This document shows positions 1 through 64,000 of a DNA stretch of 64,000 bases, in pieces. A program made the translations under genes and the position numbers. Origin of the DNA: Alistipes sp. (GTDB taxonomy: Bacteria; Bacteroidota; Bacteroidia; Bacteroidales; Rikenellaceae); contig JAFQRH010000006.1 in the NCBI GenBank assembly GCA_017410165.1, forward strand, positions 1 through 64,000, written 5' to 3'. The notes under the pieces are model-generated. The model was not told the DNA's origin. It was given only the letters and a program-made list of their open reading frames with translations, and ran no database searches. Numbering within the stretch: the stretch's first letter is position 1; each line of letters begins with the position of its first letter.

Positions 1-62
1 GGGAGGTTAGGGAGGTGAGGGAATTTAGGGAGGTTAGGGAGTTTAGGGAATTTGGGGAGTTG
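1..62. repeat. TAGGGA-type short-period array
   Basis: Imperfect 10-12 bp repeats of the form TTAGGGAGTT/TTAGGGAATT run from the window edge to about base 62. The same motif, often as its complement CCCTAAATT, recurs beside GGTC-type arrays elsewhere in the window. There is no coding potential. It may continue upstream of the window. Confidence 0.8.
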
Positions 63-170
63 GGGCCCCACTTGCAACCGGCTTGCAAAACCCGACCCTA
101 TATAAAAATTTTGCGAATCCGCCCCGAATAGAATTTCTTCTTTCAGAGTCCCCCATAACCTCTATACTCC

Positions 171-537
171 CACCCGGAGCGTAGCGACAAAGTCCCCTTT
201 TTCCAAAAGGGGATTTAGGGGATATGTAAATATGAATTTCTCGCTTGCCGTGCAAGCGAAGCGACAAAGTCCCCTTTTATCAAAAGGGGATTTAGGGGAT
301 ATGTAAATATGAATCTCTCGCTTGCTATGCAAGCGTAGCGACCAAGTCCCCTTTTGCCAAAAGGGGATTTAGGGGATATGTAGATATGAATTTCTCGCTT
401 GCTGTGCAAGCGTAGCGACAAAGTCCCCTTTTATCAAAAGGGGATTTAGGGGATATGTAAATATGAATCTCTCGCTTGCTGTGCAAGCGTAGCGACCAAG
501 TCCCCTTTTTTCAAAAGGGGATTTAGGGGATATGTCA
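171..537. repeat. 77-bp tandem repeat, about five units
   Basis: Five near-identical units with a period of about 77 bp. Each has two palindromes: CCCCTTTT-N3-AAAAGGGG and CGCTTGC-N3-GCAAGCG, followed by AGCGAC. Units differ by single substitutions in the hairpin loops. The first unit begins with CCCACCCGGAGCGTAGCGAC, and this flank recurs with the CCCCTTTT palindrome as single copies near 8.5 kb and, inverted, near 37.2 kb. Short ORFs can be read through it, but they simply repeat the unit and I do not treat them as genes. There are no unique spacers, so it is not a CRISPR array. Confidence 0.9.
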
Positions 538-574
538 AAATGAAAAATATTTTGGTAAAGCCAAAATACAAAAT

Positions 575-605
575 TTTGCGAATCCGCATAAATTTTGTAT
601 TTTTG
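575..605 (+). promoter_or_regulatory. Bacteroidetes-type promoter of the fumarase gene
   Basis: TTTG, 19 nt, then TATTTTTG matches the primary-sigma consensus of Bacteroidetes (-33 TTTG, -7 TAnnTTTG). It would give a leader of about 75 nt before the fumarase start codon. Confidence 0.7.
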
Positions 606-689
606 TTTTTTGGTACGCACATTATGCACTTTGTGCATAGCGTATGCGGCAGAGAATCAAACACAAAAACATATAAAAACCAAAAAACT

Positions 690-2303
690 ATGGCAGAATT
701 TATCTATCAGGAACCGCTCCCAATCGAGCGTGACAACACGGAGTATCGCTTGCTCACCAAGGACTATGTGAAGGTTGTTGAGTGCGACGGTCGTAAAATT
801 TTGAAGGTCGATCCGAAGGGTTTGGAGTTGCTCTCGAAGGCGGCTTACGAGGATGTGTCGTTCTACTTGCGTGCTTCGCACTTGCAGAAGTTGCGCAATA
901 TTCTCGACGATGCGGAGGCAACCGACAACGACAAGTTTGTGGCATACACGATGCTCATGAACTCGGTGGTTGCTGCCGAGGGCGAGTTGCCGACCTGTCA
1001 GGATACGGGTACGGCTATCTGCGTGGCTCACAAGGGCGAGGACGTATATACGGGCGTGGATGATGCGGAGTGCATCACTCGTGGTGTGTACGAGACCTAC
1101 AAGGAGCGCAACCTCCGCTACTCGCAGGTGGTGCCTATCTCGATGACCGACGAGCACAATACCGGCTCGAACCTTCCGGCACAGATTGACATCTACGGTG
1201 GTCATCCGGGTATGGAGTACGAGTTCCTCTTTATCACGAAGGGTGGTGGTTCGGCAAATAAGACCTTCCTCTACCAGCAGACCAAGGCGCTCTTGAACGA
1301 GGAGTCGCTCACGAAGTTCTTCAAGGAGCATATCAAGGACCTCGGTACGTCGGCTTGTCCGCCATACCACTTGGCAGTCTGCATCGGTGGTACGTCGGCA
1401 GAGATGTGTCTTTCGACCGTGAAGAAGGCATCGGCGGGCTATCTGGACGAGCTTCCAACGTCGGGTAACGAGGGCGGTCGTTGTTTCCGCGACCTCGAAT
1501 GGGAGGAGAAGGTGCTGAAAATCTGTCAGGAGATGGGTATTGGCGCACAGTTTGGTGGTAAGTACCTCGTGCACGACGTTCGCGTCATCCGTGCACCGCG
1601 CCACGCGGCATCGTGTCCGGTTGCTATCGGCGTAAGTTGCTCGGCCGACCGCAACATCAAGGCGAAGATTACGCCGGAGGGTATCTTCTTGGAGCAGTTG
1701 GAGAAGAATCCTGCACGCTTCTTGCCGTCCGAGGCACCTGCAATGTCGCCGGCTGTGGATATCGACCTCGACGAGGGTATGGACAAGGTTCGCGAGATTC
1801 TGACCAAGTATCCTATCAAGACGCGCCTCAACCTCAAAGGTACGCTCATCGTGGCACGCGATATCGCTCACGCCCGCATCAAGCAGATGCTCGACGAGGG
1901 TAAGCCGATGCCGGAGTACTTCAAGAACCATCCGGTTTACTACGCAGGTCCGGCAAAGACGCCGGCAGGTATGGCTTCCGGCTCGTTCGGCCCGACGACG
2001 GCAGGTCGTATGGACCCATACGTTGATCTGTTCCAGAGCGTAGGCGGCTCGATGGTTATGGTGGCGAAGGGTAACCGCTCGAAGCAGGTGACCGACGCTT
2101 GCCAGAAGCACGGCGGTTTCTATCTCGGCTCTATCGGTGGTCCTGCCGCAATCCTTGCGAAGAACTCCATCAAGAGCGTTGAGGTGGTCGATTTCCCTGA
2201 ACTCGGAATGGAGGCCGTACGCAAGATTTACGTCGAGAACTTCCCTGCCTTCATCATCGTAGATGATAAGGGTAACGACTTCTTTGCAGACTTTGCGCAC
2301 TAA
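690..2303 (+). CDS. Class I (iron-sulfur) fumarate hydratase
   Basis: Converts fumarate and malate in the cytoplasm, in the reductive or oxidative TCA branch typical of anaerobes. The 537-residue protein has the full class I architecture. The N-terminal domain carries the likely [4Fe-4S] ligands Cys103 (PTCQDTGTA), Cys223 (SACPPYH) and Cys317 (GVSCSAD), plus the family motif IGGTSAE. The C-terminal beta domain contains [19 protein letters not shown] and ends in the usual swivel region. I start at MAEFIYQEP because the 50 upstream in-frame codons cover the promoter and AT-rich leader and match no family sequence. The gene looks monocistronic, with its own promoter and terminator. The 4Fe-4S enzyme is oxygen-labile, in keeping with an anaerobe. 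Confidence 0.96.
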
Positions 2304-2354
2304 AATTTGAGCACGCGTTGCTGCGCAAGCGCACAAATTGTGTGTTACCTATCC

Positions 2355-2393
2355 CCCAAACCCCCTTTGCGAAAAGGGGGCTTTTGGGTTTTT
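2355..2393 (+). terminator. Rho-independent terminator after fumarase
   Basis: A hairpin with arms CCCAAA-CCCCCTTT and AAAAGGGGG-C-TTTTGGG is followed by a short T run. The arms resemble the CCCCTTTT/AAAAGGGG palindrome of the 77-bp repeat. Confidence 0.75.
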
Positions 2394-2474
2394 GATATGG
2401 TCGGGTGTGGGTCCGGCAAAAAGAGTTGCCGCAGCCGACAATAAAACTATGTTTTATATCGTTGTTTTATCCGT

Positions 2475-4328
2475 ATGAACAATCTTATAAAAACACTCTT
2501 TGCCGTCGTGATGACGGTGTGTGCCATCTGGTCGGTGCGTGCCGACGAGAAGGTGACATTTTCGCTCAACGCTCCGATGATTGTCGCGGAGGGTGAGACG
2601 TTTCGTGCCGAGTTTGCGCTCAACGCCAAGCCGGACGACAATTCGTTCGTGCCGCCATCGTTCGAGGGCTTCGACGTGCTGGCGGGTCCTGCTACGTCGC
2701 AGGGTCAGTCGATTTCGATTGTGAACGGCTCGATGACCAAGAGCATCAACTACTCGATAACCTACGTTCTGGTGGCGCAACGCACGGGCGAATTGCGCAT
2801 CGGGGCTGCCGAAATCGGGGTGGATGGTGCGACCTACCACACGCAGGAGACCCCTATCGAGGTGCGTGCCGCAGGCGATGCCGCAGGAGGCAGAGCAGGC
2901 GGGGACCGTGAGGAGCGCGAGAGCGAGTCGCTCGAACAGCGTGCCGGTAACCAGATAGGCAAGGACGATGTGATGTTGCGTCTGGTCTTGTCGCGTCGCT
3001 CGGTGTATAAGGGCGAGCCGATACGTGCCGCACTGAAACTGTACAGCCGCGTGAATGTTGCCGGCTCGGAGGGTGCGAAGATGCCGGCGTTCAACGGCTT
3101 CTGGTCGCAACAGCTCGATGTCGAGCAGGGTCCGTTCCGCGAAACGGTCGGGGGCAAGGTCTATGAGGCGTACAACATCGCCGAGTATCTGCTCTATCCG
3201 CAGCAGTCGGGTCGCCTGACGATTGAGCCGGCAGAGCTGACCGTCTTTGTGCAGGTGGTGGTGCAGAGTTCGCGCCACTACGACCCGTTCTTTGGCGGTG
3301 GTCACGAGATATACAATGTTCGTCGCGCACTGCGCACTCCGGAGGTGACGGTCGATGTCCGCGAATTCCCTGCGGGCGCACCGGCATCGTTTACGGGTGC
3401 GGTCGGCAAATATACGATGGAGGCGTCGCTCTCGTCGAAGAGCGTCTCTGCCAACTCGGCGGCGAATATCAATGTCCGCATTGCCGGCACGGGCAACCTC
3501 AATTTTATGCAGCCGCCTGCGCTCAATCTGCCGTCGTCGTTCGAGTTGTACGATACGAAGACCACCGAGCAGATTCGCAACAGTGGCTCCGGCTCGATGG
3601 GCTACCGCTCGTTCGAGTATCCGTTCATTCCGCGAGCCGAGGGCGACTATGTGATTGCGCCAATCGAGTTCACGTATTTCAATCCGGAGACGGCAAAGTA
3701 TGTCACACTGCGCTCCGAGGAGTTTGCGATTTCCGTTACGCCCGATGCCAAGGGTGGCGGTGCACCGTCGGCGGTCGTCTCGTCCGGAGTTCGCAAGGAG
3801 GATGTGCGACTGCTCGGCAACGATATCCACTTCATCAAACTTGGCCGTCCGGCACTGCAACGCAACGCCGCGCCGCTGGTGCTCTCGACGCTCTATTGGG
3901 CGGTGTTGGCAGCGATGGTGTTGCTCGCAACGGTGGTGTTCTTCGCGGTGCGCAAGCGTATGCGCGACAGCCGAAATACGGTGCTTGTCCACGCTCGTCG
4001 TGCCAATAAGGTTGCCGTACAGCGTTTCCGCAAGGCGGCGACATATATGAAGGAGCAGAACCGACACGCCTTCTACGAGGAGATGCTGCGTGCGCTGTGG
4101 GGCTACATCAGCGACCGATTCAATATTCCGGTGGCGGACCTGACGAAGGAGAGCATCCGCGAGGAGTTGAGCCGTCGTGGTGCGGTCGAACAGGCGCGCG
4201 AGATAACCGAGATTATCTCGATGTGCGAGGAGGCGCAGTATTCGCCGCTGGCAACGACTTCGATGGATGAGGTCTATGGCAAGGGTATCGAGGTGGTGTC
4301 GAAAATCGAATCGGTGGTTAAAAAATAG
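2475..4328 (+). CDS. batD: BatD-like membrane protein
   Basis: Member of the BatD family, an oxygen-tolerance/envelope protein that works with VWA-domain Bat proteins in Bacteroidetes; its exact biochemical role is not established. The 617 residues have a cleavable signal peptide (MNNLIKTLFAVVMTVCAIWS, cut near VRADE), then a long beta-rich extracytoplasmic region containing RTGELRIGAAEI and FEYPFIPRAEGDYVI. One transmembrane helix follows (around LYWAVLAAMVLLATVVFFAV) and then a helical cytoplasmic tail. It lies 3 nt ahead of batE and is clearly in an operon with batE and recR. The batA, batB and batC partners usually found upstream are absent; fumarase is there instead. Confidence 0.9.
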   Translation: MNNLIKTLFAVVMTVCAIWSVRADEKVTFSLNAPMIVAEGETFRAEFALNAKPDDNSFVPPSFEGFDVLAGPATSQGQSISIVNGSMTKSINYSITYVLVAQRTGELRIGAAEIGVDGATYHTQETPIEVRAAGDAAGGRAGGDREERESESLEQRAGNQIGKDDVMLRLVLSRRSVYKGEPIRAALKLYSRVNVAGSEGAKMPAFNGFWSQQLDVEQGPFRETVGGKVYEAYNIAEYLLYPQQSGRLTIEPAELTVFVQVVVQSSRHYDPFFGGGHEIYNVRRALRTPEVTVDVREFPAGAPASFTGAVGKYTMEASLSSKSVSANSAANINVRIAGTGNLNFMQPPALNLPSSFELYDTKTTEQIRNSGSGSMGYRSFEYPFIPRAEGDYVIAPIEFTYFNPETAKYVTLRSEEFAISVTPDAKGGGAPSAVVSSGVRKEDVRLLGNDIHFIKLGRPALQRNAAPLVLSTLYWAVLAAMVLLATVVFFAVRKRMRDSRNTVLVHARRANKVAVQRFRKAATYMKEQNRHAFYEEMLRALWGYISDRFNIPVADLTKESIREELSRRGAVEQAREITEIISMCEEAQYSPLATTSMDEVYGKGIEVVSKIESVVKK

Positions 4329-4331
4329 GAG

Positions 4332-5249
4332 ATGATGGGTATGAAGAAAAAGATGATATATACGTTGCTTGCTCTGCTCTTTACGGGTGCACTCTCGGCA
4401 TACGCGCAGGGCGCAATCACGCAACCGACCAACCCTGCAACCGAAACTGCAACCGACCCTGCAACCGCGCAACCGACCGCACCGATGGCGGAGGGCGAGG
4501 CGGTGACAGCCGAAGAGGGGGCCAAAGTGCAGATGGAGCCGGTGCTCTCCTCGTCGCCCGAGCAGTTGTGGGACGAGGGTAACCGCTACTATATTGATGG
4601 CGACTTCGAGAGTGCGCGTAAGTGCTACGAGCAGATTATCGGCGAGGGTTACTCTTCGGCGAAGTTGTGGTACAACGCCGCAAACTGCTGTTTCAAGACG
4701 GGTGCACTCGGCCGAGCAATTCTCTACTACCACCGCGCTTTGGAGGCGGCTCCCGCTATGGAGGATGCGCGTTACAACCTCGCCATCGCCCAGCAGCAGA
4801 CCAAGGACCGCATCGCAGAGGTGCCGGAGTTCTTCCTTGTGAAGTGGGTGCGCGCGGTGCGCAACTCGATGAGTTGCACGGCGTGGAGCATCTTGTCGCT
4901 GGTGGCATTCGCGTTGATGCTCGGCTTTGTGCTTCTCTTCCTGCTCGCGCAGCGTTTGGGGGCTCGCAAGGCGGGCTTCTACGGTACGATTGCGGCACTG
5001 CTTGTGGCGGTGGTGACAACCTCGATGGCACTCGCCGAGCGTAGCGAAATGCTCTCGCGCGAGGGTGCGATTGTGATGTCGTCGGCCATCTCGGTCAAGA
5101 GTTCGCCCGACCGCTCGGCAACCGATATCTTTGTGCTGCACGAGGGTACGAAGGTGCGCATCGTAGGCGAAATCGAGGGGTGGAGCGAGATTGTGATTGC
5201 CGACGGCAAGAAGGGTTGGACGGAGAGTCGCAACGTCGAGAAGATTTAA
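4332..5249 (+). CDS. batE: BatE-like TPR and SH3 protein
   Basis: 305 residues. A signal peptide (KKKMIYTLLALLFTGALSAYA) precedes a low-complexity T/P/A-rich stretch of tandem ATEPAT-like units. Next come TPR repeats (around LWDEGNRYYIDGDFESARKCYEQI to ALEAAPAMEDARYNLAIA), two membrane helices near residues 180-235, and a C-terminal bacterial SH3 domain (ISVKSSPDRSATDIFVLHEG...GWSEI). This is the usual BatE layout, in which TPRs are thought to assemble the Bat complex. The codons ATGATGGGTATG offer three possible starts; the first leaves a 3-nt gap after batD. recR follows 19 nt downstream. Confidence 0.88.
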   Translation: MMGMKKKMIYTLLALLFTGALSAYAQGAITQPTNPATETATDPATAQPTAPMAEGEAVTAEEGAKVQMEPVLSSSPEQLWDEGNRYYIDGDFESARKCYEQIIGEGYSSAKLWYNAANCCFKTGALGRAILYYHRALEAAPAMEDARYNLAIAQQQTKDRIAEVPEFFLVKWVRAVRNSMSCTAWSILSLVAFALMLGFVLLFLLAQRLGARKAGFYGTIAALLVAVVTTSMALAERSEMLSREGAIVMSSAISVKSSPDRSATDIFVLHEGTKVRIVGEIEGWSEIVIADGKKGWTESRNVEKI

Positions 5250-5268
5250 CGAAAAGCGAGGGTGCGAT

Positions 5269-5868
5269 ATGTCGAAACTGTTGGATAGCGTTGTTGGCGA
5301 GTTGTCGCGCCTGCCCGGAGTGGGCAGACGTACGGCACTGCGCTTGGCGATGCACATACTGAAAATGGAGCGCGAGGATGTTGCGTCGATGACGGGCGCG
5401 ATAGACGACTTCCGCAACAATATTTGCCGATGTGCCAAGTGTGGCAACCTCTCGGACGAGGAGGTGTGCGAGATATGCAGCGACCCGTCGCGCGACCGCT
5501 CGACGGTCTGTGTGGTCGAACAGGTGGGCGACCTGCTCTCAATCGAAAAGACACACCAGTATCGCGGCGTGTATAACGTCTTGGGCGGTGTGATTTCGCC
5601 GATGCAGGGCATTGCGCCCTCCGACCTGCGAATCGACCTGCTGCTCGACCGTATTGCGGCAGGCGATGTGCGCGAGGTGATTATCGCCATCTCGGCTTCG
5701 GTCGAGGGCGAGACGACGATGTTCTACCTGATGAACCGTCTGCGCGGCTACTCGGGCGTGAAGATTACCACCATCGCTCGCGGTATCGGCTTTGGCGACG
5801 AGTTGGAGTATGTCGATGAGCATACCATCACCCAAGCGATGATGAATCGCCGCGAGATTAACCAATAG
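5269..5868 (+). CDS. recR: Recombination mediator RecR
   Basis: RecR of the RecFOR pathway, which loads RecA at single-stranded gaps. The 199 residues match the usual length of about 200. It has the N-terminal helix-hairpin-helix (LSRLPGVGRRTALRLAMHIL), a four-cysteine zinc finger (CRCAKCGN...CEICSD) and a Toprim domain beginning VCVVEQVGDLLSIEKT. The start MSKLLDSVVGEL matches the family; the longer in-frame extension back into batE is not conserved. It is the last gene of the batD-batE-recR run, and a repeat array follows it. Confidence 0.97.
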   Translation: MSKLLDSVVGELSRLPGVGRRTALRLAMHILKMEREDVASMTGAIDDFRNNICRCAKCGNLSDEEVCEICSDPSRDRSTVCVVEQVGDLLSIEKTHQYRGVYNVLGGVISPMQGIAPSDLRIDLLLDRIAAGDVREVIIAISASVEGETTMFYLMNRLRGYSGVKITTIARGIGFGDELEYVDEHTITQAMMNRREINQ

Positions 5869-5882
5869 CGCTAAAAAGAAGG

Positions 5883-6105
5883 TCGGGTAAGGTCACGCAA
5901 CCTGCGGTTGCTTTAAGGTCAAGTAAGGTCGAATAAGGTCGAATAAGGTCGAATAAGGTCGAATAAGGTCGGGTAAGGTCGGGTAAAGTTTGGCACGAGG
6001 TTGCAAGTGGGGCCACAAATCCCTAAACTCCCTAAATTCCCTAAACTCCCTAAACCCCTTCAACCCCTTCAACCCCTTCAACCCCTTCAACCCTACCCCC
6101 CCCTA
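5883..6105. repeat. Composite GGTC / CCCTAAA array
   Basis: A 10-bp array (AAGGTCGAATAAGGTCGAAT and variants, about nine units) begins next to a small hairpin (CAACCTGCGGTTG). It is followed by GAGGTTGCAAGTGGGGCC, then units CCCTAAACTCCCTAAATT, then five copies of CAACCCCTT and a poly-C stretch. No gene is visible in this gap between recR and the sulfatase gene. Confidence 0.85.
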
Positions 6106-6139
6106 AAAAGAACCCCCTAAAAATAACGCCCCTAAAACT

Positions 6140-7798
6140 ATGAAACCTGTAACAAAAACATTGGCTACGCTTGCCTTGACAGCACCGCTGGCAGCGTGTA
6201 CGTCGCAGAGCGACGAGCGTCCGAATGTGGTGCTATTTCTGATTGACGACTTGGGCTGGCTCGACACGTCGGTCGCCTTTGGCGAGGAGTGCTATCCGTT
6301 CAATCTGCGTCACGATACACCTAATATTCAGCGACTCTCCGACGAGGGCGCGATAATGACTTCGGCGTACGTGTGTCCGGTATCGACACCTACGCGCACC
6401 TCGATTATGTCGGGAATGAACGCGGCACACACCCGCATCACCAACTATACGTCGGTGCGCAAGGATTGGAATCCCGATGCGACGGATACGCCGAGTGCGC
6501 AGGAGAACGATGTGCTGAATCGCACGGAGTGGAACGTAAACGGCATCACGCCCATCGAGCGCGAGGGTTTGACACGCTCGGTGCACGTTACGCCTTATCC
6601 GCAACTGCTCAAAGATGCGGGCTACTATACGATTCACGTCGGCAAGGGGCATTGGGCTCCGGGAGGAACGCCGGCGGCGAATCCGCATAATATGGGTTTC
6701 TGCGTCAATGTGGCGGGTCAGATTGCCGGCAAACCGCGCAGTTACTATGGCGAGGAGAACTACGGTAACACCTCCGAGGCGTGGAACTTCTTCTCGGTGC
6801 AGAATATGGCGGAGTACTACGGTTCGGGTACGCATCTGACCGAGGCACTCACGCTCGAAGCACTCAAAACGCTCGACTATCCTATCGAGCGCGGCATACC
6901 GTTCTATCTGAACTTCTGCCACCACGCCGTGCATACGCCGATTCATCGCGATCCGCGCTTCTTCGATAAGTATGTCGAGCGAGGTATGGACGAGGGTCAG
7001 GCACGCTTCGCCTCGATGGTCGAGGGTGTCGATAAGTCGCTGGGCGATTTGATGGCGTACCTCGAAGCGAAGGGCGTGGCAGACAATACGGTTGTCATCT
7101 TCCTGTCGGACAATGGCGGCAACTCCGAAAACCTCTCGAAGGGCGGTGTGCGCCATACGCAGAACTCGCCACTGCGCGAGGGTAAGGGCTCGTGCTACGA
7201 GGCGGGTATCCGTGTGCCGATGATTGTATGGTGGCCGAAGAGGGTTGCCAGCGGTGTGCGTCTGAACACCCCTGCAATGGCGGAGGATATCTTCCCGACG
7301 GTGCTTGCGATGGCGGGCGTCGAGGGCTACAAGACGGTGCAGGAGTTGGATGGCAAAAACCTCGTTCCGCTGCTCACCGATGGCTCGCAATATGTCAAGC
7401 AGGCGATGATGGCGGGCGAAATAACCTCGCAACAGGAGGCGAATCGCTACGTGGTGCCGGAGAGCATTTCGGGTATCGACCCCGAGCGCGTGGTGACGGC
7501 ACACTTCCCTCACCAATGGAAGCCGTACCAACTGGACGATATCGACTACCTCTCGTCCGTTCGTAAGGGCGATTGGAAGTTGGTCTATCGCCACCGCACG
7601 CAAGCGTTGGAGTTGTACAACATCGGTGAGGATGTCACCGAGCGTAACGACCTCTCGGCGTCGCATCCGGAGAAGGTGCACGAGTTGGCTGTGGTGCTCT
7701 CGGAGCGTCTGCGTGGTTGGGATGCGCTGATGCCGACCATTCGCGCTACGGGCAAGCCGGTGCCGATGCCCGACGAAGTTGCAAAAGCAAATATTTAG
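6140..7798 (+). CDS. Serine-type sulfatase lipoprotein
   Basis: A family S1 (alkaline-phosphatase fold) sulfatase that hydrolyses sulfate esters, probably on host or dietary glycans; the substrate cannot be read from sequence. The 552 residues start with a lipoprotein signal (lipobox L-A-A-C, Cys20), so it is probably anchored in the envelope. The metal-binding start NVVLFLIDDLGW is present. The active-site motif is S-T-P-T-R, with Ser82 the residue oxidised to formylglycine, so it needs a radical-SAM maturase (anSME). Further motifs are HVGKGHW and FLSDNGGN. No maturase or glycan-degradation genes are adjacent. A META-domain lipoprotein lies 40 nt downstream on the same strand. Confidence 0.93.
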   Translation: MKPVTKTLATLALTAPLAACTSQSDERPNVVLFLIDDLGWLDTSVAFGEECYPFNLRHDTPNIQRLSDEGAIMTSAYVCPVSTPTRTSIMSGMNAAHTRITNYTSVRKDWNPDATDTPSAQENDVLNRTEWNVNGITPIEREGLTRSVHVTPYPQLLKDAGYYTIHVGKGHWAPGGTPAANPHNMGFCVNVAGQIAGKPRSYYGEENYGNTSEAWNFFSVQNMAEYYGSGTHLTEALTLEALKTLDYPIERGIPFYLNFCHHAVHTPIHRDPRFFDKYVERGMDEGQARFASMVEGVDKSLGDLMAYLEAKGVADNTVVIFLSDNGGNSENLSKGGVRHTQNSPLREGKGSCYEAGIRVPMIVWWPKRVASGVRLNTPAMAEDIFPTVLAMAGVEGYKTVQELDGKNLVPLLTDGSQYVKQAMMAGEITSQQEANRYVVPESISGIDPERVVTAHFPHQWKPYQLDDIDYLSSVRKGDWKLVYRHRTQALELYNIGEDVTERNDLSASHPEKVHELAVVLSERLRGWDALMPTIRATGKPVPMPDEVAKANI

Positions 7799-7838
7799 AC
7801 AATACAATATATATAATAAATAAAAAACGGAGAAAACT

Positions 7839-8261
7839 ATGAAGATGAGAGTTATTATCGCGCTCCTTTGCGCAGCGTTGCTCGGTGGTTGCTGCTCGCA
7901 GTGCCGCCAGAAGCAGAAGAATGCAAAACCGCTTACGGGAACTACGTGGCACCTCGTACAGTTGGAGGGTCAGGATGTGCAACTGCCGTCCGATACGTTC
8001 AATTTGGTGCTCGCCGAGGATGGCTCGCTCTCGGGCGTTGCCGCTTGCAACCGCCTGCTCGGCCAATACACAACCACCCCGAAACTCGGTATCTCGTTTG
8101 GTCAGGTTGGTACGACAATGATGCTCTGCCCGGAGAATGGCGAACTCGAAACACGTTTCGTTCAACTTCTCGGTGGCATCACCCACTACGACATCGACTT
8201 CGATACGCTTGTATTGTTGCAGGATGGGGTGATTAAGGCGTTGTTGCGCGCAGAAAATTGA
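7839..8261 (+). CDS. META-domain (HslJ-like) lipoprotein
   Basis: 140 residues with a short lipoprotein signal (ALLCAALLGGC, Cys18) and one META/HslJ domain (LTGTTWHLVQLEGQDVQL, SGVAACNRLLGQY, GTTMMLCPENGELETRFVQLL). Such proteins are small heat-inducible or export-associated envelope proteins of unclear biochemical role. It may be cotranscribed with the sulfatase; no promoter or terminator is obvious between them, although the 40-nt gap is AT-rich. Confidence 0.85.
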   Translation: MKMRVIIALLCAALLGGCCSQCRQKQKNAKPLTGTTWHLVQLEGQDVQLPSDTFNLVLAEDGSLSGVAACNRLLGQYTTTPKLGISFGQVGTTMMLCPENGELETRFVQLLGGITHYDIDFDTLVLLQDGVIKALLRAEN

Positions 8262-8885
8262 TTTTGTTAAATCGATTTTATGCGGTGTTTACTTCCTTGT
8301 CAGCAAATTTTGTGACAGTCACATACGCCAAGTATGCTCCTGCCACAAAATCCTTGACAGCGTTGTAACCACCTGCCTAAAATCAATTTAAGGGGGTGGC
8401 GAGCGTTGTAACCACCTGCCTAAAATCAATTTAGGGGCGGTTGGACGTTAGGAATTAGGGTTGTTAGGAGCATTAAGGAGTTCCCATAATCTTTGCACAA
8501 CCCACCCGGAGCGTAGCGACAAAGCCTCCCTTTTGCAAAGGGAGGTTTGGAGGGAATGTGGAAATGAATGTTTTGTTTGCCACGCAAACCCTCGCCTAAA
8601 ATCAATTTAAGTGAGGGCGAGTTGGACGACAGGGATTGAGTGCGAGCAAGGGATTAAGGTCGTTAGAGGAGCAAATCCCTAAACTCTCTAAATTCCCTAA
8701 ACTCCCTAACCTCCCTTAAAAAAGAAAGGTCAATTAAGGTCAGGTAAGGTCAATTAAGGTCGGGTCGGGTCACGCAAGCCGGTTGCAAGTGGGGCTCAAC
8801 TCCCTAAATTCCCTAAACTCCTTAAACTCCCTAAACCCCTTCAAAAGAAAACCCTACCCCCCCCAACCAAAAAACCACAAAGCCA
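8262..8885. repeat. Gene-free gap with several repeat families
   Basis: Four elements are visible. (a) Two direct copies of GTTGTAACCACCTGCC followed by TAAAATCAATTTA (near 8362 and 8404), with a diverged third near 8590. (b) One copy of the dispersed CCCACCCGGAGCGTAGCGAC palindrome element near 8503, here with CCTCCCTTTTGCAAAGGGAGG as the hairpin. (c) A short GGTCAGGTAA/GGTCAATTAA array near 8727-8770. (d) CCCTAAACT/CCCTAAATT units on both sides of it, ending in poly-C before the thioesterase gene. No ORF in this stretch looks real. Confidence 0.8.
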
Positions 8886-9374
8886 ATGAAAAAAATCATA
8901 AATCCGTGGCGTGGTGTTGAGGGTTACCACTGTTTTGGTTGTGACCCCGAGCACGAGCACGGTCTGCGAATGGAGTTTTACGAGGATGGCGACGAGATTG
9001 TCAGCCGTTGGCGTCCGACGGGCGAGCATCAGAGTTGGCTCGACACGCTACACGGTGGTGTGCAGGCGGCATTGATGGACGAGTTGTGCGGCTGGGTGAT
9101 ATTCCGCAAGTTTCAGACGGGCGGTGTCACTTCGCGTATGGACATACGCTATCGCAAGCCGGTGGTAATCTCGGAGGGCGACCTCACGTTGCGTGCTTCG
9201 GTGTCGCAGCAGCGCAGAAACGTAATCGACGTTGTGGGGCGCATCTACAACGGCAAGGGCGAACTCTGCACCGAGGCCACCTGCATATACTTCCTCTTTC
9301 CGCCATCGACCGCCAAGGAGCAGACCCACTTCTGCGAGTGTCTGGTCGAGGACGAGGAGGTAGAGTCCTTCTAA
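8886..9374 (+). CDS. PaaI-family hotdog thioesterase
   Basis: A 162-residue single hotdog-fold domain. The motif LHGGVQAALMDELCGW is the PaaI-type active-site segment (HGG, then an acidic residue on the long helix). The later strand TSRMDIRYRKPVVISEGDL is typical of acyl-CoA thioesterases. The N-terminal CFGCDPEHEHGLRM motif is common in the Bacteroidetes branch. The acyl-CoA substrate is unknown. It stands alone between repeat arrays. Confidence 0.87.
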   Translation: MKKIINPWRGVEGYHCFGCDPEHEHGLRMEFYEDGDEIVSRWRPTGEHQSWLDTLHGGVQAALMDELCGWVIFRKFQTGGVTSRMDIRYRKPVVISEGDLTLRASVSQQRRNVIDVVGRIYNGKGELCTEATCIYFLFPPSTAKEQTHFCECLVEDEEVESF

Positions 9375-9395
9375 ACGGACCCCGAAAAGGGGGAG

Positions 9396-9472
9396 GGTGC
9401 TCGGTCATTCAAAAAAAGACGGGTGCTCGGTCACTCGAAAAAAAGACGGGTATTCGGTCACTCGAAAAAGCG
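9396..9472. repeat. 26-bp tandem repeat, three copies
   Basis: Three consecutive near-copies of GTGCTCGGTCACTCG followed by an A run and GACGG, just after the thioesterase stop codon. No coding sense. Confidence 0.8.
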
Positions 9473-9555
9473 GCTGTTTAGCATCCGAAAACCACACACG
9501 GGGCACTCGTTTCAGTCAAAAAAATGGTCAACACGCGACAAAAAAGGCGAAAATG

Positions 9556-9586
9556 CTTGTTTTTGTCGCGATTGTTGCGTATATTT
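9556..9586 (+). promoter_or_regulatory. Promoter of the tyrosine recombinase gene
   Basis: TTG, 20 nt, then TATATTTG, close to the Bacteroidetes consensus. It places transcription start just upstream of the ATG at 9629, which supports that start over the longer upstream ORF. Confidence 0.55.
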
Positions 9587-9628
9587 GTATTGGTGCGGGA
9601 TGTTCCTTTAACCGTTGCGTACTCGTTA

Positions 9629-10525
9629 ATGCTTATGATAGACCGTTTTATCGCATATATCGAGGCAGAACGCCGCTACTCGCCACTCACGGTGCGTAAC
9701 TATCGTCACGACATCGAGAGCTTTGCTGCTTGGTGGTGCGACCATCGTGGGCGCGACTCGTTCGCCCCGTCGGAGGTGGAGGCGGAGGATGTGCGCGAAC
9801 GGATAATGCAGCGCGTGGCGCAGTTGAAGCCCGCATCGGTCAATCGCGAACTATCGTCGCTCAAAAGTTTCTTTCGCTATCTGCGCAGTCGGGGCATCAT
9901 CTCGTCCGACATCTTCTTCCGCATATCAGCATTAAAGACGCCGCATCGTCTGCCGACATTCGTGCCGGAGACGAAGATGGAGTGTGTGCTTGATGCACTG
10001 CGCGAGCAGTCGGAGGGCGATTTCCGCGAGCAGCGTAACGCGCTTATATGCTCGCTGCTGTATGGCTGTGGCATACGTCTTGCCGAGTTGTGCGGCATCC
10101 GCATCGGCGACCTCTCGTCGGATGGCGTGTTGCGTGTGCGGGGCAAGGGCGACAAGGAGCGAATTGTGCCACTGTCGCCGTCGCTCGTGGCTCGCATCGA
10201 GCACTATATTGCGTCGATGAGCAGTCGGGGTTTGGCTACGACGGCCGACTCGCCGCTTATCGTCGGCACGACGGGGCGTCCACTCTCGCGCGTAACGGTT
10301 CAGAGGGTGGTATCCGAGGAGTTGGGTGCGGCGAATGTCAAGGGGCGCAAGAGTCCGCACGTGTTGCGACACACGTTTGCAACGCATCTGCTCAACCGCG
10401 ATGCCGACCTGCGCGAGATTCAGGAGTTGATGGGTCACGCATCGTTGCAGACCACGCAGGGTTACACGCACAACAGCATCGCTCGGCTGAAAAGCGTCTA
10501 TGCCAAGGCGCACCCCCACAGATAA
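9629..10525 (+). CDS. xerC: XerC/XerD-type tyrosine recombinase
   Basis: Site-specific recombinase of about 298 residues, probably one of the two that resolve chromosome dimers at dif. It has an N-terminal SAM-like DNA-binding domain (FIAYIEAERRYSPLTVRNYRHDI) and a catalytic domain with Arg150 (GIRLAEL), Lys in VRGKGDKERIVPL, the His244-x-x-Arg247 pair (HVLRHTFATH), the His of MGHASLQTTQ and nucleophile Tyr279. ATG-CTT-ATG gives two possible starts 6 nt apart. The neighbour hpf/raiA is the usual Bacteroidales partner of the housekeeping xerC gene, which argues against a phage integrase. XerC versus XerD is assigned only from that context. Confidence 0.88.
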   Translation: MLMIDRFIAYIEAERRYSPLTVRNYRHDIESFAAWWCDHRGRDSFAPSEVEAEDVRERIMQRVAQLKPASVNRELSSLKSFFRYLRSRGIISSDIFFRISALKTPHRLPTFVPETKMECVLDALREQSEGDFREQRNALICSLLYGCGIRLAELCGIRIGDLSSDGVLRVRGKGDKERIVPLSPSLVARIEHYIASMSSRGLATTADSPLIVGTTGRPLSRVTVQRVVSEELGAANVKGRKSPHVLRHTFATHLLNRDADLREIQELMGHASLQTTQGYTHNSIARLKSVYAKAHPHR

Positions 10526-10735
10526 TTTTGTGGGCGAGCGAGAGGGGCGAGAGAGCGCAGAGCGAAGAGGGGCAAAGAGGGGCAAAGAGTGAGAAGATAG
10601 GAGAGAGGAACGAGGAGATAGGAGTACGCAAAGTGGCGCGGATGAGCGAGAGGGGCGAGCGAAAAATAGTACGCAAAGTGGTGCGGATGAGCGAAAAGGA
10701 GTACGCAAAGTGTCACGGGCGAGGGAAAAGGAAAA
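10526..10735. repeat. Purine-rich low-complexity repeats
   Basis: Purine-rich DNA (GAGCGAGAGGGGCGAGAGAG and similar) with three copies of AGTACGCAAAGTG, two of them followed by GCGGATGAGCGA, at a spacing of about 45 bp. It separates xerC from hpf. ORFs crossing it have highly biased composition and are not credible. Confidence 0.7.
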
Positions 10736-10802
10736 TGGTGAAAAATTTGCAGGGGCAGACTCGCAATGAGGCGAAACCCCTTAACCATAAAAACATAGAG
10801 TT

Positions 10803-11090
10803 ATGGATATTAAGATTCAATCGTTGAAATTCGATGCGAGCAAGCAGCTCATCGAGTTTGTGGAGAAAAAGATGTCGCGTTTGGAGCGTTTTGCCGAGCG
10901 TCCGACAGGTGTGGATGTCGTTTTGCGACTTGAAAAAGATAGCGAGAAGGGCAATAAGGTGGCCTCGGTAGCGTTGCACGTTCCGGGCGGTGATATAATG
11001 TCGGAACAGCACGCAAAGACCTTCGAGGAGGCGGTGGACTTGGCTTTGGATGCCGTAAAACGTCAAATTGAAAAACGTCGTGACAAGTAA
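10803..11090 (+). CDS. hpf: Ribosome hibernation promoting factor (short HPF/RaiA)
   Basis: A 95-residue short-form HPF, which binds the 30S decoding region and inactivates or dimerises ribosomes in stationary phase. It begins MDIKIQSLKFDASKQLIEFV and has the expected beta-alpha-beta-beta-beta-alpha pattern, ending in the basic helix AVDLALDAVKRQIEKRRDK. It lacks the C-terminal dimerisation domain of long HPF. It lies downstream of xerC and is followed by a strong terminator. Confidence 0.92.
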   Translation: MDIKIQSLKFDASKQLIEFVEKKMSRLERFAERPTGVDVVLRLEKDSEKGNKVASVALHVPGGDIMSEQHAKTFEEAVDLALDAVKRQIEKRRDK

Positions 11091-11136
11091 AATCTGATTT
11101 TTTTCATAATATTTTAATTGTTGTGTGCTCTTTAAC

Positions 11137-11178
11137 GGGGTTGTCGCGCTTCGGGCGTTGACAGCCCCGTCGTTTTTT
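11137..11178 (+). terminator. Terminator after hpf
   Basis: A GGGGTTGTC / GACAGCCCC stem capped by CGCGCTTCGGGCG is followed by six T residues. Confidence 0.85.
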
Positions 11179-11340
11179 AGGGGGGGGGGGGCAGTTTGGT
11201 TTTTTTTGGTGGGGGCGTCCAGTTGCGTTTTTTTCGGAGGGCGGCAAAGGCGGATGTGTTGGTGCGACCACTTGTGGCTCTTTCAGGGCGGGGGGGCAAC
11301 GGAAGTTGGGCGAGTGGCGACGCAATCGGTGCGGTGCGAT

Positions 11341-11371
11341 TTTGAAATGCAAAAGAAAAGTTGTATCTTCG
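11341..11371 (+). promoter_or_regulatory. Promoter of ndk
   Basis: TTTG, 19 nt, then TATCTTCG. The spacing is exact and the -7 box has one mismatch to TAnnTTTG. Confidence 0.65.
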
Positions 11372-11479
11372 CTTGTTGCTTTGTTGCTATTTGGCGCAGC
11401 GGGCAACAACGGGTGGGGCAAATGCGCCCCGAAAACACCCCTGATATGCCCCGAAAAACCTTAAAACAGATATATTGAT

Positions 11480-11899
11480 ATGGGAAATTTGACTTTTACG
11501 ATGATTAAGCCCGACGCCGTGCGCGCAGGCAACCACGCAGCAATCTTGAAACACTTGGTCGATGCCGGTTTCCGCATCGTGGCACTGCGTATGTGGTGTA
11601 TGTCGCGCAACGACGCAAAGCGTTTCTACGCCGTGCATACCGGCAAACCGTTCTTCGATGGGCTGGTCGATTTTATGACCTCGGGTCCGATTATTGCCGC
11701 CGTGCTCGAAAAGGAGAACGCCGTGGCAGAGTTGCGTAAGACGGTCGGTGCGACCAATCCGGAGGCAGCCGACGAGGGTACGGTGCGCCGTCTCTATGGC
11801 TCGTCCGTGCAGCAGAACGCCATCCACGCATCGGATAGCGACGAAAACGCACGCATCGAGTGGGCATTGCACTTCCGCGAGAGCGACATTATGTTGTAA
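11480..11899 (+). CDS. ndk: Nucleoside diphosphate kinase
   Basis: Transfers the gamma phosphate between nucleoside triphosphates and diphosphates to balance NTP pools. The 139 residues start with TFTMIKPDAVRAG and carry the active-site histidine His116 in QNAIHASDSDENA, with the preceding RRLYGSS substrate loop. Length is normal. There is no clear terminator downstream, only a small hairpin (CGGAC/GTCCG) just past the stop codon. Confidence 0.97.
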   Translation: MGNLTFTMIKPDAVRAGNHAAILKHLVDAGFRIVALRMWCMSRNDAKRFYAVHTGKPFFDGLVDFMTSGPIIAAVLEKENAVAELRKTVGATNPEAADEGTVRRLYGSSVQQNAIHASDSDENARIEWALHFRESDIML

Positions 11900-12058
11900 T
11901 CGGACGCGCGTGTGTCCGAAATGGGCGCATTACACAATTTTAACCCAATCGCCGCGTTTGTGGTATGAAGATTGTACTTCAAAACAGCAGCTGCGGTTAA
12001 TACTGCAAGCCGCAGTGAGGTTTCTTCATTTATTTAAGTTTGGGTTAGTAGTTTAGGA

Positions 12059-12127
12059 GGGGCAACCCTCCGGGATAGGCGATAGTCGTGAGACTCTCGC
12101 CTATTTTTTTGCCCCTCCTAAACTACT
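12059..12127. repeat. 69-bp repeat block, copy 1
   Basis: Identical to the block 296 bp downstream. Here it is flanked so that AGTAGTTTAGGAGGGGCAA on the left is the perfect complement of TTGCCCCTCCTAAACTACT on the right. Nested inside is ATAGGCGA / TCGCCTAT followed by seven T, which is terminator-like on the plus strand. Confidence 0.95.
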
Positions 12128-12354
12128 TTCAGCTTGTTGCGCCTCGGGTGACTTGTCTGCGAGTTGTGTCGGTGGTGCATCGCAAGCGATTACGATGCAA
12201 AGAGCCGATACCGCCAAGCAAATAAATTTTCTTGTCAGCATCGACTCTTTTCATCAGACCTTCGGTCTTGCACCACCGCCTCAACTTTTCGGTTACCTCT
12301 CGGCTTCTGCCGCCGTTAGTAGTTTTTATAGGTGCTACGCAGTTGTTGTTTGTT

Positions 12355-12423
12355 GGGGCAACCCTCCGGGATAGGCGATAGTCGTGAGACTCTCGCCTAT
12401 TTTTTTGCCCCTCCTAAACTACT
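12355..12423. repeat. 69-bp repeat block, copy 2
   Basis: An exact second copy. Its left flank differs (CAGTTGTTGTTTGTT instead of AGTAGTTTAGGA), so the outer inverted repeat is lost but the inner ATAGGCGA/TCGCCTAT hairpin with T run remains. Confidence 0.95.
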
Positions 12424-12485
12424 GACACACTATGGCGGCTCGGAAGACTTGTCTGCGTGAAGCAGTGTTGCTTTGCAACTTTTAC

Positions 12486-12537
12486 CAATGGATGGTATTG
12501 TCTTTGAAAACAAGTTTTCAGTCAATATCATCCATTG
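12486..12537. repeat. Long inverted repeat (hairpin)
   Basis: AATGGATGGTATTG and CAATATCATCCATT form a 14-bp stem with one G-U pair. Inside the loop is a second stem, GAAAAC/GTTTTC. There is no T run after it, so it is not a simple terminator. Confidence 0.75.
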
Positions 12538-12662
12538 TCAACAATCTGCGATTGACTGCTCCTACTTGGTCTTCTCTCGCCTGCTGCGTGCGTTAGTAGT
12601 TTTTATAGGTGCATCGCAGTTGTTGTTTATAGGTGCTACGCGGTTATTTTTTGTGGCAAAGA

Positions 12663-12768
12663 ATGGCAACTAATGGCATTCGCTCGTTGCACTCGCTTAA
12701 ATGGCATACAATGGCATACAATGGCAACCAATGGCAACCAATGGCAACCAATGGCACACAATGGCAGA
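12663..12768. repeat. 10-bp ATGGCAACCA array
   Basis: Seven or so units of ATGGCATACA/ATGGCAACCA in direct tandem, preceded by degenerate copies. No coding sense. Confidence 0.85.
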
Positions 12769-12908
12769 AGCGCAAATCGAAGAATCACTTTATTTGATGT
12801 GCCATTCAGCAGTCGTAAGAGTGCGATTGCCATTTAGGGCAGAATGCCCGAATGCCATTATGGTAAAAAGTGCAAAATTCGTTTGTGACCGAATGGGAAC
12901 AACGATTT

Positions 12909-14324
12909 TTACAGTTTGCGGACAAGGTTGCGGACGTAGCGCCAATTGAGGGCGATCCATACGCCGCCACCAACGATTAGGGCGGTCAGCACCGAGAGGT
13001 ACGGGATGGGAATCAACTTCGTACAGCCCCAGCAGATGGCCACCGTCGGCAGCGAAATCAACACATTTTCGGCAACGAGTCGCCACGGCAGGCGCACCAA
13101 CCCTTTACGCGTTATATATACAACATAGGTAGTCGTGACAACAACCTCCGAGCAGAGCAGAACGATTGCCGAGCCGACACTATGCAGGTGTGGCACGACA
13201 GTAAGGTTTATGAGCAAGCTCACAACCGCACCGCAAAGCGAGGCGCGCAGCAGCACCTTATCCTGCTTCATCGGCATAATAATCTGCAAGGTGAGCACCT
13301 GTGCCACGCAGACCGCCAACGCTGCCGGCATAATGATTCGCATCGGCAGAATAGCACCCTCGTAACCCGCGCCCGACAGGCACCCGACAATCTGCGGAGC
13401 CATCACTATACTGCACATAATCAGCGGTATGATAAACTTGACGACGAGCGCAAACGAGTGGTTGATGTAGTCGAAGAACTGCTCCTTGTTGCCGCCCGAG
13501 TAGAGTGCACTCATTCGAGGCATCATCACGTTGGCGAAGGCGGAGAAGAGGCCGAGTATGATGGTATAGAGTTTGAATGCCGTCGTGTAGTATCCCACCT
13601 GTTCGTTGTCGGAGGTCATACCGAGGTACATCACATTGAAGGTCATATACATCGAGGTCATAATGCCATAGATGCCGAGCATCACGTTATCCTTGACGTA
13701 GTGCAGCGAGAAGAGGTCGCGCACGCGGAAGCGGATGCGTTGTGCGGCATAGACGATGTTAATCAGCGCGTTGAGCACCACCACGCCCATCGTCATAATG
13801 AAGTAGAGCCGATAATCCTCCGCCTCTTTGATGAAGAGGAACACACCCACGACGTACAGCAACTTGACCGCCACGCTGCGCAGTGTGATATACCGAAAAT
13901 TCTCGACTCCGGAGAAGAACCACTCGACCAAGAATGCCGTTGCCACAATCTTCGATGCGCCGATGTAGAACAGGTCGGCGTTCTCGTGCAGACGCGGAAT
14001 GGCGGCCACAGCCACGAAGTAGGCGGCGAGTGCGATGGCGGTAAAGAGGAGATTGACACCCAGCACGCGGGCAAAGACCTGCGAGCGACGTTGCTCGTCG
14101 TCCTTCACGGATGCGATTTCGCGCGTTCCGAGGATGTTGATGCCGAGCGTGGCAAACAGCAGGAAGTAGCCCACCGTATTATCCACAAAGCTGACCAAGC
14201 CGATGTTCTCGACACCCAGCATTCGCGACACATACGGGAAGGTCACGAAACTGATAAGGTAGGTCGATAACGTCAGCGCGCTCTTGTAGAGAAAATTTTT
14301 CTTTACCGATGGTTTTTCCATCAC
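12909..14324 (-). CDS. Wzx-like polysaccharide flippase
   Basis: Probable flippase moving lipid-linked saccharide units across the inner membrane (MATE/MVF/MOP superfamily, polysaccharide biosynthesis branch). The 471 residues are hydrophobic throughout, with about 12-14 predicted membrane segments. The typical N-terminal signature KNFLYKSALTLSTYLISFVTFPYVSRMLG is followed by GLVSFVDNTVGYF and LGTREIA. It is not in a polysaccharide locus here: no glycosyltransferases lie nearby, so the transported glycan is unknown. Two Met codons start the protein (MMEKPSV). A promoter candidate lies about 190 nt upstream. Confidence 0.88.
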   Translation of the reverse strand: MMEKPSVKKNFLYKSALTLSTYLISFVTFPYVSRMLGVENIGLVSFVDNTVGYFLLFATLGINILGTREIASVKDDEQRRSQVFARVLGVNLLFTAIALAAYFVAVAAIPRLHENADLFYIGASKIVATAFLVEWFFSGVENFRYITLRSVAVKLLYVVGVFLFIKEAEDYRLYFIMTMGVVVLNALINIVYAAQRIRFRVRDLFSLHYVKDNVMLGIYGIMTSMYMTFNVMYLGMTSDNEQVGYYTTAFKLYTIILGLFSAFANVMMPRMSALYSGGNKEQFFDYINHSFALVVKFIIPLIMCSIVMAPQIVGCLSGAGYEGAILPMRIIMPAALAVCVAQVLTLQIIMPMKQDKVLLRASLCGAVVSLLINLTVVPHLHSVGSAIVLLCSEVVVTTTYVVYITRKGLVRLPWRLVAENVLISLPTVAICWGCTKLIPIPYLSVLTALIVGGGVWIALNWRYVRNLVRKL

Positions 14325-14513
14325 GTCTCCTCCGTCCGTTGCTCTATCTTTTGGGCTATTAAGCCCTCATCATTTGGCACTTCAAACCCCAATATTTGAA
14401 AACTTTAAGCCCCTTTCTCGTTTGGCACTTTTAGCCACTTCGTTTGGTGTTTCAAGCCCCCGAGTTTCTAAAAATATGAAAAATATGGGCGTACGATACG
14501 CTACATATTTTTG

Positions 14514-14544
14514 CAAAGATAGCATATTTTATCGAATATGCGAA
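14514..14544 (-). promoter_or_regulatory. Promoter of the flippase gene
   Basis: On the minus strand TTCG, 19 nt, then TATCTTTG. The -7 box is a perfect TAnnTTTG match; the -33 box has one mismatch. Confidence 0.6.
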
Positions 14545-14594
14545 AAAACGAGGGGTGGCGAGCGTGGAAATTTCCGATTGCCAAGAAAAATCGC

Positions 14595-14602
14595 TACTTT
14601 TG
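14595..14602 (+). promoter_or_regulatory. -7 box of the mnmA promoter
   Basis: TACTTTTG matches TAnnTTTG about 75 nt before the mnmA start. The -33 region is not clear. Confidence 0.5.
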
Positions 14603-14676
14603 CGGTCGAAATAGTTAAAAATCGTCTGTTTTCAAACAAAAACAGCAAACCAAATAACAAACAAAGGGCGCGCGAT

Positions 14677-15852
14677 ATGGCAAAAGTTGTAGTCGGACTG
14701 TCGGGAGGTGTCGATTCGTCGGTGGCAGCGGCTCTGCTCAAAGAGCAGGGGCACGAGGTCATCGGACTATTTATGCGTAACTGGCACGACACGACCGGTA
14801 CGCTCGAAGGCGACTGCCCGTGGCACGACGATCAGGTCTTTGCCGAGTTGGTTGCCAAGCGGCTCGATATCGCATTCCACTACGTCGATTTGTCGGAGGA
14901 GTATCGCCGTCGCGTGGTCGATTATATGTTCGCGGAGTACGAGCAGGGGCGCACGCCGAATCCCGATGTGTTGTGTAACCGCGAGATAAAGTTCGATGTC
15001 TTTCTCAAAGAGGCACTTAAACTCGGTGCCGACTTCGTGGCGACGGGTCACTACTGTCGCAAGAGCGAGCGCACGGAGGGTGGTCGGACAATCTACTCGT
15101 TGCTCGCGGGTGCCGACCCGAATAAGGACCAGAGTTATTTCCTCTGCCAACTCTCACAGGAGCAACTCAAATATGCCCTCTTTCCGATAGGCGACCTGCT
15201 CAAACCGGAGGTGCGACGCATCGCCGAGCAGTACCATTTGGCAACCGCCAAGCGCAAGGACTCGCAGGGTATATGCTTCGTGGGCAAGGTCGATTTGCCG
15301 GTGTTCTTGCAGCAGGCAATCGCGGCTCGCAAGGGCAACATCCACGAGATACTCGCCACCTCGCCAAAGTATGCCAAGCGCGACGAGCCGGCATCGCTTG
15401 CCGAGATGGCGGAGCCGTACCACTACACGGTGCGCGACGGCAAGAAGGTGGGCGAGCATAACGGCGCACACTTCTACACCATCGGCCAGCGCAAGGGGTT
15501 GGGTATCGGAGGTCGCAAGGAGTCGCTGTTTATCATCTCTACCGATGTGAAAACCAATACGATATATGTCGGCGAGGGCGACTCGCATCCGGGGCTCTAC
15601 CGTCGGGCTTTGCGGCTCGAAGAGGAGCATCTGCATTGGGTCAATCCCGACGAGAGGTTGGGCGTGGGCGAGAGCCGTCACTTTGAGGTGCGCATCCGCT
15701 ATCGACAGCCGTTGCAGGGTGCTACGCTGCACGTAACCGAGCAGGGTGTGTTCCTGCAATTCGACGAGCCGCAACGAGCCGTTGCAGCGGGTCAGTTTGC
15801 CGCGTGGTACGATGGCGAGCGCGTCGTGGGGTCGGGTGTAATTGTCGGCTAA
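14677..15852 (+). CDS. mnmA: tRNA 2-thiouridylase MnmA
   Basis: Adds sulfur to U34 of the tRNAs for Lys, Glu and Gln using persulfide from the cysteine desulfurase relay. The 391 residues begin with the PP-loop ATPase motif SGGVDSS (residues 9-15). The two catalytic cysteines are Cys100 (NPDVLCNREIKF) and Cys200 (SQGICFVG). The C-terminal beta-barrel tRNA-binding domain contains FYTIGQRKGLGIGG. I start at MAKVVVGLSGGVDSS; the 101-codon upstream extension covers promoter sequence. The gene appears monocistronic. Confidence 0.97.
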   Translation: MAKVVVGLSGGVDSSVAAALLKEQGHEVIGLFMRNWHDTTGTLEGDCPWHDDQVFAELVAKRLDIAFHYVDLSEEYRRRVVDYMFAEYEQGRTPNPDVLCNREIKFDVFLKEALKLGADFVATGHYCRKSERTEGGRTIYSLLAGADPNKDQSYFLCQLSQEQLKYALFPIGDLLKPEVRRIAEQYHLATAKRKDSQGICFVGKVDLPVFLQQAIAARKGNIHEILATSPKYAKRDEPASLAEMAEPYHYTVRDGKKVGEHNGAHFYTIGQRKGLGIGGRKESLFIISTDVKTNTIYVGEGDSHPGLYRRALRLEEEHLHWVNPDERLGVGESRHFEVRIRYRQPLQGATLHVTEQGVFLQFDEPQRAVAAGQFAAWYDGERVVGSGVIVG

Positions 15853-15965
15853 CGGCAGTCGCAAATTCCCTGTAAAAAAGCGGCAATATTCAGCAATAAA
15901 ATTGTAAAAACGGGTGTATCGGCACATTTTATGTTCCGAAACGCTTTTATTTACAATTTTTTTCT

Positions 15966-15973
15966 TATTTTTG
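15966..15973 (+). promoter_or_regulatory. -7 box upstream of ppdK
   Basis: TATTTTTG matches TAnnTTTG about 80 nt before the start codon in an AT-rich leader. A good -33 box is not seen. Confidence 0.45.
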
Positions 15974-16053
15974 TTGTTCGTAACATACCGTAAGTGTGTA
16001 AAGCAAAGAAAACAATATTAAAATAAATTTTAATAAACAAAAAACAAAAGATT

Positions 16054-18783
16054 ATGACAAACGTAAAACGCGTCTATACTTTCGGCAACAAAGAGGCCGA
16101 GGGTAACGGCAAGATGAGAGAGTTGCTCGGTGGTAAGGGTGCTAACCTCGCCGAGATGAACCTTATCGGTATTCCGGTTCCTCCGGGATTCACCATCACT
16201 ACCGATGTCTGCACCGAGTACTACCAGCACGGTCAGCAGGCAGTTATCGAGATGCTCCGTCCGGAGGTCGAGGCGGCTATCGCAAACATCGAGCGTCTGA
16301 CCGGTCGCAAGTTCGGCGACAAGCAGCTTCCGTTGCTCGTGTCGGTTCGTTCGGGTGCGCGTGCGTCGATGCCGGGTATGATGGATACCATCCTCAACCT
16401 CGGTATGAATGACGAGGCAGTCGAGGCAGTGGCACAGTTGTCGGGCAACCCACGTTTTGCTTGGGACTCGTATCGTCGTTTCGTACAGATGTACGGCGAC
16501 GTGGTACTCGGTATGAAGCCGGTATCGAAAGAGGACCACGATCCATTCGAGGTAATCATCGACGAGCAGAAGGAGAAGCGCGGTGTCAAGATGGATACCG
16601 ACCTTACGACCGACGACTTGAAGGAGTTGGTTGCCAAGTTTAAGGAGGCAGTTAAGAGCCAGACCGGTAAGGAGTTCCCTACCAATCCGTGGGATCAGTT
16701 GTGGGGTGCAATCTGCGCTGTGTTCGGTTCGTGGATGAACGAGCGTGCTATCCTCTATCGTAAGCTGAACAACATCCCGCAGGAGTGGGGTACCGCAGTT
16801 TCGGTTCAGGCAATGGTATTCGGTAATATGGGTGAGAACTCGGCTACCGGTGTTGCTTTCTCGCGTGACGCCGCTACGGGTGAGAACATCTTCAACGGTG
16901 AGTACCTTGTAAATGCACAGGGTGAGGACGTTGTTGCAGGTATCCGTACGCCGCAGCAGATTACCATCGAGGGTTCGCGTCGCTGGGCAAAGGCACAGAA
17001 CATCTCGGAGGAGGAGCGTGCTTCGAAGTACCCTTCGCTCGAAGAGGTTATGCCGGAGGTTTACAAGGAGCTCAACGAGATTCAGCACCACTTGGAGCAG
17101 TACTTTACCGATATGCAGGATATCGAGTTCACCATCCAGGACGGTAAGTTGTGGATGTTGCAGTGCCGTAACGGTAAGCGTACCGGTGCCGCAATGGTGA
17201 AGATTGCAATGGATATGTTGCGCGAGGGTCTCATCGACGAGAAGACCGCTGTTTTGCGTTGTGAGCCGGCTAAACTCGACGAGTTGTTGCACCCTGTATT
17301 CGACAAGAACGCCATCAAGACGGCGAAGGTTGTCGTTAAGGGTCTGCCAGCATCGCCGGGTGCTGCTACCGGTCCGGTTGTCTTCTTCGCAGACGATGCA
17401 GAGAAGGTTCTCGCCGAGACGGGTCAGAAGGCAATCTTGGTTCGTATCGAGACTTCGCCGGAGGATTTGAAGGGTATGCTCGATGCAGCAGGTATCCTCA
17501 CCGCTCGCGGTGGTATGACCTCGCACGCAGCCGTTGTTGCTCGTGGTATGGGTAAGTGCTGCGTATCGGGTGCAGGCGAGTTGGAGATCGACTACAAGGC
17601 ACGCACCATCCAGATTAACGGCTACACCATCAAGGAGGGCGATTGGATTTCGCTCAACGGTTCGACCGGTGAGGTTTACCTCGGTCAGGTTGCAACCAAG
17701 GAGGCGGCTCTCGATGGCGACTTCGGTAAGTTGATGGAGCTCGCTTCGAAATATTCGGTATTGAAGGTTCGCGCAAACGCCGACACGCCGCGTGACGCAC
17801 AGCAGGCATTCGCTTTCGGTGCAGAGGGTATCGGTCTTTGCCGTACGGAGCATATGTTCTTCGAGGGTGACCGTATCAAGGCAATCCGCGAGATGATTCT
17901 CTCGGACGACGAGGATGGTCGCCGTGTGGCTCTTGCCAAGTTGCTCCCTATGCAGCGTGGCGACTTCGAGGGTCTGTTCAAGGTGATGAACGGCTATCCG
18001 GTTATCGTACGTCTGCTCGACCCACCATTGCACGAGTTCGCTCCTAACACGGAGAAGGACCAGCGCGAGATGGCAGAGGTTATGGGTATTCCGTACGAGA
18101 AGGTTGTTGCAAAGGTTGAGGCATTGCACGAGGTGAACCCTATGCTCGGTCACCGTGGTTGCCGTCTGGGTAACACCTATCCGGAGATTACCGAGATGCA
18201 GGCACGTGCCATCATCGAGGCAGCAATGAACGTGAAGGCAAGCGGTATGCCGGTTAAGGTTGAGATTATGGTTCCGCTCGTAGGAAACCACAAGGAGTTG
18301 CGCTACCAGAAGAACATCATCGACCGCGTTGCTAACGAGGTATTCGCAGAGCGTAACGACAAGATCGACTACTTGGTAGGTACGATGATTGAGGTTCCGC
18401 GTGCAGCCGTAACGGCTAACCAGATTGCCGAGGTTGCAGAGTTCTTCTCGTTCGGTACTAACGACTTGACGCAGATGACTCTCGGTTTCTCGCGTGACGA
18501 TATCGCCAAGTTCCTCCCTGTATATTTGGAGAAGAACATCTTGAAGGCCGATCCGTTCAAGGTTCTCGACCGCAACGGTGTTGGTCAGCTCGTTCGCGAG
18601 GCGGTTCTCAAAGGCCGTTCGACCCGTTTGGATTTGAAGTGTGGTATCTGCGGTGAGCACGGTGGTGAGCCGTCGAGCGTAGAGTTCTGCCACTATGCAG
18701 GTCTGAACTACGTAAGTTGCTCGCCGTTCCGTGTGCCTATCGCACGTTTGGCAGCGGCTCACGCAGCACTCAACCAGAAATAG
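16054..18783 (+). CDS. ppdK: Pyruvate, phosphate dikinase
   Basis: Interconverts pyruvate, ATP and phosphate with PEP, AMP and pyrophosphate, a reversible glycolytic step common in anaerobes. The 909 residues contain the N-terminal ATP-grasp domain ([23 protein letters not shown]), the swivelling phosphohistidine domain with His491 ([21 protein letters not shown]), and the C-terminal PEP/pyruvate barrel with Cys866 in [13 protein letters not shown]. Length is slightly above the bacterial norm of about 875. Codon use is visibly biased (GGT, GAG, AAG, CGT), consistent with high expression. A small barrel-protein gene follows after 25 nt. Confidence 0.97.
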
Positions 18784-18808
18784 TAACCGCTAAAAGCGCG
18801 CAAACCCG

Positions 18809-19300
18809 ATGAAACGTCTTTTGTCGATAGCGATGCTGCTCATTACGCTCCTCTGTGCGACCACCGACAAGGTGGCCGCACAAGAGAAGGGCGATTGGGG
18901 CGTTGGTCTGCGCAACTCGCTCTACACCCATACGGGTCACGGAGCGAAGTACGGTGTTGGCGTTTTTGCCCGCTACAACTTCATCGACGGATTGCGTATC
19001 GAGCCATCCGTGTCGGTGGTTTGTGGCAATGGTTGCTCGGTTGATATCTCGGCCGACGTCCATTATACGATATGTTTGAGCAAGACGCACCGCAATATGT
19101 GGCTATATCCGATTGTCGGTGTCGGCGTGAACGAGATAAATCGTTGGTCGATGTCGGTCAATCTGGGTGTGGGCTACGATTGGGACATCACGCATAATTG
19201 GATATTCTCGGCAATGGTGCGATATATGATTCAAACCGCCAACCACGCATATCTGCGCAATCCGATTGTGCCGCAAATCAATGTGAGTTACCGCTTTTAG
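18809..19300 (+). CDS. Small outer-membrane beta-barrel protein
   Basis: 163 residues with a signal peptide (MKRLLSIAMLLITLLCATTDKVAAQ). Alternating hydrophobic strands follow (YGVGVFARYNFIDGLRIEPSVSVV, WSMSVNLGVGYDWDI) and the C-terminus is VSYRF, with the terminal Phe expected of BAM-assembled barrels. The length suggests about eight strands, as in OmpX/OmpW-type proteins. The function is unknown. It may be read through from ppdK and is followed by a strong terminator. Confidence 0.75.
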   Translation: MKRLLSIAMLLITLLCATTDKVAAQEKGDWGVGLRNSLYTHTGHGAKYGVGVFARYNFIDGLRIEPSVSVVCGNGCSVDISADVHYTICLSKTHRNMWLYPIVGVGVNEINRWSMSVNLGVGYDWDITHNWIFSAMVRYMIQTANHAYLRNPIVPQINVSYRF

Positions 19301-19328
19301 CGCGCAAGCGTAGAGATTTTTCAGCCAT

Positions 19329-19373
19329 ATCGGCGCACTCCGTATTTTCGGGGGTGCGCCGATTTGTTTTTTT
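19329..19373 (+). terminator. Terminator after the small barrel gene
   Basis: ATCGGCGCACTCC and GGGGTGCGCCGAT form the stem, followed by TTGTTTTTTT. Fragments of the stem (GCGCCGATT, TTGCCGATTGATG) are repeated several times in the next 120 bp before gadB. Confidence 0.85.
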
Positions 19374-19543
19374 AGGGGGAGTGCGTCGATTTGTTTTTTA
19401 GGGGGGCGCCGATTCTGTTTTGTGGTGGGGTGTGTTTTGTGCGGTGTGCGCCGATTGATGTTTGAGTGGTTTGCCGATTGATGTTTGGTTTGGTACGGTT
19501 TGTGAAACGCTCACGAGGTGTTAATCTTAAAGTTTTTACAGTT

Positions 19544-20953
19544 ATGAATCATCAAAACACCTGCAAAGCCGACACCGCTGCGTCGGCCGCAAACGCCACC
19601 CTCACACCGGCACCAACCGAACACCTCCCGCGCCACTCGACACCGCCCGAACAGGCGTATCAGATGGTCAAGGACGAGACCTATCCGCAGACACAGCCAC
19701 GCCTCAATCTGGCGACCTTCGTCACGACCTATATGGACGACTATGCGACGAAACTGATGAACGAGGCAATCTCCGTGAACTATATCGACGAGACGGAGTA
19801 TCCGCGCGTGGCGGTTATGTGCGGTCGTTGCATCAACATCATCGCCAATATGTGGCACACGCCGGAGAAGAGCGAGTGGAAGTGTGGTGCTGTCGGCATC
19901 GGCTCGTCGGAGGCGTGTATGTTGGGCGGTGTGGCTGCGTGGTTGCGCTGGAAGGAGCGTCGCAAGGCGCAGGGCAAGCCGTGCGATAAGCCGAATCTGG
20001 TGGTCAGCTCGGCGTTTCAAGTCGTATGGGAGAAGTTCTGCCAACTGTGGCAAATCGAGATGCGACAGGTGCCGATTTCGCTCGAAAAGCCGACGCTCGA
20101 CGCTGCCGATGCGCTGGCGGTTTGCGACGAGAACACCATCTGCATCGTGCCGATTGCGGGCGTGACGTGGACGGGTCTGAACGACGATATCGCTGCCCTC
20201 GATGCCGCACTCGACAAGTATAACGCACGTACGGGCTACGATATTCCGATTCACGTCGATGCTGCTTCGGGTGGCTTCATTCTGCCATTCATCAAGCCGG
20301 AGGAGAAGTGGGACTTCCGCCTGAAATGGGTCTATTCGATATCCACGTCGGGCCATAAGTACGGACTTGTCTATCCGGGTCTGGGTTGGGTCGTATGGCG
20401 CGACAAGAAGTATCTGCCGAAGGAGATGTCGTTCAGCGTGAACTACCTCGGTGCCGCCATCACGCAGGTCGGACTGAACTTCTCGCGTCCGGCGGCGCAG
20501 ATTCTCGGCCAATACTACAACTTTATCCGCTACGGCGAGGAGGGCTACCGCGAGATACAGCAGCAGTCGATGGCCATCGCCGAGTATTGCCACAAGCGTA
20601 TCGGTGCGATGAAGTGCTTCCATAACTACTCGACGAAGGTCGATAATCCGTTATTTATATGGTATATGGATCCGGAGTACGACCGGACGGCGAAGTGGAC
20701 GCTCTACGACTTGCAGGCGACACTGCAACAGAGCGGTTGGATGGTACCCGCCTACACGATGCCGAAGGCGATAGAGGATATGGTTGTGATGCGTGTCGTT
20801 GTGCGTCAGGGGATGACGCGCGATATGGCGGATATGCTCCTTGCCGATATCGAGGCGGCGGTTGCCGAGTTCGACAAGTTGAAGTATCCGACCACCTCGC
20901 GTCTGGCATACGAGAAGCGCGAGAAGCAGATGGGTAAGGTCTTTACGCACTAA
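19544..20953 (+). CDS. gadB: Glutamate decarboxylase
   Basis: PLP-dependent decarboxylation of glutamate to GABA and CO2, consuming a proton and giving acid resistance and GABA output. The 469 residues closely match the usual length of about 466. The PLP lysine is Lys272 in STSGHKYG. Also present are GIGSSEACMLGG, the PLP-binding stretch IPIHVDAASGGF, and the C-terminal tail ending KVFTH, the segment that closes the active site at neutral pH in E. coli GadB. The start MNHQNTCK follows a weak promoter (TTTG-N19-TAATCTTA). No GABA antiporter (gadC) or glutaminase gene is adjacent. Confidence 0.96.
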   Translation: MNHQNTCKADTAASAANATLTPAPTEHLPRHSTPPEQAYQMVKDETYPQTQPRLNLATFVTTYMDDYATKLMNEAISVNYIDETEYPRVAVMCGRCINIIANMWHTPEKSEWKCGAVGIGSSEACMLGGVAAWLRWKERRKAQGKPCDKPNLVVSSAFQVVWEKFCQLWQIEMRQVPISLEKPTLDAADALAVCDENTICIVPIAGVTWTGLNDDIAALDAALDKYNARTGYDIPIHVDAASGGFILPFIKPEEKWDFRLKWVYSISTSGHKYGLVYPGLGWVVWRDKKYLPKEMSFSVNYLGAAITQVGLNFSRPAAQILGQYYNFIRYGEEGYREIQQQSMAIAEYCHKRIGAMKCFHNYSTKVDNPLFIWYMDPEYDRTAKWTLYDLQATLQQSGWMVPAYTMPKAIEDMVVMRVVVRQGMTRDMADMLLADIEAAVAEFDKLKYPTTSRLAYEKREKQMGKVFTH

Positions 20954-20985
20954 ACGCCTTGCTTGCCACGCGCACAACCTCAAAC

Positions 20986-21029
20986 AAAAAGGGCGTGTCT
21001 AAAAAACTTGTTAGACACGCCCTTTTTTT
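20986..21029. terminator. Bidirectional terminator between gadB and the ROK kinase
   Basis: A near-perfect inverted repeat AAAAAGGGCGTGTCTAA / TTAGACACGCCCTTTTTTT gives a T run in both directions and serves the two convergent genes. Confidence 0.93.
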
Positions 21030-21051
21030 GGTAGCGCGGCCAGCGGCTCTG

Positions 21052-22062
21052 CTACATATTCTGCCAAACGAGAGCCGATGCGCCGAGGATGGCGGCATTC
21101 TTGCTCTGCAAGCCCGACGGGAGAATCTTCACCTTGTTCTTGAATGCGAACAACATATTCTCCTCCATATACCACTTAATCGGGTCGAAGAGCACTTCGC
21201 CTGCCTTTGCCAGACCGCCAAAGAGGAAGATTGCCTCCGGCGAGGTGATGGTCACAGCGTCAGCCAAAGCGTAACCCAGACGCTGACCCGTCAGACGGAA
21301 CGCCTCCAAAGCAATCGGGTCGCCCTTGGCTGCTGCCTGCGAGAGCATAGCCGAGTCGAGGTCGGCAAACGAAATATTGCGCAGTGGCGATGGGTCGTTC
21401 ATCGTTGCCATCAACTCGAATGCCGTACGCTTGATACCGATAGCCGATGCGTACGCCTCCAAGCAACCCTTGCGACCGCAACCGCACTCGCGACCGCCGC
21501 GCTCGACAATCACGTGGCCGAACTCGCCCGCGAAACCGTCGTGGCCGTAGATCATCTGACCGTTCGAGACGAAGCCCGAACCTACGCCCGTGCCGAGCGT
21601 AATCATTATGAAGTCCTTCATACCCTTTGCGTTACCATAGACCATCTCGCCGATTGTCGCAGCGTTGGCATCGTTGGTCACATAGATCGGCACGCCCGGG
21701 AAGTATTTGCCTACGTCGCCCGCGAAGTTGAACATACGCAGCGACTCGTCCTGATTCTCGTCCTCGGCGGTAAACTTCCAGAGGTTTGCCGGAGTCTCGA
21801 TTGTACCCTTGTAGTAGTTGGCGTTCGGTGCGCCGATACCGATACCGATCAACTCAAACTCGAAATTCACCGAGCGCACGAGCATCTGCATCGCCTCGCA
21901 CAGGTCGGCAACGTAGCGCGGATAGTCCTTATAAGCAGGATATGCACGGGTCGAGATAACCGACTCGCCATAGAGTTCGCCCTTCTCGTCCACCAAACCG
22001 AAAGCGGTGTTGATACCACCGATATCGACACCAAATGCTAATTTTTTCATAGTTTTATTCAT
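21052..22062 (-). CDS. ROK-family sugar kinase (probable glucokinase)
   Basis: ATP-dependent sugar kinase, most likely glucokinase. The 336 residues show the ATP-binding start FGVDIGGINTAFGLVDEKG, the catalytic-base region VTNDANAATIGEMVYG, LGTGVGSGFV and the ROK signature with zinc ligands (GHVIVERGGRECGCGRKGCLE). There is no N-terminal helix-turn-helix, so it is an enzyme and not a ROK repressor. Two starts are possible (MNKTMKKLAFG); the second gives 332 residues. A gap of about 200 bp with repeats separates it from folC, so it may have its own promoter. Confidence 0.92.
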   Translation of the reverse strand: MNKTMKKLAFGVDIGGINTAFGLVDEKGELYGESVISTRAYPAYKDYPRYVADLCEAMQMLVRSVNFEFELIGIGIGAPNANYYKGTIETPANLWKFTAEDENQDESLRMFNFAGDVGKYFPGVPIYVTNDANAATIGEMVYGNAKGMKDFIMITLGTGVGSGFVSNGQMIYGHDGFAGEFGHVIVERGGRECGCGRKGCLEAYASAIGIKRTAFELMATMNDPSPLRNISFADLDSAMLSQAAAKGDPIALEAFRLTGQRLGYALADAVTITSPEAIFLFGGLAKAGEVLFDPIKWYMEENMLFAFKNKVKILPSGLQSKNAAILGASALVWQNM

Positions 22063-22140
22063 TTTAGGTTTTTTCTATATTTTTTTCGTTAGTTGCAAGT
22101 GTTGTGCGTACGGTTTTTATGCAGTTGCTTGCCGTGCGCA

Positions 22141-22228
22141 GGTTTCGTATAGTTGCCCCCCAGAGCACGGTTTTCATATAGTTGCCTCCCCAGAGCGCGG
22201 TTTTCATATAGCCCCCCCAGAGCGCGGT
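22141..22228. repeat. 29-bp tandem repeat, three copies
   Basis: Three consecutive variants of GGTTTTCATATAGTTGCC followed by CCCCAGAGCGC, between the ROK kinase and folC. Copy length varies by loss of GTTG or single C residues. Confidence 0.85.
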
Positions 22229-22258
22229 TGCGAGCAGTTTATGTGCTGCCGTGTGCGG

Positions 22259-23551
22259 TTAGAGTGCCTCGGCAACTACAAAGGTCGAGCCACCGATAAA
22301 GAGCGTATCCTCCTCCGTGAGCATACCCTTTGCACGCTCGACAGCCGCCGGTACGCCATCCACCCACTCGAAGTCGAGTCCTGCGGCAGTGGCTGCCTCC
22401 GTAACGCTTTCGGCAGTGGCTGCACGCGCAATGTCGGCACGCGTGAAGATGTAGTGTGCATCGGCGGGCATCAATCGCAGTATCTCGCCGATATTCTTAT
22501 CCTCGCAGAAGCCCATCACGCAGTAGAGTCGTCCGCCCGATGCACTTTGGCGCAGTTGGTCGGCAACGTGGGCGATGCCGTGGGCGTTGTGTCCCGTGTC
22601 GCAAATCACCGTCGGACGCTTGGAGAGCACCTGCCAACGCCCCTGAAACGAGGTGAGTTGCACAACGTCGCGCAGACCCTCGATAAATGCACGGCGGCTG
22701 ATGGATAGCGGTGTGTTTTCGTGCAAAAAGTCGGCAGCGGCGCAGACAATGGCGACGTTCTGTCGCTGATACTCGCCGAGCAGACCCACACGGAGCGTAT
22801 ATTGCTGACCGTCGCGCGTACGAATCATATCGAACACCTGTCGGTCGCCCTCTGCGTATTGAGCGCGACACACGAAGACGTCGTCGGCATAGATGACCGT
22901 CGAGCGGCAGTCCTGCGCAATCTCCTCGATGACAAGGTTATACGCCTTGTTGCGTTCGCCGACGATGACCGGAATACTCTTCTTGATGATGCCACCCTTC
23001 TCGCGTGCAATCTTCGGGAGCGAGTCGCCGAGCAGAGCCGTATGCTCCAAACCGACGTTGGTGATGATGCTCAGTGCCGGAATGACGATGTTCGTCGCAT
23101 CCAACCTTCCGCCCAAACCCGTCTCGATGATTGCCACCTCGACATCGCACTGCGCGAAGTAGTCGAACGCCAGCACGGTTGCCATCTCGAAGAACGACAA
23201 CTCGCACTCCTCCATCTCCTGACGGTGTTTATTGACAAAATTGACCACCTTCTGCTTGGATATCATCTCGCCACCGACGCGAATCCTCTCGCGGAAGTCG
23301 GTCAGGTGCGGCGAGGTGTAGAGCCCCGTCTGGTAGCCCGCTTGTTGGAGAACGGCGGCGAGCATATTTGCCACCGAGCCCTTGCCGTTTGTGCCGGCTA
23401 TGTGGATGATGAAGTAGTTGCGCTGCGGATTGCCGATTTTGCGACAAAACTCCGAGACGCGCTCCAAGCCGGGTTTATACGCCGTTGCGCCCTGCAAGTG
23501 GAAGGCGGGCAGCGACGAGAATAGGTAGTTGATGGTTTCCGAATAGTTCAT
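22259..23551 (-). CDS. folC: Folylpolyglutamate / dihydrofolate synthase
   Basis: Adds glutamate to folates (and possibly to dihydropteroate) with ATP. The 430 residues have the Mur-ligase fold: P-loop HIAGTNGKGSVANMLA, folate-binding TSPHLTDFRERI, the EVAIIETGLGGRLDATN segment and ITNVGLEHTALLGD. The C-terminal domain contains VICDTGHNAHG and ends FIGGSTFVVAEAL. The upstream neighbour on this strand is lnt, 18 nt away, so the two are probably cotranscribed. Confidence 0.95.
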   Translation of the reverse strand: MNYSETINYLFSSLPAFHLQGATAYKPGLERVSEFCRKIGNPQRNYFIIHIAGTNGKGSVANMLAAVLQQAGYQTGLYTSPHLTDFRERIRVGGEMISKQKVVNFVNKHRQEMEECELSFFEMATVLAFDYFAQCDVEVAIIETGLGGRLDATNIVIPALSIITNVGLEHTALLGDSLPKIAREKGGIIKKSIPVIVGERNKAYNLVIEEIAQDCRSTVIYADDVFVCRAQYAEGDRQVFDMIRTRDGQQYTLRVGLLGEYQRQNVAIVCAAADFLHENTPLSISRRAFIEGLRDVVQLTSFQGRWQVLSKRPTVICDTGHNAHGIAHVADQLRQSASGGRLYCVMGFCEDKNIGEILRLMPADAHYIFTRADIARAATAESVTEAATAAGLDFEWVDGVPAAVERAKGMLTEEDTLFIGGSTFVVAEAL

Positions 23552-23569
23552 ATAAGCGTAAGCCGTGTG

Positions 23570-25150
23570 TTAATCGACCAAATAAAATCGTTTCTTTGCG
23601 TTGTATGCCACGCAGTAGAGCAGGCAGAGCAGTGCTACGTACAACGAGATGCGCCCTAAGTAGTCGCCGTGGCGCGTGTAGAATGTGATGCGGTTGTTCG
23701 TGCGCAGGTCGGCGGTCAGCACACCGCGCTCGTCCCACTCCATACGCGACAGGTCGTCGCCACGGCTGGTGATGAAGCCCGACACGCCCGTATTTGCGCT
23801 GCGTGCTACATCCCTGCGGTGCTCGATTGCGCGCAGACGACAGAACGAGAAGAGATAGCGATGACCCGAGGTGTTGCCCCACCAACCATCGTTCGAGACG
23901 ACGCCGATTAACTCGGCACCGTTGCGGACAAATTCGCCGAGAAACTCGCCATAAAGTCCCTCGTAGCAGATGGCAGGTGCTATGCGGATGTCGTTGTGCG
24001 AGAACGGGCGAGCCGTCTTGCCGATACCCAACTGACCGACCGTGCCTCCGAGGTCGATGGCGAAGATGCCACCCTCGCGCAACCACGCAGGAATGGTCTC
24101 CACGCCGACAACGAGTTTGGCTTTATGGTGTACGGCAGGGGCCTCCGCCGTAGCGTCGATTCCGATTGAGGTGTTGTAGATGTCGTAGTAGGTGCCACCC
24201 GAGCGGCGAGCCGTCTCCGAGCCGCGCTCCTTGCCGTACATTCGTACGCTCTCGCATCCGGTGACAATCATCGCCTGCGGATTGTGTGCGGCGAGCTCCG
24301 ATGCGAAGCGACGCACGACCGGCTCCGAGGCGATATGTCCCTCGTGGAGCATTGCGCCGAGCGAGGTCTCGGGCATCAGCACAAACTGCACCGAGTCGGG
24401 TGTCTCGCGTAGCAACGCGAGCAGATTCTCCTGCTGCCAAGCGGCATCCGAGTTGAATTTTTCGTAGCAATCGACATTCGGCTGTACAACCGAGATGCTG
24501 ACCTTCTCTTGCGAGGTGTAACGTTCGCGCTCCGGCGAATTGACCTCGTAGAGTACGAGCGAAACCACCATCGGCACAACGAGAGCAAGGGTCGTTGCCA
24601 CCCACGCACGCTTGCGCATCGTGAGCAGCGACTGCGTAGCCAAGACGTTGAGCGTCAGCACCCACAGCGAGCCACCGAGCACGCCCGTCCATTCATACCA
24701 CTGCACCGCCCACGTGTCGTTCGAGAAGCCGTTGCCGAGCACCAGCCACGGGAACGAGAGCGCAGGGGCGTTGATGTAGAGGTATTCGCCCGAAATCCAC
24801 GCCACGATGAAGAAGAGGTACGCCAACCCCTTCGGTGTGTGTTTCGATACGATGTGGAACAGCACGAATGCCGCCAAACTCCACCACGTCGAGAAGAAGG
24901 TGGCGGCAATCGGGCCAATCGGCGTAGCGTTCCAAATCCACCATACGGTGGCGACGTTCCATACAACGAAGGTCAGCGTGGCCCAACCCGTCATACGCAG
25001 CGCGTCGCGCCACGAGGCGGAGTATTGTGCGCTGATAAGAAGCAGTGGAACAAGAGCCACAGCAAGTGGCAAACCACCCGCGCCAACCCATCCGCTGGTG
25101 AGCAGCAGAGCCGACACAAGCGACAGTGTCAGGCGCAATTTGGTGGACAT
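23570..25150 (-). CDS. lnt: Apolipoprotein N-acyltransferase
   Basis: Adds the third acyl chain to the N-terminal Cys of lipoproteins in the inner membrane. About 526 residues: roughly six membrane segments in the first 200 residues, then a nitrilase-type catalytic domain with the Glu-Lys-Cys triad visible in LMPETS, HHKAKLVVGVE and AICYEGLYGE, and a final helix (ISLYVALLCLLYCVAYN). The family motif GVVSNDGWWGNTSG is present. I prefer the MSTKLRL start because the likely promoter leaves only about 13 nt before the alternative ATG 21 nt upstream. It probably forms an operon with folC. Confidence 0.93.
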   Translation of the reverse strand: MSTKLRLTLSLVSALLLTSGWVGAGGLPLAVALVPLLLISAQYSASWRDALRMTGWATLTFVVWNVATVWWIWNATPIGPIAATFFSTWWSLAAFVLFHIVSKHTPKGLAYLFFIVAWISGEYLYINAPALSFPWLVLGNGFSNDTWAVQWYEWTGVLGGSLWVLTLNVLATQSLLTMRKRAWVATTLALVVPMVVSLVLYEVNSPERERYTSQEKVSISVVQPNVDCYEKFNSDAAWQQENLLALLRETPDSVQFVLMPETSLGAMLHEGHIASEPVVRRFASELAAHNPQAMIVTGCESVRMYGKERGSETARRSGGTYYDIYNTSIGIDATAEAPAVHHKAKLVVGVETIPAWLREGGIFAIDLGGTVGQLGIGKTARPFSHNDIRIAPAICYEGLYGEFLGEFVRNGAELIGVVSNDGWWGNTSGHRYLFSFCRLRAIEHRRDVARSANTGVSGFITSRGDDLSRMEWDERGVLTADLRTNNRITFYTRHGDYLGRISLYVALLCLLYCVAYNAKKRFYLVD

Positions 25151-25190
25151 ATGTCTCTCGAAATGTATCATATTCGCAATTACTTATTTG

Positions 25191-25198
25191 CAAATATA
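25191..25198 (-). promoter_or_regulatory. -7 box of the lnt-folC promoter
   Basis: TATATTTG on the minus strand matches TAnnTTTG. It lies about 40 nt before the preferred lnt start. No clear -33 box. Confidence 0.5.
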
Positions 25199-25242
25199 CG
25201 TAATTTGTACGTAATTTCGTCTTTTTGCAGGGTTTGTTTCAC

Positions 25243-25276
25243 AAAAAAACACCGCTTTCCGTTGTGGAAAGCGGTG
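25243..25276 (-). terminator. Terminator of the following small barrel gene
   Basis: On the minus strand CACCGCTTTCC / GGAAAGCGGTG with a 5-nt loop is followed by seven T. Confidence 0.9.
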
Positions 25277-25299
25277 CAATTCGGATAAGTGGTTACCGA

Positions 25300-25800
25300 T
25301 TAGAAGCAGTAAACGCACGAAACACCACAGTTGGCAAGGCCCATTCCGTTGAAACCTACATTCTTCCAGTTTCTGGAAAGTACATAGCCACCGTATGCCA
25401 TATCAACACCAATCGAAGGAGTCCAGTCGATCGAAAGTTTGATAGGTACCGAGTGGAACTTGATACCGAGCTTTGCACAGCCGGCAGCACCAACATAAGC
25501 ATAGTTCTCACGACCACCGACGTTTACACCGGCACCTGCATCGAAGAACCAATCACCTGCACTTGGAGTCCAATCCATCGTGCAAACATTCCAGTTGTGG
25601 AGAGCCGTAAAATCGGCGGTAAGACCGCTATACGAAACCCAACCCATACCGAAACGTGCCTCAACATAGTTACCATTCTCGAAGCCATACTCGCCGACTG
25701 CCTGCAAGCCCGAACCTACACGACCACCGACTGCCCAACCCTGCGCCTGTGCGCTAACAGCAACGAACAATACTGCCAAAGTGAGTAAAATCTTTTTCAT
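25300..25800 (-). CDS. Small secreted or outer-membrane beta-rich protein
   Basis: 166 residues beginning with a signal peptide (MKKILLTLAVLFVAVSAQAQ). The rest is glycine- and aromatic-rich with alternating strands (GWAVGGRVGSGLQAVGEYGF, YVEARFGMGWVSYSG) and ends in a terminal Phe (CVYCF). This fits a small outer-membrane barrel, but no specific family is recognisable. I start at the ATG at 25800, since upstream in-frame codons are AT-rich leader. It has its own terminator and is transcribed divergently from rubrerythrin. Confidence 0.75.
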   Translation of the reverse strand: MKKILLTLAVLFVAVSAQAQGWAVGGRVGSGLQAVGEYGFENGNYVEARFGMGWVSYSGLTADFTALHNWNVCTMDWTPSAGDWFFDAGAGVNVGGRENYAYVGAAGCAKLGIKFHSVPIKLSIDWTPSIGVDMAYGGYVLSRNWKNVGFNGMGLANCGVSCVYCF

Positions 25801-25911
25801 AAGCAAAAAGTTATTAATGATTAAAATGTGTTTTCTCTTCACAAAGATATATAAAAATATGTAAAACAATCAAAACTTGTCGAATATTTTTTCGTTTGCC
25901 GTTGTGCAGGT

Positions 25912-25942
25912 TTTGCGTTTTCAAAAAATCGTTGTATCTTCG
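25912..25942 (+). promoter_or_regulatory. Promoter of rubrerythrin
   Basis: TTTG, exactly 19 nt, then TATCTTCG. Confidence 0.65.
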
Positions 25943-25980
25943 CATTAACAAAATGTCTAACCAAAAAACAGATTATAACT

Positions 25981-26517
25981 ATGAAAGAATTGAAGGGATC
26001 GCGCACCGAGCAGAACTTGTGGACAGCATTTGCCGGTGAGTCGCAGGCACGTAACAAGTACACCTATTTCGCATCGAAGGCGAAGAAAGATGGCTATGTA
26101 CAGATTGCAAAACTCTTTGAGGAGACCGCCAATAACGAGAAGGAGCACGCAAAGATTTGGTTCAAGTTGCTGAACGGCATCGGCTCGACCGCCGAGAACC
26201 TGAAAGCGGCTGCCGAGGGCGAGAACTACGAGTGGACCGATATGTACGCAACCTTCGCAAAGGAGGCACGCGAGGAGGGTTTTGTAGAGATTGCTGCTCT
26301 GTTCGAGGGCGTTGCAAAGATTGAGAAGGAGCACGAGGAGCGTTACCTGAAACTCCTCTCGAATGTGGAGGGTGCATTGGTATTCTCGCGCGAGGGCGAT
26401 ATGATTTGGCAGTGCTCGAACTGCGGTCACGTGGTTGTTGGCAAGCAGGCACCGGAGATGTGCCCGATTTGCGCTCACCCACAGGCATACTTCGAGATTA
26501 AGCCAGAGAACTATTAG
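25981..26517 (+). CDS. rbr: Rubrerythrin
   Basis: Peroxide-reducing non-haem diiron protein that protects anaerobes during oxygen exposure. The 178 residues have a four-helix ferritin-like domain with ligand motifs [18 protein letters not shown]-type (here [14 protein letters not shown]), EAREEGF and [13 protein letters not shown]-terminal rubredoxin domain carries Cys pairs CSNCG and CPICAHP. It is monocistronic, with its own promoter and terminator. In related anaerobes it is induced by oxidative stress; no regulator site could be identified here. Confidence 0.96.
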
Positions 26518-26595
26518 TAGTTTTTCGCACTGACGCACCCCGCCCCAGCGAAGTGTTGTGGTGCGCGCGTGCGTTCCCGTAAAAGTGTGCATTGC

Positions 26596-26644
26596 AAAAA
26601 GGGAGTATCCGGCTCAAAAGAGTTGGATGCTCCCTTTTCGTTTT
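26596..26644 (+). terminator. Terminator after rubrerythrin
   Basis: AAAAAGGGAGTATCC and GGATGCTCCCTTTT pair around a 14-nt loop, and T residues follow. Confidence 0.85.
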
Positions 26645-26666
26645 GATTGCACAAAATATTTCGGTT

Positions 26667-27236
26667 TTAGTTCTGCTCGATTTCGATTATCTCGACCGTC
26701 CAGTCGAACAGGTCGGCTGCGCACGCACTCTGCATCTGGCGCACGGCAGAGGAGGCGGTCGTGTCGGCGAGGATGGCGTTGAAGAAGTCGCCTACCGAGG
26801 CGTACGTATTGTTCACCTGCGAGGCCAGACAGCGATAGAAGGCATTCTGCTGCATACGGTCAAGTCCGTTGGGCAGCACACCCTCGGCAACGAGTTGCGG
26901 ATAGGGGAAGACGTGGCGCATATTGTGGGCATCGGTCGAGAGTTGCTCGACGATGGTCGTCACCACATACACCTGCACGGTGTCGCCTACGCCCGGCATC
27001 TCGACAAAGGTCGTATATACGGGGTAGTCCTCCTCGATGGCGGCGGTCACGTCGTCCGAGAAGAGCATATACTCCGCCTCGTTGAGGTCGTTCAGATAGA
27101 CCATCTTGCGGTAGTCGCGCAACATATTGCGTAGCGACTGACGCTGTTCGCGGTTCCATTGCTGTTGGGGCGTGCAGCCCGCAAAACCGCACAAAAGGAG
27201 TGTCACGACGGACACGGAGAGTAGAAATTTTTTCAT
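26667..27236 (-). CDS. Lipoprotein of unknown function, last gene of the thiamine-uptake operon
   Basis: 189 residues. A lipoprotein signal (MKKFLLSVSVVTLLLCGFAGC, lipobox F-A-G-C) is followed by a mostly helical, acidic region (NREQRQSLRNMLRDYRKMVY, EAEYMLFSDDVTAAIEEDY). I do not recognise a family. It lies 57 nt downstream of the pnuT-like gene on the same strand with no terminator between them, so it is probably cotranscribed with the receptor and transporter behind the TPP riboswitch. A periplasmic role linked to thiamine uptake is an inference from position only. The start at MKKF is chosen for the signal peptide. Confidence 0.7.
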   Translation of the reverse strand: MKKFLLSVSVVTLLLCGFAGCTPQQQWNREQRQSLRNMLRDYRKMVYLNDLNEAEYMLFSDDVTAAIEEDYPVYTTFVEMPGVGDTVQVYVVTTIVEQLSTDAHNMRHVFPYPQLVAEGVLPNGLDRMQQNAFYRCLASQVNNTYASVGDFFNAILADTTASSAVRQMQSACAADLFDWTVEIIEIEQN

Positions 27237-27293
27237 TGCGTTTTGGTTTTTTGTGGAAACATTACAAATTTTACTCCCCTTGTGTCGCAATCA

Positions 27294-27896
27294 TTATGCC
27301 ACGCTCGATTGATAGATGCGCCGCCAACGCAGATAGCCGACCACCGCGAGCACGGTGTAGAGCGCATACAATCCGCCCGTGAGCGGAATCTCTTTATATA
27401 TGTACAACCCTACGGTGATGGCATCCACAACGCCCCACACCACCCACTGCTCGATATATTTGCGCGAGAGCATCCACATCGCCACGACGCTCAACGCTGT
27501 GGTCATCGAGTCCCAAAACGGCACGGTCGAGTCGGTAAAGTGGACGAGTAGCGCATAAATTGCGCCGTGAAGTGCTACGAATGCGACCACGAGCGGTATC
27601 ACGAGCCGCGAGGGTGTCGGTGCAATCTTTATCTGCGAGTCGTCGCCACCACTGCGCTTCGAGGTGCGGAGTGCGCCACTGCGCAACCACACCACAAGCC
27701 CATACACGCCCGCCGCGACGTAGTATGCCTGCATCGCAAAGTCGGCATAGAGCCCCTGTCGGAAGTAGAGTGCGCCGTGCACGATGGGCATTATCGCGCC
27801 CACCACCCACAGCCATACGTTTGCCCGATACTCCAACCATAGGTAGAGCAGTCCGAGCGCGATACCGATAATTTGCAGTGCAAGTTTTGCATCCAT
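27294..27896 (-). CDS. PnuC-family transporter, probably PnuT (thiamine)
   Basis: 200 residues, about seven membrane segments, clearly the PnuC family (YLWLEYRANVWLWVVGAIMPIVHGALYF, QAYYVAAGVYGLVVW, LSRKYIEQWVVWGVVDAITVGLYIYK). PnuC proteins take up nicotinamide riboside; the PnuT branch carries thiamine. Sequence alone does not separate them for me, but the gene follows a TonB receptor under a TPP riboswitch, which strongly favours thiamine. The 117-bp gap to the receptor holds three copies of TTTTTTGCGGTC and no evident terminator. Confidence 0.88.
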   Translation of the reverse strand: MDAKLALQIIGIALGLLYLWLEYRANVWLWVVGAIMPIVHGALYFRQGLYADFAMQAYYVAAGVYGLVVWLRSGALRTSKRSGGDDSQIKIAPTPSRLVIPLVVAFVALHGAIYALLVHFTDSTVPFWDSMTTALSVVAMWMLSRKYIEQWVVWGVVDAITVGLYIYKEIPLTGGLYALYTVLAVVGYLRWRRIYQSSVA

Positions 27897-28013
27897 AGTC
27901 GATTATTTTTTGCGGTCTTTTTTGCGGTCTTTTTTGCTGTTTCTTGCCGGTCCTCTTTGCCGGTTTTTTGCGGTCTTTGTTGTTTTTGTCGTTGTTGCTG
28001 ACGAAAAACGCGC

Positions 28014-30266
28014 TTAAAAAGTGAGTGTTACATTGCCGAGCAGGTTGAATCGCGCCTGCGGGAAGTAGCACGCCCACGAGCCACGCGACTCGATGCCCTC
28101 GCCTTCGAGCCACAGACCGCCGTAGCCGTTATTGCAGTAGGCGGTGTTGAAGACGTTGCCGAGCATCAAGCCGAAACGCACACTCTCGATGCGCTTGGTG
28201 CGGAGCGTGTACGAGAGGTCGAGGTCGGTCACGCAGTAGCGCGGTAGGGTGAGCTCTTCGTACTCGCCGTTTGTCAGGTACTGCTTGCTCACGTAGCGGG
28301 TGCGGAGTTGTGCCACGAAACCCTTCGTGTGGAAATCGAAGAGCGTGCCGGCAATGACCGATGGCGAGTAGGCAATGGTGGTTCGTCCACGATAGAAGCC
28401 CACGCCGTCGATGTAGTCCGTGTAGTCGATAATCTTGTTCTGGCTCAACGTCGCATTTGCACTGAACGTAAACCACGCACACGGGCGCACGGCGAGCATC
28501 AGTTCGATGCCTCGGCGGAAACTCTTCGGCACGTTGCGCGAGAGCAGTTCGCCCGTGTCGGACAACTCGCCCGTCAGCACGAGTTGGTCTTTGTAGTGCA
28601 TATAGTAGAGGTTTACGGCAGCCGACACCACGCGACCCTCGTAGCGGTAGCCCGCCTCGGCATCGAGCAACATCTCCGATGTCGGGTACTCGCCCTCGCG
28701 TATGTCGGTGAAGTTGTTGCGCGTCGGCTCCTTCTGTGCCACGGAGAACGAGCCGTAGATGTTGTGCTCGCGCGATGGCGAGTAACTGATGCCCACCTTC
28801 GGATTTACGAAGTCGTAGTGGCGCAGGATGTCGAGCCGTTGCAGTGCACCCGTCACATCGTCGAAGTTGTCGTTCACGCCGCTGATGCGGTGGGTGATGT
28901 GGCGATACTGCACATCGGCAAAGAGGTTTAGCCCGCTTACGATTTGCCAATCGACCTTCGCAAAGATGTTGGCGTCGTACTTTGTGGTGTAGTTGCGATA
29001 GTACTCGGTTGGGGCGAACGAGGCGATGCGCTCGACGGCAAGCACGTTGCCGAAGTGCGAGCCATCGTAGATGTTGGCGGCGATGCCCATCGAGAGCGAT
29101 ACGCGCTTCGACGAGTAGAGAGCCGAGGCGACCACACCACCGAAGTCGTTGCGCATCGACTTGCGGCGAATCAGATTTGCTCGCGCGAGGGTCTCGCCAC
29201 TCTCGGTGACGATGGGCGCGAGTCCGTATTTTGCGAATTTTTGGTCGTTCTTGTAGTTCTGGTAGTAGCCGTTGCCATAGGTGTAGTGGGCGGTGGCGTT
29301 GAGCGACCACGCGCTGTTGAAGATGTGGCTGACGACGATTTGGTTGTTGATTTGCAGATAGTTATCCGTGTGATTGTCGTAGAAACCGACTACGCCCGTC
29401 AGCGGTGCGCCATCCTCGTCGCGCAGCGGCTCACCCGCAGCATCGAAGAGCGGGCCGTAAATCTCGCCTTCGGGGTTGTAGCGTCGATTCTCCTCCATCT
29501 GCTCCTTCGAGAGTCCCGTGTAGGAGAGATAGACGCGCGCCTTGCCACCGAACGACAACGCCTTGACCATCGTGCGACCGTTGTAGTAGCCCGCCTGCAC
29601 CATATACGATGCCATCTCGGACGAGGCACGCTCGACGTAGCCCTTGGTGCCGATATGCGAGAGTCGCGCATCGAGTGCCCAATGTCCGCCGAGCAGACCC
29701 GACGAGATGGCTACCGACTGCTTGTTGGTGCCGAACGAGCCGTAGGAGAGCGATGCCGAGCCACCGAACGTGGTTGGTAGCGGTGCGGTTGTCATATTGA
29801 GCGAGCCGCCAAATGCGCCTGTGCCATTGGTCGAGGTACCAGCTCCGCGCTGCACCTGAATCGAGCCGATTGCCGAAGCGACGTCGGGCGTGTCATACCA
29901 ATATACCGAGTGGGTCTCGGCGTCGTTCATCGGCACACCGTTCATCGTGACGTTGATGCGCGTGGCGTCGGTGCCACGAATGCGTAGCGAAGTTCCGCCA
30001 ATGCCGTTGCCCGACTCGGAGGTGGCTACCACCGATGGCAACAGTTCGAGCAGCGACGGCAGATCGCGCCCGTAGTTTTGGCTTGCAATCTCCTTGGATG
30101 AGAGGTTGGAGTGGGCGATAGGCGTGTGCGCCGCAGCGCGTGTTGCCTTAACCTCAATCTCCTGAATACGATACATTTCGACAGAGTCGAGCGGCTGGGC
30201 GTGAAGTTGCTCCGCCGTTGCGAGTGCGCAGATAGCACACCCCAAAAAAGAAAAAATCCCTTTCAT
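28014..30266 (-). CDS. TonB-dependent outer-membrane receptor, probably for thiamine
   Basis: 750 residues. A signal peptide (to around residue 23, ending LHAQ) is followed by a plug domain (RDLPSLLELLPSVVATSESG, GTSLRIRGTDATRINVTMNGVP, SIQVQRGAGTSTNGTGAFGGS) and a 22-strand barrel ending in LLGNVTLTF with a terminal Phe. There is no carboxypeptidase-regulatory N-terminal domain and no SusD partner. The TPP riboswitch directly upstream and the PnuT-like gene downstream point to thiamine or a thiamine phosphate as ligand. This matches the known Bacteroidetes arrangement of outer-membrane receptor plus PnuT. No thiamine pyrophosphokinase gene is in the run. Confidence 0.9.
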   Translation of the reverse strand: MKGIFSFLGCAICALATAEQLHAQPLDSVEMYRIQEIEVKATRAAAHTPIAHSNLSSKEIASQNYGRDLPSLLELLPSVVATSESGNGIGGTSLRIRGTDATRINVTMNGVPMNDAETHSVYWYDTPDVASAIGSIQVQRGAGTSTNGTGAFGGSLNMTTAPLPTTFGGSASLSYGSFGTNKQSVAISSGLLGGHWALDARLSHIGTKGYVERASSEMASYMVQAGYYNGRTMVKALSFGGKARVYLSYTGLSKEQMEENRRYNPEGEIYGPLFDAAGEPLRDEDGAPLTGVVGFYDNHTDNYLQINNQIVVSHIFNSAWSLNATAHYTYGNGYYQNYKNDQKFAKYGLAPIVTESGETLARANLIRRKSMRNDFGGVVASALYSSKRVSLSMGIAANIYDGSHFGNVLAVERIASFAPTEYYRNYTTKYDANIFAKVDWQIVSGLNLFADVQYRHITHRISGVNDNFDDVTGALQRLDILRHYDFVNPKVGISYSPSREHNIYGSFSVAQKEPTRNNFTDIREGEYPTSEMLLDAEAGYRYEGRVVSAAVNLYYMHYKDQLVLTGELSDTGELLSRNVPKSFRRGIELMLAVRPCAWFTFSANATLSQNKIIDYTDYIDGVGFYRGRTTIAYSPSVIAGTLFDFHTKGFVAQLRTRYVSKQYLTNGEYEELTLPRYCVTDLDLSYTLRTKRIESVRFGLMLGNVFNTAYCNNGYGGLWLEGEGIESRGSWACYFPQARFNLLGNVTLTF

Positions 30267-30311
30267 ACGTTTAATTTTTTTTGAATTAAAGTTTGAAAAG
30301 GGGTATGTAGC

Positions 30312-30412
30312 GATTATGCTCTATGCTCCCGTTCCGGCATTACCCGTTTCGGTTCGATGGGTATAATCTCAGCCCGATTGATGTGTGGTGGTGGCGATAA
30401 CCCCTCGCTCCG
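30312..30412 (-). promoter_or_regulatory. TPP riboswitch (THI element)
   Basis: Read on the minus strand, the leader contains in order GGGG, then GGCTGAGATTATACCC, GAACCGAAACGGGTAATGCC and GGAACGGGAGC. These are the conserved TPP-sensing core (CTGAGA...ACCC, GAACC, GGTAATGCC). The P1 stem is weak as I read it, so the exact ends are approximate. It lies about 45 nt upstream of the TonB-receptor start and downstream of a good promoter. In Bacteroidetes such elements repress thiamine uptake and synthesis genes when TPP is abundant. Confidence 0.93.
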
Positions 30413-30448
30413 TGCCTTGCACCAATCAAGCACCCCTTTGTGTTGGGG

Positions 30449-30480
30449 CAAAGATAAAGAAAAAAACCGACAACCGCAAA
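30449..30480 (-). promoter_or_regulatory. Promoter of the riboswitch-controlled operon
   Basis: On the minus strand TTTG, 20 nt, then TATCTTTG. The -33 box overlaps the loop of the upstream gene's terminator. Confidence 0.75.
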
Positions 30481-30500
30481 AAAGACGATTGTCGGTTTTG
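30460..30500 (-). terminator. Terminator of the pepD-lipid kinase operon
   Basis: On the minus strand AAACCGACAA / TTGTCGGTTT, followed by a run of T. Confidence 0.85.
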
Positions 30501-30522
30501 ATTGTATGCGTACCGACACCCC

Positions 30523-31497
30523 CTATCGGGATGGTTGCGAACGCAAAAACTCTTTGGTTACAACCACACGAATCGCCTTCGGAATGATGTCAATCACAAC
30601 CGGTGTGTGCCCCATCAACTCGCCATCGCATTCGAGAGCCATATCGGGCGACGAACATATCTCGATGTGCTTGCCCTGCGCGTGCGTGACGTGCCCAATC
30701 GAGTAGATGCCGCCATTGAAGAGTCGCTTGGCACGAAAGACAATGTGCCACCAATGCACCGGACGGATGAGCGTCAAATCGAAGAGACCGTCATCTGCCA
30801 CAGCGTTCGGCAACTGCTGAATACCACCGCCGTTGTACTTACAGATGCCGATTGCGATGCTGAACAACAAGTCGTTATAGACCTGCTCGCCGTCGATAAT
30901 CACGCGCGCTCCCGTCGGCTTGTAGGTGAAGAACGAGCGCACCAAGCTGTACAGATAGAGCCACTTGCCCTTGCGACCCTTCGCCTTGTTGTGGTTGAAG
31001 GTCTTGATTACGAAGGCGTCGAAGCCCAAGCCGGCGACGTTCGCCACGTAGCGCGTCTGCGAGAATTTCGCCTCGGTGTAACTCACCGCACCGACATCTT
31101 GCAGGAAGGTGTGCCCCTCGCGTATGGCGCGAATCGCCTCCGAGTAGTGCTGCGGAATGCCGAACGTGCGTCGCCAGTCGTTACCCGTGCCGACCGCCAC
31201 CACCGCCAACTGAATCTCGTGCGGCGCGATCTGCTTCTGGATAAACATACCGTTCACCACCTCGTTCAGCGTGCCGTCGCCACCGACGACGATGATTTTA
31301 CGATACCCACGGTCGATGGCTTCGACCGTGAGTTCCGTAGCGTGGTATTGGTGCTCGGTAAAGACCGCATCGCACGGTATGTCGTTGTCGCGCAGCAGTT
31401 TGGCTATCTGCGGGAAGTCGGTCAATCCGTGACCGCCACCCGCCACAGGGTTGATGATGACGCGCCAGCGTTCCGAGATAATCGTTGTCTCGACCAT
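30523..31497 (-). CDS. Diacylglycerol kinase-family lipid kinase (YegS/DagK)
   Basis: 324 residues of the DAGK-catalytic family, which phosphorylates diacylglycerol, sphingosine-like or related lipids; sphingolipid use is plausible in Bacteroidales but unproven here. The N-terminal INPVAGGGHG loop, the nucleotide-binding motif IVVGGDGTLNEVVNG and VGTGNDWRR are all present, and the C-terminal beta domain carries VADDGLFDLTLIRP. Its start lies 2 nt after the pepD stop codon, so the two are translationally close and surely cotranscribed. Confidence 0.92.
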   Translation of the reverse strand: MVETTIISERWRVIINPVAGGGHGLTDFPQIAKLLRDNDIPCDAVFTEHQYHATELTVEAIDRGYRKIIVVGGDGTLNEVVNGMFIQKQIAPHEIQLAVVAVGTGNDWRRTFGIPQHYSEAIRAIREGHTFLQDVGAVSYTEAKFSQTRYVANVAGLGFDAFVIKTFNHNKAKGRKGKWLYLYSLVRSFFTYKPTGARVIIDGEQVYNDLLFSIAIGICKYNGGGIQQLPNAVADDGLFDLTLIRPVHWWHIVFRAKRLFNGGIYSIGHVTHAQGKHIEICSSPDMALECDGELMGHTPVVIDIIPKAIRVVVTKEFLRSQPSR

Positions 31498-31499
31498 TA

Positions 31500-32954
31500 C
31501 TATTTTTCCGGAGCGTTTTTAAGCGTATGCAACAGGAATTCGTAGAATTTTGCCACCGATGCAATCTCTACCTTCTCGTCCGGCGAGTGAGGCGACGAGA
31601 TGGTCGGACCGAACGAAATCATATCCAGACCCTCGTACTTGCCACCGATGATACCGCACTCCAAGCCGGCGTGGATGGCCATAACGGCAGGACGACGACC
31701 GTAGAGTTGCTCGTACGACGAGAGCATTGCGTGGAGAATCGGCGACTGCATATTAGGCAACCAACCGTCGTAGTCGCCCGTGAGCGACACCTCGCCACCA
31801 GCCAACTCGAATACGCCCTTGATGGCTGCGCCGAGCGCGCGTTTCTCGCTGCCCGACGAACTGCGCAACAGGCACTGAATCTTCACCTCCGAGCCGTTCG
31901 ATACGACACGTGCGAGGTTCGACGAGGTCTGCACCAGACCCTCCATCGCCACCGACATCTTAACTACGCCGTTCGGCGCACCAACTACGGCGCGAGCCAG
32001 ACGTGCAGCCACTTCGGCAGGGATAATCGTCTGCGGCATCTCGGCAGGTGCAACCTTAACCGATACGCCCTCCTCGATGCCGTCATACTCGGCGGTGAGC
32101 GTGCGCTCGAATGTGGCAACCGTCTGCTCGAAGAGCGCAGCATCCTGCTCCTTTACGAGCACTACGGCAGTTGCCTCGCGCGGAATGGCGTTGCGCAGAC
32201 CACCGCCATCAACCGATGCGAGCAGCACCTCGACCGGCGAGGTGAGTAGCAGACGGAACAACTCGCGGTTGGCGTTTGCGCGCTGGCAGATGATTTGAAT
32301 GCCCGAGTGGCCGCCCTTCAAGCCCTTGACCTCCAACGTGTATGGCTTGTATCCGGCAGGGGTTGGCACGGCGGTATATGGGAGCGTGATGTTTGCATCC
32401 AAACCGCCCGCACAGCCCACATACAACTCGCCCTCGGTCTCCGAGTCGAGGTTCAGCAGTATATCGCCCTGCAACATACCGCCCTCCAAACCGAAGGCAC
32501 CATCCATACCGGTCTCCTCGGTTGCGGTGAAGAGTGCCTCAATCGGGCCGTGGCAGATGCTCTCGTCCTCCAACACAGCGAGGATTGCCGCTGCACCGAT
32601 GCCGTTGTCGGCACCGAGTGTCGTGCCGTTGGCCGTCACCCAATCGCCGTCGATGTACGGCTCGATGGCGTCGTGCTCGAAGTCGAAGCACTTGTCGTTA
32701 TTCTTCTGCGGTACCATATCGAGGTGTGCCTGCAATACGATGCCCTTCTTATGCTCCATACCGGCGGTTGCCTCCTTGCGTACATAGACGTTGTTGCCCG
32801 CATCTATGCGGCAGTAGAGGTTATGAGCCGCCGCAAAATCGACAACGTATTGGCGAATTTGCTCCTCGTGGTGCGATGGATGCGGAATTTGGCAGATTGC
32901 CGCAAAGTGCCTCCAAACCAACTCGGGTTTGAGTGAAGTCAGGTTCTTGTCCAT
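31500..32954 (-). CDS. pepD: Aminoacyl-histidine dipeptidase (peptidase D)
   Basis: M20-family metallodipeptidase that cleaves Xaa-His and other dipeptides. The 484 residues match PepD length. Metal-ligand motifs are visible: VLQAHLDMVPQ, TLGADNGIGAAAILAVLED (bridging Asp), and TATEETGMDGAFGL with the catalytic Glu pair. A late His ligand lies in SFGPTISSPHSPDEKV. It is cytoplasmic with no signal peptide, and is the first gene of an operon with the lipid kinase. Confidence 0.95.
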   Translation of the reverse strand: MDKNLTSLKPELVWRHFAAICQIPHPSHHEEQIRQYVVDFAAAHNLYCRIDAGNNVYVRKEATAGMEHKKGIVLQAHLDMVPQKNNDKCFDFEHDAIEPYIDGDWVTANGTTLGADNGIGAAAILAVLEDESICHGPIEALFTATEETGMDGAFGLEGGMLQGDILLNLDSETEGELYVGCAGGLDANITLPYTAVPTPAGYKPYTLEVKGLKGGHSGIQIICQRANANRELFRLLLTSPVEVLLASVDGGGLRNAIPREATAVVLVKEQDAALFEQTVATFERTLTAEYDGIEEGVSVKVAPAEMPQTIIPAEVAARLARAVVGAPNGVVKMSVAMEGLVQTSSNLARVVSNGSEVKIQCLLRSSSGSEKRALGAAIKGVFELAGGEVSLTGDYDGWLPNMQSPILHAMLSSYEQLYGRRPAVMAIHAGLECGIIGGKYEGLDMISFGPTISSPHSPDEKVEIASVAKFYEFLLHTLKNAPEK

Positions 32955-33058
32955 AATTTTCTGGGTTTTTTATTTAGTTTTTTGTTACGTTTTTCGTTGC
33001 TTTGCTGTTGGGGGTGCCGTGAGTGCTGTGGGGTTTGCGTATTGCTCGGCACACCTCG

Positions 33059-33997
33059 CTATTTGAGCGTCATATCGACCACCACCGGATTGTGGTCGGA
33101 CGGGAAGTGACACTCGTTGCCGACCTGATACTTGTCGCGGTGGACCTTGTACTGCTTGGCGGTGAGTTTGCCCTTGTCGGTTGAGTGGATGTAGATATGG
33201 TCTATGCGACGCTTCGGCAGCATAAAGTTCTCCTCCAACCCCTTCGAGCCGTTGAATGTTCCGATTGTGCCACATTTGCTCTCCGCAACAAGGAACGTAT
33301 CCTCATAGTGGCAACACATCGTGCTGTGGAACGGGTCGCTGGAGCGGGCATTCATATCGCCCACGACGATTGTCGGCAGGCACTCGGTGTTGTAGCGTTG
33401 GTCAATCTCGACCAAGATACGGCCGGCATTGGCGTTTGCCTCCGGCTTCAATGGGCCGTGCGTGGCGATAAAGAAGAACCGCTTGCCACTCTTTTTGTGG
33501 GTTACGGTGGCGGTGAGTGCGGCGCGATAGTGGCGTGTCTCGTCCCAACCCTTCGATATTTCGGTCGGCGTAGGCGAGAAGTAGTAAATCTTGCGGTCGC
33601 TCACTTTGAAGCGGCGTTTGTCGAAGAAGACAGCGTTGCCGATAACGCTCTTATGCCCTTCGGGATAGGTGTTTTGCCACCACAACTCGTATCGCTTGCC
33701 CTTGCCTTTGCGCACGAGTGCCTCCAAGTCGTCACGACACACCGAGGTCACCTCCTGCATTCCGATAATGTCGCAGTCGAGGCGCACGATAAGGTCTGCC
33801 ACCGCACGTTTCGAGTTCTCCCAATTACGCGAGTCGGTGGTCAGCCCCTTGCGAATAATGCTTTTGCGGGCCAAGTGCGACCATACGTTGTAGGTGCCGA
33901 TACGGAGATTCAACTCCGCGTCATCCGCCTTCGGACTGGCTTCGACCGTCGCGCCTGCCACGAGGAGGGCTACGGCCATCAGTATCAATCTTTTCAT
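33059..33997 (-). CDS. Secreted endonuclease/exonuclease/phosphatase-family protein
   Basis: 312 residues with an N-terminal signal peptide (MKRLILMAVALLVAGATVEA) and one EEP domain. The motifs LRIGTYNVWS, DIIGMQEV (metal-binding Glu), IATHGPLKPEAN, TIVVGDMNARSSDPF and the final PSDHNPVVVDM (catalytic Asp-His) are all present. The substrate could be nucleic acid or a phosphoester; sequence does not decide. Starts 30 nt upstream are possible, but this one gives a clean signal peptide. It follows phoH by 36 nt, on the same strand. Confidence 0.88.
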   Translation of the reverse strand: MKRLILMAVALLVAGATVEASPKADDAELNLRIGTYNVWSHLARKSIIRKGLTTDSRNWENSKRAVADLIVRLDCDIIGMQEVTSVCRDDLEALVRKGKGKRYELWWQNTYPEGHKSVIGNAVFFDKRRFKVSDRKIYYFSPTPTEISKGWDETRHYRAALTATVTHKKSGKRFFFIATHGPLKPEANANAGRILVEIDQRYNTECLPTIVVGDMNARSSDPFHSTMCCHYEDTFLVAESKCGTIGTFNGSKGLEENFMLPKRRIDHIYIHSTDKGKLTAKQYKVHRDKYQVGNECHFPSDHNPVVVDMTLK

Positions 33998-34033
33998 CTG
34001 TTGCATATTTGTATTGTTTGGGGTCATTATCTG

Positions 34034-35056
34034 TTATTTGGGTTCGCCGTCGCCCTTCTCGTCGCGCTGACGGCGCAGTGTGCCTTCGAGCGCATCCTGC
34101 CTGTCGAACGCATCGACAATATGCTTGACCAACTCGTGGCGCACGATGTCGCCTCGGTCGAACTCGACAAAACCGATGCCCTCGATACCGCGCACGGTCT
34201 GCATCGCACGCATCAGACCACTGTCGCTGCGATGCGGCAGGTCGATTTGTGTCACGTCGCCCGTCACGATGAACTTCGCATTGCGACCCATACGTGTCAG
34301 GAACATCTTTATCTGCGAACGGGTGGTGTTCTGCGCCTCGTCCAGAATGACAAACGCATTGTCCAACGTGCGGCCGCGCATATAGGCGAGAGGCGCAATC
34401 TGCACCGTGCCATCCTCCATAAACTTTTGGAGTTTTGCCGACGGAATCATATCGCCCAGCGCATCGTAGAGCGGTTGCAGATATGGGTCGAGTTTCTCTT
34501 TGAGGTCGCCCGGCAGGAAGCCGAGTTTTTCGCCCGCCTCAACCGCCGGACGCGTCAGTATCACGCGGCGTATCTGCTTGTCGCGCAGGGCACGCACAGC
34601 GAGCGCAATGGCGGTGTAGGTCTTACCCGAACCGGCAGGACCCGTAGCGAATATCAGGTCGCACTTGTCGTACAACTCGACCAGACGACGCTGGTTGGCG
34701 GTGCGTGGCTTGACGACGATGCCGTTGTTGCCATAGACAATCACGTCGCCATCGCGTCGGATGCCGCTCTCGGTCGGCGCATCGCCCGTCGTCAGCCCAC
34801 CGGCGAACGACTGCTCGATGACCTCCTTCGAGATGTGGCCGTAGCGGTCGTAGTAGTCGATAAGCCCCTGCATACGTCGCTCGAAACGCTCGATGTCGGC
34901 ACGTGCGCCGAGCACTTTGAGCGTCTGTCCGCGAGCTACGATTCGCAGTTTCGGGTGCAGCTGCTTGATCTGTTCCAGATAGACGTTTTTCGCGCCGTAG
35001 AGTTCGCGCGTATCGACGTTATCGACAATTATCTCTTTGCCTTCGTTTGCTGTCAT
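34034..35056 (-). CDS. phoH: PhoH-like ATPase
   Basis: 340 residues: an N-terminal KH-like or single-strand-binding region (LRIVARGQTLKVLGARADIERFE), then the PhoH P-loop domain with Walker A FATGPAGSGKTYTA, Walker B AFVILDEAQNTT and sensor FIVTGDVTQIDLP. PhoH proteins are RNA helicase-like ATPases linked to RNA processing. I start at MTANEGKE because the 28 upstream codons overlap the preceding gene and are not conserved. It is 10 nt downstream of the porT-like gene. Confidence 0.94.
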   Translation of the reverse strand: MTANEGKEIIVDNVDTRELYGAKNVYLEQIKQLHPKLRIVARGQTLKVLGARADIERFERRMQGLIDYYDRYGHISKEVIEQSFAGGLTTGDAPTESGIRRDGDVIVYGNNGIVVKPRTANQRRLVELYDKCDLIFATGPAGSGKTYTAIALAVRALRDKQIRRVILTRPAVEAGEKLGFLPGDLKEKLDPYLQPLYDALGDMIPSAKLQKFMEDGTVQIAPLAYMRGRTLDNAFVILDEAQNTTRSQIKMFLTRMGRNAKFIVTGDVTQIDLPHRSDSGLMRAMQTVRGIEGIGFVEFDRGDIVRHELVKHIVDAFDRQDALEGTLRRQRDEKGDGEPK

Positions 35057-35066
35057 AGGTGCTCGT

Positions 35067-35696
35067 TTAGAATAGATAACCGATTCGTAGTTGCACGTAG
35101 TGCGTTGTGGTGTCGAATGTTGTGCCCTCGCTCGCCGCATCGTACGAGAGGTAGTTCTCGACCTTGTTGAAGCGGCTCATAAAGCGTGCGTCGATGAGCA
35201 GGTGTTTGAATAGGAGGCAGCCGACGCTCACGGCATACGACACGGTCGGATTCAGGCGGCCGAACAACACCTTCTCGCCCTTGCGGTCGGCATACGTCGG
35301 GTTGTCCATCACGGTCAGCACGGGGCCCAACCCCACGCGAAACTTCGAGAAGCGGAACGAGAAGAGAATCGGTACCTGTATGGTGTTCGACTTGATGGTG
35401 CTCGAAAACTTCTGCGGCTCGTCGGCGAGTTTGATTTTCGAGTATGTGTAGATGATTTCGGGCTGAATGGCAAACGTGTCGCTGAACTTCAACGCCATAT
35501 GCAGACCCGCCGAGTAGCCGAGTCGTGGCGAGAGTTTTGCCTCCGAGTTCTCGATGTCGTACTTCATAAACGGGTACGATACGCCCGCCACAAAACCCCA
35601 CTCCATTCGCAGACGAGGTGCGTTTTGTGCCGATGCGGAGCCACACACGAGCGTGAGGAGTGTGACGAGTATGGTTATAAACGCTGTTCGTTTCAT
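35067..35696 (-). CDS. PorT-like outer-membrane barrel protein
   Basis: 209 residues with a signal peptide (MKRTAFITILVTLLTLVCGSASAQ) and a beta-rich domain (MEWGFVAGVSYPFMKYDIEN, AGLHMALKFSDTFAIQPEIIYTYSKI, VPILFSFRFSKFRVGLGPVL) ending RIGYLF. It fits the porin-family/PorT barrel group; PorT in Porphyromonas is needed for type IX secretion, but many relatives have no proven link. No other T9SS genes are in this window. It heads a run with phoH and the EEP gene, divergent from der. Confidence 0.8.
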   Translation of the reverse strand: MKRTAFITILVTLLTLVCGSASAQNAPRLRMEWGFVAGVSYPFMKYDIENSEAKLSPRLGYSAGLHMALKFSDTFAIQPEIIYTYSKIKLADEPQKFSSTIKSNTIQVPILFSFRFSKFRVGLGPVLTVMDNPTYADRKGEKVLFGRLNPTVSYAVSVGCLLFKHLLIDARFMSRFNKVENYLSYDAASEGTTFDTTTHYVQLRIGYLF

Positions 35697-35720
35697 CGGT
35701 TTTATATGCATATATTCCCT

Positions 35721-35728
35721 CAAAAATA
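35721..35728 (-). promoter_or_regulatory. -7 box of the porT-like operon
   Basis: TATTTTTG on the minus strand, 24 nt before the start codon. The -33 box is unclear. Confidence 0.45.
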
Positions 35729-35778
35729 CGAATTTTTTCGGAAACGACCGCCATCGCGCGCGTAATCTTTACGAAAAT

Positions 35779-35809
35779 TTTGTACTGCCGACGATTTGCA
35801 CTATCTTTG
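35779..35809 (+). promoter_or_regulatory. Promoter of der
   Basis: TTTG, exactly 19 nt, then TATCTTTG: a full consensus match, 45 nt before the ATG. Confidence 0.8.
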
Positions 35810-35854
35810 CCACCGTAAAAAGCCCTGCATCGCAGAGCATAAAACGTAATAGAG

Positions 35855-37159
35855 ATGAGTCTTGTAGCAATAGTTGGTCGCCCGAATGTGGGTAAAAGTA
35901 CGCTCTTCAACCGTCTGGTTGGCCAGCGTCAGGCGATTGTCGATGCCGAGGCGGGTACTACGCGCGACCGCCACTACGGCAAAACCGATTGGAACGGTCG
36001 CGAGTTTTCGATTATCGACACGGGCGGTTATTCGGTCAATAGCGAGGATATTTTCGAGGACGAGATTCGTCGTCAGGTGTTGCTCGCCATCGAGGAGGCG
36101 GACGTAATCCTCTTCCTGGTCGAGGTCAATACGGGTATCACCGACCTCGATATGATGATGGCGGAGATTCTGCGCCGTGCCAAGAAGCGCACCATTTTGG
36201 TCTGCAACAAGGTCGATAACTACGAACTCATCTACTCGTCGCACGAGTTCTACGCGCTCGGTCTGGGCGACCCGATGTGTATCAGTTCGATGTCGGGTAG
36301 CGGTACGGGCGACTTGATGGACGAGATTCTGCGCCTGTTGCCGGAGGATTGCTCGGCCGAGGAGGAGGAGAATCTGCCGCGCATCACGATTGTCGGCCGT
36401 CCGAATGTCGGCAAGTCGTCGATGACCAACGCACTGCTCGGCGAGGAGCGCAACATCGTGACCAACATCGCCGGCACGACTCGCGACTCGATTCACACGC
36501 GCTACAACAAGTACGGTATGGATTTCTATCTGGTCGATACCGCCGGAATGCGCAAGAAGGGCAAGACGATGGAGGACTTGGAGTTCTACTCGGTGATGCG
36601 TTCCATCCGCGCCATCGAGGCATCGGATGTCTGCGTGCTGATGCTCGACGCACAGCAGGGTTTGGAGTCGCAAGACCTTAATATCCACAACCTTATCGTT
36701 CGCAACCGCAAGGGTTGTGTGATTGTGGTCAATAAGTGGGACCTCGTCGAGAAGGATAACAATACGATGAAGGAGTGGCGCGAATTTTTGGAGAGCAAGC
36801 TCGCTCCGTTCAACGATATTCCGATTATCTTCACCTCGGCACTGCACAAGCAGCGTATTTTGGAGGTTTTGCAGATGGCTATCCGCGTCTATAACTCGCG
36901 CAACCGTCGTATTCCGACCTCGGAGTTCAATGACTTCATCCTGCCGATTATCGAGGAGACGCCGCCGCCAACCACCAAGGGCAAGTACATCCGCATCAAG
37001 TATGCGATGCAGCTCCCGACGCCGACGCCGCAGTTTGTCTTCTTCTGCAACCTGCCGCAGTACATCCGCGAGAACTATCGCCGCTTCCTCGAAAACCATA
37101 TTCGTAGTCAATGGGATTTTTCGGGAGTGCCTATGCAGATATATTTCCGACAGAAATAA
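35855..37159 (+). CDS. der: Ribosome biogenesis GTPase Der (EngA)
   Basis: Double-GTPase needed for 50S maturation. The 434 residues contain two G domains, each with its P-loop ([10 protein letters not shown] near residue 8 and [10 protein letters not shown] near 182), DTGGY and DTAGM switch II motifs, and NKVD and NKWD base-recognition motifs. A C-terminal KH-like domain ends in [13 protein letters not shown]. The length is standard. It has its own promoter and terminator. Confidence 0.97.
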
Positions 37160-37198
37160 TAAAAAGGGTATCGATTTTCGATACCCTTTTTATTATTT
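37157..37198 (+). terminator. Terminator after der
   Basis: ATAAAAAGGGTATCG / CGATACCCTTTTTAT with a 4-nt loop, overlapping the der stop codon. The T run and symmetric A/T ends could work in both directions. Confidence 0.9.
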
Positions 37199-37201
37199 AA
37201 T

Positions 37202-37265
37202 ATTTACATATCCCCTAAATCCCCTTTTGAAAAAAGGGGACTTTGTCGCTACGCTCCGGGTGGGT
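37202..37265 (-). repeat. Dispersed palindrome element, inverted copy
   Basis: Reads on the minus strand as CCCACCCGGAGCGTAGCGAC, then AAAGTCCCC...GGGGATTTAGGGGATATG. It matches the first unit of the 77-bp array near the window start, with the hairpin loop lengthened by A residues. CCCTAAATT units follow at about 37285-37320. Confidence 0.9.
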
Positions 37266-37366
37266 GTTGTAAGGTTTTCGGTACTCCCTAAATTCCCTAA
37301 ATTCCCTAAACTCTCTAACGCCTCTAACGCCCTTAACGCCCACTAACGCCCCTTTTGGCAAAGGGA

Positions 37367-37747
37367 TTAGAATGGGAGGTCGTCCACCTCTTGTGTGGCA
37401 GGGGCTGTGGCGTATGCCGGCTCGGAGGTTGGCATTGGCGGAACGTCGGCAGGAGCTGCTGCGGGTGCTGCGGCAACCTCCTTCGGTTGGATGCGCCAAG
37501 CGCGAACGTCGGTGTACCAACGGCCGTTGTATTCGCGCGACTCGACATCAATCGAGACCGTGTATGCTGCGCCCTCGCGCAGGCGAGCCACCTCTTCGGG
37601 CTTGTTGAAGAACGTCACGCATATCTTGCGCGGATATTGCGATTGGGACTGTGCGTCGAAGATTACCTCTTGACGCTGCCACTCGCCGCGAGCCGAAGTG
37701 CCGCTCGTCGGTGGCATAATTCTGAATACTGTACCTTCAAATTCCAT
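37367..37747 (-). CDS. DUF3127 protein with SSB-like C-terminal tip
   Basis: 126 residues. The first 80 or so match the DUF3127 fold (MEFEGTVFRIMPPTSG, EWQRQEVIFDAQSQ, FFNKPEEVARLREGAAYTVSIDVESREYNGRWYTDVRAWRI), which reads like an OB-type beta barrel. An Ala/Pro-rich linker leads to the acidic tail EVDDLPF, similar to the partner-binding tip of single-stranded DNA-binding proteins. A role in DNA metabolism is inferred from that tail. The gene stands alone on the minus strand. Confidence 0.85.
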   Translation of the reverse strand: MEFEGTVFRIMPPTSGTSARGEWQRQEVIFDAQSQSQYPRKICVTFFNKPEEVARLREGAAYTVSIDVESREYNGRWYTDVRAWRIQPKEVAAAPAAAPADVPPMPTSEPAYATAPATQEVDDLPF

Positions 37748-37849
37748 ATTTTTCGTATTATTTGTTTTTTGTTTTTACTTACGGTGTTGGCGTAAACCTG
37801 TGCGAGGTTATCGCCCAACAAATATAAGCAAAAAATCTGAATGCGCCAC

Positions 37850-37890
37850 AAAAAAAGAGTGTTCCACCCTTCGCAGGGGAGAACACTCCG
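37850..37890 (-). terminator. Terminator of rplS
   Basis: On the minus strand GAGTGTTC / GAACACTC with a C/G-rich inner loop, followed by seven T. Confidence 0.88.
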
Positions 37891-37912
37891 TGGCCTTGTG
37901 TCACTCGGAGGA

Positions 37913-38293
37913 TTAATCCTCGTTCTTGACAACCAAGCGGCGCTCCTTGATACGCGCCTTCTTACCGGTCAACTCGCGGAAGTAGTAGATACGTGCACGA
38001 CGTACAACACCACGCTTGTTTACCTCGATCTTGTCGAGATGTGGCGAGTAGAGAGGGAAGATACGCTCAACGCCCACGCCGTTCGATACCTTACGGATGG
38101 TGAACATCTTGGTCTTACCCTGACCCTTAATCTGGATCACTACACCACGGAAGCTCTGCAAACGCTCTTTGCTTCCCTCAACGATACGGTAGGTAACAGT
38201 GATGGTGTCACCTGCCTGGAACGAAGGGATGTCGGCATCAGTCTTCTGCCACATCTGATCGTTCACGAGTCTAATCAACGAATCCTTGTTCAT
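37913..38293 (-). CDS. rplS: Ribosomal protein bL19
   Basis: 126 residues of the large-subunit protein L19 at the 30S-50S interface. The diagnostic segments are present: [56 protein letters not shown] and [22 protein letters not shown]. It is monocistronic in this window. The likely promoter is almost 190 nt upstream, leaving a long leader. Confidence 0.98.
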
Positions 38294-38486
38294 TGTTGCA
38301 ACAAAATTTTTTGGTTAATCGCTCAACATTGTCGCTGTGGTTGGCCTACCATACGCAGCACTTACCGCGTAATCCCGCACGAAAATTTTTATCGGACAAA
38401 CTCTTTTCATCAGAAACCCTGATTATCTATGCTTGCCCCCCCGTGCTTTTGGCCGCACACCCTTTACAAGAGGTTGATACGCGGGG

Positions 38487-38494
38487 CAAAGGTA
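38487..38494 (-). promoter_or_regulatory. -7 box and long leader of rplS
   Basis: TACCTTTG on the minus strand. Transcription from here gives an untranslated leader of about 190 nt before rplS. The leader has G/C-rich segments able to fold, as seen in ribosomal-protein autoregulatory leaders, but no known motif was identified. Confidence 0.5.
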
Positions 38495-38546
38495 GTAAAA
38501 AAATCTATATATGAGAGAGATTTCAGTGAAAAAAATGTGCGATGAA

Positions 38547-39284
38547 CTATCGACGCTTGCGGGCAAACTCCTTTTTTGCCAATTTCAACTGCTTCACGAA
38601 ACGCTTGGATGTATGCATTTTAGCCAACGCTACCGAGGTTGCGAAACGCGACGCATCGACATCGCTCTGCCAATGGTAGCCGGCAATCACGCGACTTTGA
38701 CCATACTCGTAACCGACCTTGATAAGGGCGTTTGCTGCCTCGGGGTTAATCTCCGAGAGGAGCAATGCGGCGGTGGTGCCGATTACGGTGTGCCCCGACG
38801 GATAGGAGCCGTTGTTGCGCAAGCCCGCCTCTTTGTCGGGTACGAGCGACGTCTCGTTGAAGTAGATGAACGGACGTGTGCGGTTGTAGTGCGACTTCGG
38901 TTTGAGCGTTATGTTGTTCGCTGTCTCCATTCCATCGACTATGAGGCGGAAGATGTGTGGCGTATTCTCGGGCGTAATCTCTACGCCGAATGGCTTGCTG
39001 AAATGGCTGCAAATCACTCGTGGGTCGATACTTGCGTGGCTGATTGCCTCGCCGGCGCGTGCCGCATCTTGGCGCATCTGCTTGCCCCACGCATATTGTG
39101 CCTTGTCGAATGAGAACTGCTCCGACTCGAATGCCGGAGGTGCGGGCAACCACTGTGTCATATCGGGCATTTGCTCGGCAGTGAAGTATGGGTTCGAGCC
39201 CTTGAAGAGTCCCTTTGCAGTGGCAGACGTTGTGGCGGCGGCGAGAATCGCAGCGGCGCATAAAGCTAGAAAAAGTCGTTTCAT
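38547..39284 (-). CDS. Class A nonspecific acid phosphatase (PAP2)
   Basis: Periplasmic or secreted phosphomonoesterase, 245 residues, signal peptide MKRLFLALCAAAILAAATTSATA. The three-part vanadium-type signature is complete: K-x6-R-P in KPKSHYNRTRP, P-S-G-H in SYPSGHTVIG, and S-R-x5-H-x3-D in SRVIAGYHWQSDVD. The domain resembles PhoN rather than membrane-bound PAP2 lipid phosphatases, as it has no membrane segments. The C-terminus is strongly basic (KFVKQLKLAKKEFARKRR). The start is set by the signal peptide. It is monocistronic. Confidence 0.92.
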   Translation of the reverse strand: MKRLFLALCAAAILAAATTSATAKGLFKGSNPYFTAEQMPDMTQWLPAPPAFESEQFSFDKAQYAWGKQMRQDAARAGEAISHASIDPRVICSHFSKPFGVEITPENTPHIFRLIVDGMETANNITLKPKSHYNRTRPFIYFNETSLVPDKEAGLRNNGSYPSGHTVIGTTAALLLSEINPEAANALIKVGYEYGQSRVIAGYHWQSDVDASRFATSVALAKMHTSKRFVKQLKLAKKEFARKRR

Positions 39285-39324
39285 ATTATATATAGGTATT
39301 AGGTTTTGTGTTTTTGTGTTGGCA

Positions 39325-39332
39325 CAAAGGTA
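39325..39332 (-). promoter_or_regulatory. -7 box of the acid phosphatase gene
   Basis: TACCTTTG on the minus strand, about 40 nt before the start codon. Confidence 0.5.
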
Positions 39333-39437
39333 CAAATATTTGCGTAGATGGCACGCCTTTTTGCGACGAAAGATGCACAAAAAAGTGGGTCGAGGCGTAA
39401 AAGCGTGCGCCGAAGTGTTGAAATTTTGTCGAAAATA

Positions 39438-39467
39438 TTTGTAAGCGAGAAAATTTTACTATCTTTG
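39438..39467 (+). promoter_or_regulatory. Promoter of rpmE2
   Basis: TTTG, 18 nt, then TATCTTTG, 50 nt before the ATG. Confidence 0.75.
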
Positions 39468-39517
39468 CACCCGCACTTTGTGCATTAATAGCTATTAACA
39501 AACAAAAAACGAAAAAG

Positions 39518-39781
39518 ATGAAAAAGGGAATTCATCCGGAAAATTATCGTTTGGTGGCGTTCAAGGATATGTCGAACGACCACGTGTTTTTGTGCAGGTC
39601 CGCCGTTTCGACAAAGGAGACCATCGAGGTGAACGGCGAAACCTATCCCGTGTATAAGATGGAGATCTCCAACACATCGCACCCGTTCTACACCGGTAAG
39701 ATGAAGTTGGTAGATACCGCAGGTCGTGTGGATAAGTTTATGAGCCGTTACGCAAAACGCTACGATAAGAAGAACAAGTAG
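39518..39781 (+). CDS. rpmE2: Ribosomal protein bL31, type B
   Basis: 87 residues of L31. Starts MKKGIHPENYRLVAFKDMSN and contains SNTSHPFYTGKMKLVDTAGRVDKF, which identifies it. It lacks the CxxC zinc-binding pairs, so it is the zinc-independent type B form. It has its own promoter and terminator. Confidence 0.97.
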   Translation: MKKGIHPENYRLVAFKDMSNDHVFLCRSAVSTKETIEVNGETYPVYKMEISNTSHPFYTGKMKLVDTAGRVDKFMSRYAKRYDKKNK

Positions 39782-39802
39782 AATTGTTCTAATCCAAATG
39801 TC

Positions 39803-39833
39803 AAAGCCGTCCGAATTTCGGGCGGCTTTTTTT
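39803..39833 (+). terminator. Terminator after rpmE2
   Basis: AAAGCCGTCCG / CGGGCGGCTTT with a 4-nt loop, followed by a T run. Confidence 0.92.
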
Positions 39834-39854
39834 GTGGTGGTGGTGGGGGTGGAG

Positions 39855-40135
39855 TGCTTTAAGGTCGGGTAAGGTCAAGTAAGGTCGGGTAAGGTCAAAT
39901 AAGGTCACGCGCCTTCGGCGGCTTTAAGGTCAGGTAAGGTCGGGTAAGGTCAGGTAAGGTCGGGTAAGGTCAGGTAAGGTCGGGTAAGGTCGGGTAAGGT
40001 CGGGTAAGGTCACGCGCCTTCGGCGGCTTTAAGGTCGGGTAAGGTCGGGTAAGGTCGGGTAAGGTCGGGTAAGGTCAAGTAAGGTCACGCGCCTAAATTC
40101 CCTAAATTCCCTAAACTCTCTAAACTCCCTAAACC
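39855..40135. repeat. Composite GGTC / CCCTAAA array, longest copy
   Basis: More than 15 units of GGTCGGGTAA/GGTCAGGTAA/GGTCAAGTAA with a strict 10-bp period. Two copies of the hairpin spacer CACGCGCCTTCGGCGGC interrupt it. It closes with CACGCGCC, units CCCTAAATT and CCCTAAACT, then poly-C. It fills most of the 450-bp gap between rpmE2 and the first GLUG gene; no gene is visible there. Confidence 0.92.
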
Positions 40136-40153
40136 TCTACCCCCCCCTCCCAC

Positions 40154-40195
40154 GCAAAAAGGGCTGTCCAACGCCGTGCGTCGAACAGCCCTTGC
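40154..40195 (-). terminator. Terminator of the first GLUG lipoprotein
   Basis: On the minus strand GCAAGGGCTGTTCGACG pairs with CGTTGGACAGCCC, followed by TTTTTGC. Confidence 0.85.
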
Positions 40196-40231
40196 TTATT
40201 TGCCCTCTGCTTTATGCAGAGCGTGCGGCAA

Positions 40232-43200
40232 TTACATTACGCCACCACCACCTGCGAGATTTGCAGTACCCGTGAAGAGTGTGCAAGGGTTAGGACTCGT
40301 AACACCCATCATACCGGTAAAATCAACCATTACCGATTCTGCTGTCAGATTTGTGTAAGGAAGCTTGGTTACGGTCACCTCGTCGAACATATTCTTCTGC
40401 GAGAGAACTACGTAGCCCGACGTAGCGTCGGTTGGCTCAATGGTGTATGCGACCTGAATGTATGGCTGCCACTGTCCTGCCAAAGTCGGATCGTTGTATG
40501 CCGACTCTAAATCAATACCGATGATGAGCATACCGGGAACCGATACGCCGAGGTCAGCGATAACGCGTGCCGGCTGACCGATCATTGCAGTCGAGAGATC
40601 TGCCGGCAATACCCACTGCTTGCCATCGATGCTTGCTGCTACGGCCGCACCAAGTTCGTTACCGTTTACGATAACCTTACCGGTGTTGGTGATGCTTGCC
40701 GTGTCAATGCTCGACTCCTCGGTCTTGTGACCTACGAGAATGTCGATAAACTCGGTGTTGCCTGCATTTACAATAGTAAGTGTACCGCTGTTCGAGCAGT
40801 TCGAAACTACTGCGCCTGCCTTCTTGTTGTCGCCAAGCAGGAGACCTGCGTGGAGAGGTACAGTCGATTGGTACATATCGGCATAGATGTTACCCGAGTT
40901 TGTACAGTTGGTCATATCCTCCTGTTGTGCACCAACTACACCACCGATGTAGAATACGTCGTTAGTTACGAGCGCCTCAGTAACAGTGATGTCAAAGTCG
41001 GCCTCGTTCGAGCAGTTGTCCACACCGTTGTTTGAGAGAGCAACGACACCACCCGTGTAGTTTGCCTTCTTGTTGTTGGTTGTGAACGAAAGCTTCGCAT
41101 CCTTCGTAACCTTACAGTTGCTGATGGTTGCCTGACGCTCGGACGCGGTCTTAATCTGACCTACAATACCTGCAAAACGCAACGAACCTGCCGCGCCATT
41201 AACCTTAACGGTGAGCGGAGCCGAAAGCGTACAACCCTCAATCTTGGTAGTAACATAACCTGCGATACCTGCATTGTAGAGGGCACCACCTGCCTTCGAA
41301 ACGCCGATAACGTCAATCGTTACAGGGCCTGCGCACTCGCAGTTGTAAACACCACCCTTGGTCTCGCCGATGATACCCGACGAATAGTTCTCGTAAGTGT
41401 TGTGCTTGATATTAACCGTACCGTAGTTGTTACAGTTGTAAACATCCCAAGTAGCATAGCCGATAACGCCTGCGTGCCAACCCTTCGTACCACCGCTTAT
41501 CTTACAGTTGTTGTAGATGTTGAGCGTACCGTAGTTGCGGCACTCCTCAATCTTGTAATCGGTATTGTAAACGTTGTAGATACCAACGCAACCAGCAACA
41601 CCACCGAATACCGAACCGCCCTGTGAACCAGCGCCATCAGCGTCCTGTGTACCTGCTGCCCAAACACCCTCAACGAAGAGCTCACCGTAGTTAACACACT
41701 CTTTGAGGTTGAAGATCGTAGCACCTACGATACCACCTGCCGACGGACGAGTACCGCCCAGATTGAGGTCTTCGATTGGGGTAGTGAACGAAACGCGACC
41801 GTAGTTCTCGCAACCAATGATGTCGGCCTGCGAATAACCGATGACACCACCGACGTTACCATAAGTACCGCTGTCGAGTGTCTCGAAACGATACGATACA
41901 TCACCGTAGTTGCGGCAATCCAAGATAGTACCGAGCAGAGTAGCTTCCGACGATTTCGACATCTGCGTACCACCGGCAACACCACCGACACATACCTTCT
42001 TTGGCTGACAAGCGAACAATACGTTCACGTTACCGTAGTTGTGGCACTGCTCAACGAATGCTGTGCCGAGAGCCACCTTGCTACCTGCGTTAGGGTTCAG
42101 ATAACCAACCACACCACCGATGTTCTGGTTGTTGTTCACAGCCGGCGAAGTAACGGTTACGTCACCATAGTTGACACACGACTTCATAGTACCGTACGAC
42201 GTACCGACAATTGTACCGATACGGGTACCAACTGCGCTGATGTCGGTTACGTTCACGTTACCGTGGTTGATACAACCCTCAACGATACCCGGCTCCTCGT
42301 TATCCTCAACGATGAATGCACAGTGCTGGATGCCGGTCTCTACGACGTTGTAGTTGAGTACACACGACTCGTCGATAACGATGTTCTTCACCGTACCCGA
42401 GTTCATATTGATCAGACCGCGAGTGGTTGTCCAATTCTTCAACTTGTAGCCCTGACCATTGAGAATACCCGTAAAGTCAACGGTGGTCGGGGTAAGAGTT
42501 ACGCCCGTGAGGTCGATATCTGCGCCGATGCAAACCTCACCCTCGCCATTAACATAAGCCGTATAGTCGCCGGCGTTTACTGCTGCGAGGAATGCGTTGA
42601 GCTGCTCGGCGTTGCGGATAACGATACCTACCTGCTCTGCACCTACGTAGGTAACCTCCGGCATAGCGAGCATCACGCCACCCTTAATCTCGATACCTGT
42701 GGTTGCATAGGCGGTCTTCTCCATTGCCTTGCCTGCTGCATCCTCGATGGTTACCTTGAAGCCCTTGGCATACGTGCCGGCAGGAACTGCGATGATAACG
42801 GTTGCCTTGCCACCCTCGTAAGGGATGCCGTCTGCACCTGCTACGCGGATATAGTTGCAACCTGCGCTGCACCAAGCATCGTTTGCCTGCGCTCCAACGA
42901 GAACCTCGCCCGAGATAGGTGTGCCGTCCAAAGTTTCGAGAGTTACGCCCTTCAAAGCAACGTCGTCACCCTTGGCGATAACCACCTTAACGAAACCGAA
43001 AGCGTTCTTCATCGAAATCTGGCTGTTCTCCGAGTAACCAATCATAACGGCTACCTTGTCAGCGAACGAGTTAGCGGCATACTTCTGCTCCGGCTCGATA
43101 TAGAGAGCCGCTGCGTGCATACCATTCACTACGAGCGACTCCTTCACTGCATCTACCGGATAAACTACGGTGAACGGTGCCTGAACGCCTGCTACGTTGA

Positions 43201-43465
43201 ATTTTGCGTACTTGCCGCCTACGAACGATGCGTCAACCTCTGCCGACTCAACGCCGTTTACCAATACCTTGTCGCCCTTGGTCCAGAGTACAGGATACTC
43301 CTTACCATCGAACGCGCCGAGTTCTGTACGCGATGCATCTTCAAGCGATACGCCGAGCGTTACCTCGCCCTGCGGAAGCGGCATCACATCCTCTGTCGTG
43401 TCTGTCGAACACGCTGCGGTCAGCATACCCAATGCCAAACCGAGAATCAAATACATCTTTTTCAT
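40232..43465 (-). CDS. GLUG-repeat surface lipoprotein 1
   Basis: 1077 residues. A lipoprotein signal ends in L-T-A-A-C (Cys19). Residues 20-270 resemble the N-terminal domain of fimbrillin-like proteins (DASRTELG...VLWTKGDKVLVNG, ADKVAVMIGYSENSQISMKNAFGFVKV). From about 290 to 950 come many short repeats of the type C-x-N-Y-G-x-V-x-V and GGVVGY, the GLUG motif of parallel beta-helix surface proteins. The last 100 residues (around VLPADLSTAMIGQPARVI to the C-terminus AGGGGVM) form an extra domain missing from the neighbouring paralogue. A role as adhesin or surface scaffold is inferred. A 49-residue ORF lies 30 nt upstream. Confidence 0.85.
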   Translation of the reverse strand: MKKMYLILGLALGMLTAACSTDTTEDVMPLPQGEVTLGVSLEDASRTELGAFDGKEYPVLWTKGDKVLVNGVESAEVDASFVGGKYAKFNVAGVQAPFTVVYPVDAVKESLVVNGMHAAALYIEPEQKYAANSFADKVAVMIGYSENSQISMKNAFGFVKVVIAKGDDVALKGVTLETLDGTPISGEVLVGAQANDAWCSAGCNYIRVAGADGIPYEGGKATVIIAVPAGTYAKGFKVTIEDAAGKAMEKTAYATTGIEIKGGVMLAMPEVTYVGAEQVGIVIRNAEQLNAFLAAVNAGDYTAYVNGEGEVCIGADIDLTGVTLTPTTVDFTGILNGQGYKLKNWTTTRGLINMNSGTVKNIVIDESCVLNYNVVETGIQHCAFIVEDNEEPGIVEGCINHGNVNVTDISAVGTRIGTIVGTSYGTMKSCVNYGDVTVTSPAVNNNQNIGGVVGYLNPNAGSKVALGTAFVEQCHNYGNVNVLFACQPKKVCVGGVAGGTQMSKSSEATLLGTILDCRNYGDVSYRFETLDSGTYGNVGGVIGYSQADIIGCENYGRVSFTTPIEDLNLGGTRPSAGGIVGATIFNLKECVNYGELFVEGVWAAGTQDADGAGSQGGSVFGGVAGCVGIYNVYNTDYKIEECRNYGTLNIYNNCKISGGTKGWHAGVIGYATWDVYNCNNYGTVNIKHNTYENYSSGIIGETKGGVYNCECAGPVTIDVIGVSKAGGALYNAGIAGYVTTKIEGCTLSAPLTVKVNGAAGSLRFAGIVGQIKTASERQATISNCKVTKDAKLSFTTNNKKANYTGGVVALSNNGVDNCSNEADFDITVTEALVTNDVFYIGGVVGAQQEDMTNCTNSGNIYADMYQSTVPLHAGLLLGDNKKAGAVVSNCSNSGTLTIVNAGNTEFIDILVGHKTEESSIDTASITNTGKVIVNGNELGAAVAASIDGKQWVLPADLSTAMIGQPARVIADLGVSVPGMLIIGIDLESAYNDPTLAGQWQPYIQVAYTIEPTDATSGYVVLSQKNMFDEVTVTKLPYTNLTAESVMVDFTGMMGVTSPNPCTLFTGTANLAGGGGVM

Positions 43466-43495
43466 TGTTTGTCTTTCTTTTTAGTTTGACATTGA

Positions 43496-43645
43496 TTAAT
43501 AGGTGTCCCAGATACCTCCCTCTTCGGTTACACCTTCGTTCTCTGTGCTCTCCTCGAAGCCCGCCTCGCAGCGAACAGCGATGTTGCGCATTGTTGGAGC
43601 GAGATACTCATTCTCAACCCCGAACTTCAACATTTTTTTGCTCAT
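43496..43645 (-). CDS. Tiny ORF 1 upstream of GLUG lipoprotein 1
   Basis: 49 residues, beginning MSKKMLKFGVENEYLAPTMR and ending EEGGIWDTY. It has no signal peptide. The centre reads Y-L-A-P-T-M-R-N-I-A-V-R-C-E-A-G-F-E-E-S. The core pattern Y-x-x-P, a hydrophobic strand, C-E-x-G-F and a final Trp/Tyr recurs in two other tiny ORFs before giant lipoproteins in this window. It has a good promoter and leader and sits in an operon-like position 30 nt ahead of the lipoprotein. Short ORFs of this general kind are common before surface lipoproteins in Bacteroidales, but I know of no established function. Confidence 0.7.
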   Translation of the reverse strand: MSKKMLKFGVENEYLAPTMRNIAVRCEAGFEESTENEGVTEEGGIWDTY

Positions 43646-43792
43646 AATAGTTGGTTTTAGGTTTTTATTGGTTTTTTATTCAGTTTATTCGGCGTTTTTT
43701 TCGGTTTTTTGCCACTTTTGTTTGCCCTGTTTTGTGCCAATAATCTCGATATTTTTGGGCGCAATACCCTATATAAAGAGAATATTGACTAC

Positions 43793-43824
43793 CAAAGTTA
43801 ATGCAAATCAAAATAAAATCCAAA
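43793..43824 (-). promoter_or_regulatory. Promoter of cassette 1 (tiny ORF plus GLUG lipoprotein 1)
   Basis: On the minus strand TTTG, 20 nt, then TAACTTTG, about 150 nt before the tiny ORF. Confidence 0.65.
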
Positions 43825-43843
43825 AAAAATGAAAAAAATAGTC

Positions 43844-43880
43844 AAAAAAAATCCGTTCGGCACACGCCGAACGGATTTTT
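43844..43880 (-). terminator. Terminator of GLUG lipoprotein 2
   Basis: AAATCCGTTCGGC / GCCGAACGGATTT with a 4-nt loop. T runs occur on both strands, so it could be bidirectional. Confidence 0.9.
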
Positions 43881-43972
43881 CGTTCTTCTCCTCGAAGTCC
43901 CGACCGTAGCCGAAAGCCGACTCTAATCAAGCCCTCGACCGCAATCGAAGCCCCAATCGAAGCCCCTTTCGA

Positions 43973-46900
43973 TTACAACTCGGTGCCGTTGACAACAACC
44001 TTACCGGTGTTGGTCATCGTTGCATCGTCAATCGTACCCTCATTCAGGCCGACCATCAGACCGATATTCTCGGTGTTGCCCGCATTGGTAATGGTCATCG
44101 TACCGCTGTTCGAGCTGTTTTTGGCCGTTGCGTTTTCCGAGTAGTTCATACCGAGCACCGTACCTGCATAGAGTGGCGAGGTCGATTCTGCCATATCGGC
44201 GGTGATTGTGCCGTAGTTGTGGCAGTCGTTCATCGTCACCTTCTGCAAACCTGCTACGCCGGCGATATAGGTGATACCCGTACCGGTCAGCTGCTTGTTT
44301 ATCTCAACCGAGATAGTCGCCTTGTTGGTACAGCCATCAATACCGTTGTTACAGTTGCCGATAATACCGGCTGCGTAGTTTGCCTTGCTGTTCGAGGTCG
44401 AGAGCGTCACCTTTGCGGTCTCCGTTGTCGAGCAGTTGCTGATAACGGTATCCTCGCCTTCTCGCGTTATAATCTGACCTACGATACCTGCGCAACGTAC
44501 CGATGCCTTCGAGTCGTCGGTGTTGAGCGTGTGCGAACCACTCATCGTACAATCCGATACGCTTGTGCGCGAATAGCCGGCAACACCTGCGGTGTAGAGC
44601 GTGCTATAAGCGGTCTTGGTCTTGATATTCGTTGTGTTCGAGCCCGAGTTCGAGCAACCATCAATCACATAACCGTCGCCAACGACACTTGCCGAGTAGA
44701 TGGTAATGCCCGTTACTTCCACACCGTCACAATTGGTCGTAACCGTGCCCGTATTGTGGCAGTCGCTAACGGTCGTGGAGCAATATCCGACAACACCACC
44801 CGCGCGGAAGTTTGCTTTCTCCGCCGTCATACCCATCAGGGTAAGCGAAACGTTGCCGTTGTTGTCACATCTGGTTACGTTGTATGGCGAGTTTCCAACA
44901 ACACCACCAACGTATGTGTTCTTGTTGTAAGTGTTGATATCTACCACACCCTCGTTCGAGCAATCCTCGACTGCCATCTGCGAATAACCGACAACGCCAC
45001 CTTGCGAAGAAGCCGTACCGCCGGTTGCCAGGCAGTAGTATTTGGTGGTAAACTTACCGTAGTTTGTACAACATCTAACTTTCTCTGTCGAATCGGTTAC
45101 ATTGGTAATACCTGCGCAGCCGACAACGCCACCAAACACAGCGCCTGCATACGCGCCGGCACCTGCATTACCGTCGGTACCACCAGCCCATACGCCCTCA
45201 ACATAGACCTCGCCGTAGTTTTCGCAATAGAAAACTGTGTGGGTTGCCGTTGCAACCACACCACCAACACCCGGACGAGTACCGCCTACTGTGCGCTCGC
45301 CTACCGGAACGGTGTACTCTACCTTGCCGTAGTTATAGCAATATTGAATATTCGCTTCGGCATAACCGATAACACCACCAACGTTGCCATACGTACCACC
45401 GGCAAGTTTCTTGAAGTGGTACTTCACGTTACCGAAGTTGTAACAATCCGTAATGCGTCCGTGATTAACCACCTCGGTAGATTTGTGATATGCAGTCGTA
45501 CCCAAGACGCCACCGACATAGACATTCTTCGGCTGAACGGTCTCCGGGAACTCAACGGTTATATTACCATAGTTGGCACAATTAACGAGGAAATCTTTGC
45601 CGAAGTAATCCTTTGGCGAGGCGTTGGTGTTGTAGTAGGCAACAACACCGCCGACCATCAGGTTCTTCGTGAAATCCTTGTTGTTGGTAACCGTGATGTT
45701 GCCATAGTTTCTACAATCTGCAATATAGCCGTAGCCCGCACCGAACAGACCTGCTACGCGGTGAGTACCGTTGTTAATCTCCGAAGCGGTAACGTCGCCG
45801 AAGTTGGTACAGTTGATTGCCTTACCCGTTGGGTTAATCTTCTCGGCAATAAAAGCACACTGCTTGTCGCTGGTGGAGGTCATACTTTCGGTTGCTGCGG
45901 TAAATGTACACGACTTGTCGATAATGATATTCTTCAACGTACCGGTCACGTTGCAGAAGAGTGGGCGGTCGGCCGTCCAATTCTTAATCTTGTAGCCCTT
46001 ACCGTTGAACGTGCCTGCAAAGTCGCCTGCGGTCCACTCCCAATCAACGCCTGTCATATCGATATCGGCACCGAGCACAACCTCGTCCTCGTCATTCAAA
46101 TAAGCCGAGTAGTCGCCCGCCTTGGCTGCTGCGTGGAAAGCCACGAGTTCCGCAGCCGTGCGGATAACGATGCCCTTCTGTGCCTCGCCCTTGTAGGTGA
46201 GTGTCGGCATTGCGAGCACCTCGCCACCCTTCAACGTAACGCCTTCTGTGGTGTAGGCGGTACGCGACATCGCCTTGCCTGTCTTATCCTCGATGGTTAC
46301 CTTGAAACCGTTGTAATACTCACGGGCAGGGACAGCGAAGATTACCTCTGCCACGCCATTGTTGTACGGAATACCATCCTTGCCAACGATATGGATATAG
46401 TCACAACCCGACGCCCAAGATTCTGTATCGCCTGGTGCAACCCACAACTCGCCTGACACCGTAGCTTCACCCAACGATTCGATGGTCACACTGTGCAGAT
46501 CAACATTGTCACCCTTGGCGATTGAAACCTTAATAAAACTGAACAGGTGAGTCAGTGTTATCGGCTGACCTGCCTCCTCGGCAACACCTGCCATAATGGC
46601 AATCTTATCGGCAAACGACTTGTCGGTGTACTCCTGCTCCGATGGCGAATACACCACAAAATAGTCATTTTCAGCATCGTATCCCTTTACCGCCTCTGCC
46701 GGATAGAAAACGTGATAAGGTGCGGTAACATCCTGCACGGTGAATTGTGCCGAACGTGTGCCTACATCTGCCGGTTTAACCTCCGACGAGGTCTTGCCGT
46801 TTACGGACAAGCGGTCGCCCTCCGACCAAACTACCGTATAGCCGCCGGGGATCTCCTCGCCAATCTGTGTACGCGACGAATCGTCGAGCGTCACACCTAA

Positions 46901-47008
46901 TACTACCTCATTTTGTGGTTGAGGCAAAACATCCTGTGTCGTGTCTGTCGAACACGCTGCGGTCAGCATACCCAATGCCAAACCGAGAATCACGTAGAAC
47001 TTTTTCAT
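43973..47008 (-). CDS. GLUG-repeat surface lipoprotein 2
   Basis: 1011 residues, a close paralogue of the neighbouring lipoprotein: the signal region GLALGMLTAACSTDTT is shared almost letter for letter. The same order follows: fimbrillin-like N-terminal region (DDSSRTQIG, TVVWSEGDRLSVNGK), then about 650 residues of C-x-N-Y-G-x-V and GGVVGY repeats. It stops at KVVVNGTEL, exactly where the paralogue continues into its extra C-terminal domain. I start at MKKFYVILG; the ATG 21 nt upstream overlaps the leader. A frameshifted tiny ORF lies 27 nt upstream. The gene is read as part of that cassette and ends at a strong hairpin. Confidence 0.85.
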   Translation of the reverse strand: MKKFYVILGLALGMLTAACSTDTTQDVLPQPQNEVVLGVTLDDSSRTQIGEEIPGGYTVVWSEGDRLSVNGKTSSEVKPADVGTRSAQFTVQDVTAPYHVFYPAEAVKGYDAENDYFVVYSPSEQEYTDKSFADKIAIMAGVAEEAGQPITLTHLFSFIKVSIAKGDNVDLHSVTIESLGEATVSGELWVAPGDTESWASGCDYIHIVGKDGIPYNNGVAEVIFAVPAREYYNGFKVTIEDKTGKAMSRTAYTTEGVTLKGGEVLAMPTLTYKGEAQKGIVIRTAAELVAFHAAAKAGDYSAYLNDEDEVVLGADIDMTGVDWEWTAGDFAGTFNGKGYKIKNWTADRPLFCNVTGTLKNIIIDKSCTFTAATESMTSTSDKQCAFIAEKINPTGKAINCTNFGDVTASEINNGTHRVAGLFGAGYGYIADCRNYGNITVTNNKDFTKNLMVGGVVAYYNTNASPKDYFGKDFLVNCANYGNITVEFPETVQPKNVYVGGVLGTTAYHKSTEVVNHGRITDCYNFGNVKYHFKKLAGGTYGNVGGVIGYAEANIQYCYNYGKVEYTVPVGERTVGGTRPGVGGVVATATHTVFYCENYGEVYVEGVWAGGTDGNAGAGAYAGAVFGGVVGCAGITNVTDSTEKVRCCTNYGKFTTKYYCLATGGTASSQGGVVGYSQMAVEDCSNEGVVDINTYNKNTYVGGVVGNSPYNVTRCDNNGNVSLTLMGMTAEKANFRAGGVVGYCSTTVSDCHNTGTVTTNCDGVEVTGITIYSASVVGDGYVIDGCSNSGSNTTNIKTKTAYSTLYTAGVAGYSRTSVSDCTMSGSHTLNTDDSKASVRCAGIVGQIITREGEDTVISNCSTTETAKVTLSTSNSKANYAAGIIGNCNNGIDGCTNKATISVEINKQLTGTGITYIAGVAGLQKVTMNDCHNYGTITADMAESTSPLYAGTVLGMNYSENATAKNSSNSGTMTITNAGNTENIGLMVGLNEGTIDDATMTNTGKVVVNGTEL

Positions 47009-47035
47009 AATCTTTCCTTTGTTTAGCATTGTTTT

Positions 47036-47189
47036 TTACTGTGCATTAAGTTCATCCCATTCGCCCTCTTTTTCGGTGAGGTCGCCCAATACGGCACTCG
47101 TCTGGAATCCCGCCTCGCAACGTATGTTAATGTTGCGCAGCGTCGGGGTCTGGTACGTTCCCCCCCCCCAATTTCAGCATTGTTTTCAT
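47036..47189 (-). pseudogene. Tiny ORF 2 upstream of GLUG lipoprotein 2, frame broken at a G10 tract
   Basis: From the ATG the frame reads MKTMLKL, enters a run of ten G (47160-47169 as C on the plus strand) and then stops early. Removing one G would give a 50-residue product, continuing TYQTPTLRNINIRCEAGF and ending GEWDELNAQ, which aligns well with tiny ORF 1 (Y-x-x-P-T-x-R-N-I-x-x-R-C-E-A-G-F). So the sequence here is off by one base. The cause could be phase variation by slipped-strand replication, a dead copy, or a sequencing or assembly error in the homopolymer. Confidence 0.65.
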
Positions 47190-47219
47190 AAAAATAGTTA
47201 GTTTAATGTTTTTTATATA

Positions 47220-47400
47220 GTTTGCGTTTTTTTTGCGTTGGTTTTTTGCTATTTGCTTATTTGTTGGTTCGCTATTTTGCGTTTTGTTGGTTTGCTATTT
47301 GCTTATTTGTTGGTTCGCTATTTTGCGTTTTGTTGGTTTGCTATTTTGCTTATTTGTTGTTTGCGTTTTTGCTGTTTGTTTTCTCTGTTTTGCCACCCTC
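47220..47400. repeat. T/G-rich tandem repeat upstream of cassette 2
   Basis: Two copies, with a period of about 48 bp, of GCTATTTGCTTATTTGTTGG, TTCGCTATTTTGCGTTTTG and so on, followed by degenerate copies. On the minus strand this is the A/C-rich leader of cassette 2. A hydrophobic ORF on the plus strand arises only from the repeat. Confidence 0.75.
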
Positions 47401-47515
47401 TACCGTTGAGGATTTAACACATTACCGCAAATTAATTATCAAAAATAGAACAAATCCGAATAAAAACCAAATTTTTTGCCAAAAAGTGCTGATTTATTTG
47501 CATTTCTGCTGTTGA

Positions 47516-47745
47516 GGACGGGTAGGGAGTTTAGGGAATTTAGGGGCGGGTAGGGAGTTTAGAGGGGGTAGGGAATTTAGGGAGTTTAGGGTGAGGGCTG
47601 ACCTTACTTGACCTTACTTGACTTTACTTGACCTTACTCGACTTTACTTGACTTTATCCGACCTTACCCGACCTTACTTTACTTGACCTTAAAGCCGCCA
47701 AAGGCGCGTGACCTTACTTGCCTTACCCGACCTTATTAAAAGCCA
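47516..47745. repeat. Composite array, inverted orientation
   Basis: Reads TAGGGAGTTTAGGGAATTTA units first, then GACCTTACTTGACCTTACCC units, that is, the reverse complement of the arrays near 5.9 and 39.9 kb. It includes the spacer AAAGCCGCCAAAGGCGCGTG. It lies between cassette 2 and the mechanosensitive channel gene. Confidence 0.9.
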
Positions 47746-47902
47746 CTAACGCAACCGCGGAGAAAAAAGCCGAACCTTTTTCTCTTTTTTTATTATAGGT
47801 GTCAGAAGTTGAATCACTCTTATCTTCTTGCATAAAGATAGGATATATTAAGATGGTGTAAAAATCCAATAATCTAAATATTATTTATTGCGATACTTTT
47901 AT

Positions 47903-47910
47903 TACCTTTG
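47903..47910 (+). promoter_or_regulatory. -7 box upstream of the MscS-family gene
   Basis: TACCTTTG, 27 nt before the start codon in AT-rich DNA. The -33 box is not clear. Confidence 0.5.
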
Positions 47911-47937
47911 TACTGACTAACTTAAAAAATACGCCAA

Positions 47938-50352
47938 ATGAAGAGGTTTTTGCACTATTTCATAGTCACATTATTTCTGCTTCTGCACGCAATTCCGGCA
48001 CACGCCGTGCTCAAAGGTTACTCGCTTAACGAGACGGTGATAATGCTCCGTTCGGAGTTGGAGGTTTTTACCCGACAGGTGAATACTATGCACTCCGATT
48101 TTATGAAGGCACGCGATGACTACAAGGCCGAATTGCAGGAGTTTCGCAGGGAGATGGCATCGGCAAAGTTGAGTCTCTTCTCGCAGCAAGAGCAGTATGT
48201 CTTCGGTAATGCCTATGCCTCGGAGGTGGCGAAGCGGTTATGTGACGATTTCTATGGTCGCAATCTGCCGATAGAGCTTTGGAGGACAACCTACGAGCGC
48301 ACTCTGTCGCGCTGCCAGCAATTGCACAAAACCCTCTCCGAAATCGACCCTGCACTGTTGGACGACGGTGCAAGGCATAGCCGCGAGGAGGGTCTTGCGT
48401 ATATTGACCAAGTGGTTGCAAGCATCAACACGTGGCACGACCAGATATTGGACGACCTCGACAAATACAGGGAGTTAGCCGCCGAGGTCGAGGCCCTTCA
48501 ACGCGACATTGACAGCAACTACAACTACATCCTTAACTCGATGCTGCTCACCCCCGACAAGCAACCAACGCACAAGGTGTTCAGCGAGAATTTTGCCTCG
48601 AATTGGAGTTCGTTCAAGAATACCGTTGTGGGCATCTTTGGTGCGTCGCACTACTACGGATGGGAGTTTCAGGATAAGTGGAACGCCGAGGCACTGTTTA
48701 TCATCCTCGCAGGCGTAATTGCGTTTTTTGTAGGCGTTTTATTCGCCATCTTGGCACTATATTGCGGGTGGATAAAGCGGTGGAAACTTATGGAGAACCA
48801 CCCCGCAATATTCTCGATATTCTGCGGCTGGAATGCCGTGACAATCACCTACTTCGTCATCAAGGTTGCCGTCACGTCAAATCCATTCTTTGGCTCGGCA
48901 CTCAATCTCGTTATTGAGTTGTGTCTGATGTACGTAATGCTCAATTTCAGCGTACTTCTTCGTATGAAGAGCGACCAACTCATCCCGACGATTCTCGCCT
49001 ATATGCCTACGGTCGCGCTCTCGGCCATCATCTTCCTCTTCCGTCTGTTGTTGGTGGATATAAATGTCGTGCGAATCGCCTATCCCGTGACGCTGCTCGC
49101 CCTTATCGTGGCACAGATATTCGTCATACTGCGTCTGCACCGAAAACTGTTGCCGCTCGATAGATACGTGAGCATCTTGGCCGTATTGCTCTTCTCGCTG
49201 TGCTTTATGATGAACTTCTGGGGCTACTACTACCTCTCGGTATATGTTGCACTCTCTTGGGCGATATTCATCATCGGACACCTTGTGCTGTCGTGCTTCT
49301 ACAACTATCTCTACCGCGTGGAGCGCAGACGCTTGGTGAAGGACGAAGAGGGCTACCGACACTCGTGGATGCCGTTTACGTTCAAGTGGTTATTCAAGCC
49401 GATGTCGTTGATTTTGGTGCTGTTGGTGTGCACGTTGGAGTGTGTCCACGTCTTCAACATCAACGAGTGGTTTAACGGCGTGTTTGACTACAAGTTCGTG
49501 AACTTCCCCGACATCGTATGCGTCTCGGCAAGGCGCGTGTTCTTCATCGTTATTAGCGCGATACTCACCAACTACTTCGTACACTTGGTGAACCACATAC
49601 TCCGTATTCGCTACCACGAGCGAGCCGACGTGGGAGCCATCAACCTCTCTCGCAACATCTTTGCTATCGTCGTGTGGTGCGTATTCGTGTTGCTGTCGCT
49701 GGCATACATCGAGGTCAACTACATAGGTATATTAGCCACGTTGGGAGGTTTTGCCATAGGTCTTGGTGTGGCGTTGCGCGACACGTTCGACTGCCTGCTC
49801 TGCGGTATTATCCTTATGATGGGCCGCATCAAGATTGGCGACTACGTCGAAATCGGCAATAGTTATCGTGGCAAGGTCATCGATATACAGTACCGCAGCA
49901 CGCTTATCGAGACGGACGACGGAGCCGTTATCTCGGTGTTCAACACGCAGTTCTTCGACAAAGATTTTAGAAATATGAGCTACACGGGCGACTACCAGCG
50001 ACTCCATATCGCATTCCGCGTGCAGAAGGAGATCGACACTGTGAAGGTGCGCGAGATGCTTGCCCAAGCACTTACTGAGAAGGTGCCCGAGATAGCCAAA
50101 CATCCTGCTCCGGTCATCCTTTTCGGGTCGAGCGACAACTACCATATCAATATGATTGCCCAAGTGTGGGTGTCGGTGTACGATTACGACGAGGGAATCT
50201 CGAACGTGAAAGAGACGCTCTTCAACACGCTCTTCGAGCACGGATTGAGAGATATGAGCGTTGAGTCGCGCGTAATCTTCACGAAAGATATTATGGATGT
50301 CAAGGAGGCAGACATATATATCCCAAAGGGCATAAAGAGGGTTGAAGATTAG
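47938..50352 (+). CDS. Large MscS-family mechanosensitive channel
   Basis: 804 residues. A signal peptide (ends AIPAHA) is followed by a periplasmic helical and coiled-coil region to about residue 220 (LNETVIMLRSELEVFTRQVNTM, DKYRELAAEVEALQRDI). About ten membrane helices come next, then the conserved MscS pore helix and beta domain: GILATLGGFAIGLGVALRDTFDCLLCGIILMMG, IKIGDYVEIGNSYRGKVIDIQYRSTLIETDDGAVISVFNTQFF. The size and long periplasmic region resemble MscK or YbdG-type members rather than minimal MscS. It would release solutes under hypo-osmotic shock. It is monocistronic. Confidence 0.92.
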   Translation: MKRFLHYFIVTLFLLLHAIPAHAVLKGYSLNETVIMLRSELEVFTRQVNTMHSDFMKARDDYKAELQEFRREMASAKLSLFSQQEQYVFGNAYASEVAKRLCDDFYGRNLPIELWRTTYERTLSRCQQLHKTLSEIDPALLDDGARHSREEGLAYIDQVVASINTWHDQILDDLDKYRELAAEVEALQRDIDSNYNYILNSMLLTPDKQPTHKVFSENFASNWSSFKNTVVGIFGASHYYGWEFQDKWNAEALFIILAGVIAFFVGVLFAILALYCGWIKRWKLMENHPAIFSIFCGWNAVTITYFVIKVAVTSNPFFGSALNLVIELCLMYVMLNFSVLLRMKSDQLIPTILAYMPTVALSAIIFLFRLLLVDINVVRIAYPVTLLALIVAQIFVILRLHRKLLPLDRYVSILAVLLFSLCFMMNFWGYYYLSVYVALSWAIFIIGHLVLSCFYNYLYRVERRRLVKDEEGYRHSWMPFTFKWLFKPMSLILVLLVCTLECVHVFNINEWFNGVFDYKFVNFPDIVCVSARRVFFIVISAILTNYFVHLVNHILRIRYHERADVGAINLSRNIFAIVVWCVFVLLSLAYIEVNYIGILATLGGFAIGLGVALRDTFDCLLCGIILMMGRIKIGDYVEIGNSYRGKVIDIQYRSTLIETDDGAVISVFNTQFFDKDFRNMSYTGDYQRLHIAFRVQKEIDTVKVREMLAQALTEKVPEIAKHPAPVILFGSSDNYHINMIAQVWVSVYDYDEGISNVKETLFNTLFEHGLRDMSVESRVIFTKDIMDVKEADIYIPKGIKRVED

Positions 50353-50552
50353 CAGTTTAGGGAGTTTAGGGAGTTTAGAGAGTTTAGCGGTCTATGCCTC
50401 TACCATTCCTAAATTCCCTAAACTCCCTAAACTCCTTAAAACCCCTACTCCCTACCACAAAAAAAACCTTACTTGACCTTAAAGCAACCGCAGGTTGCGC
50501 GACCTTATTTGACCTTACCCGACCTTACCCGACCTTACCCGACCTTACCCCA
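50353..50552. repeat. Composite array, mixed orientation
   Basis: TTTAGGGAG units, a spacer, then CCCTAAACT units facing them, so the two TAGGG-type runs form an inverted pair. Then GACCTTAAAGCAACCGCAGG hairpin sequence and about six GACCTTACCC units. The remaining DNA up to the next promoter is A-rich with no gene. Confidence 0.88.
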
Positions 50553-50706
50553 AAAATTCAAAAAAATCGCAAAAATCACACCCCTTTGCGAAAATTTTGC
50601 AAAAACACAGCCGTAAATTCTCAAAAAAAATCGGCAAAAAATCCTCGTCCGAAAAAATATCCCGCAAAATCCGTCTGAATATTTTTGCAAAAAACCGAAT
50701 GCCGGC

Positions 50707-50737
50707 TTTGTTTTTATAAAAACAAATCTTATCTTTG
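50707..50737 (+). promoter_or_regulatory. Promoter of cassette 3 (tiny ORF plus phosphoesterase)
   Basis: TTTG, exactly 19 nt, then TATCTTTG: a full consensus match, 40 nt before the tiny ORF. Confidence 0.82.
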
Positions 50738-50777
50738 CGGTAACTATAACTAACTAAACTAATAACGCTTAACTAAT

Positions 50778-50948
50778 ATGACCAAGATCACGAGAGATCT
50801 TCGATCTCCCTATTTGCCTCCACAGCTCGATGTGGAGGTCTTTGCCACTGAATGTGGTTTTCAAGTAACAGGCAGTATCACAGAATCCAACGGCGGAGGC
50901 GACAACTCCATCGCCGACCCGGATGTCGATTACATCGAGGGTTGGTAG
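50778..50948 (+). CDS. Tiny ORF 3 upstream of the giant phosphoesterase
   Basis: 56 residues starting MTKITRDLRSPYLPPQLDVE and ending DYIEGW. It shows the family pattern Y-L-P-P, a hydrophobic strand, E-C-G-F and a final Trp, with a glycine- and Asp-rich tail. There is no signal peptide. A strong promoter sits just upstream and the giant lipoprotein starts 50 nt downstream, so it is very probably expressed. It is less similar to tiny ORFs 1 and 2 than they are to each other, as are the lipoproteins they precede. Function unknown. Confidence 0.7.
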   Translation: MTKITRDLRSPYLPPQLDVEVFATECGFQVTGSITESNGGGDNSIADPDVDYIEGW

Positions 50949-50998
50949 CCGAATATATGTGTAACTGTGTAATTAACCACTTAAAAACCGCAATCAGA

Positions 50999-53900
50999 AT
51001 GAAAAGAATTTTTACAACCATATTTGCTTTGACGCTCCTTGCGTCTTGTTCGCAGTTCGAGGATATCGACATCATCGTTCAGCCATCCAATCCAAATCTC
51101 GGCAGTGGCCGTCTCTCCGAGTTTACGGCCGCAGACGAGCTCACCAACACCGAGGGCTCGCGTGCGGGTATCGACGAGAATCACACGTCGATTTGGAGCA
51201 ATAACGACAACTTGACGGTCGTGCGTTTCGACTCTTCGACCTCTGCGCCGGTTTTGGTGCATTGTAACTCGCCGGAGAACTCGTTGTCGGAGGACAGAAA
51301 GACCATTTTGTTCAACTGCGAGGAGAACTCGAACGACAACGCGACCGACAACTTTATCTACAAGAGCGGTGTCGAGCAGTACGCCATCTATCCGCAGATG
51401 CCGTCTGCCGAGCCAATCGACTTTTCCGGTGGTAAAGTTGGCAGCCGCATCTTCAAGGTGGATTTGCCTAACCAGACGCTGTATAGCGAGACCGATTTCC
51501 ACTATCCGTTGCTCGTTGGTCGTTGGGATGAGTCGGCAGAGATGTTCCGTTTCAAGAATCCGCTTGCAACCATCAAACTCACACTCAAAGCACCGACCGA
51601 CAAGGTCTATCACCTGCGCTCGATTACCGTTACGGGTCGCAATATGGAGCATATGTGGGGCAAGGCGACCATCACGGCAAACGCTACGGGCGACAGCTCG
51701 GTTGTCTTCGATGACGACGATGCAACGTACTACGCTTCGATGAACTGCTTGCAGACCACCGAGAGCGGCACTTTGGAGGGTTACGAGGTGACCGACGCAG
51801 GTGCCGTATTCTACGTTGCCATTCCGGCACAAACCTACTCGCGCGGTCTGAATATCTCGCTCATCTGCGACGAGGGTGTTATGGACCAGACGCTGAAAAC
51901 GTCGGGCATCACCGTTGCGGCCAACAAGTTGCTCGTGACGCCGACGCTCACGATGGATGTCGATGAGAGTGGCATCTATACCGCGATGTTGCGTTGTACG
52001 GACTCCACAATCGGTATTGCGTGGACCACGCTCGCAACCAACGCCCCTTATCTGAACCAAATCTTCCCGGAGGAGGGTACGCATAACTACAAGAGCGAAA
52101 AGGCCAAGACATACAAAGTCGCACTCTATAAGGATGCTGCTTGCAGCCAGCTGCACGTAAGTTGGATGATGACGGGCAACAAGTTCAAGAATGCCGCTGG
52201 CGATTGGCAGACACTCTTCAACGATGTAACCTACCCACAGCGATTCACCTTCTCGGGTCTTACGCCGAACACGACCTACTACTTTACGGTAACGGCCGAC
52301 GGTGTAACCTCGCGTGCGCGTCAAGTCGCTACGCTTCCGAAGTCGTACACCGGCACGGTGACCTCATCGGGCGCAAAGGCGGGCAACACGATCGTCTATC
52401 AGAACTTTGCCAACCTGATTATGGGTGGCGATATCACTTCGCGCAGCCCGGGCTATTCGAGCTACGTTCGTAACACCTATACCACCGTTGCCCAAGCGAC
52501 CGCAACGGGCGAGACCCCGACACTGAGCAATGCCTCGACAGGCGAATACTCGGAGTTCTACCTATGCGATTCGGGTACGGAGATGGGTCTGTTCAACACA
52601 ATGCACAACTCGATATCGAGTATGGGTTTGAGCAGTTGGTCGTGGTATGCGGAGAGCAACGCCGAGGGTCGCGTCATTGCGCGTGCCGGCTACGTTAAAC
52701 TCGGTACGTCGGACGGCAAGGCGGCTATCGTCACTCCGGCACTGACAGCACTCGGCTCGAATGTGGCAACCGTTACGGTTAAGTTCCGCGCCTGCCCTTA
52801 TGGTGGTGCATCGATGGATCCGGCCGAGGCGGATATCGCTGTTCGTCTGTTGAATGGCGGTACGATTTCGACCTCCGCAAAGCCATATAACCAACTTACC
52901 GGCTACACGGTCGTACAGAGCCACCCGCTGACGTTGGAGGGCAACCAGACCTCGTGGAAGCAGTACGAGGTGACCTTTGCGGGCGCAACCAAAACGTCGC
53001 GTATCGCATTCGACGGCAACCGTCCGGAGTCGGCTATGCCTAACCGCTTTATGATTGACGAGGTGCAGGTAATCGTTAAGTCGCTCGACGGTGTAACGGC
53101 AAGCGTTGTTCGCGCTACCGATACGACTATTGCAGTGGGTTGGACTATTACACCTGCGAATATCCCATATTTGGGCATTGCAAATACAGCGAAAATCACC
53201 TCGTCGGCAGTGACGTTCGCTACTGACATCACAAAAGTTTGGGAGGTAGGTATATACTCGGATGCTGCTTGCACCAAGGCGGTACAGGTGCTGAAAAATG
53301 TCGCTCTTGACCAAAGCAGCAAAGCACTCTATACCGATCTCGCCGGTGGTCTGCCACCACGCTTTACGTTCAATGGTCTGACGCCGGACACCACCTACTA
53401 TGTGATGATTAAGAACGAGACCGACGGTACGCAAATGGGTTCGGCGTTGGAGGTTAAAACCGCGCCATCGGCAGCCGACGCATCGAAGCTTGTAACCGAG
53501 GCGGGCAAAGCCAAGGCGGGCGATTTGATTGTGTTCCAGAACTTTGCCGGAATGACCGCTTTCAGCGATAACACCTCAAAATCTGCAGGTTACTATCTTG
53601 GTGGTCACTCTTCGGCAACCGCACAGCCAATTATCCAAGGTACGGTAACTTGTGGCTCGAACTATTTGAGCCGTAAGGTTAATGGCAATGGTCCTAATTC
53701 GAGTGGTGCAGGTCTCTTCTCGTCGTGGGAGCAGTGTGCCGGGTCGTGCGGCTTCCTCGGTTGGGGATGGTCCGGCTCGGATCTTACACGTGCAGATTAT
53801 ATGGGTATCCAAACCGGTTACCTCCGAGTGGGTGTTAAAACCGCTTATAGTGCTATGCTCTACTCGCCACAACTCTCGGCTCTGCCGGGCAAGGCGACCG

Positions 53901-56900
53901 TACGTGTTACATTCCGTGCAGCACCTTATGGCGACCCTACAAAACCTATATCGACAGACGACCACCGCGAGATAAAGGTTGTGGCAATTGATGGCACAAC
54001 GATTACCAATTACAGTGGCGATATGGACGCAGTGAATAACTATTTAGTTTCAGGTGGAACGGTTGTTGACTCAGAAGTTATTGCGTTCGATGCCGACCAA
54101 GCGGTCACCGATTGGAAGGAATATACGGTCGATTTGGTCGATGTAGGTCCGACCGCCCGTATCGGTATCGGCGGTAACTCCTCTACAAAAGCAAGCCGCT
54201 TCTTTGTGGATGATATCCGCGTAGAGGTGCTCTCTATCTCGAACGGCATCTGGACGGGTTTGGTACGTGCAACCGACACCACGCTGAATCTCGGTTGGAC
54301 CATCACCGAGGGCAACAAGACCAACGACTACTACCTCTCGCTCTTCCCGAACGACCCTGCAAAGAATGCTCTCGACCACAACGGCTACGATAAGGAGAAC
54401 TACACCGTCTATCTCTACAAGGATGCTGCTTGCACCGAATTGGAGTTCCAAGCAGACTACGGTGGCGCATTCTTCCGCGAAGGTAGCGAGGGTGCATACT
54501 CATACTTCCCGTGCCGTGTCATCTTCGGCGGTTTGGAGCCGGAGGCAACCTACTACTTCCGCGTGAAGGATAAGGTGACGGGCAAGATTACCGACCCGGT
54601 TCCGTACTCGACGTTAGCGAAGGAGTATGATGGCGAAGAGATGACCGTTGCGGGCAAGGCGGCGGTTGGCGACGTGCTCGTATTCGAGAACTTCGGCAAG
54701 GTGCTCTACACGGGCGACTTTGCAAACTACGCTGCGGGTTACACCCGTTCGGCATTGAGCAGCGCACAGGTAAACTGCAAGGCAGAGGGCAAGGTATCGT
54801 GGTCGGCACAGACCATCGACGGCGAGAGTGTCGATTTCGGTCGTTGCGACGCCAACACCGAGAGTGCGCTCTTCTCCACTTGTAACGGTCTGCTCGACGA
54901 TATGGGTCTCGACGATTGGGGCTACATCTCGACCGACTCTTTGAGCCGCGTATTTGTCAAGCCGGGCTACTTGAAGATTGGCGGTAGCAGCCAGCTCGCA
55001 TCCATCGTAACCCCGAAATTGGTAGGTCTTTCATCCTCGACGCTCTCGCAGGTAACCGTTTCGTTCAAGGCCTGCAAACTCTCGACGCAGAACTACAACA
55101 ACTCCGTAAACGAGGACTACGTTGTCGTTCGCGGTATCAACGGCTCGTCGATTAAGCCGCTGACCGACGCGACGATGCCGGGCTACGTCTATGGTGGCTA
55201 CGATAGCGACGCTGTGAATGTCACACTCAATTCGGCACTCGGCGAGTGGAAGGAGTACTCCGTAACAATCGACGGCGTCACAGCCGACTCGCGTATCGCC
55301 ATCGGCGGTAACCGTCCGTCGGCAGGTAACTCGCGATTCTACATCGACGACATCAAGGTTACGGTCAAGAAGGTCGGCATCACCGTCATCACGGGTAAGG
55401 TGTCGTATGGTGGCTCGGGTGTTGCGGGTGTTGCCGTAACCGATGGCTACACTACGGTATTGACCGATGCCAACGGTAACTACAAGATTCCGTACACCAA
55501 GGCACCGGAGTACATATATTATAGTACGCCACACAACCACGAGATTGGCCGTGCAGGTACGGGTGTTCCGGTGCAGTATATCAAATACACCTCCGGTACA
55601 AATACGGGCTACAACTTCACGCTCGGCGCGAAGATGACCTCCGCAACCCACGCCAACTTCAACGATGCGAAGGATAAGTTCGACAAGTGGTTCCTCTTCG
55701 TTATGGCCGACCCACAGACGCACAACAACTCGGAGGATAACTGCTACAAACGTTTCTGCGATGTGGCTGTGCCGGATATTCGCGCACAGGTCGATCGTGG
55801 CTATAACAGTGCTTGCAATTCGAGCTCTGGCGCAAATCAGGCGTACGGCGTTCTGCTTGGCGACGTTGTTTGGGACTCGTCCGACGACGATTACCACAGC
55901 ACAATGAAGGCGAAGTTGGAGGTTGGCGACACGGGCGTATATTGGTTTGCCTGCCCGGGTAACCACGACTACAATTACAGTTCGCGTTCGATTACCGGTT
56001 TTAAGAATATCTATGGCCCTACGCGCCACTCGTTCAACCGTGGCGATGTGCACGTCGTATGTATGAACAACGTGCAGTACACCTCCAAGACCTCTTACGA
56101 GGGCGGTTTCTCGGCGGACGAGTTCAACTGGTTGCGTTCGGATTTGGCTGCCGTAAGCAAGGATAAGTGCGTGGTATTGTGTTGCCACATCCAATTCTTC
56201 AGTGGTGGTTCAGGTACCCACCTCAAATCACGCTACCACGACGAGGTGCTTGCCGAGTTGAGCAAGTTTGCCAACGCATACATCTTCACGGGCCACCGCC
56301 ACAACCACCGTTCGTACTACCACAAGAACTACGGCGTATTCGAGGTGAACCACCCTGCTGCGTGCGGTCAGTTCTGGAATACGAAGTGCTGCTCGGATGG
56401 CTCGCCTGCCGGCTACACCATCTACACGTTCAGCGGCAACAACATCGCCCACCAGCGTTACAAGGCCTTCGGCACCAACGGCTCGGGCGACGTTACGGTT
56501 ACGTCGCGCAACAGCACCGAGAACGGTCTGCGCGTATATTGGGCTGCCGACAATATCTCCAACACAGCGAACCAAATCGACGTTTACACGTGGGGTGTAA
56601 CCAATACGAAGGTGATTATCGCCAACGTATTCCTTGCTCACCAGCAAGGCGGTCCTGCCGGCACTATCGCGGGCGACTGGAAGGTGCAACTCTCGGAGGA
56701 CTCGGGCAAGACGTGGAAGACAATGGACCTCGTCGATGCTACATTCTTCCGTCACGGTATTCCGAACGGTCTGAACGGTTTCACATCCGGCGACGATTTC
56801 AGTTACAAGACCTATATCGTCGATGCTGCGGGTAACAATATGAACAGCACCAAGTATGACGGCACACCAGCAGGTGTACGTGGCGATATCGACTGGTGGT

Positions 56901-57166
56901 ATTGGGGTAAGTGTCTCGAAAAGAACAATAACTCCATCATTAACCGTAACGGAAACGAGTTGGGTAATGCGTGGAACTACGCCAACACCTCGACGCATAT
57001 CTTCCGTGGATCGGTCAGCACGGCATACGCTTCGCGTTCGGCAGTCGATGCTGATATCAAGAGCGGTAAGTTGGTCATCAAGGCAACCTCGCCGACGGGT
57101 ATCGTCTATAAGGCGAACTGTCTGACCTACTTCGACGTTAGCAACGACAGCAACTTGCAGTGGTAG
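50999..57166 (+). CDS. Giant multidomain lipoprotein with calcineurin-like phosphoesterase
   Basis: 2055 residues. A lipoprotein signal ends L-A-S-C. Residues about 25-320 form a fimbrillin-like domain. Three repeated modules of about 375 residues begin near 323, 697 and 1081; each opens V-R-x-T-D-T-T-I-x-x-x-W-T, has an Fn3-like sandwich (TPNTTYYFTV, DTTYYVMI), and then a jelly-roll-like half (GNTIVYQNFANL, GDLIVFQNFAGM, GDVLVFENFGKV). A small CNA-B-like domain near 1464 (GVAGVAVTDGYTTVLTDANG) leads into the metallophosphatase: MADPQTH, LLGDVVWDSSDDD, PGNHDYNY, CCHIQFF, FTGHRHNH. A calcineurin-specific C-terminal domain ends the protein. It is probably surface-exposed, the modules perhaps binding glycans. 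The start was chosen at the signal peptide. Confidence 0.88.
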   Translation: MKRIFTTIFALTLLASCSQFEDIDIIVQPSNPNLGSGRLSEFTAADELTNTEGSRAGIDENHTSIWSNNDNLTVVRFDSSTSAPVLVHCNSPENSLSEDRKTILFNCEENSNDNATDNFIYKSGVEQYAIYPQMPSAEPIDFSGGKVGSRIFKVDLPNQTLYSETDFHYPLLVGRWDESAEMFRFKNPLATIKLTLKAPTDKVYHLRSITVTGRNMEHMWGKATITANATGDSSVVFDDDDATYYASMNCLQTTESGTLEGYEVTDAGAVFYVAIPAQTYSRGLNISLICDEGVMDQTLKTSGITVAANKLLVTPTLTMDVDESGIYTAMLRCTDSTIGIAWTTLATNAPYLNQIFPEEGTHNYKSEKAKTYKVALYKDAACSQLHVSWMMTGNKFKNAAGDWQTLFNDVTYPQRFTFSGLTPNTTYYFTVTADGVTSRARQVATLPKSYTGTVTSSGAKAGNTIVYQNFANLIMGGDITSRSPGYSSYVRNTYTTVAQATATGETPTLSNASTGEYSEFYLCDSGTEMGLFNTMHNSISSMGLSSWSWYAESNAEGRVIARAGYVKLGTSDGKAAIVTPALTALGSNVATVTVKFRACPYGGASMDPAEADIAVRLLNGGTISTSAKPYNQLTGYTVVQSHPLTLEGNQTSWKQYEVTFAGATKTSRIAFDGNRPESAMPNRFMIDEVQVIVKSLDGVTASVVRATDTTIAVGWTITPANIPYLGIANTAKITSSAVTFATDITKVWEVGIYSDAACTKAVQVLKNVALDQSSKALYTDLAGGLPPRFTFNGLTPDTTYYVMIKNETDGTQMGSALEVKTAPSAADASKLVTEAGKAKAGDLIVFQNFAGMTAFSDNTSKSAGYYLGGHSSATAQPIIQGTVTCGSNYLSRKVNGNGPNSSGAGLFSSWEQCAGSCGFLGWGWSGSDLTRADYMGIQTGYLRVGVKTAYSAMLYSPQLSALPGKATVRVTFRAAPYGDPTKPISTDDHREIKVVAIDGTTITNYSGDMDAVNNYLVSGGTVVDSEVIAFDADQAVTDWKEYTVDLVDVGPTARIGIGGNSSTKASRFFVDDIRVEVLSISNGIWTGLVRATDTTLNLGWTITEGNKTNDYYLSLFPNDPAKNALDHNGYDKENYTVYLYKDAACTELEFQADYGGAFFREGSEGAYSYFPCRVIFGGLEPEATYYFRVKDKVTGKITDPVPYSTLAKEYDGEEMTVAGKAAVGDVLVFENFGKVLYTGDFANYAAGYTRSALSSAQVNCKAEGKVSWSAQTIDGESVDFGRCDANTESALFSTCNGLLDDMGLDDWGYISTDSLSRVFVKPGYLKIGGSSQLASIVTPKLVGLSSSTLSQVTVSFKACKLSTQNYNNSVNEDYVVVRGINGSSIKPLTDATMPGYVYGGYDSDAVNVTLNSALGEWKEYSVTIDGVTADSRIAIGGNRPSAGNSRFYIDDIKVTVKKVGITVITGKVSYGGSGVAGVAVTDGYTTVLTDANGNYKIPYTKAPEYIYYSTPHNHEIGRAGTGVPVQYIKYTSGTNTGYNFTLGAKMTSATHANFNDAKDKFDKWFLFVMADPQTHNNSEDNCYKRFCDVAVPDIRAQVDRGYNSACNSSSGANQAYGVLLGDVVWDSSDDDYHSTMKAKLEVGDTGVYWFACPGNHDYNYSSRSITGFKNIYGPTRHSFNRGDVHVVCMNNVQYTSKTSYEGGFSADEFNWLRSDLAAVSKDKCVVLCCHIQFFSGGSGTHLKSRYHDEVLAELSKFANAYIFTGHRHNHRSYYHKNYGVFEVNHPAACGQFWNTKCCSDGSPAGYTIYTFSGNNIAHQRYKAFGTNGSGDVTVTSRNSTENGLRVYWAADNISNTANQIDVYTWGVTNTKVIIANVFLAHQQGGPAGTIAGDWKVQLSEDSGKTWKTMDLVDATFFRHGIPNGLNGFTSGDDFSYKTYIVDAAGNNMNSTKYDGTPAGVRGDIDWWYWGKCLEKNNNSIINRNGNELGNAWNYANTSTHIFRGSVSTAYASRSAVDADIKSGKLVIKATSPTGIVYKANCLTYFDVSNDSNLQW

Positions 57167-57214
57167 GCCTATGGCGCAGGGCTTGGCTTGCTTGCCAAGC
57201 AACATAACACACAA

Positions 57215-57249
57215 AGAGAGGGCTGCTCCCAAGCGGGGCAGCCCTCTCT
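57215..57249. terminator. Hairpin between the phosphoesterase and nucleoside transporter genes
   Basis: AGAGAGGGCTGC / GCAGCCCTCTCT, preceded by a second small hairpin GCTTGGC/GCCAAGC. Both genes converge here. T runs are poor, so termination is inferred from the position and stem strength. Confidence 0.65.
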
Positions 57250-57294
57250 GATGTCACTCGGATAGAAAAGACGGGTAATGATACCCCAAAAACG

Positions 57295-58599
57295 CTATCG
57301 TTGCTCCTCCGGTGTGTGCTTATACTTGAAGACCACAGCAAACAAAACCGCTACCACGAGCGCATACGATGCGAAGATGGTCCATACTGCTGGCCAGCCA
57401 CCTGCAACACCCTCGCGTGCCACGAAGAAACCCTCGGCATTCCACGCGCAGAAGTGGTTTACGACTTTGCCCGCAGCCCACGTTCCGACCGAAGCACCGA
57501 TACCGTTGGTCATCAACATAAACAGACCCTGTGCCGATGCCTGAATATTGCGGTCTGCCTCCTTCTCGACGAAGAGCGCACCCGACACGTTGAAGAAGTC
57601 GAACGCCACGCCATAGACAATCATCGATGCAAAGAGCGCAACCAAACCAAGCACACTCTCGGTCGAGCCGATGCCGAAGAAACCGAAACGCAACACCCAC
57701 GCGAGCATCGCAATCAGCATAACCTTCTTAATGCCGAATCGTTTCAGGCAGAACGGAATGAGCAGGATACACAACGCCTCGGATGCCTGCGAAAGCGAGG
57801 TGAGCAGCGTAGGATTCTTTGCAAACCAACTCTCCGACGCAGCGGCAAACGAGTTGATGTACGGACCTGCGAAGCCGTTGGTAATCTGCAACGATACGCC
57901 CAAGAGCATCGAGAAGATGAAGAACAGAGCCATCTTCTTCTGCTTGAAGAGCACGAAGGCATCCAAACCCAGACGCTGTACGAGCGTCTTCTCCTGCTGT
58001 GCACCCGCCTGTGCGATAGGGCACTGTGGCAGAGTGAACGAGTAGAGTGCGAGCAGAATACCGAGCGCACCCGACGTTACGAGCTGCATATATGTAAATT
58101 GGAACGGCTCGGCCATACCGAACTTCGCAAAATTGACAAACCACATTGCGGCGATGAAGCCGATGGTGCCGAATACGCGAATCGGTGGGAAGTCCTTCAC
58201 CGTGTCGAAACCGTGACGCGAGAGAATCGAGAATGCAACGGTGTTCGAGAGGGCGAGTGTCGGCATATAGAACGCCACGCTCAACGTGTAGAGCGCGAAG
58301 AATGGCGCGAACTCGATTGCTGAGCCCATCTGCTGCGCATAGAGACCTGCGGCGAGCATCAGCGAGCCGGCGACAAGGTGCGAGATGCCGAGCATACGTT
58401 GTGGCTGAACGAACTTATCGGCAATAGCACCGATAATTGCAGGCATAAATATCGAAACGATACCCTGCACCACATAAAACCAAGAGATTTCGTTGCCGAG
58501 ACCTACGCGACCGAGAAAGTTGCCGATACAGGTCAGGTACGAACCCCAGACGGCGAACTGCAAAAAGTTCATAACCGTCAAACGAAGTTTAATATTCAT
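57295..58599 (-). CDS. MFS nucleoside permease (NupG/XapB-like)
   Basis: 434 residues with 12 predicted helices. The nucleoside:H+ symporter family start is clear (MNIKLRLTVMNFLQFAVWGSYLTCIGNFL), along with PAIIGAIADKFVQPQRMLG, PTLALSNTVAFSIL and DFPPIRVFGTIGFIAA. It is likely to import nucleosides, and a 5'-nucleotidase and a nucleoside kinase a few kilobases downstream would form a sensible salvage route, although not in one operon. The upstream in-frame extension passes through the tRNA gene on the other strand and is not real; the start is MNIKLRL. Confidence 0.93.
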   Translation of the reverse strand: MNIKLRLTVMNFLQFAVWGSYLTCIGNFLGRVGLGNEISWFYVVQGIVSIFMPAIIGAIADKFVQPQRMLGISHLVAGSLMLAAGLYAQQMGSAIEFAPFFALYTLSVAFYMPTLALSNTVAFSILSRHGFDTVKDFPPIRVFGTIGFIAAMWFVNFAKFGMAEPFQFTYMQLVTSGALGILLALYSFTLPQCPIAQAGAQQEKTLVQRLGLDAFVLFKQKKMALFFIFSMLLGVSLQITNGFAGPYINSFAAASESWFAKNPTLLTSLSQASEALCILLIPFCLKRFGIKKVMLIAMLAWVLRFGFFGIGSTESVLGLVALFASMIVYGVAFDFFNVSGALFVEKEADRNIQASAQGLFMLMTNGIGASVGTWAAGKVVNHFCAWNAEGFFVAREGVAGGWPAVWTIFASYALVVAVLFAVVFKYKHTPEEQR

Positions 58600-58672
58600 A
58601 GTTTTTTCGAGTAAAAAATTTAGTCGTAAAACAAAAAATCGAAACAAAAATAGCACTTTTTTGCGAAATTTC

Positions 58673-58703
58673 TTTGAAAAAGCAAAAATATATCCTACTT
58701 TTG
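58673..58703 (+). promoter_or_regulatory. Promoter of the tRNA-Gln gene
   Basis: TTTG, exactly 19 nt, then TACTTTTG, ending 10 nt before the tRNA 5' end. Confidence 0.8.
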
Positions 58704-58713
58704 CACTCGCAAT

Positions 58714-58784
58714 TGGGCTATGGTGTAATGGTAACACTACAGATTCTGGTCCTGTCATTCCAGGTTCGAATCCTGGTAGCCCAA
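58714..58784 (+). tRNA. tRNA-Gln (anticodon CTG)
   Basis: 71 nt folding as a tRNA: acceptor TGGGCTA/TAGCCCA, D arm GTGT...ACAC, anticodon loop TTCTGGT giving CTG, T arm CCAGG-TTCGAAT-CCTGG. CCA is not encoded. The loop and acceptor match bacterial tRNA-Gln. The terminal base pair of the anticodon stem is A-C as I fold it, so the stem end may be slightly different. It is one gene, with its own promoter and terminator. Confidence 0.95.
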
Positions 58785-58797
58785 CAAAACCAAGCGC

Positions 58798-58832
58798 AAA
58801 AAGGTGTCCGAAAGGGACACCTTTTTGTTTTT
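58798..58832 (+). terminator. Terminator after tRNA-Gln
   Basis: AAAAGGTGTCC / GGGACACCTTTT with a GAAA-type loop, followed by TGTTTTT. Confidence 0.92.
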
Positions 58833-58871
58833 GGCTACTACGGCGCAAATTTATTTGCAGACGTAGTAGCC
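58833..58871. repeat. Inverted repeat after the tRNA terminator
   Basis: GGCTACTACG and CGTAGTAGCC, perfect 10-bp arms, around an AT-rich loop that itself contains GCAAAT/ATTTGC. It is not followed by a T run. Confidence 0.8.
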
Positions 58872-58963
58872 GGGAACAAAAAAATGTTGATTTATCAACT
58901 TTTTGCGCTTGCGCGAAGGTTTTGCAACACCCCCGCGGGTAGCGGTACAGGATCGGCGCAGCC

Positions 58964-58978
58964 AATCCTGGTAGCCCA
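58964..58978 (+). repeat. Copy of the tRNA-Gln 3' end
   Basis: AATCCTGGTAGCCCA is identical to the last 15 bases of the acceptor/T-arm side of the tRNA, 195 bp downstream of it. Duplicated tRNA 3' ends are the usual trace of tRNA-targeting integration, but no integrase lies between. Confidence 0.7.
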
Positions 58979-59110
58979 TACCGCCCCAACCATCAAAACA
59001 AAGCAACCATACCGGAGGTCGCGTTACCCCCCCCGTATAAATTAAATATTGTATCAAAAAAACAGATTTAAGCCCTATTGCTCGCTCCTTCTGCCCCCCC
59101 CCGAAACGCA

Positions 59111-59893
59111 CTATTCAAAGAGCCCGAGTGCTACGCAGGCGTTGTAGATTCCGTCCTTATCGACATCGGTGGTGATGTAGTCCGCCTTGGCTTTCAGTTC
59201 GGGGATGGCGTTGCCCATTGCAACCTTTGTCCAGTCGTCCACGAACATCGAAAGGTCGTTCTTCTCGTCGCCAAAGACTACCGCATCGGCATAGTCAGCA
59301 CCGAAATAGTCCATAACCTTACGAATACCGAACGCCTTGTCCGACGGCTCGACAAAGATATACTTTTCGTGAAAACGACACCACGGCAACTCGCGCAACG
59401 CCTCAATCGAGTACTCGGTCGGAGCCGTGCAGGCGAGGTACGCCTTATAGATTTGTGGTGCATCCTTCGGGTCGAGTCCCTCCACCACGCGCGTCTGCAT
59501 ATAGACATCGTGCGTGAACTCCTCGAAACGGCTGTCGGGAGCCGAACGAAAGATGCTGTTGTCGGGTTGCAGAGCCCAGATGATACCCTTTTCCTCACAC
59601 TCCTCGATAAGTCGCACGACCTTCTGCTTGTCGAGTGGCGTGATGCCCACAAGGCGACCGTCAATCGTCACACCCGAGCCGCCATCGCTCACCATATTCT
59701 CGAAACCGAGTTCGCGCATATAGTCGAAAGCCATCGCCTGCGAGCGACCCGTAGCGATGCAGAGGAAGTGGCCCGCCTCGCGCAACTTGTCGAGTGCCAG
59801 ACGTGTCGAGTCGGGAATATAGGTCTTGCCATAACCACCGGCGGCAAGCGTTCCGTCGATATCGAAGAAGAGGTAGCGGCGTCGTTTTGTCAT
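59111..59893 (-). CDS. HAD-IIB (Cof-type) phosphatase
   Basis: 260 residues of the haloacid dehalogenase superfamily. Motif I FFDIDGTLAAGG (nucleophile and acid Asp), motif II CIATGRSQAMA, a C2-type cap in the middle (about residues 85-185), Lys in SDKAFGIRKV and motif IV VVFGDEKNDLSMF. These proteins dephosphorylate sugar phosphates or nucleotides; the substrate is not evident. It lies 36 nt downstream of the 5'-nucleotidase gene on the same strand, so a shared role in nucleotide turnover is possible. Confidence 0.92.
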   Translation of the reverse strand: MTKRRRYLFFDIDGTLAAGGYGKTYIPDSTRLALDKLREAGHFLCIATGRSQAMAFDYMRELGFENMVSDGGSGVTIDGRLVGITPLDKQKVVRLIEECEEKGIIWALQPDNSIFRSAPDSRFEEFTHDVYMQTRVVEGLDPKDAPQIYKAYLACTAPTEYSIEALRELPWCRFHEKYIFVEPSDKAFGIRKVMDYFGADYADAVVFGDEKNDLSMFVDDWTKVAMGNAIPELKAKADYITTDVDKDGIYNACVALGLFE

Positions 59894-59929
59894 CGTTTTC
59901 GGGGGTTTCGGGGGGGGTACAAAGTCGGG

Positions 59930-61354
59930 TTACTTGCGGATAATACGTTGCTTCGGCGTATTGTCGGCCGTCACGGGCGAATGCTCCTTAAAGTGCTTCA
60001 CCAGCACATCGAGCACCTTTATCTGCAACGGCTGAACATCCTTCGCCTCGATTGACGGATACTTCTTTGCGATGTAGTCCGCCATTGCGATTTTGTATGT
60101 GCGCCCCTCTTTGAGCAGCGGGAAACGCACATCGACCGCCTCGCCCGCAGCATCGACAATGATGTCGTACGGCGTGGAGCAGAACAGATCGATGCGGTGC
60201 GACTCCTTGGTGTTGGCCGTATCGTTGAACTTGGCGATAATCATCTGTCGCAACTCGGCAGGCATCATCCGCATCGTGTATATCTTCGAGAAGAATGGCT
60301 CCAAATCGAAGAGCGTGGCGAGCGACACACCACCGGCAGCCAACTCCGCAAGGCGGATACCTCCGTAGTGGTAGAAGCCAATCTCCGAGTCGGTCGCCTC
60401 GGCTATGAGGCGCGTTTCGAGGTCCGCCAAACCGATGCGATTCACCCATACGCCAATCTCGCCGACGCTTGCCAACAGTTCGGGATTGCTGTGTATGCGC
60501 TCGATTTCGGCTGCCACCTCACGATTCTCGACGTAGCCCGCAAGGTCGATATTTTCGTAACTTATATCGGTAATCTTATGCCCTTTCAGGCGGATGCGCG
60601 TAGCACCCACAAGGCGCAACTTGCGACCCGTCTGGCCGATTGTCGTGCGACCGACCAGCGTATCGACCACGTTGTGCGAGTGGCCGCCGATAATCACATC
60701 GTAGCCGTCGAACTCCGAGGCAAAAGTCATATCCTTGTCGTCCGCCATATGCGACAGCAACACACGCACATCGCAACGCTCGCACCCCTCAATCGCCTTA
60801 CGCGCACTCTGCATCGGGTCGGAGAATTCGAGCCCCTCGAAGATGGCGTTATCGCCGTCCGGATGGCCGTTATCGTAGTTGGTCACAACGCCCGAGAAGC
60901 AGATGCGCACACCATTGTCGGTGGTGATGGTCACGCACGCCGGCGGAGTGGTAAAGTCGTCGCGGTGGCTCGTGACATTGGCACAGACGGTGCGGAACGA
61001 GGCGTAGCGGGTCGCCTCCTCCAAAAATGCCGCGCCCAAATCGAACTCGTGGTTGCCGAGTGTCGCCACATCGTAGCCCACCAAGCGCATCAGGTCGAGA
61101 ATCGGCCGACGGCCCTCTGCCAAATCGACAAAGGCGTTACCCGTCCAGCGGTCGCCCGCATCGACCAGCACGGTCGAGACCGTATCGCGACAGAGTTCGA
61201 CTGCCGTAGCAAGACGTGCAAAGTTGGCCGTCGAGGCGTGCATATCGTTGGTCGAGAGGATTACCACCTCGCGTTCGAGCAGCGTGCTGCGGTAGAAAAG
61301 CGTGCCGGAGAGTGCCAGCACGGCAATTCCGACTATCGTAATGATTTTTTTCAT
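59930..61354 (-). CDS. 5'-nucleotidase-family metallophosphatase
   Basis: 474 residues, with an N-terminal membrane anchor or signal (MKKIITIVGIAVLALSGTLFY). The calcineurin-like domain shows ILSTNDMHAS, VDAGDRWTGN, TLGNHEFDLGA, VLLSHMADD and IIGGHSHNVVDT. The C-terminal 5_nucleotid_C domain has FYHYGGIRLAELAAGGVSLATLF and the substrate stack region around FCSTPYDIIVDAAG. It probably removes phosphate from nucleotides outside the cytoplasm, feeding nucleosides to the permease. The HAD gene is downstream in the same operon. Confidence 0.92.
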   Translation of the reverse strand: MKKIITIVGIAVLALSGTLFYRSTLLEREVVILSTNDMHASTANFARLATAVELCRDTVSTVLVDAGDRWTGNAFVDLAEGRRPILDLMRLVGYDVATLGNHEFDLGAAFLEEATRYASFRTVCANVTSHRDDFTTPPACVTITTDNGVRICFSGVVTNYDNGHPDGDNAIFEGLEFSDPMQSARKAIEGCERCDVRVLLSHMADDKDMTFASEFDGYDVIIGGHSHNVVDTLVGRTTIGQTGRKLRLVGATRIRLKGHKITDISYENIDLAGYVENREVAAEIERIHSNPELLASVGEIGVWVNRIGLADLETRLIAEATDSEIGFYHYGGIRLAELAAGGVSLATLFDLEPFFSKIYTMRMMPAELRQMIIAKFNDTANTKESHRIDLFCSTPYDIIVDAAGEAVDVRFPLLKEGRTYKIAMADYIAKKYPSIEAKDVQPLQIKVLDVLVKHFKEHSPVTADNTPKQRIIRK

Positions 61355-61379
61355 TGCTGTTGAGTGTTTTATTCGGAGT

Positions 61380-61412
61380 CAAAGGTACATATTTTTGTCG
61401 TAAAAATTCAAA
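61380..61412 (-). promoter_or_regulatory. Promoter of the 5'-nucleotidase operon
   Basis: On the minus strand TTTG, 21 nt, then TACCTTTG, 26 nt before the start codon. Confidence 0.55.
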
Positions 61413-61473
61413 AAACAACTCAACAGAGTGCATAATTGCTCGGCAGAAATATCACGATGACGAATAAATTTGC

Positions 61474-61481
61474 TATCTTTG
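61474..61481 (+). promoter_or_regulatory. -7 box of the nucleoside kinase gene
   Basis: TATCTTTG, 20 nt before the start codon. No clear -33 box. Confidence 0.55.
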
Positions 61482-61501
61482 AGAAAAATTAGAGCGCAAA
61501 T

Positions 61502-63172
61502 ATGAAAAATCCAATCAAAGTGTATTGCGAAAATACCGATTCGCACATCGAGGTCGAGATGGGCACACCGCTGCTCGACATCGTAGGTACGCTGTCGCTC
61601 GCAAGCGACCGCCCGATACTCGCCGCATACGTGAACAATCGCATCAAGGAGTTGCACTATCGCGTCTATACGCCTATCTCGCTGCGTTTGGTGGATATCA
61701 CCCACTTCGAGGGACATCGCGTCTATCAGCGCACGGTGTTATTCCTCCTGCAACGCGCCATCCGCACCCTCTACCCGTCGCATACGCTACACGTTCGCCA
61801 CTCGGTCGGCGCAGGCATCTATTGCGATGTGGAAGGTAAGAGCGGCTTCACAGCGGAGGAGTGCGCAGCCATTGCCGAGCAGGTGCGCAGCATTGCTGCC
61901 GAGAACATCCCTATCGTGCGACGTAAAGAGCCGACTGTCGATGTGGTTGCGGCATTCGAGCGTGCGGGCTACCCCGACAAGGCGGCACTGTTGCGTTCGC
62001 GCCCACGTCTATACAGCAATATATACTATATGGGCGAGTGTATCGGCTACTTCTTCGGTGCACTTGCGCCATCGAGCGGCTATGTCGATTGTTTCGATGT
62101 GATAAGTTACGGCGAGGGTTTTCTCGTTGCGTTGCCCGACCGAAGCAATCCGACCGAGGTGGGTCGCGTTCCGCAGGCGGCGAAGATGGCGGGGTTATTC
62201 CACCAATTCCACGAGTGGATGGATGTGGTGGGCGTGCCGACCATCGGCGACCTGAATAGCCGCGTATTGCAGGGCGATGCGAGCGAACTTATCAAGATTG
62301 CCGAGGCCGTCCATTCGCGCCAATTCTCGCGCGTCGGCGACCTCATCTACGAAGCACACCACGAGCGCGGCACGAAGGTTGTCCTTATCTCGGGCCCTTC
62401 GTCGAGTGGCAAGACCACCTCGGCAAAGCGCATCGGCATACAGTTGCGCGTGCTGGGTCTGCATCCGGTACTTATCTCGCTCGACGACTACTTTGTCAAT
62501 CGCGAAGATACGCCGCGCGACGAGAACGGCGACTACGACTACGAGGCGTTGGAGGCAATCGACCTGCCACAACTCAACGACCACCTGCGTCGCCTCATAG
62601 CCGGCGAGAGTGTCGAGATTCCGCGCTACGACTTCATCACCGGCACGCGCCAATGGCACGAGAAGCCGTTGCGTCTGGACGAGCGTTCGATACTCATTAT
62701 GGAGGGCATTCACGGTTTGAATCCGCGCCTTACGCCGGCACTCAGCGACGACGTAACCTTCAAGATTTATCTCTCGTGCTTCACCTCTGCTGCGATGGAC
62801 AACACCACCCGCATCCACACCACCGACAATCGCCTCCTGCGCCGCATCACGCGCGACTATCGCACACGCGGCAACAGTGCCTACGACACCATTGCTCGCT
62901 GGCAGAGCGTACGTCGTGGCGAGGAGCGACACATATTCCCGTATCAGGAGAATGCCGATGTAATGATTAACACCTCGCTCTTCTACGAGATTGGTGTGCT
63001 GCGCCCGATTATCGAGCCGATTCTGCGCGAGATTCCCGACACGGTACCCGAGTATGGCGAGGCGCACCGTCTGCTCGCCTTCCTCGACAACTTTACGCCG
63101 GTGGAGCCGGAGGAGATTCCGCCGACGTCGATTCTGCGCGAGTTTATTGGCGGAAGTTCGTTCAAATATTAG
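61502..63172 (+). CDS. Nucleoside kinase with ThrRS-like N-terminal domains
   Basis: 556 residues. The first 70 or so form a TGS domain (KVYCENTDSHIEVEMGTPLLDIV). A region like the second-additional domain of threonyl-tRNA synthetase follows (SVGAGIYCDVEGKSGFTAEECAAIAEQV). The C-terminal half from about 290 is a uridine kinase/PRK domain with Walker A VLISGPSSSGKTTSAKRI and LISLDDYFVNREDTPRDENG, plus the lid RRITRDYRTRGNSAYDTIARW. The fusion is a known Bacteroidetes and Firmicutes arrangement. It would phosphorylate uridine or cytidine; what the synthetase-like part binds is not known to me. Confidence 0.92.
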   Translation: MKNPIKVYCENTDSHIEVEMGTPLLDIVGTLSLASDRPILAAYVNNRIKELHYRVYTPISLRLVDITHFEGHRVYQRTVLFLLQRAIRTLYPSHTLHVRHSVGAGIYCDVEGKSGFTAEECAAIAEQVRSIAAENIPIVRRKEPTVDVVAAFERAGYPDKAALLRSRPRLYSNIYYMGECIGYFFGALAPSSGYVDCFDVISYGEGFLVALPDRSNPTEVGRVPQAAKMAGLFHQFHEWMDVVGVPTIGDLNSRVLQGDASELIKIAEAVHSRQFSRVGDLIYEAHHERGTKVVLISGPSSSGKTTSAKRIGIQLRVLGLHPVLISLDDYFVNREDTPRDENGDYDYEALEAIDLPQLNDHLRRLIAGESVEIPRYDFITGTRQWHEKPLRLDERSILIMEGIHGLNPRLTPALSDDVTFKIYLSCFTSAAMDNTTRIHTTDNRLLRRITRDYRTRGNSAYDTIARWQSVRRGEERHIFPYQENADVMINTSLFYEIGVLRPIIEPILREIPDTVPEYGEAHRLLAFLDNFTPVEPEEIPPTSILREFIGGSSFKY

Positions 63173-63181
63173 AAATATTTG

Positions 63182-63189
63182 TACATTTG
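63182..63189 (+). promoter_or_regulatory. -7 box of gcvP
   Basis: TACATTTG, 53 nt before the start. A weak -33 (TTCG) lies 21 nt upstream. No glycine riboswitch is visible in the short leader. Confidence 0.45.
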
Positions 63190-63242
63190 TGGATGGGTAA
63201 CACCCGAAGTATGAAAATTAACAATAAAACCCAAAAAACTAT

Positions 63243-64000
63243 ATGTTCGACAAATTTGTATCCAGACACGTCGGCACGACCGATGAGAAACAACTCGGCG
63301 AGATGCTCGCAACCATTGGCGTCGGCTCGGTAGAAGAGTTAATCGGGCAGGTTGTTCCCGCTTCGATTCGCCTCGAAAAGCCACTTGCGCTCGGCCAGGG
63401 AATGAGCGAATACGAGTTCGCTGCCCACATCGGCTCGCTCGCGGCTCGCAACCGCCAATTCCGTTCGTTTATCGGTATGGGCTACTACCCGAACGCCATC
63501 TCGGCAGCCGTTATGCGCAACGTATTCGAGAATCCGGCGTGGTACACCTCCTACACCCCTTATCAGGCGGAGATTTCGCAGGGTCGATTGGAGGCACTGC
63601 TCAACTACCAGACGGCAATCTGCTCGCTGACGGGTATGGAGATAGCCAACTGCTCGCTGCTCGACGAGGCGACTGCCGTAGCGGAGGCGATGCTGATGAT
63701 GTTCGCACTGCGCTCGCGCGAGGCCGTCAAGCAGGGTCACAACTATCTGTTTGTCGATGAGAACATATTTCCTCACACGCTCGACGTTCTGCTGACGCGC
63801 AGCGAGCCGTTCGGCATCGAGCTTATCGTCGATAACTACGCCGACTACACCTTCACAGGCAAGGAGTTCGGTGCAATCGTGCAGTATCCTGCCGCAAATG
63901 GCGAGGTGCGCGACTATGCCGACTTTGTTGCTGCTGCCCACGCTGTGGGTGCGCTCGTGGCGGTAGATGCCGACCTGTTGTCGCTCGCACTGCTCGCTCC
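63243..64000 (+). CDS. gcvP: Glycine dehydrogenase (decarboxylating), N-terminal part
   Basis: P-protein of the glycine cleavage system: PLP-dependent decarboxylation of glycine, passing the aminomethyl group to the H-protein lipoyl arm. The reading frame stays open from the ATG to the window edge (252 codons of the expected 950 or so). Family motifs seen are FVSRHVGTTDEKQLGEML, the segment FIGMGYYPNAISAAVMRNVF, NPAWYTSYTPYQAEISQGRLE and LLNYQTAICSLTGMEIAN. The PLP lysine lies beyond the window. No gcvT or gcvH gene is next to it on the visible side. Confidence 0.95.
   Translation, partial: MFDKFVSRHVGTTDEKQLGEMLATIGVGSVEELIGQVVPASIRLEKPLALGQGMSEYEFAAHIGSLAARNRQFRSFIGMGYYPNAISAAVMRNVFENPAWYTSYTPYQAEISQGRLEALLNYQTAICSLTGMEIANCSLLDEATAVAEAMLMMFALRSREAVKQGHNYLFVDENIFPHTLDVLLTRSEPFGIELIVDNYADYTFTGKEFGAIVQYPAANGEVRDYADFVAAAHAVGALVAVDADLLSLALLA

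Follow-up and report, generated by a model that had tools for sequence, protein, structure and literature searches.

Tiny genes ahead of giant fimbrillin-like lipoproteins in Bacteroidales: a family of candidate RiPP precursors, some with poly-G tracts

For the linear polyphosphorylated peptides (LPP), a family of RiPPs described in Bacillota, a gene set, a YxxP leader and phosphorylation of Ser3 have been published (PMC13381572). A paper that mined Bacteroidales for RiPPs mentions 'PqqD' once, and 'lipoprotein' and 'fimbri' never (PMC10352776). The phase variation known so far from this order relies mostly on DNA inversion (PMC11868660). We found no paper about the tiny ORFs treated here, which lie ahead of genes for giant surface lipoproteins.

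The window analyzed is a 64,000-nucleotide stretch of an Alistipes sp. contig (JAFQRH010000006.1), whose relevant features are collected in Table 1. A first-pass annotation had counted three cassettes of a tiny ORF and a lipoprotein gene. Cassettes 1 and 3 stand, with intact tiny ORFs and gaps of 30 and 50 nt to the lipoprotein gene. Tiny ORF 2 cannot be counted as an intact ORF because of a run of ten Gs ahead of its conserved core, which had been overlooked. Owing to this run, the ATG at 47189 reads MKTMLKLGGGNVPDPDAAQH and then a stop (20 aa), and the family-like sequence, TYQTPTLRNINIRCEAGFQTS and onward, sits in a different frame; G9 or G12 instead of G10 would join the two. The promoters that the annotation placed before tiny ORFs 1 and 3 were located, while none was found 5′ of tiny ORF 2.

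Table 1. Cassette features in the window (promoters are of Bacteroidota type)
Feature	Coordinates	Strand	Description
Tiny ORF 1	43496..43645	-	49 aa, intact; putative RRE-recognised precursor peptide
Conserved core of tiny ORF 1	43547..43606	-	Y14-x-x-P ... E-x-G-F-x-x-S33; from alignments, position counts and motif literature (PMC13381572)
Lipoprotein 1	40232..43465	-	1077 aa; signal peptide with lipobox, fimbrillin-fold N-terminal domain, GLUG repeat region
Promoter 5′ of tiny ORF 1	43793..43823	-	TTG-N20-TAACTTTG
Tiny ORF 2, broken frame	47036..47189	-	ATG at 47189; family-like frame stops at 47036-47038
G10 homopolymer in tiny ORF 2	47160..47169	-	just 5′ of the Y codon
Lipoprotein 2	43973..47008	-	1011 aa; N-terminal domain homologous to that of lipoprotein 1
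Tiny ORF 3	50778..50948	+	56 aa, intact
Promoter 5′ of tiny ORF 3	50708..50737	+	TTG-N19-TATCTTTG
Lipoprotein 3	50999..57166	+	2055 aa; fimbrillin-like N-terminal domain, FN3-like modules, calcineurin-like phosphoesterase (MetallophosN/C)

Judged by sequence, the tiny ORFs are members of an unnamed Bacteroidales family with the consensus Y-x-x-P-x(9)-E-x-G-F-A-x-S, followed by an acidic, Trp-containing tail. An HMM built from the three window peptides matches 76 of 101 genomes of the genus, with about 20 copies in the source genome and up to about 20 per genome in the genus. A lipoprotein gene lies no more than 80 nt downstream in 136 of 150 distinct family loci, against only 5 of 736 control ORFs (30-70 aa, outside the family) with a lipoprotein similarly placed, and these counts exclude a chance pairing. 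As the first-pass account of the cassettes demands, homologues sit at the corresponding position in many relatives, and selection is purifying rather than near-neutral, with pooled pN (0.20) well below pS (0.58) over 59 pairs chosen as related. The curated collections (Pfam, NCBIfam, PHROGs, PADLOC and PDB sequences) gave no useful match for the tiny peptides, only isolated weak ones (paeninodin, E 0.014).

The annotation had also claimed a fimbrillin-like N-terminal domain common to the three lipoproteins, which is borne out by profile search for all three and by predicted fold for lipoprotein 1. When lipoprotein 1 seeds a jackhmmer search, 136 of the 139 cassette lipoproteins are picked up, that of cassette 3 at 4.6e-49. 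For the AF2 model of lipoprotein 1 (pLDDT 83.3), the top fold matches are Bacteroides fimbrial proteins (Z 13), and VIA-align of the N-terminal beta-sandwich gives Z 13.1 to 3t2l and 12.7 to 3sy6; the lipobox and the predicted N-terminal fold are those of FimA/Mfa-type lipoproteins. None of the three window lipoproteins matches PF13149 at E <= 1. Three of the five PF13149 matches in the source genome sit directly after tiny ORFs.

Our preferred reading is that the tiny ORFs are probably RiPP precursors, in two-gene operons with surface lipoproteins, served in trans by a RiPP recognition element (RRE) and in some cases switched by poly-G. The published leader motif, [Y/W]xxPx[L/V/I/F/A], is found in the tiny peptides: Y and P are correctly placed in about 119 of 122-123 aligned peptides, position +5 is mostly L, V, I or M, and the Y-to-E spacing is 13 residues in 143 of 150. 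The Ser of A-x-S, present in 114 of about 122 peptides, falls at core position 3 when the core is numbered by analogy with LppA, and precedes a variable C-terminus. The core of tiny ORF 1 is a putative RRE-type leader motif with a candidate phospho-acceptor Ser. The variable tails are 30% D/E, with Trp in 77%, and almost devoid of Cys and K/R.

All 55 tiny-positive genomes have a PqqD-type RRE, and none of the 16 tiny-negative genomes does (counts uncorrected for phylogeny). The one in the source genome (C25:63741-63953, E 9e-13) is discrete, as YxxP RiPP precursors call for. In most genomes of the genus that we read, the lone RRE sits inside a TonB-receptor/heavy-metal operon, away from maturation genes. 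Partial LPP gene sets do adjoin cassettes elsewhere. An RRE, an MsbA-like ABC protein, an HprK-like protein and SpI adjoin a tiny ORF and lipoprotein in G794; in G008 an RRE, a nucleotidyltransferase, an HprK-like protein and a Wza-like lipoprotein are followed by a tiny ORF and lipoprotein; and G451 has a nucleotidyltransferase, an HprK-like protein, a tiny ORF, a lipoprotein and SpI. Among named NCBIfam models, neither the RRE nor the kinase has more than a weak match. The first-pass annotation had offered chaperones, secreted peptides, RiPP-like precursors and translational regulators without choosing among them; the leader motif, the perfect co-occurrence with the RRE and the linkage in other genomes to kinase, nucleotidyltransferase, peptidase and exporter genes favor the RiPP-like precursor.

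The tiny protein could instead act in the cytoplasm, unmodified, as a chaperone of the surface protein or a pilot for its export, the RRE-like protein being an unrelated lineage marker. We consider this rather unlikely. Pairing with secreted surface proteins is indeed near-constant and extends, in one other family, to T9SS cargo bearing Por_Secre_tail, and the HprK-like kinase, nucleotidyltransferase and SpI were not found in the one third of the source genome (0.65 Mb) that was covered. Against a chaperone, AlphaFold gives a tiny peptide no globular fold (pLDDT 69.6, pTM 0.24), the peptide motif is that published for RRE binding, and RRE, kinase and peptidase genes are linked in the three genomes above. 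Co-variation of tail and lipoprotein does not exceed shared ancestry either; a correlation suggesting specific co-evolution of the two in redundant data vanished in the non-redundant set.

We think it quite unlikely that the tiny ORF acts in cis as a leader whose translation, by coupling or a nascent-chain effect, controls the lipoprotein, with the poly-G run switching the lipoprotein by polarity and the peptide functionless. The layout would suit such a leader: the median distance from tiny stop to lipoprotein ATG is 24 nt, promoters lie upstream of the tiny ORF in 34 of 137 cases and within it in 3 of 136, and RNA folding is somewhat stronger at the start of the lipoprotein gene than at that of the tiny ORF (MFE -5.8 versus -3.4). 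Yet the lipoprotein start shows no sign of weakness; weak initiation there, as coupling would have it, found no support, the upstream region being A-rich and the start no more structured than in control genes. The amino-acid conservation (pN below pS), the rigid motif spacing and the exact RRE co-occurrence also speak for the peptide itself. Moreover, the tiny gene is not always upstream: in other Bacteroidales families (G509 at two loci, G674 and G781) it follows a large secreted protein at a distance of 16-75 nt, and a purely cis-acting translational regulator, among the functions offered in the first-pass annotation, is therefore disfavored.

Tiny ORF 2 is not alone in its tract. A run of G8-G11 lies directly 5′ of the Y codon at 43 loci in the genus, 33 in frame and 10 out (of 42 distinct tiny ORFs with a tract, 33 are in and 9 out; L047, with G11, is also out). 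A pattern search gave 40 tract matches in 28 of 180 genomes and none in the backward control. Runs of at least eight Gs occur at 3.5/kb in the N-terminal part of the precursor gene versus 0.03/kb at 260-1000 nt upstream, with none across 16 kb of precursor C-terminal parts or 126 kb of lipoprotein 5′ ends. Frames are out at 10 of 43 loci with a tract versus 2 of 134 without (P = 1e-5). Between two related loci (G829 and G831, 93% over 658 nt), a single G is the only indel within the tiny ORF, G9 being off and G8 on. This is a coding homopolymer whose frame states differ among relatives, as in slipped-strand loci, and the pattern points to phase variation of the tiny ORFs by slipped-strand mispairing, which would switch them in living cells. 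Homopolymers are error-prone and the genomes are mostly metagenome assemblies, but it is very unlikely that assembly errors produced the frameshifts and that the cassettes do not vary in phase, the tracts being clustered in a short stretch of a single gene family, in frame at 33 of 43 loci versus one third expected at random (P = 7e-9), translated in more than one codon register and therefore not simply a matter of glycine selection, and followed by an intact lipoprotein gene wherever this is readable.

Under our RiPP reading, the first gene of each operon would encode a precursor that is about 45 aa long and lacks a signal peptide. The leader would be the N-terminal half (Y-x-x-P-x-[LIV]...E-x-G-F), bound in trans by the one PqqD-type RRE encoded elsewhere, and the modified and exported core would be the acidic, Trp-containing C-terminal half, from about A-x-S. 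By analogy with LPP, the closest known pathway, an HprK-like kinase would phosphorylate the conserved Ser, after which an archaeal-type signal peptidase would remove the leader. The second gene would yield the giant surface lipoprotein, which bears the fimbrillin-like N-terminal domain and is presumably the partner of the peptide on the cell surface; we infer any action on the lipoprotein, as we do the preceding steps. Where a precursor carries poly-G in its leader part, as some do, changes in the length of the run would turn it on or off, window cassette 2 being in the off state. More tentatively, with the odds a little short of even, these parts may form one dispersed Bacteroidales RiPP system, in which many phase-variable precursors share one trans RRE and each is expressed together with a giant fimbrillin-like lipoprotein of its own. 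If so, modified peptides and surface proteins would be shown in switchable combinations. Our reading offers a testable function for unannotated tiny genes ahead of surface lipoproteins, would extend YxxP/LPP-type RiPPs to Bacteroidales and tie RiPPs to surface display, and makes poly-G slippage, not DNA inversion, a likely switch in an abundant gut lineage.

Several known systems share parts of this design. LPP has precursors of 35-200 aa with a YxxP leader, a conserved Ser early in the core, a variable C-terminus and a discrete RRE (PMC13381572); some Bacteroidales genomes carry parts of its set (HprK-like kinase, NTP transferase, archaeal-type SpI, MsbA-like exporter), partly within polysaccharide loci. 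The leader consensus here is E-x-G-F-A-x-S, whereas LPP has F-E-T-x-x-S. Unlike in LPP, the precursors are many and dispersed, each ahead of a surface lipoprotein, the single RRE would act in trans, often away from any maturation gene, and there is a putative poly-G switch. Lasso peptides share the YxxPx[LVI] leader motif, and their discrete RREs are among the best NCBIfam relatives of the PqqD-like proteins, far below family cut-offs, but the tiny-ORF neighborhoods read have no B2-type peptidase or cyclase. The poly-G contingency loci of Campylobacter, Neisseria and Treponema likewise carry G homopolymers, either in the promoter or in the 5′ part of the coding sequence, and show on/off frames among relatives; here the tract is in the tiny upstream gene, not the surface-protein gene. 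Fimbrillin and type V pilin-like lipoproteins (PF13149, FimA, Mfa) have the same lipobox and N-terminal beta-sandwich fold, to which the window proteins add very long C-terminal extensions (GLUG repeats, phosphoesterase).

The tiny peptides form a family, Y-x-x-P-x(9)-E-x-G-F-A-x-S followed by an acidic Trp tail, that is firmly established together with its pairing to lipoproteins. An HMM built from the three window peptides, as the first-pass annotation had proposed, found matches in 76 of 101 genus genomes, and a 47-sequence profile found 21 in the window's own genome. Matches fall in the order Bacteroidales, concentrated in Rikenellaceae, the named relatives being herbivore-gut Alistipes or Rikenellaceae MAGs; the peptide family was not found in any curated library searched. 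A lipoprotein lies no more than 80 nt downstream at 136 of 150 distinct tiny-ORF loci (the other 14 include several contig edges or failures of the strict lipobox rule), compared with 5 of 736 control ORFs of 30-70 aa. Spacing from Y-x-x-P to E-x-G-F is constant at 13 residues in 143 of the 150, and codon-level selection is purifying (pS 0.58, pN 0.20), a ratio that is only indicative because the pairs were picked for relatedness.

Cassettes 1 and 3 are as first described: ORFs of 49 and 56 aa, lacking signal peptides, are followed after 30 and 50 nt by lipoproteins of 1077 and 2055 aa, and both have Bacteroidota-type promoters upstream. Tiny ORF 2, reported as intact, is not: a G10 run puts its ATG out of frame, leaving 20 codons, while family-like sequence runs on in a different frame that G9 or G12 would connect to the ATG. 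The cassette finding is genuine and more interesting than first claimed, with one of three ORFs mis-stated. Cassette 2 is 92% identical to a relative in another genome (L104, G094) from the Y codon onward; the alignment ends at the poly-G run, with no match in the DNA upstream, a pattern resembling a recombination junction at the tract. In the intergenic stretches near the cassettes, degenerate CCCTAAACTC-type repeats turn up repeatedly.

Positions of tracts, repeats and a further PqqD gene
Feature	Position	Setting
G10	window 47160-47169	tiny ORF 2
End of cassette 2/L104 alignment	window 47160	poly-G run
CCCTAAACTC-type repeats	window 50340-50560, 47510-47560, 40110-40150	intergenic
G12	window 11180-11191	intergenic, about 290 nt before next ORF at 11480
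G10 (L122)	G000:C25:55292	20-nt spacer separating TTTG and TATATTTG of a cassette promoter
G9 (L220)	G000:C1:34354	inside 256-aa ORF, LytTR-type regulator by eye
PqqD (L390)	G796:C3	ORFs resembling a radical SAM protein and nucleotidyltransferase by eye; weak HprK-like match (2.9e-5)

The proposed common N-terminal domain was recovered by an iterated search seeded with lipoprotein 1, which brought in 136 of 139 cassette lipoproteins, including that of cassette 3. The fold predicted for it (pLDDT 83) resembles those of Bacteroides fimbrial and cell-adhesion proteins (Z near 13). C-terminal parts vary: lipoprotein 1 has GLUG repeats, matched weakly in lipoprotein 2, and lipoprotein 3 has a phosphoesterase.

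A pattern search of 180 genus genomes gave 40 matches in which a tract of at least G8 separates ATG from Y codon (some places matched twice), and a backward control pattern gave none. Among 42 distinct tract-bearing loci 33 are in frame and 9 out; a further G11 locus (L047) is also out, making 10 of 43. Out-of-frame products are 10-23 codons (nine loci read), and the conserved part and lipoprotein are still open wherever sequence was available. Related loci in G829 and G831 share 93% identity across 658 nt, the sole tiny-ORF indel being one G (G9 off, G8 on). In the N-terminal part of the tiny ORF such tracts are about 100 times denser than in upstream DNA, and none occurs elsewhere in the tiny ORF or at the 5' ends of the lipoprotein genes. 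In the own genome 6 of 33 G9+ runs fall within or just upstream of cassettes, one of them in a promoter spacer. Phase variation of the cassettes is likely, and we infer switching in cells. The G829 and G831 loci (L279, L280) share an identical stretch that begins a little past the poly-G and reaches into the lipoprotein signal sequence, with flanks differing by several percent, which suggests recent exchange or strong constraint. The spacer tract is a possible transcriptional phase switch, and the LytTR-type ORF a possible phase-variable regulator.

The best-supported function for the tiny peptides is that of putative RiPP precursors. Were they cis-acting leaders, they should precede what they control; in G509 (two loci), G674 and G781 the tiny gene instead follows a large secreted protein at a distance of 16-75 nt, which is evidence against that reading. 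One such preceding gene encodes a C10 peptidase whose T9SS sorting domain scores above cut-off. A protein product acting together with surface proteins fits both gene orders.

A PqqD-type RiPP recognition element (RRE), sought in 180 genus genomes, is present in 55/55 tiny-positive and absent from 16/16 tiny-negative genomes (71 genomes of 90% completeness or more on which the tiny-peptide profile was run; kinship uncorrected). When incomplete genomes are included and the weaker three-peptide HMM is used instead, the RRE is present in 74/76 tiny-positive against 8/25 tiny-negative genomes, again uncorrected. The genus PqqD gene is single and, in most genomes read (L368-L387), kept next to recQ, a His/Cys-rich small protein, a TonB receptor and an HMA protein, a metal-type operon. 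The surroundings of L390 are possibly a further RiPP cluster.

RREs of lasso and linear polyphosphorylated peptide (LPP) pathways bind the leader motif [Y/W]xxPx[L/V/I/F/A] (PMC13381572). G008 carries RRE, nucleotidyltransferase, kinase and polysaccharide-export genes, then a tiny ORF that matches weakly (E 0.01) and its lipoprotein; G451, of another family, has nucleotidyltransferase, kinase, tiny ORF, lipoprotein and peptidase in one cluster. In all these genomes kinase and peptidase were assigned on modest E-values that fall short of family cut-offs. The third of the own genome that was read yielded none of the three enzymes. In Bacillota LPP clusters the kinase phosphorylates core Ser3 and the peptidase, aided by the RRE, cleaves off the leader (PMC13381572); in the tiny peptides the Ser conserved in A-x-S may, by analogy, be the phosphate acceptor. 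The LPP clusters of Bacillota hold the gene set of which parts are seen near the Bacteroidales tiny ORFs (PMC13381572).
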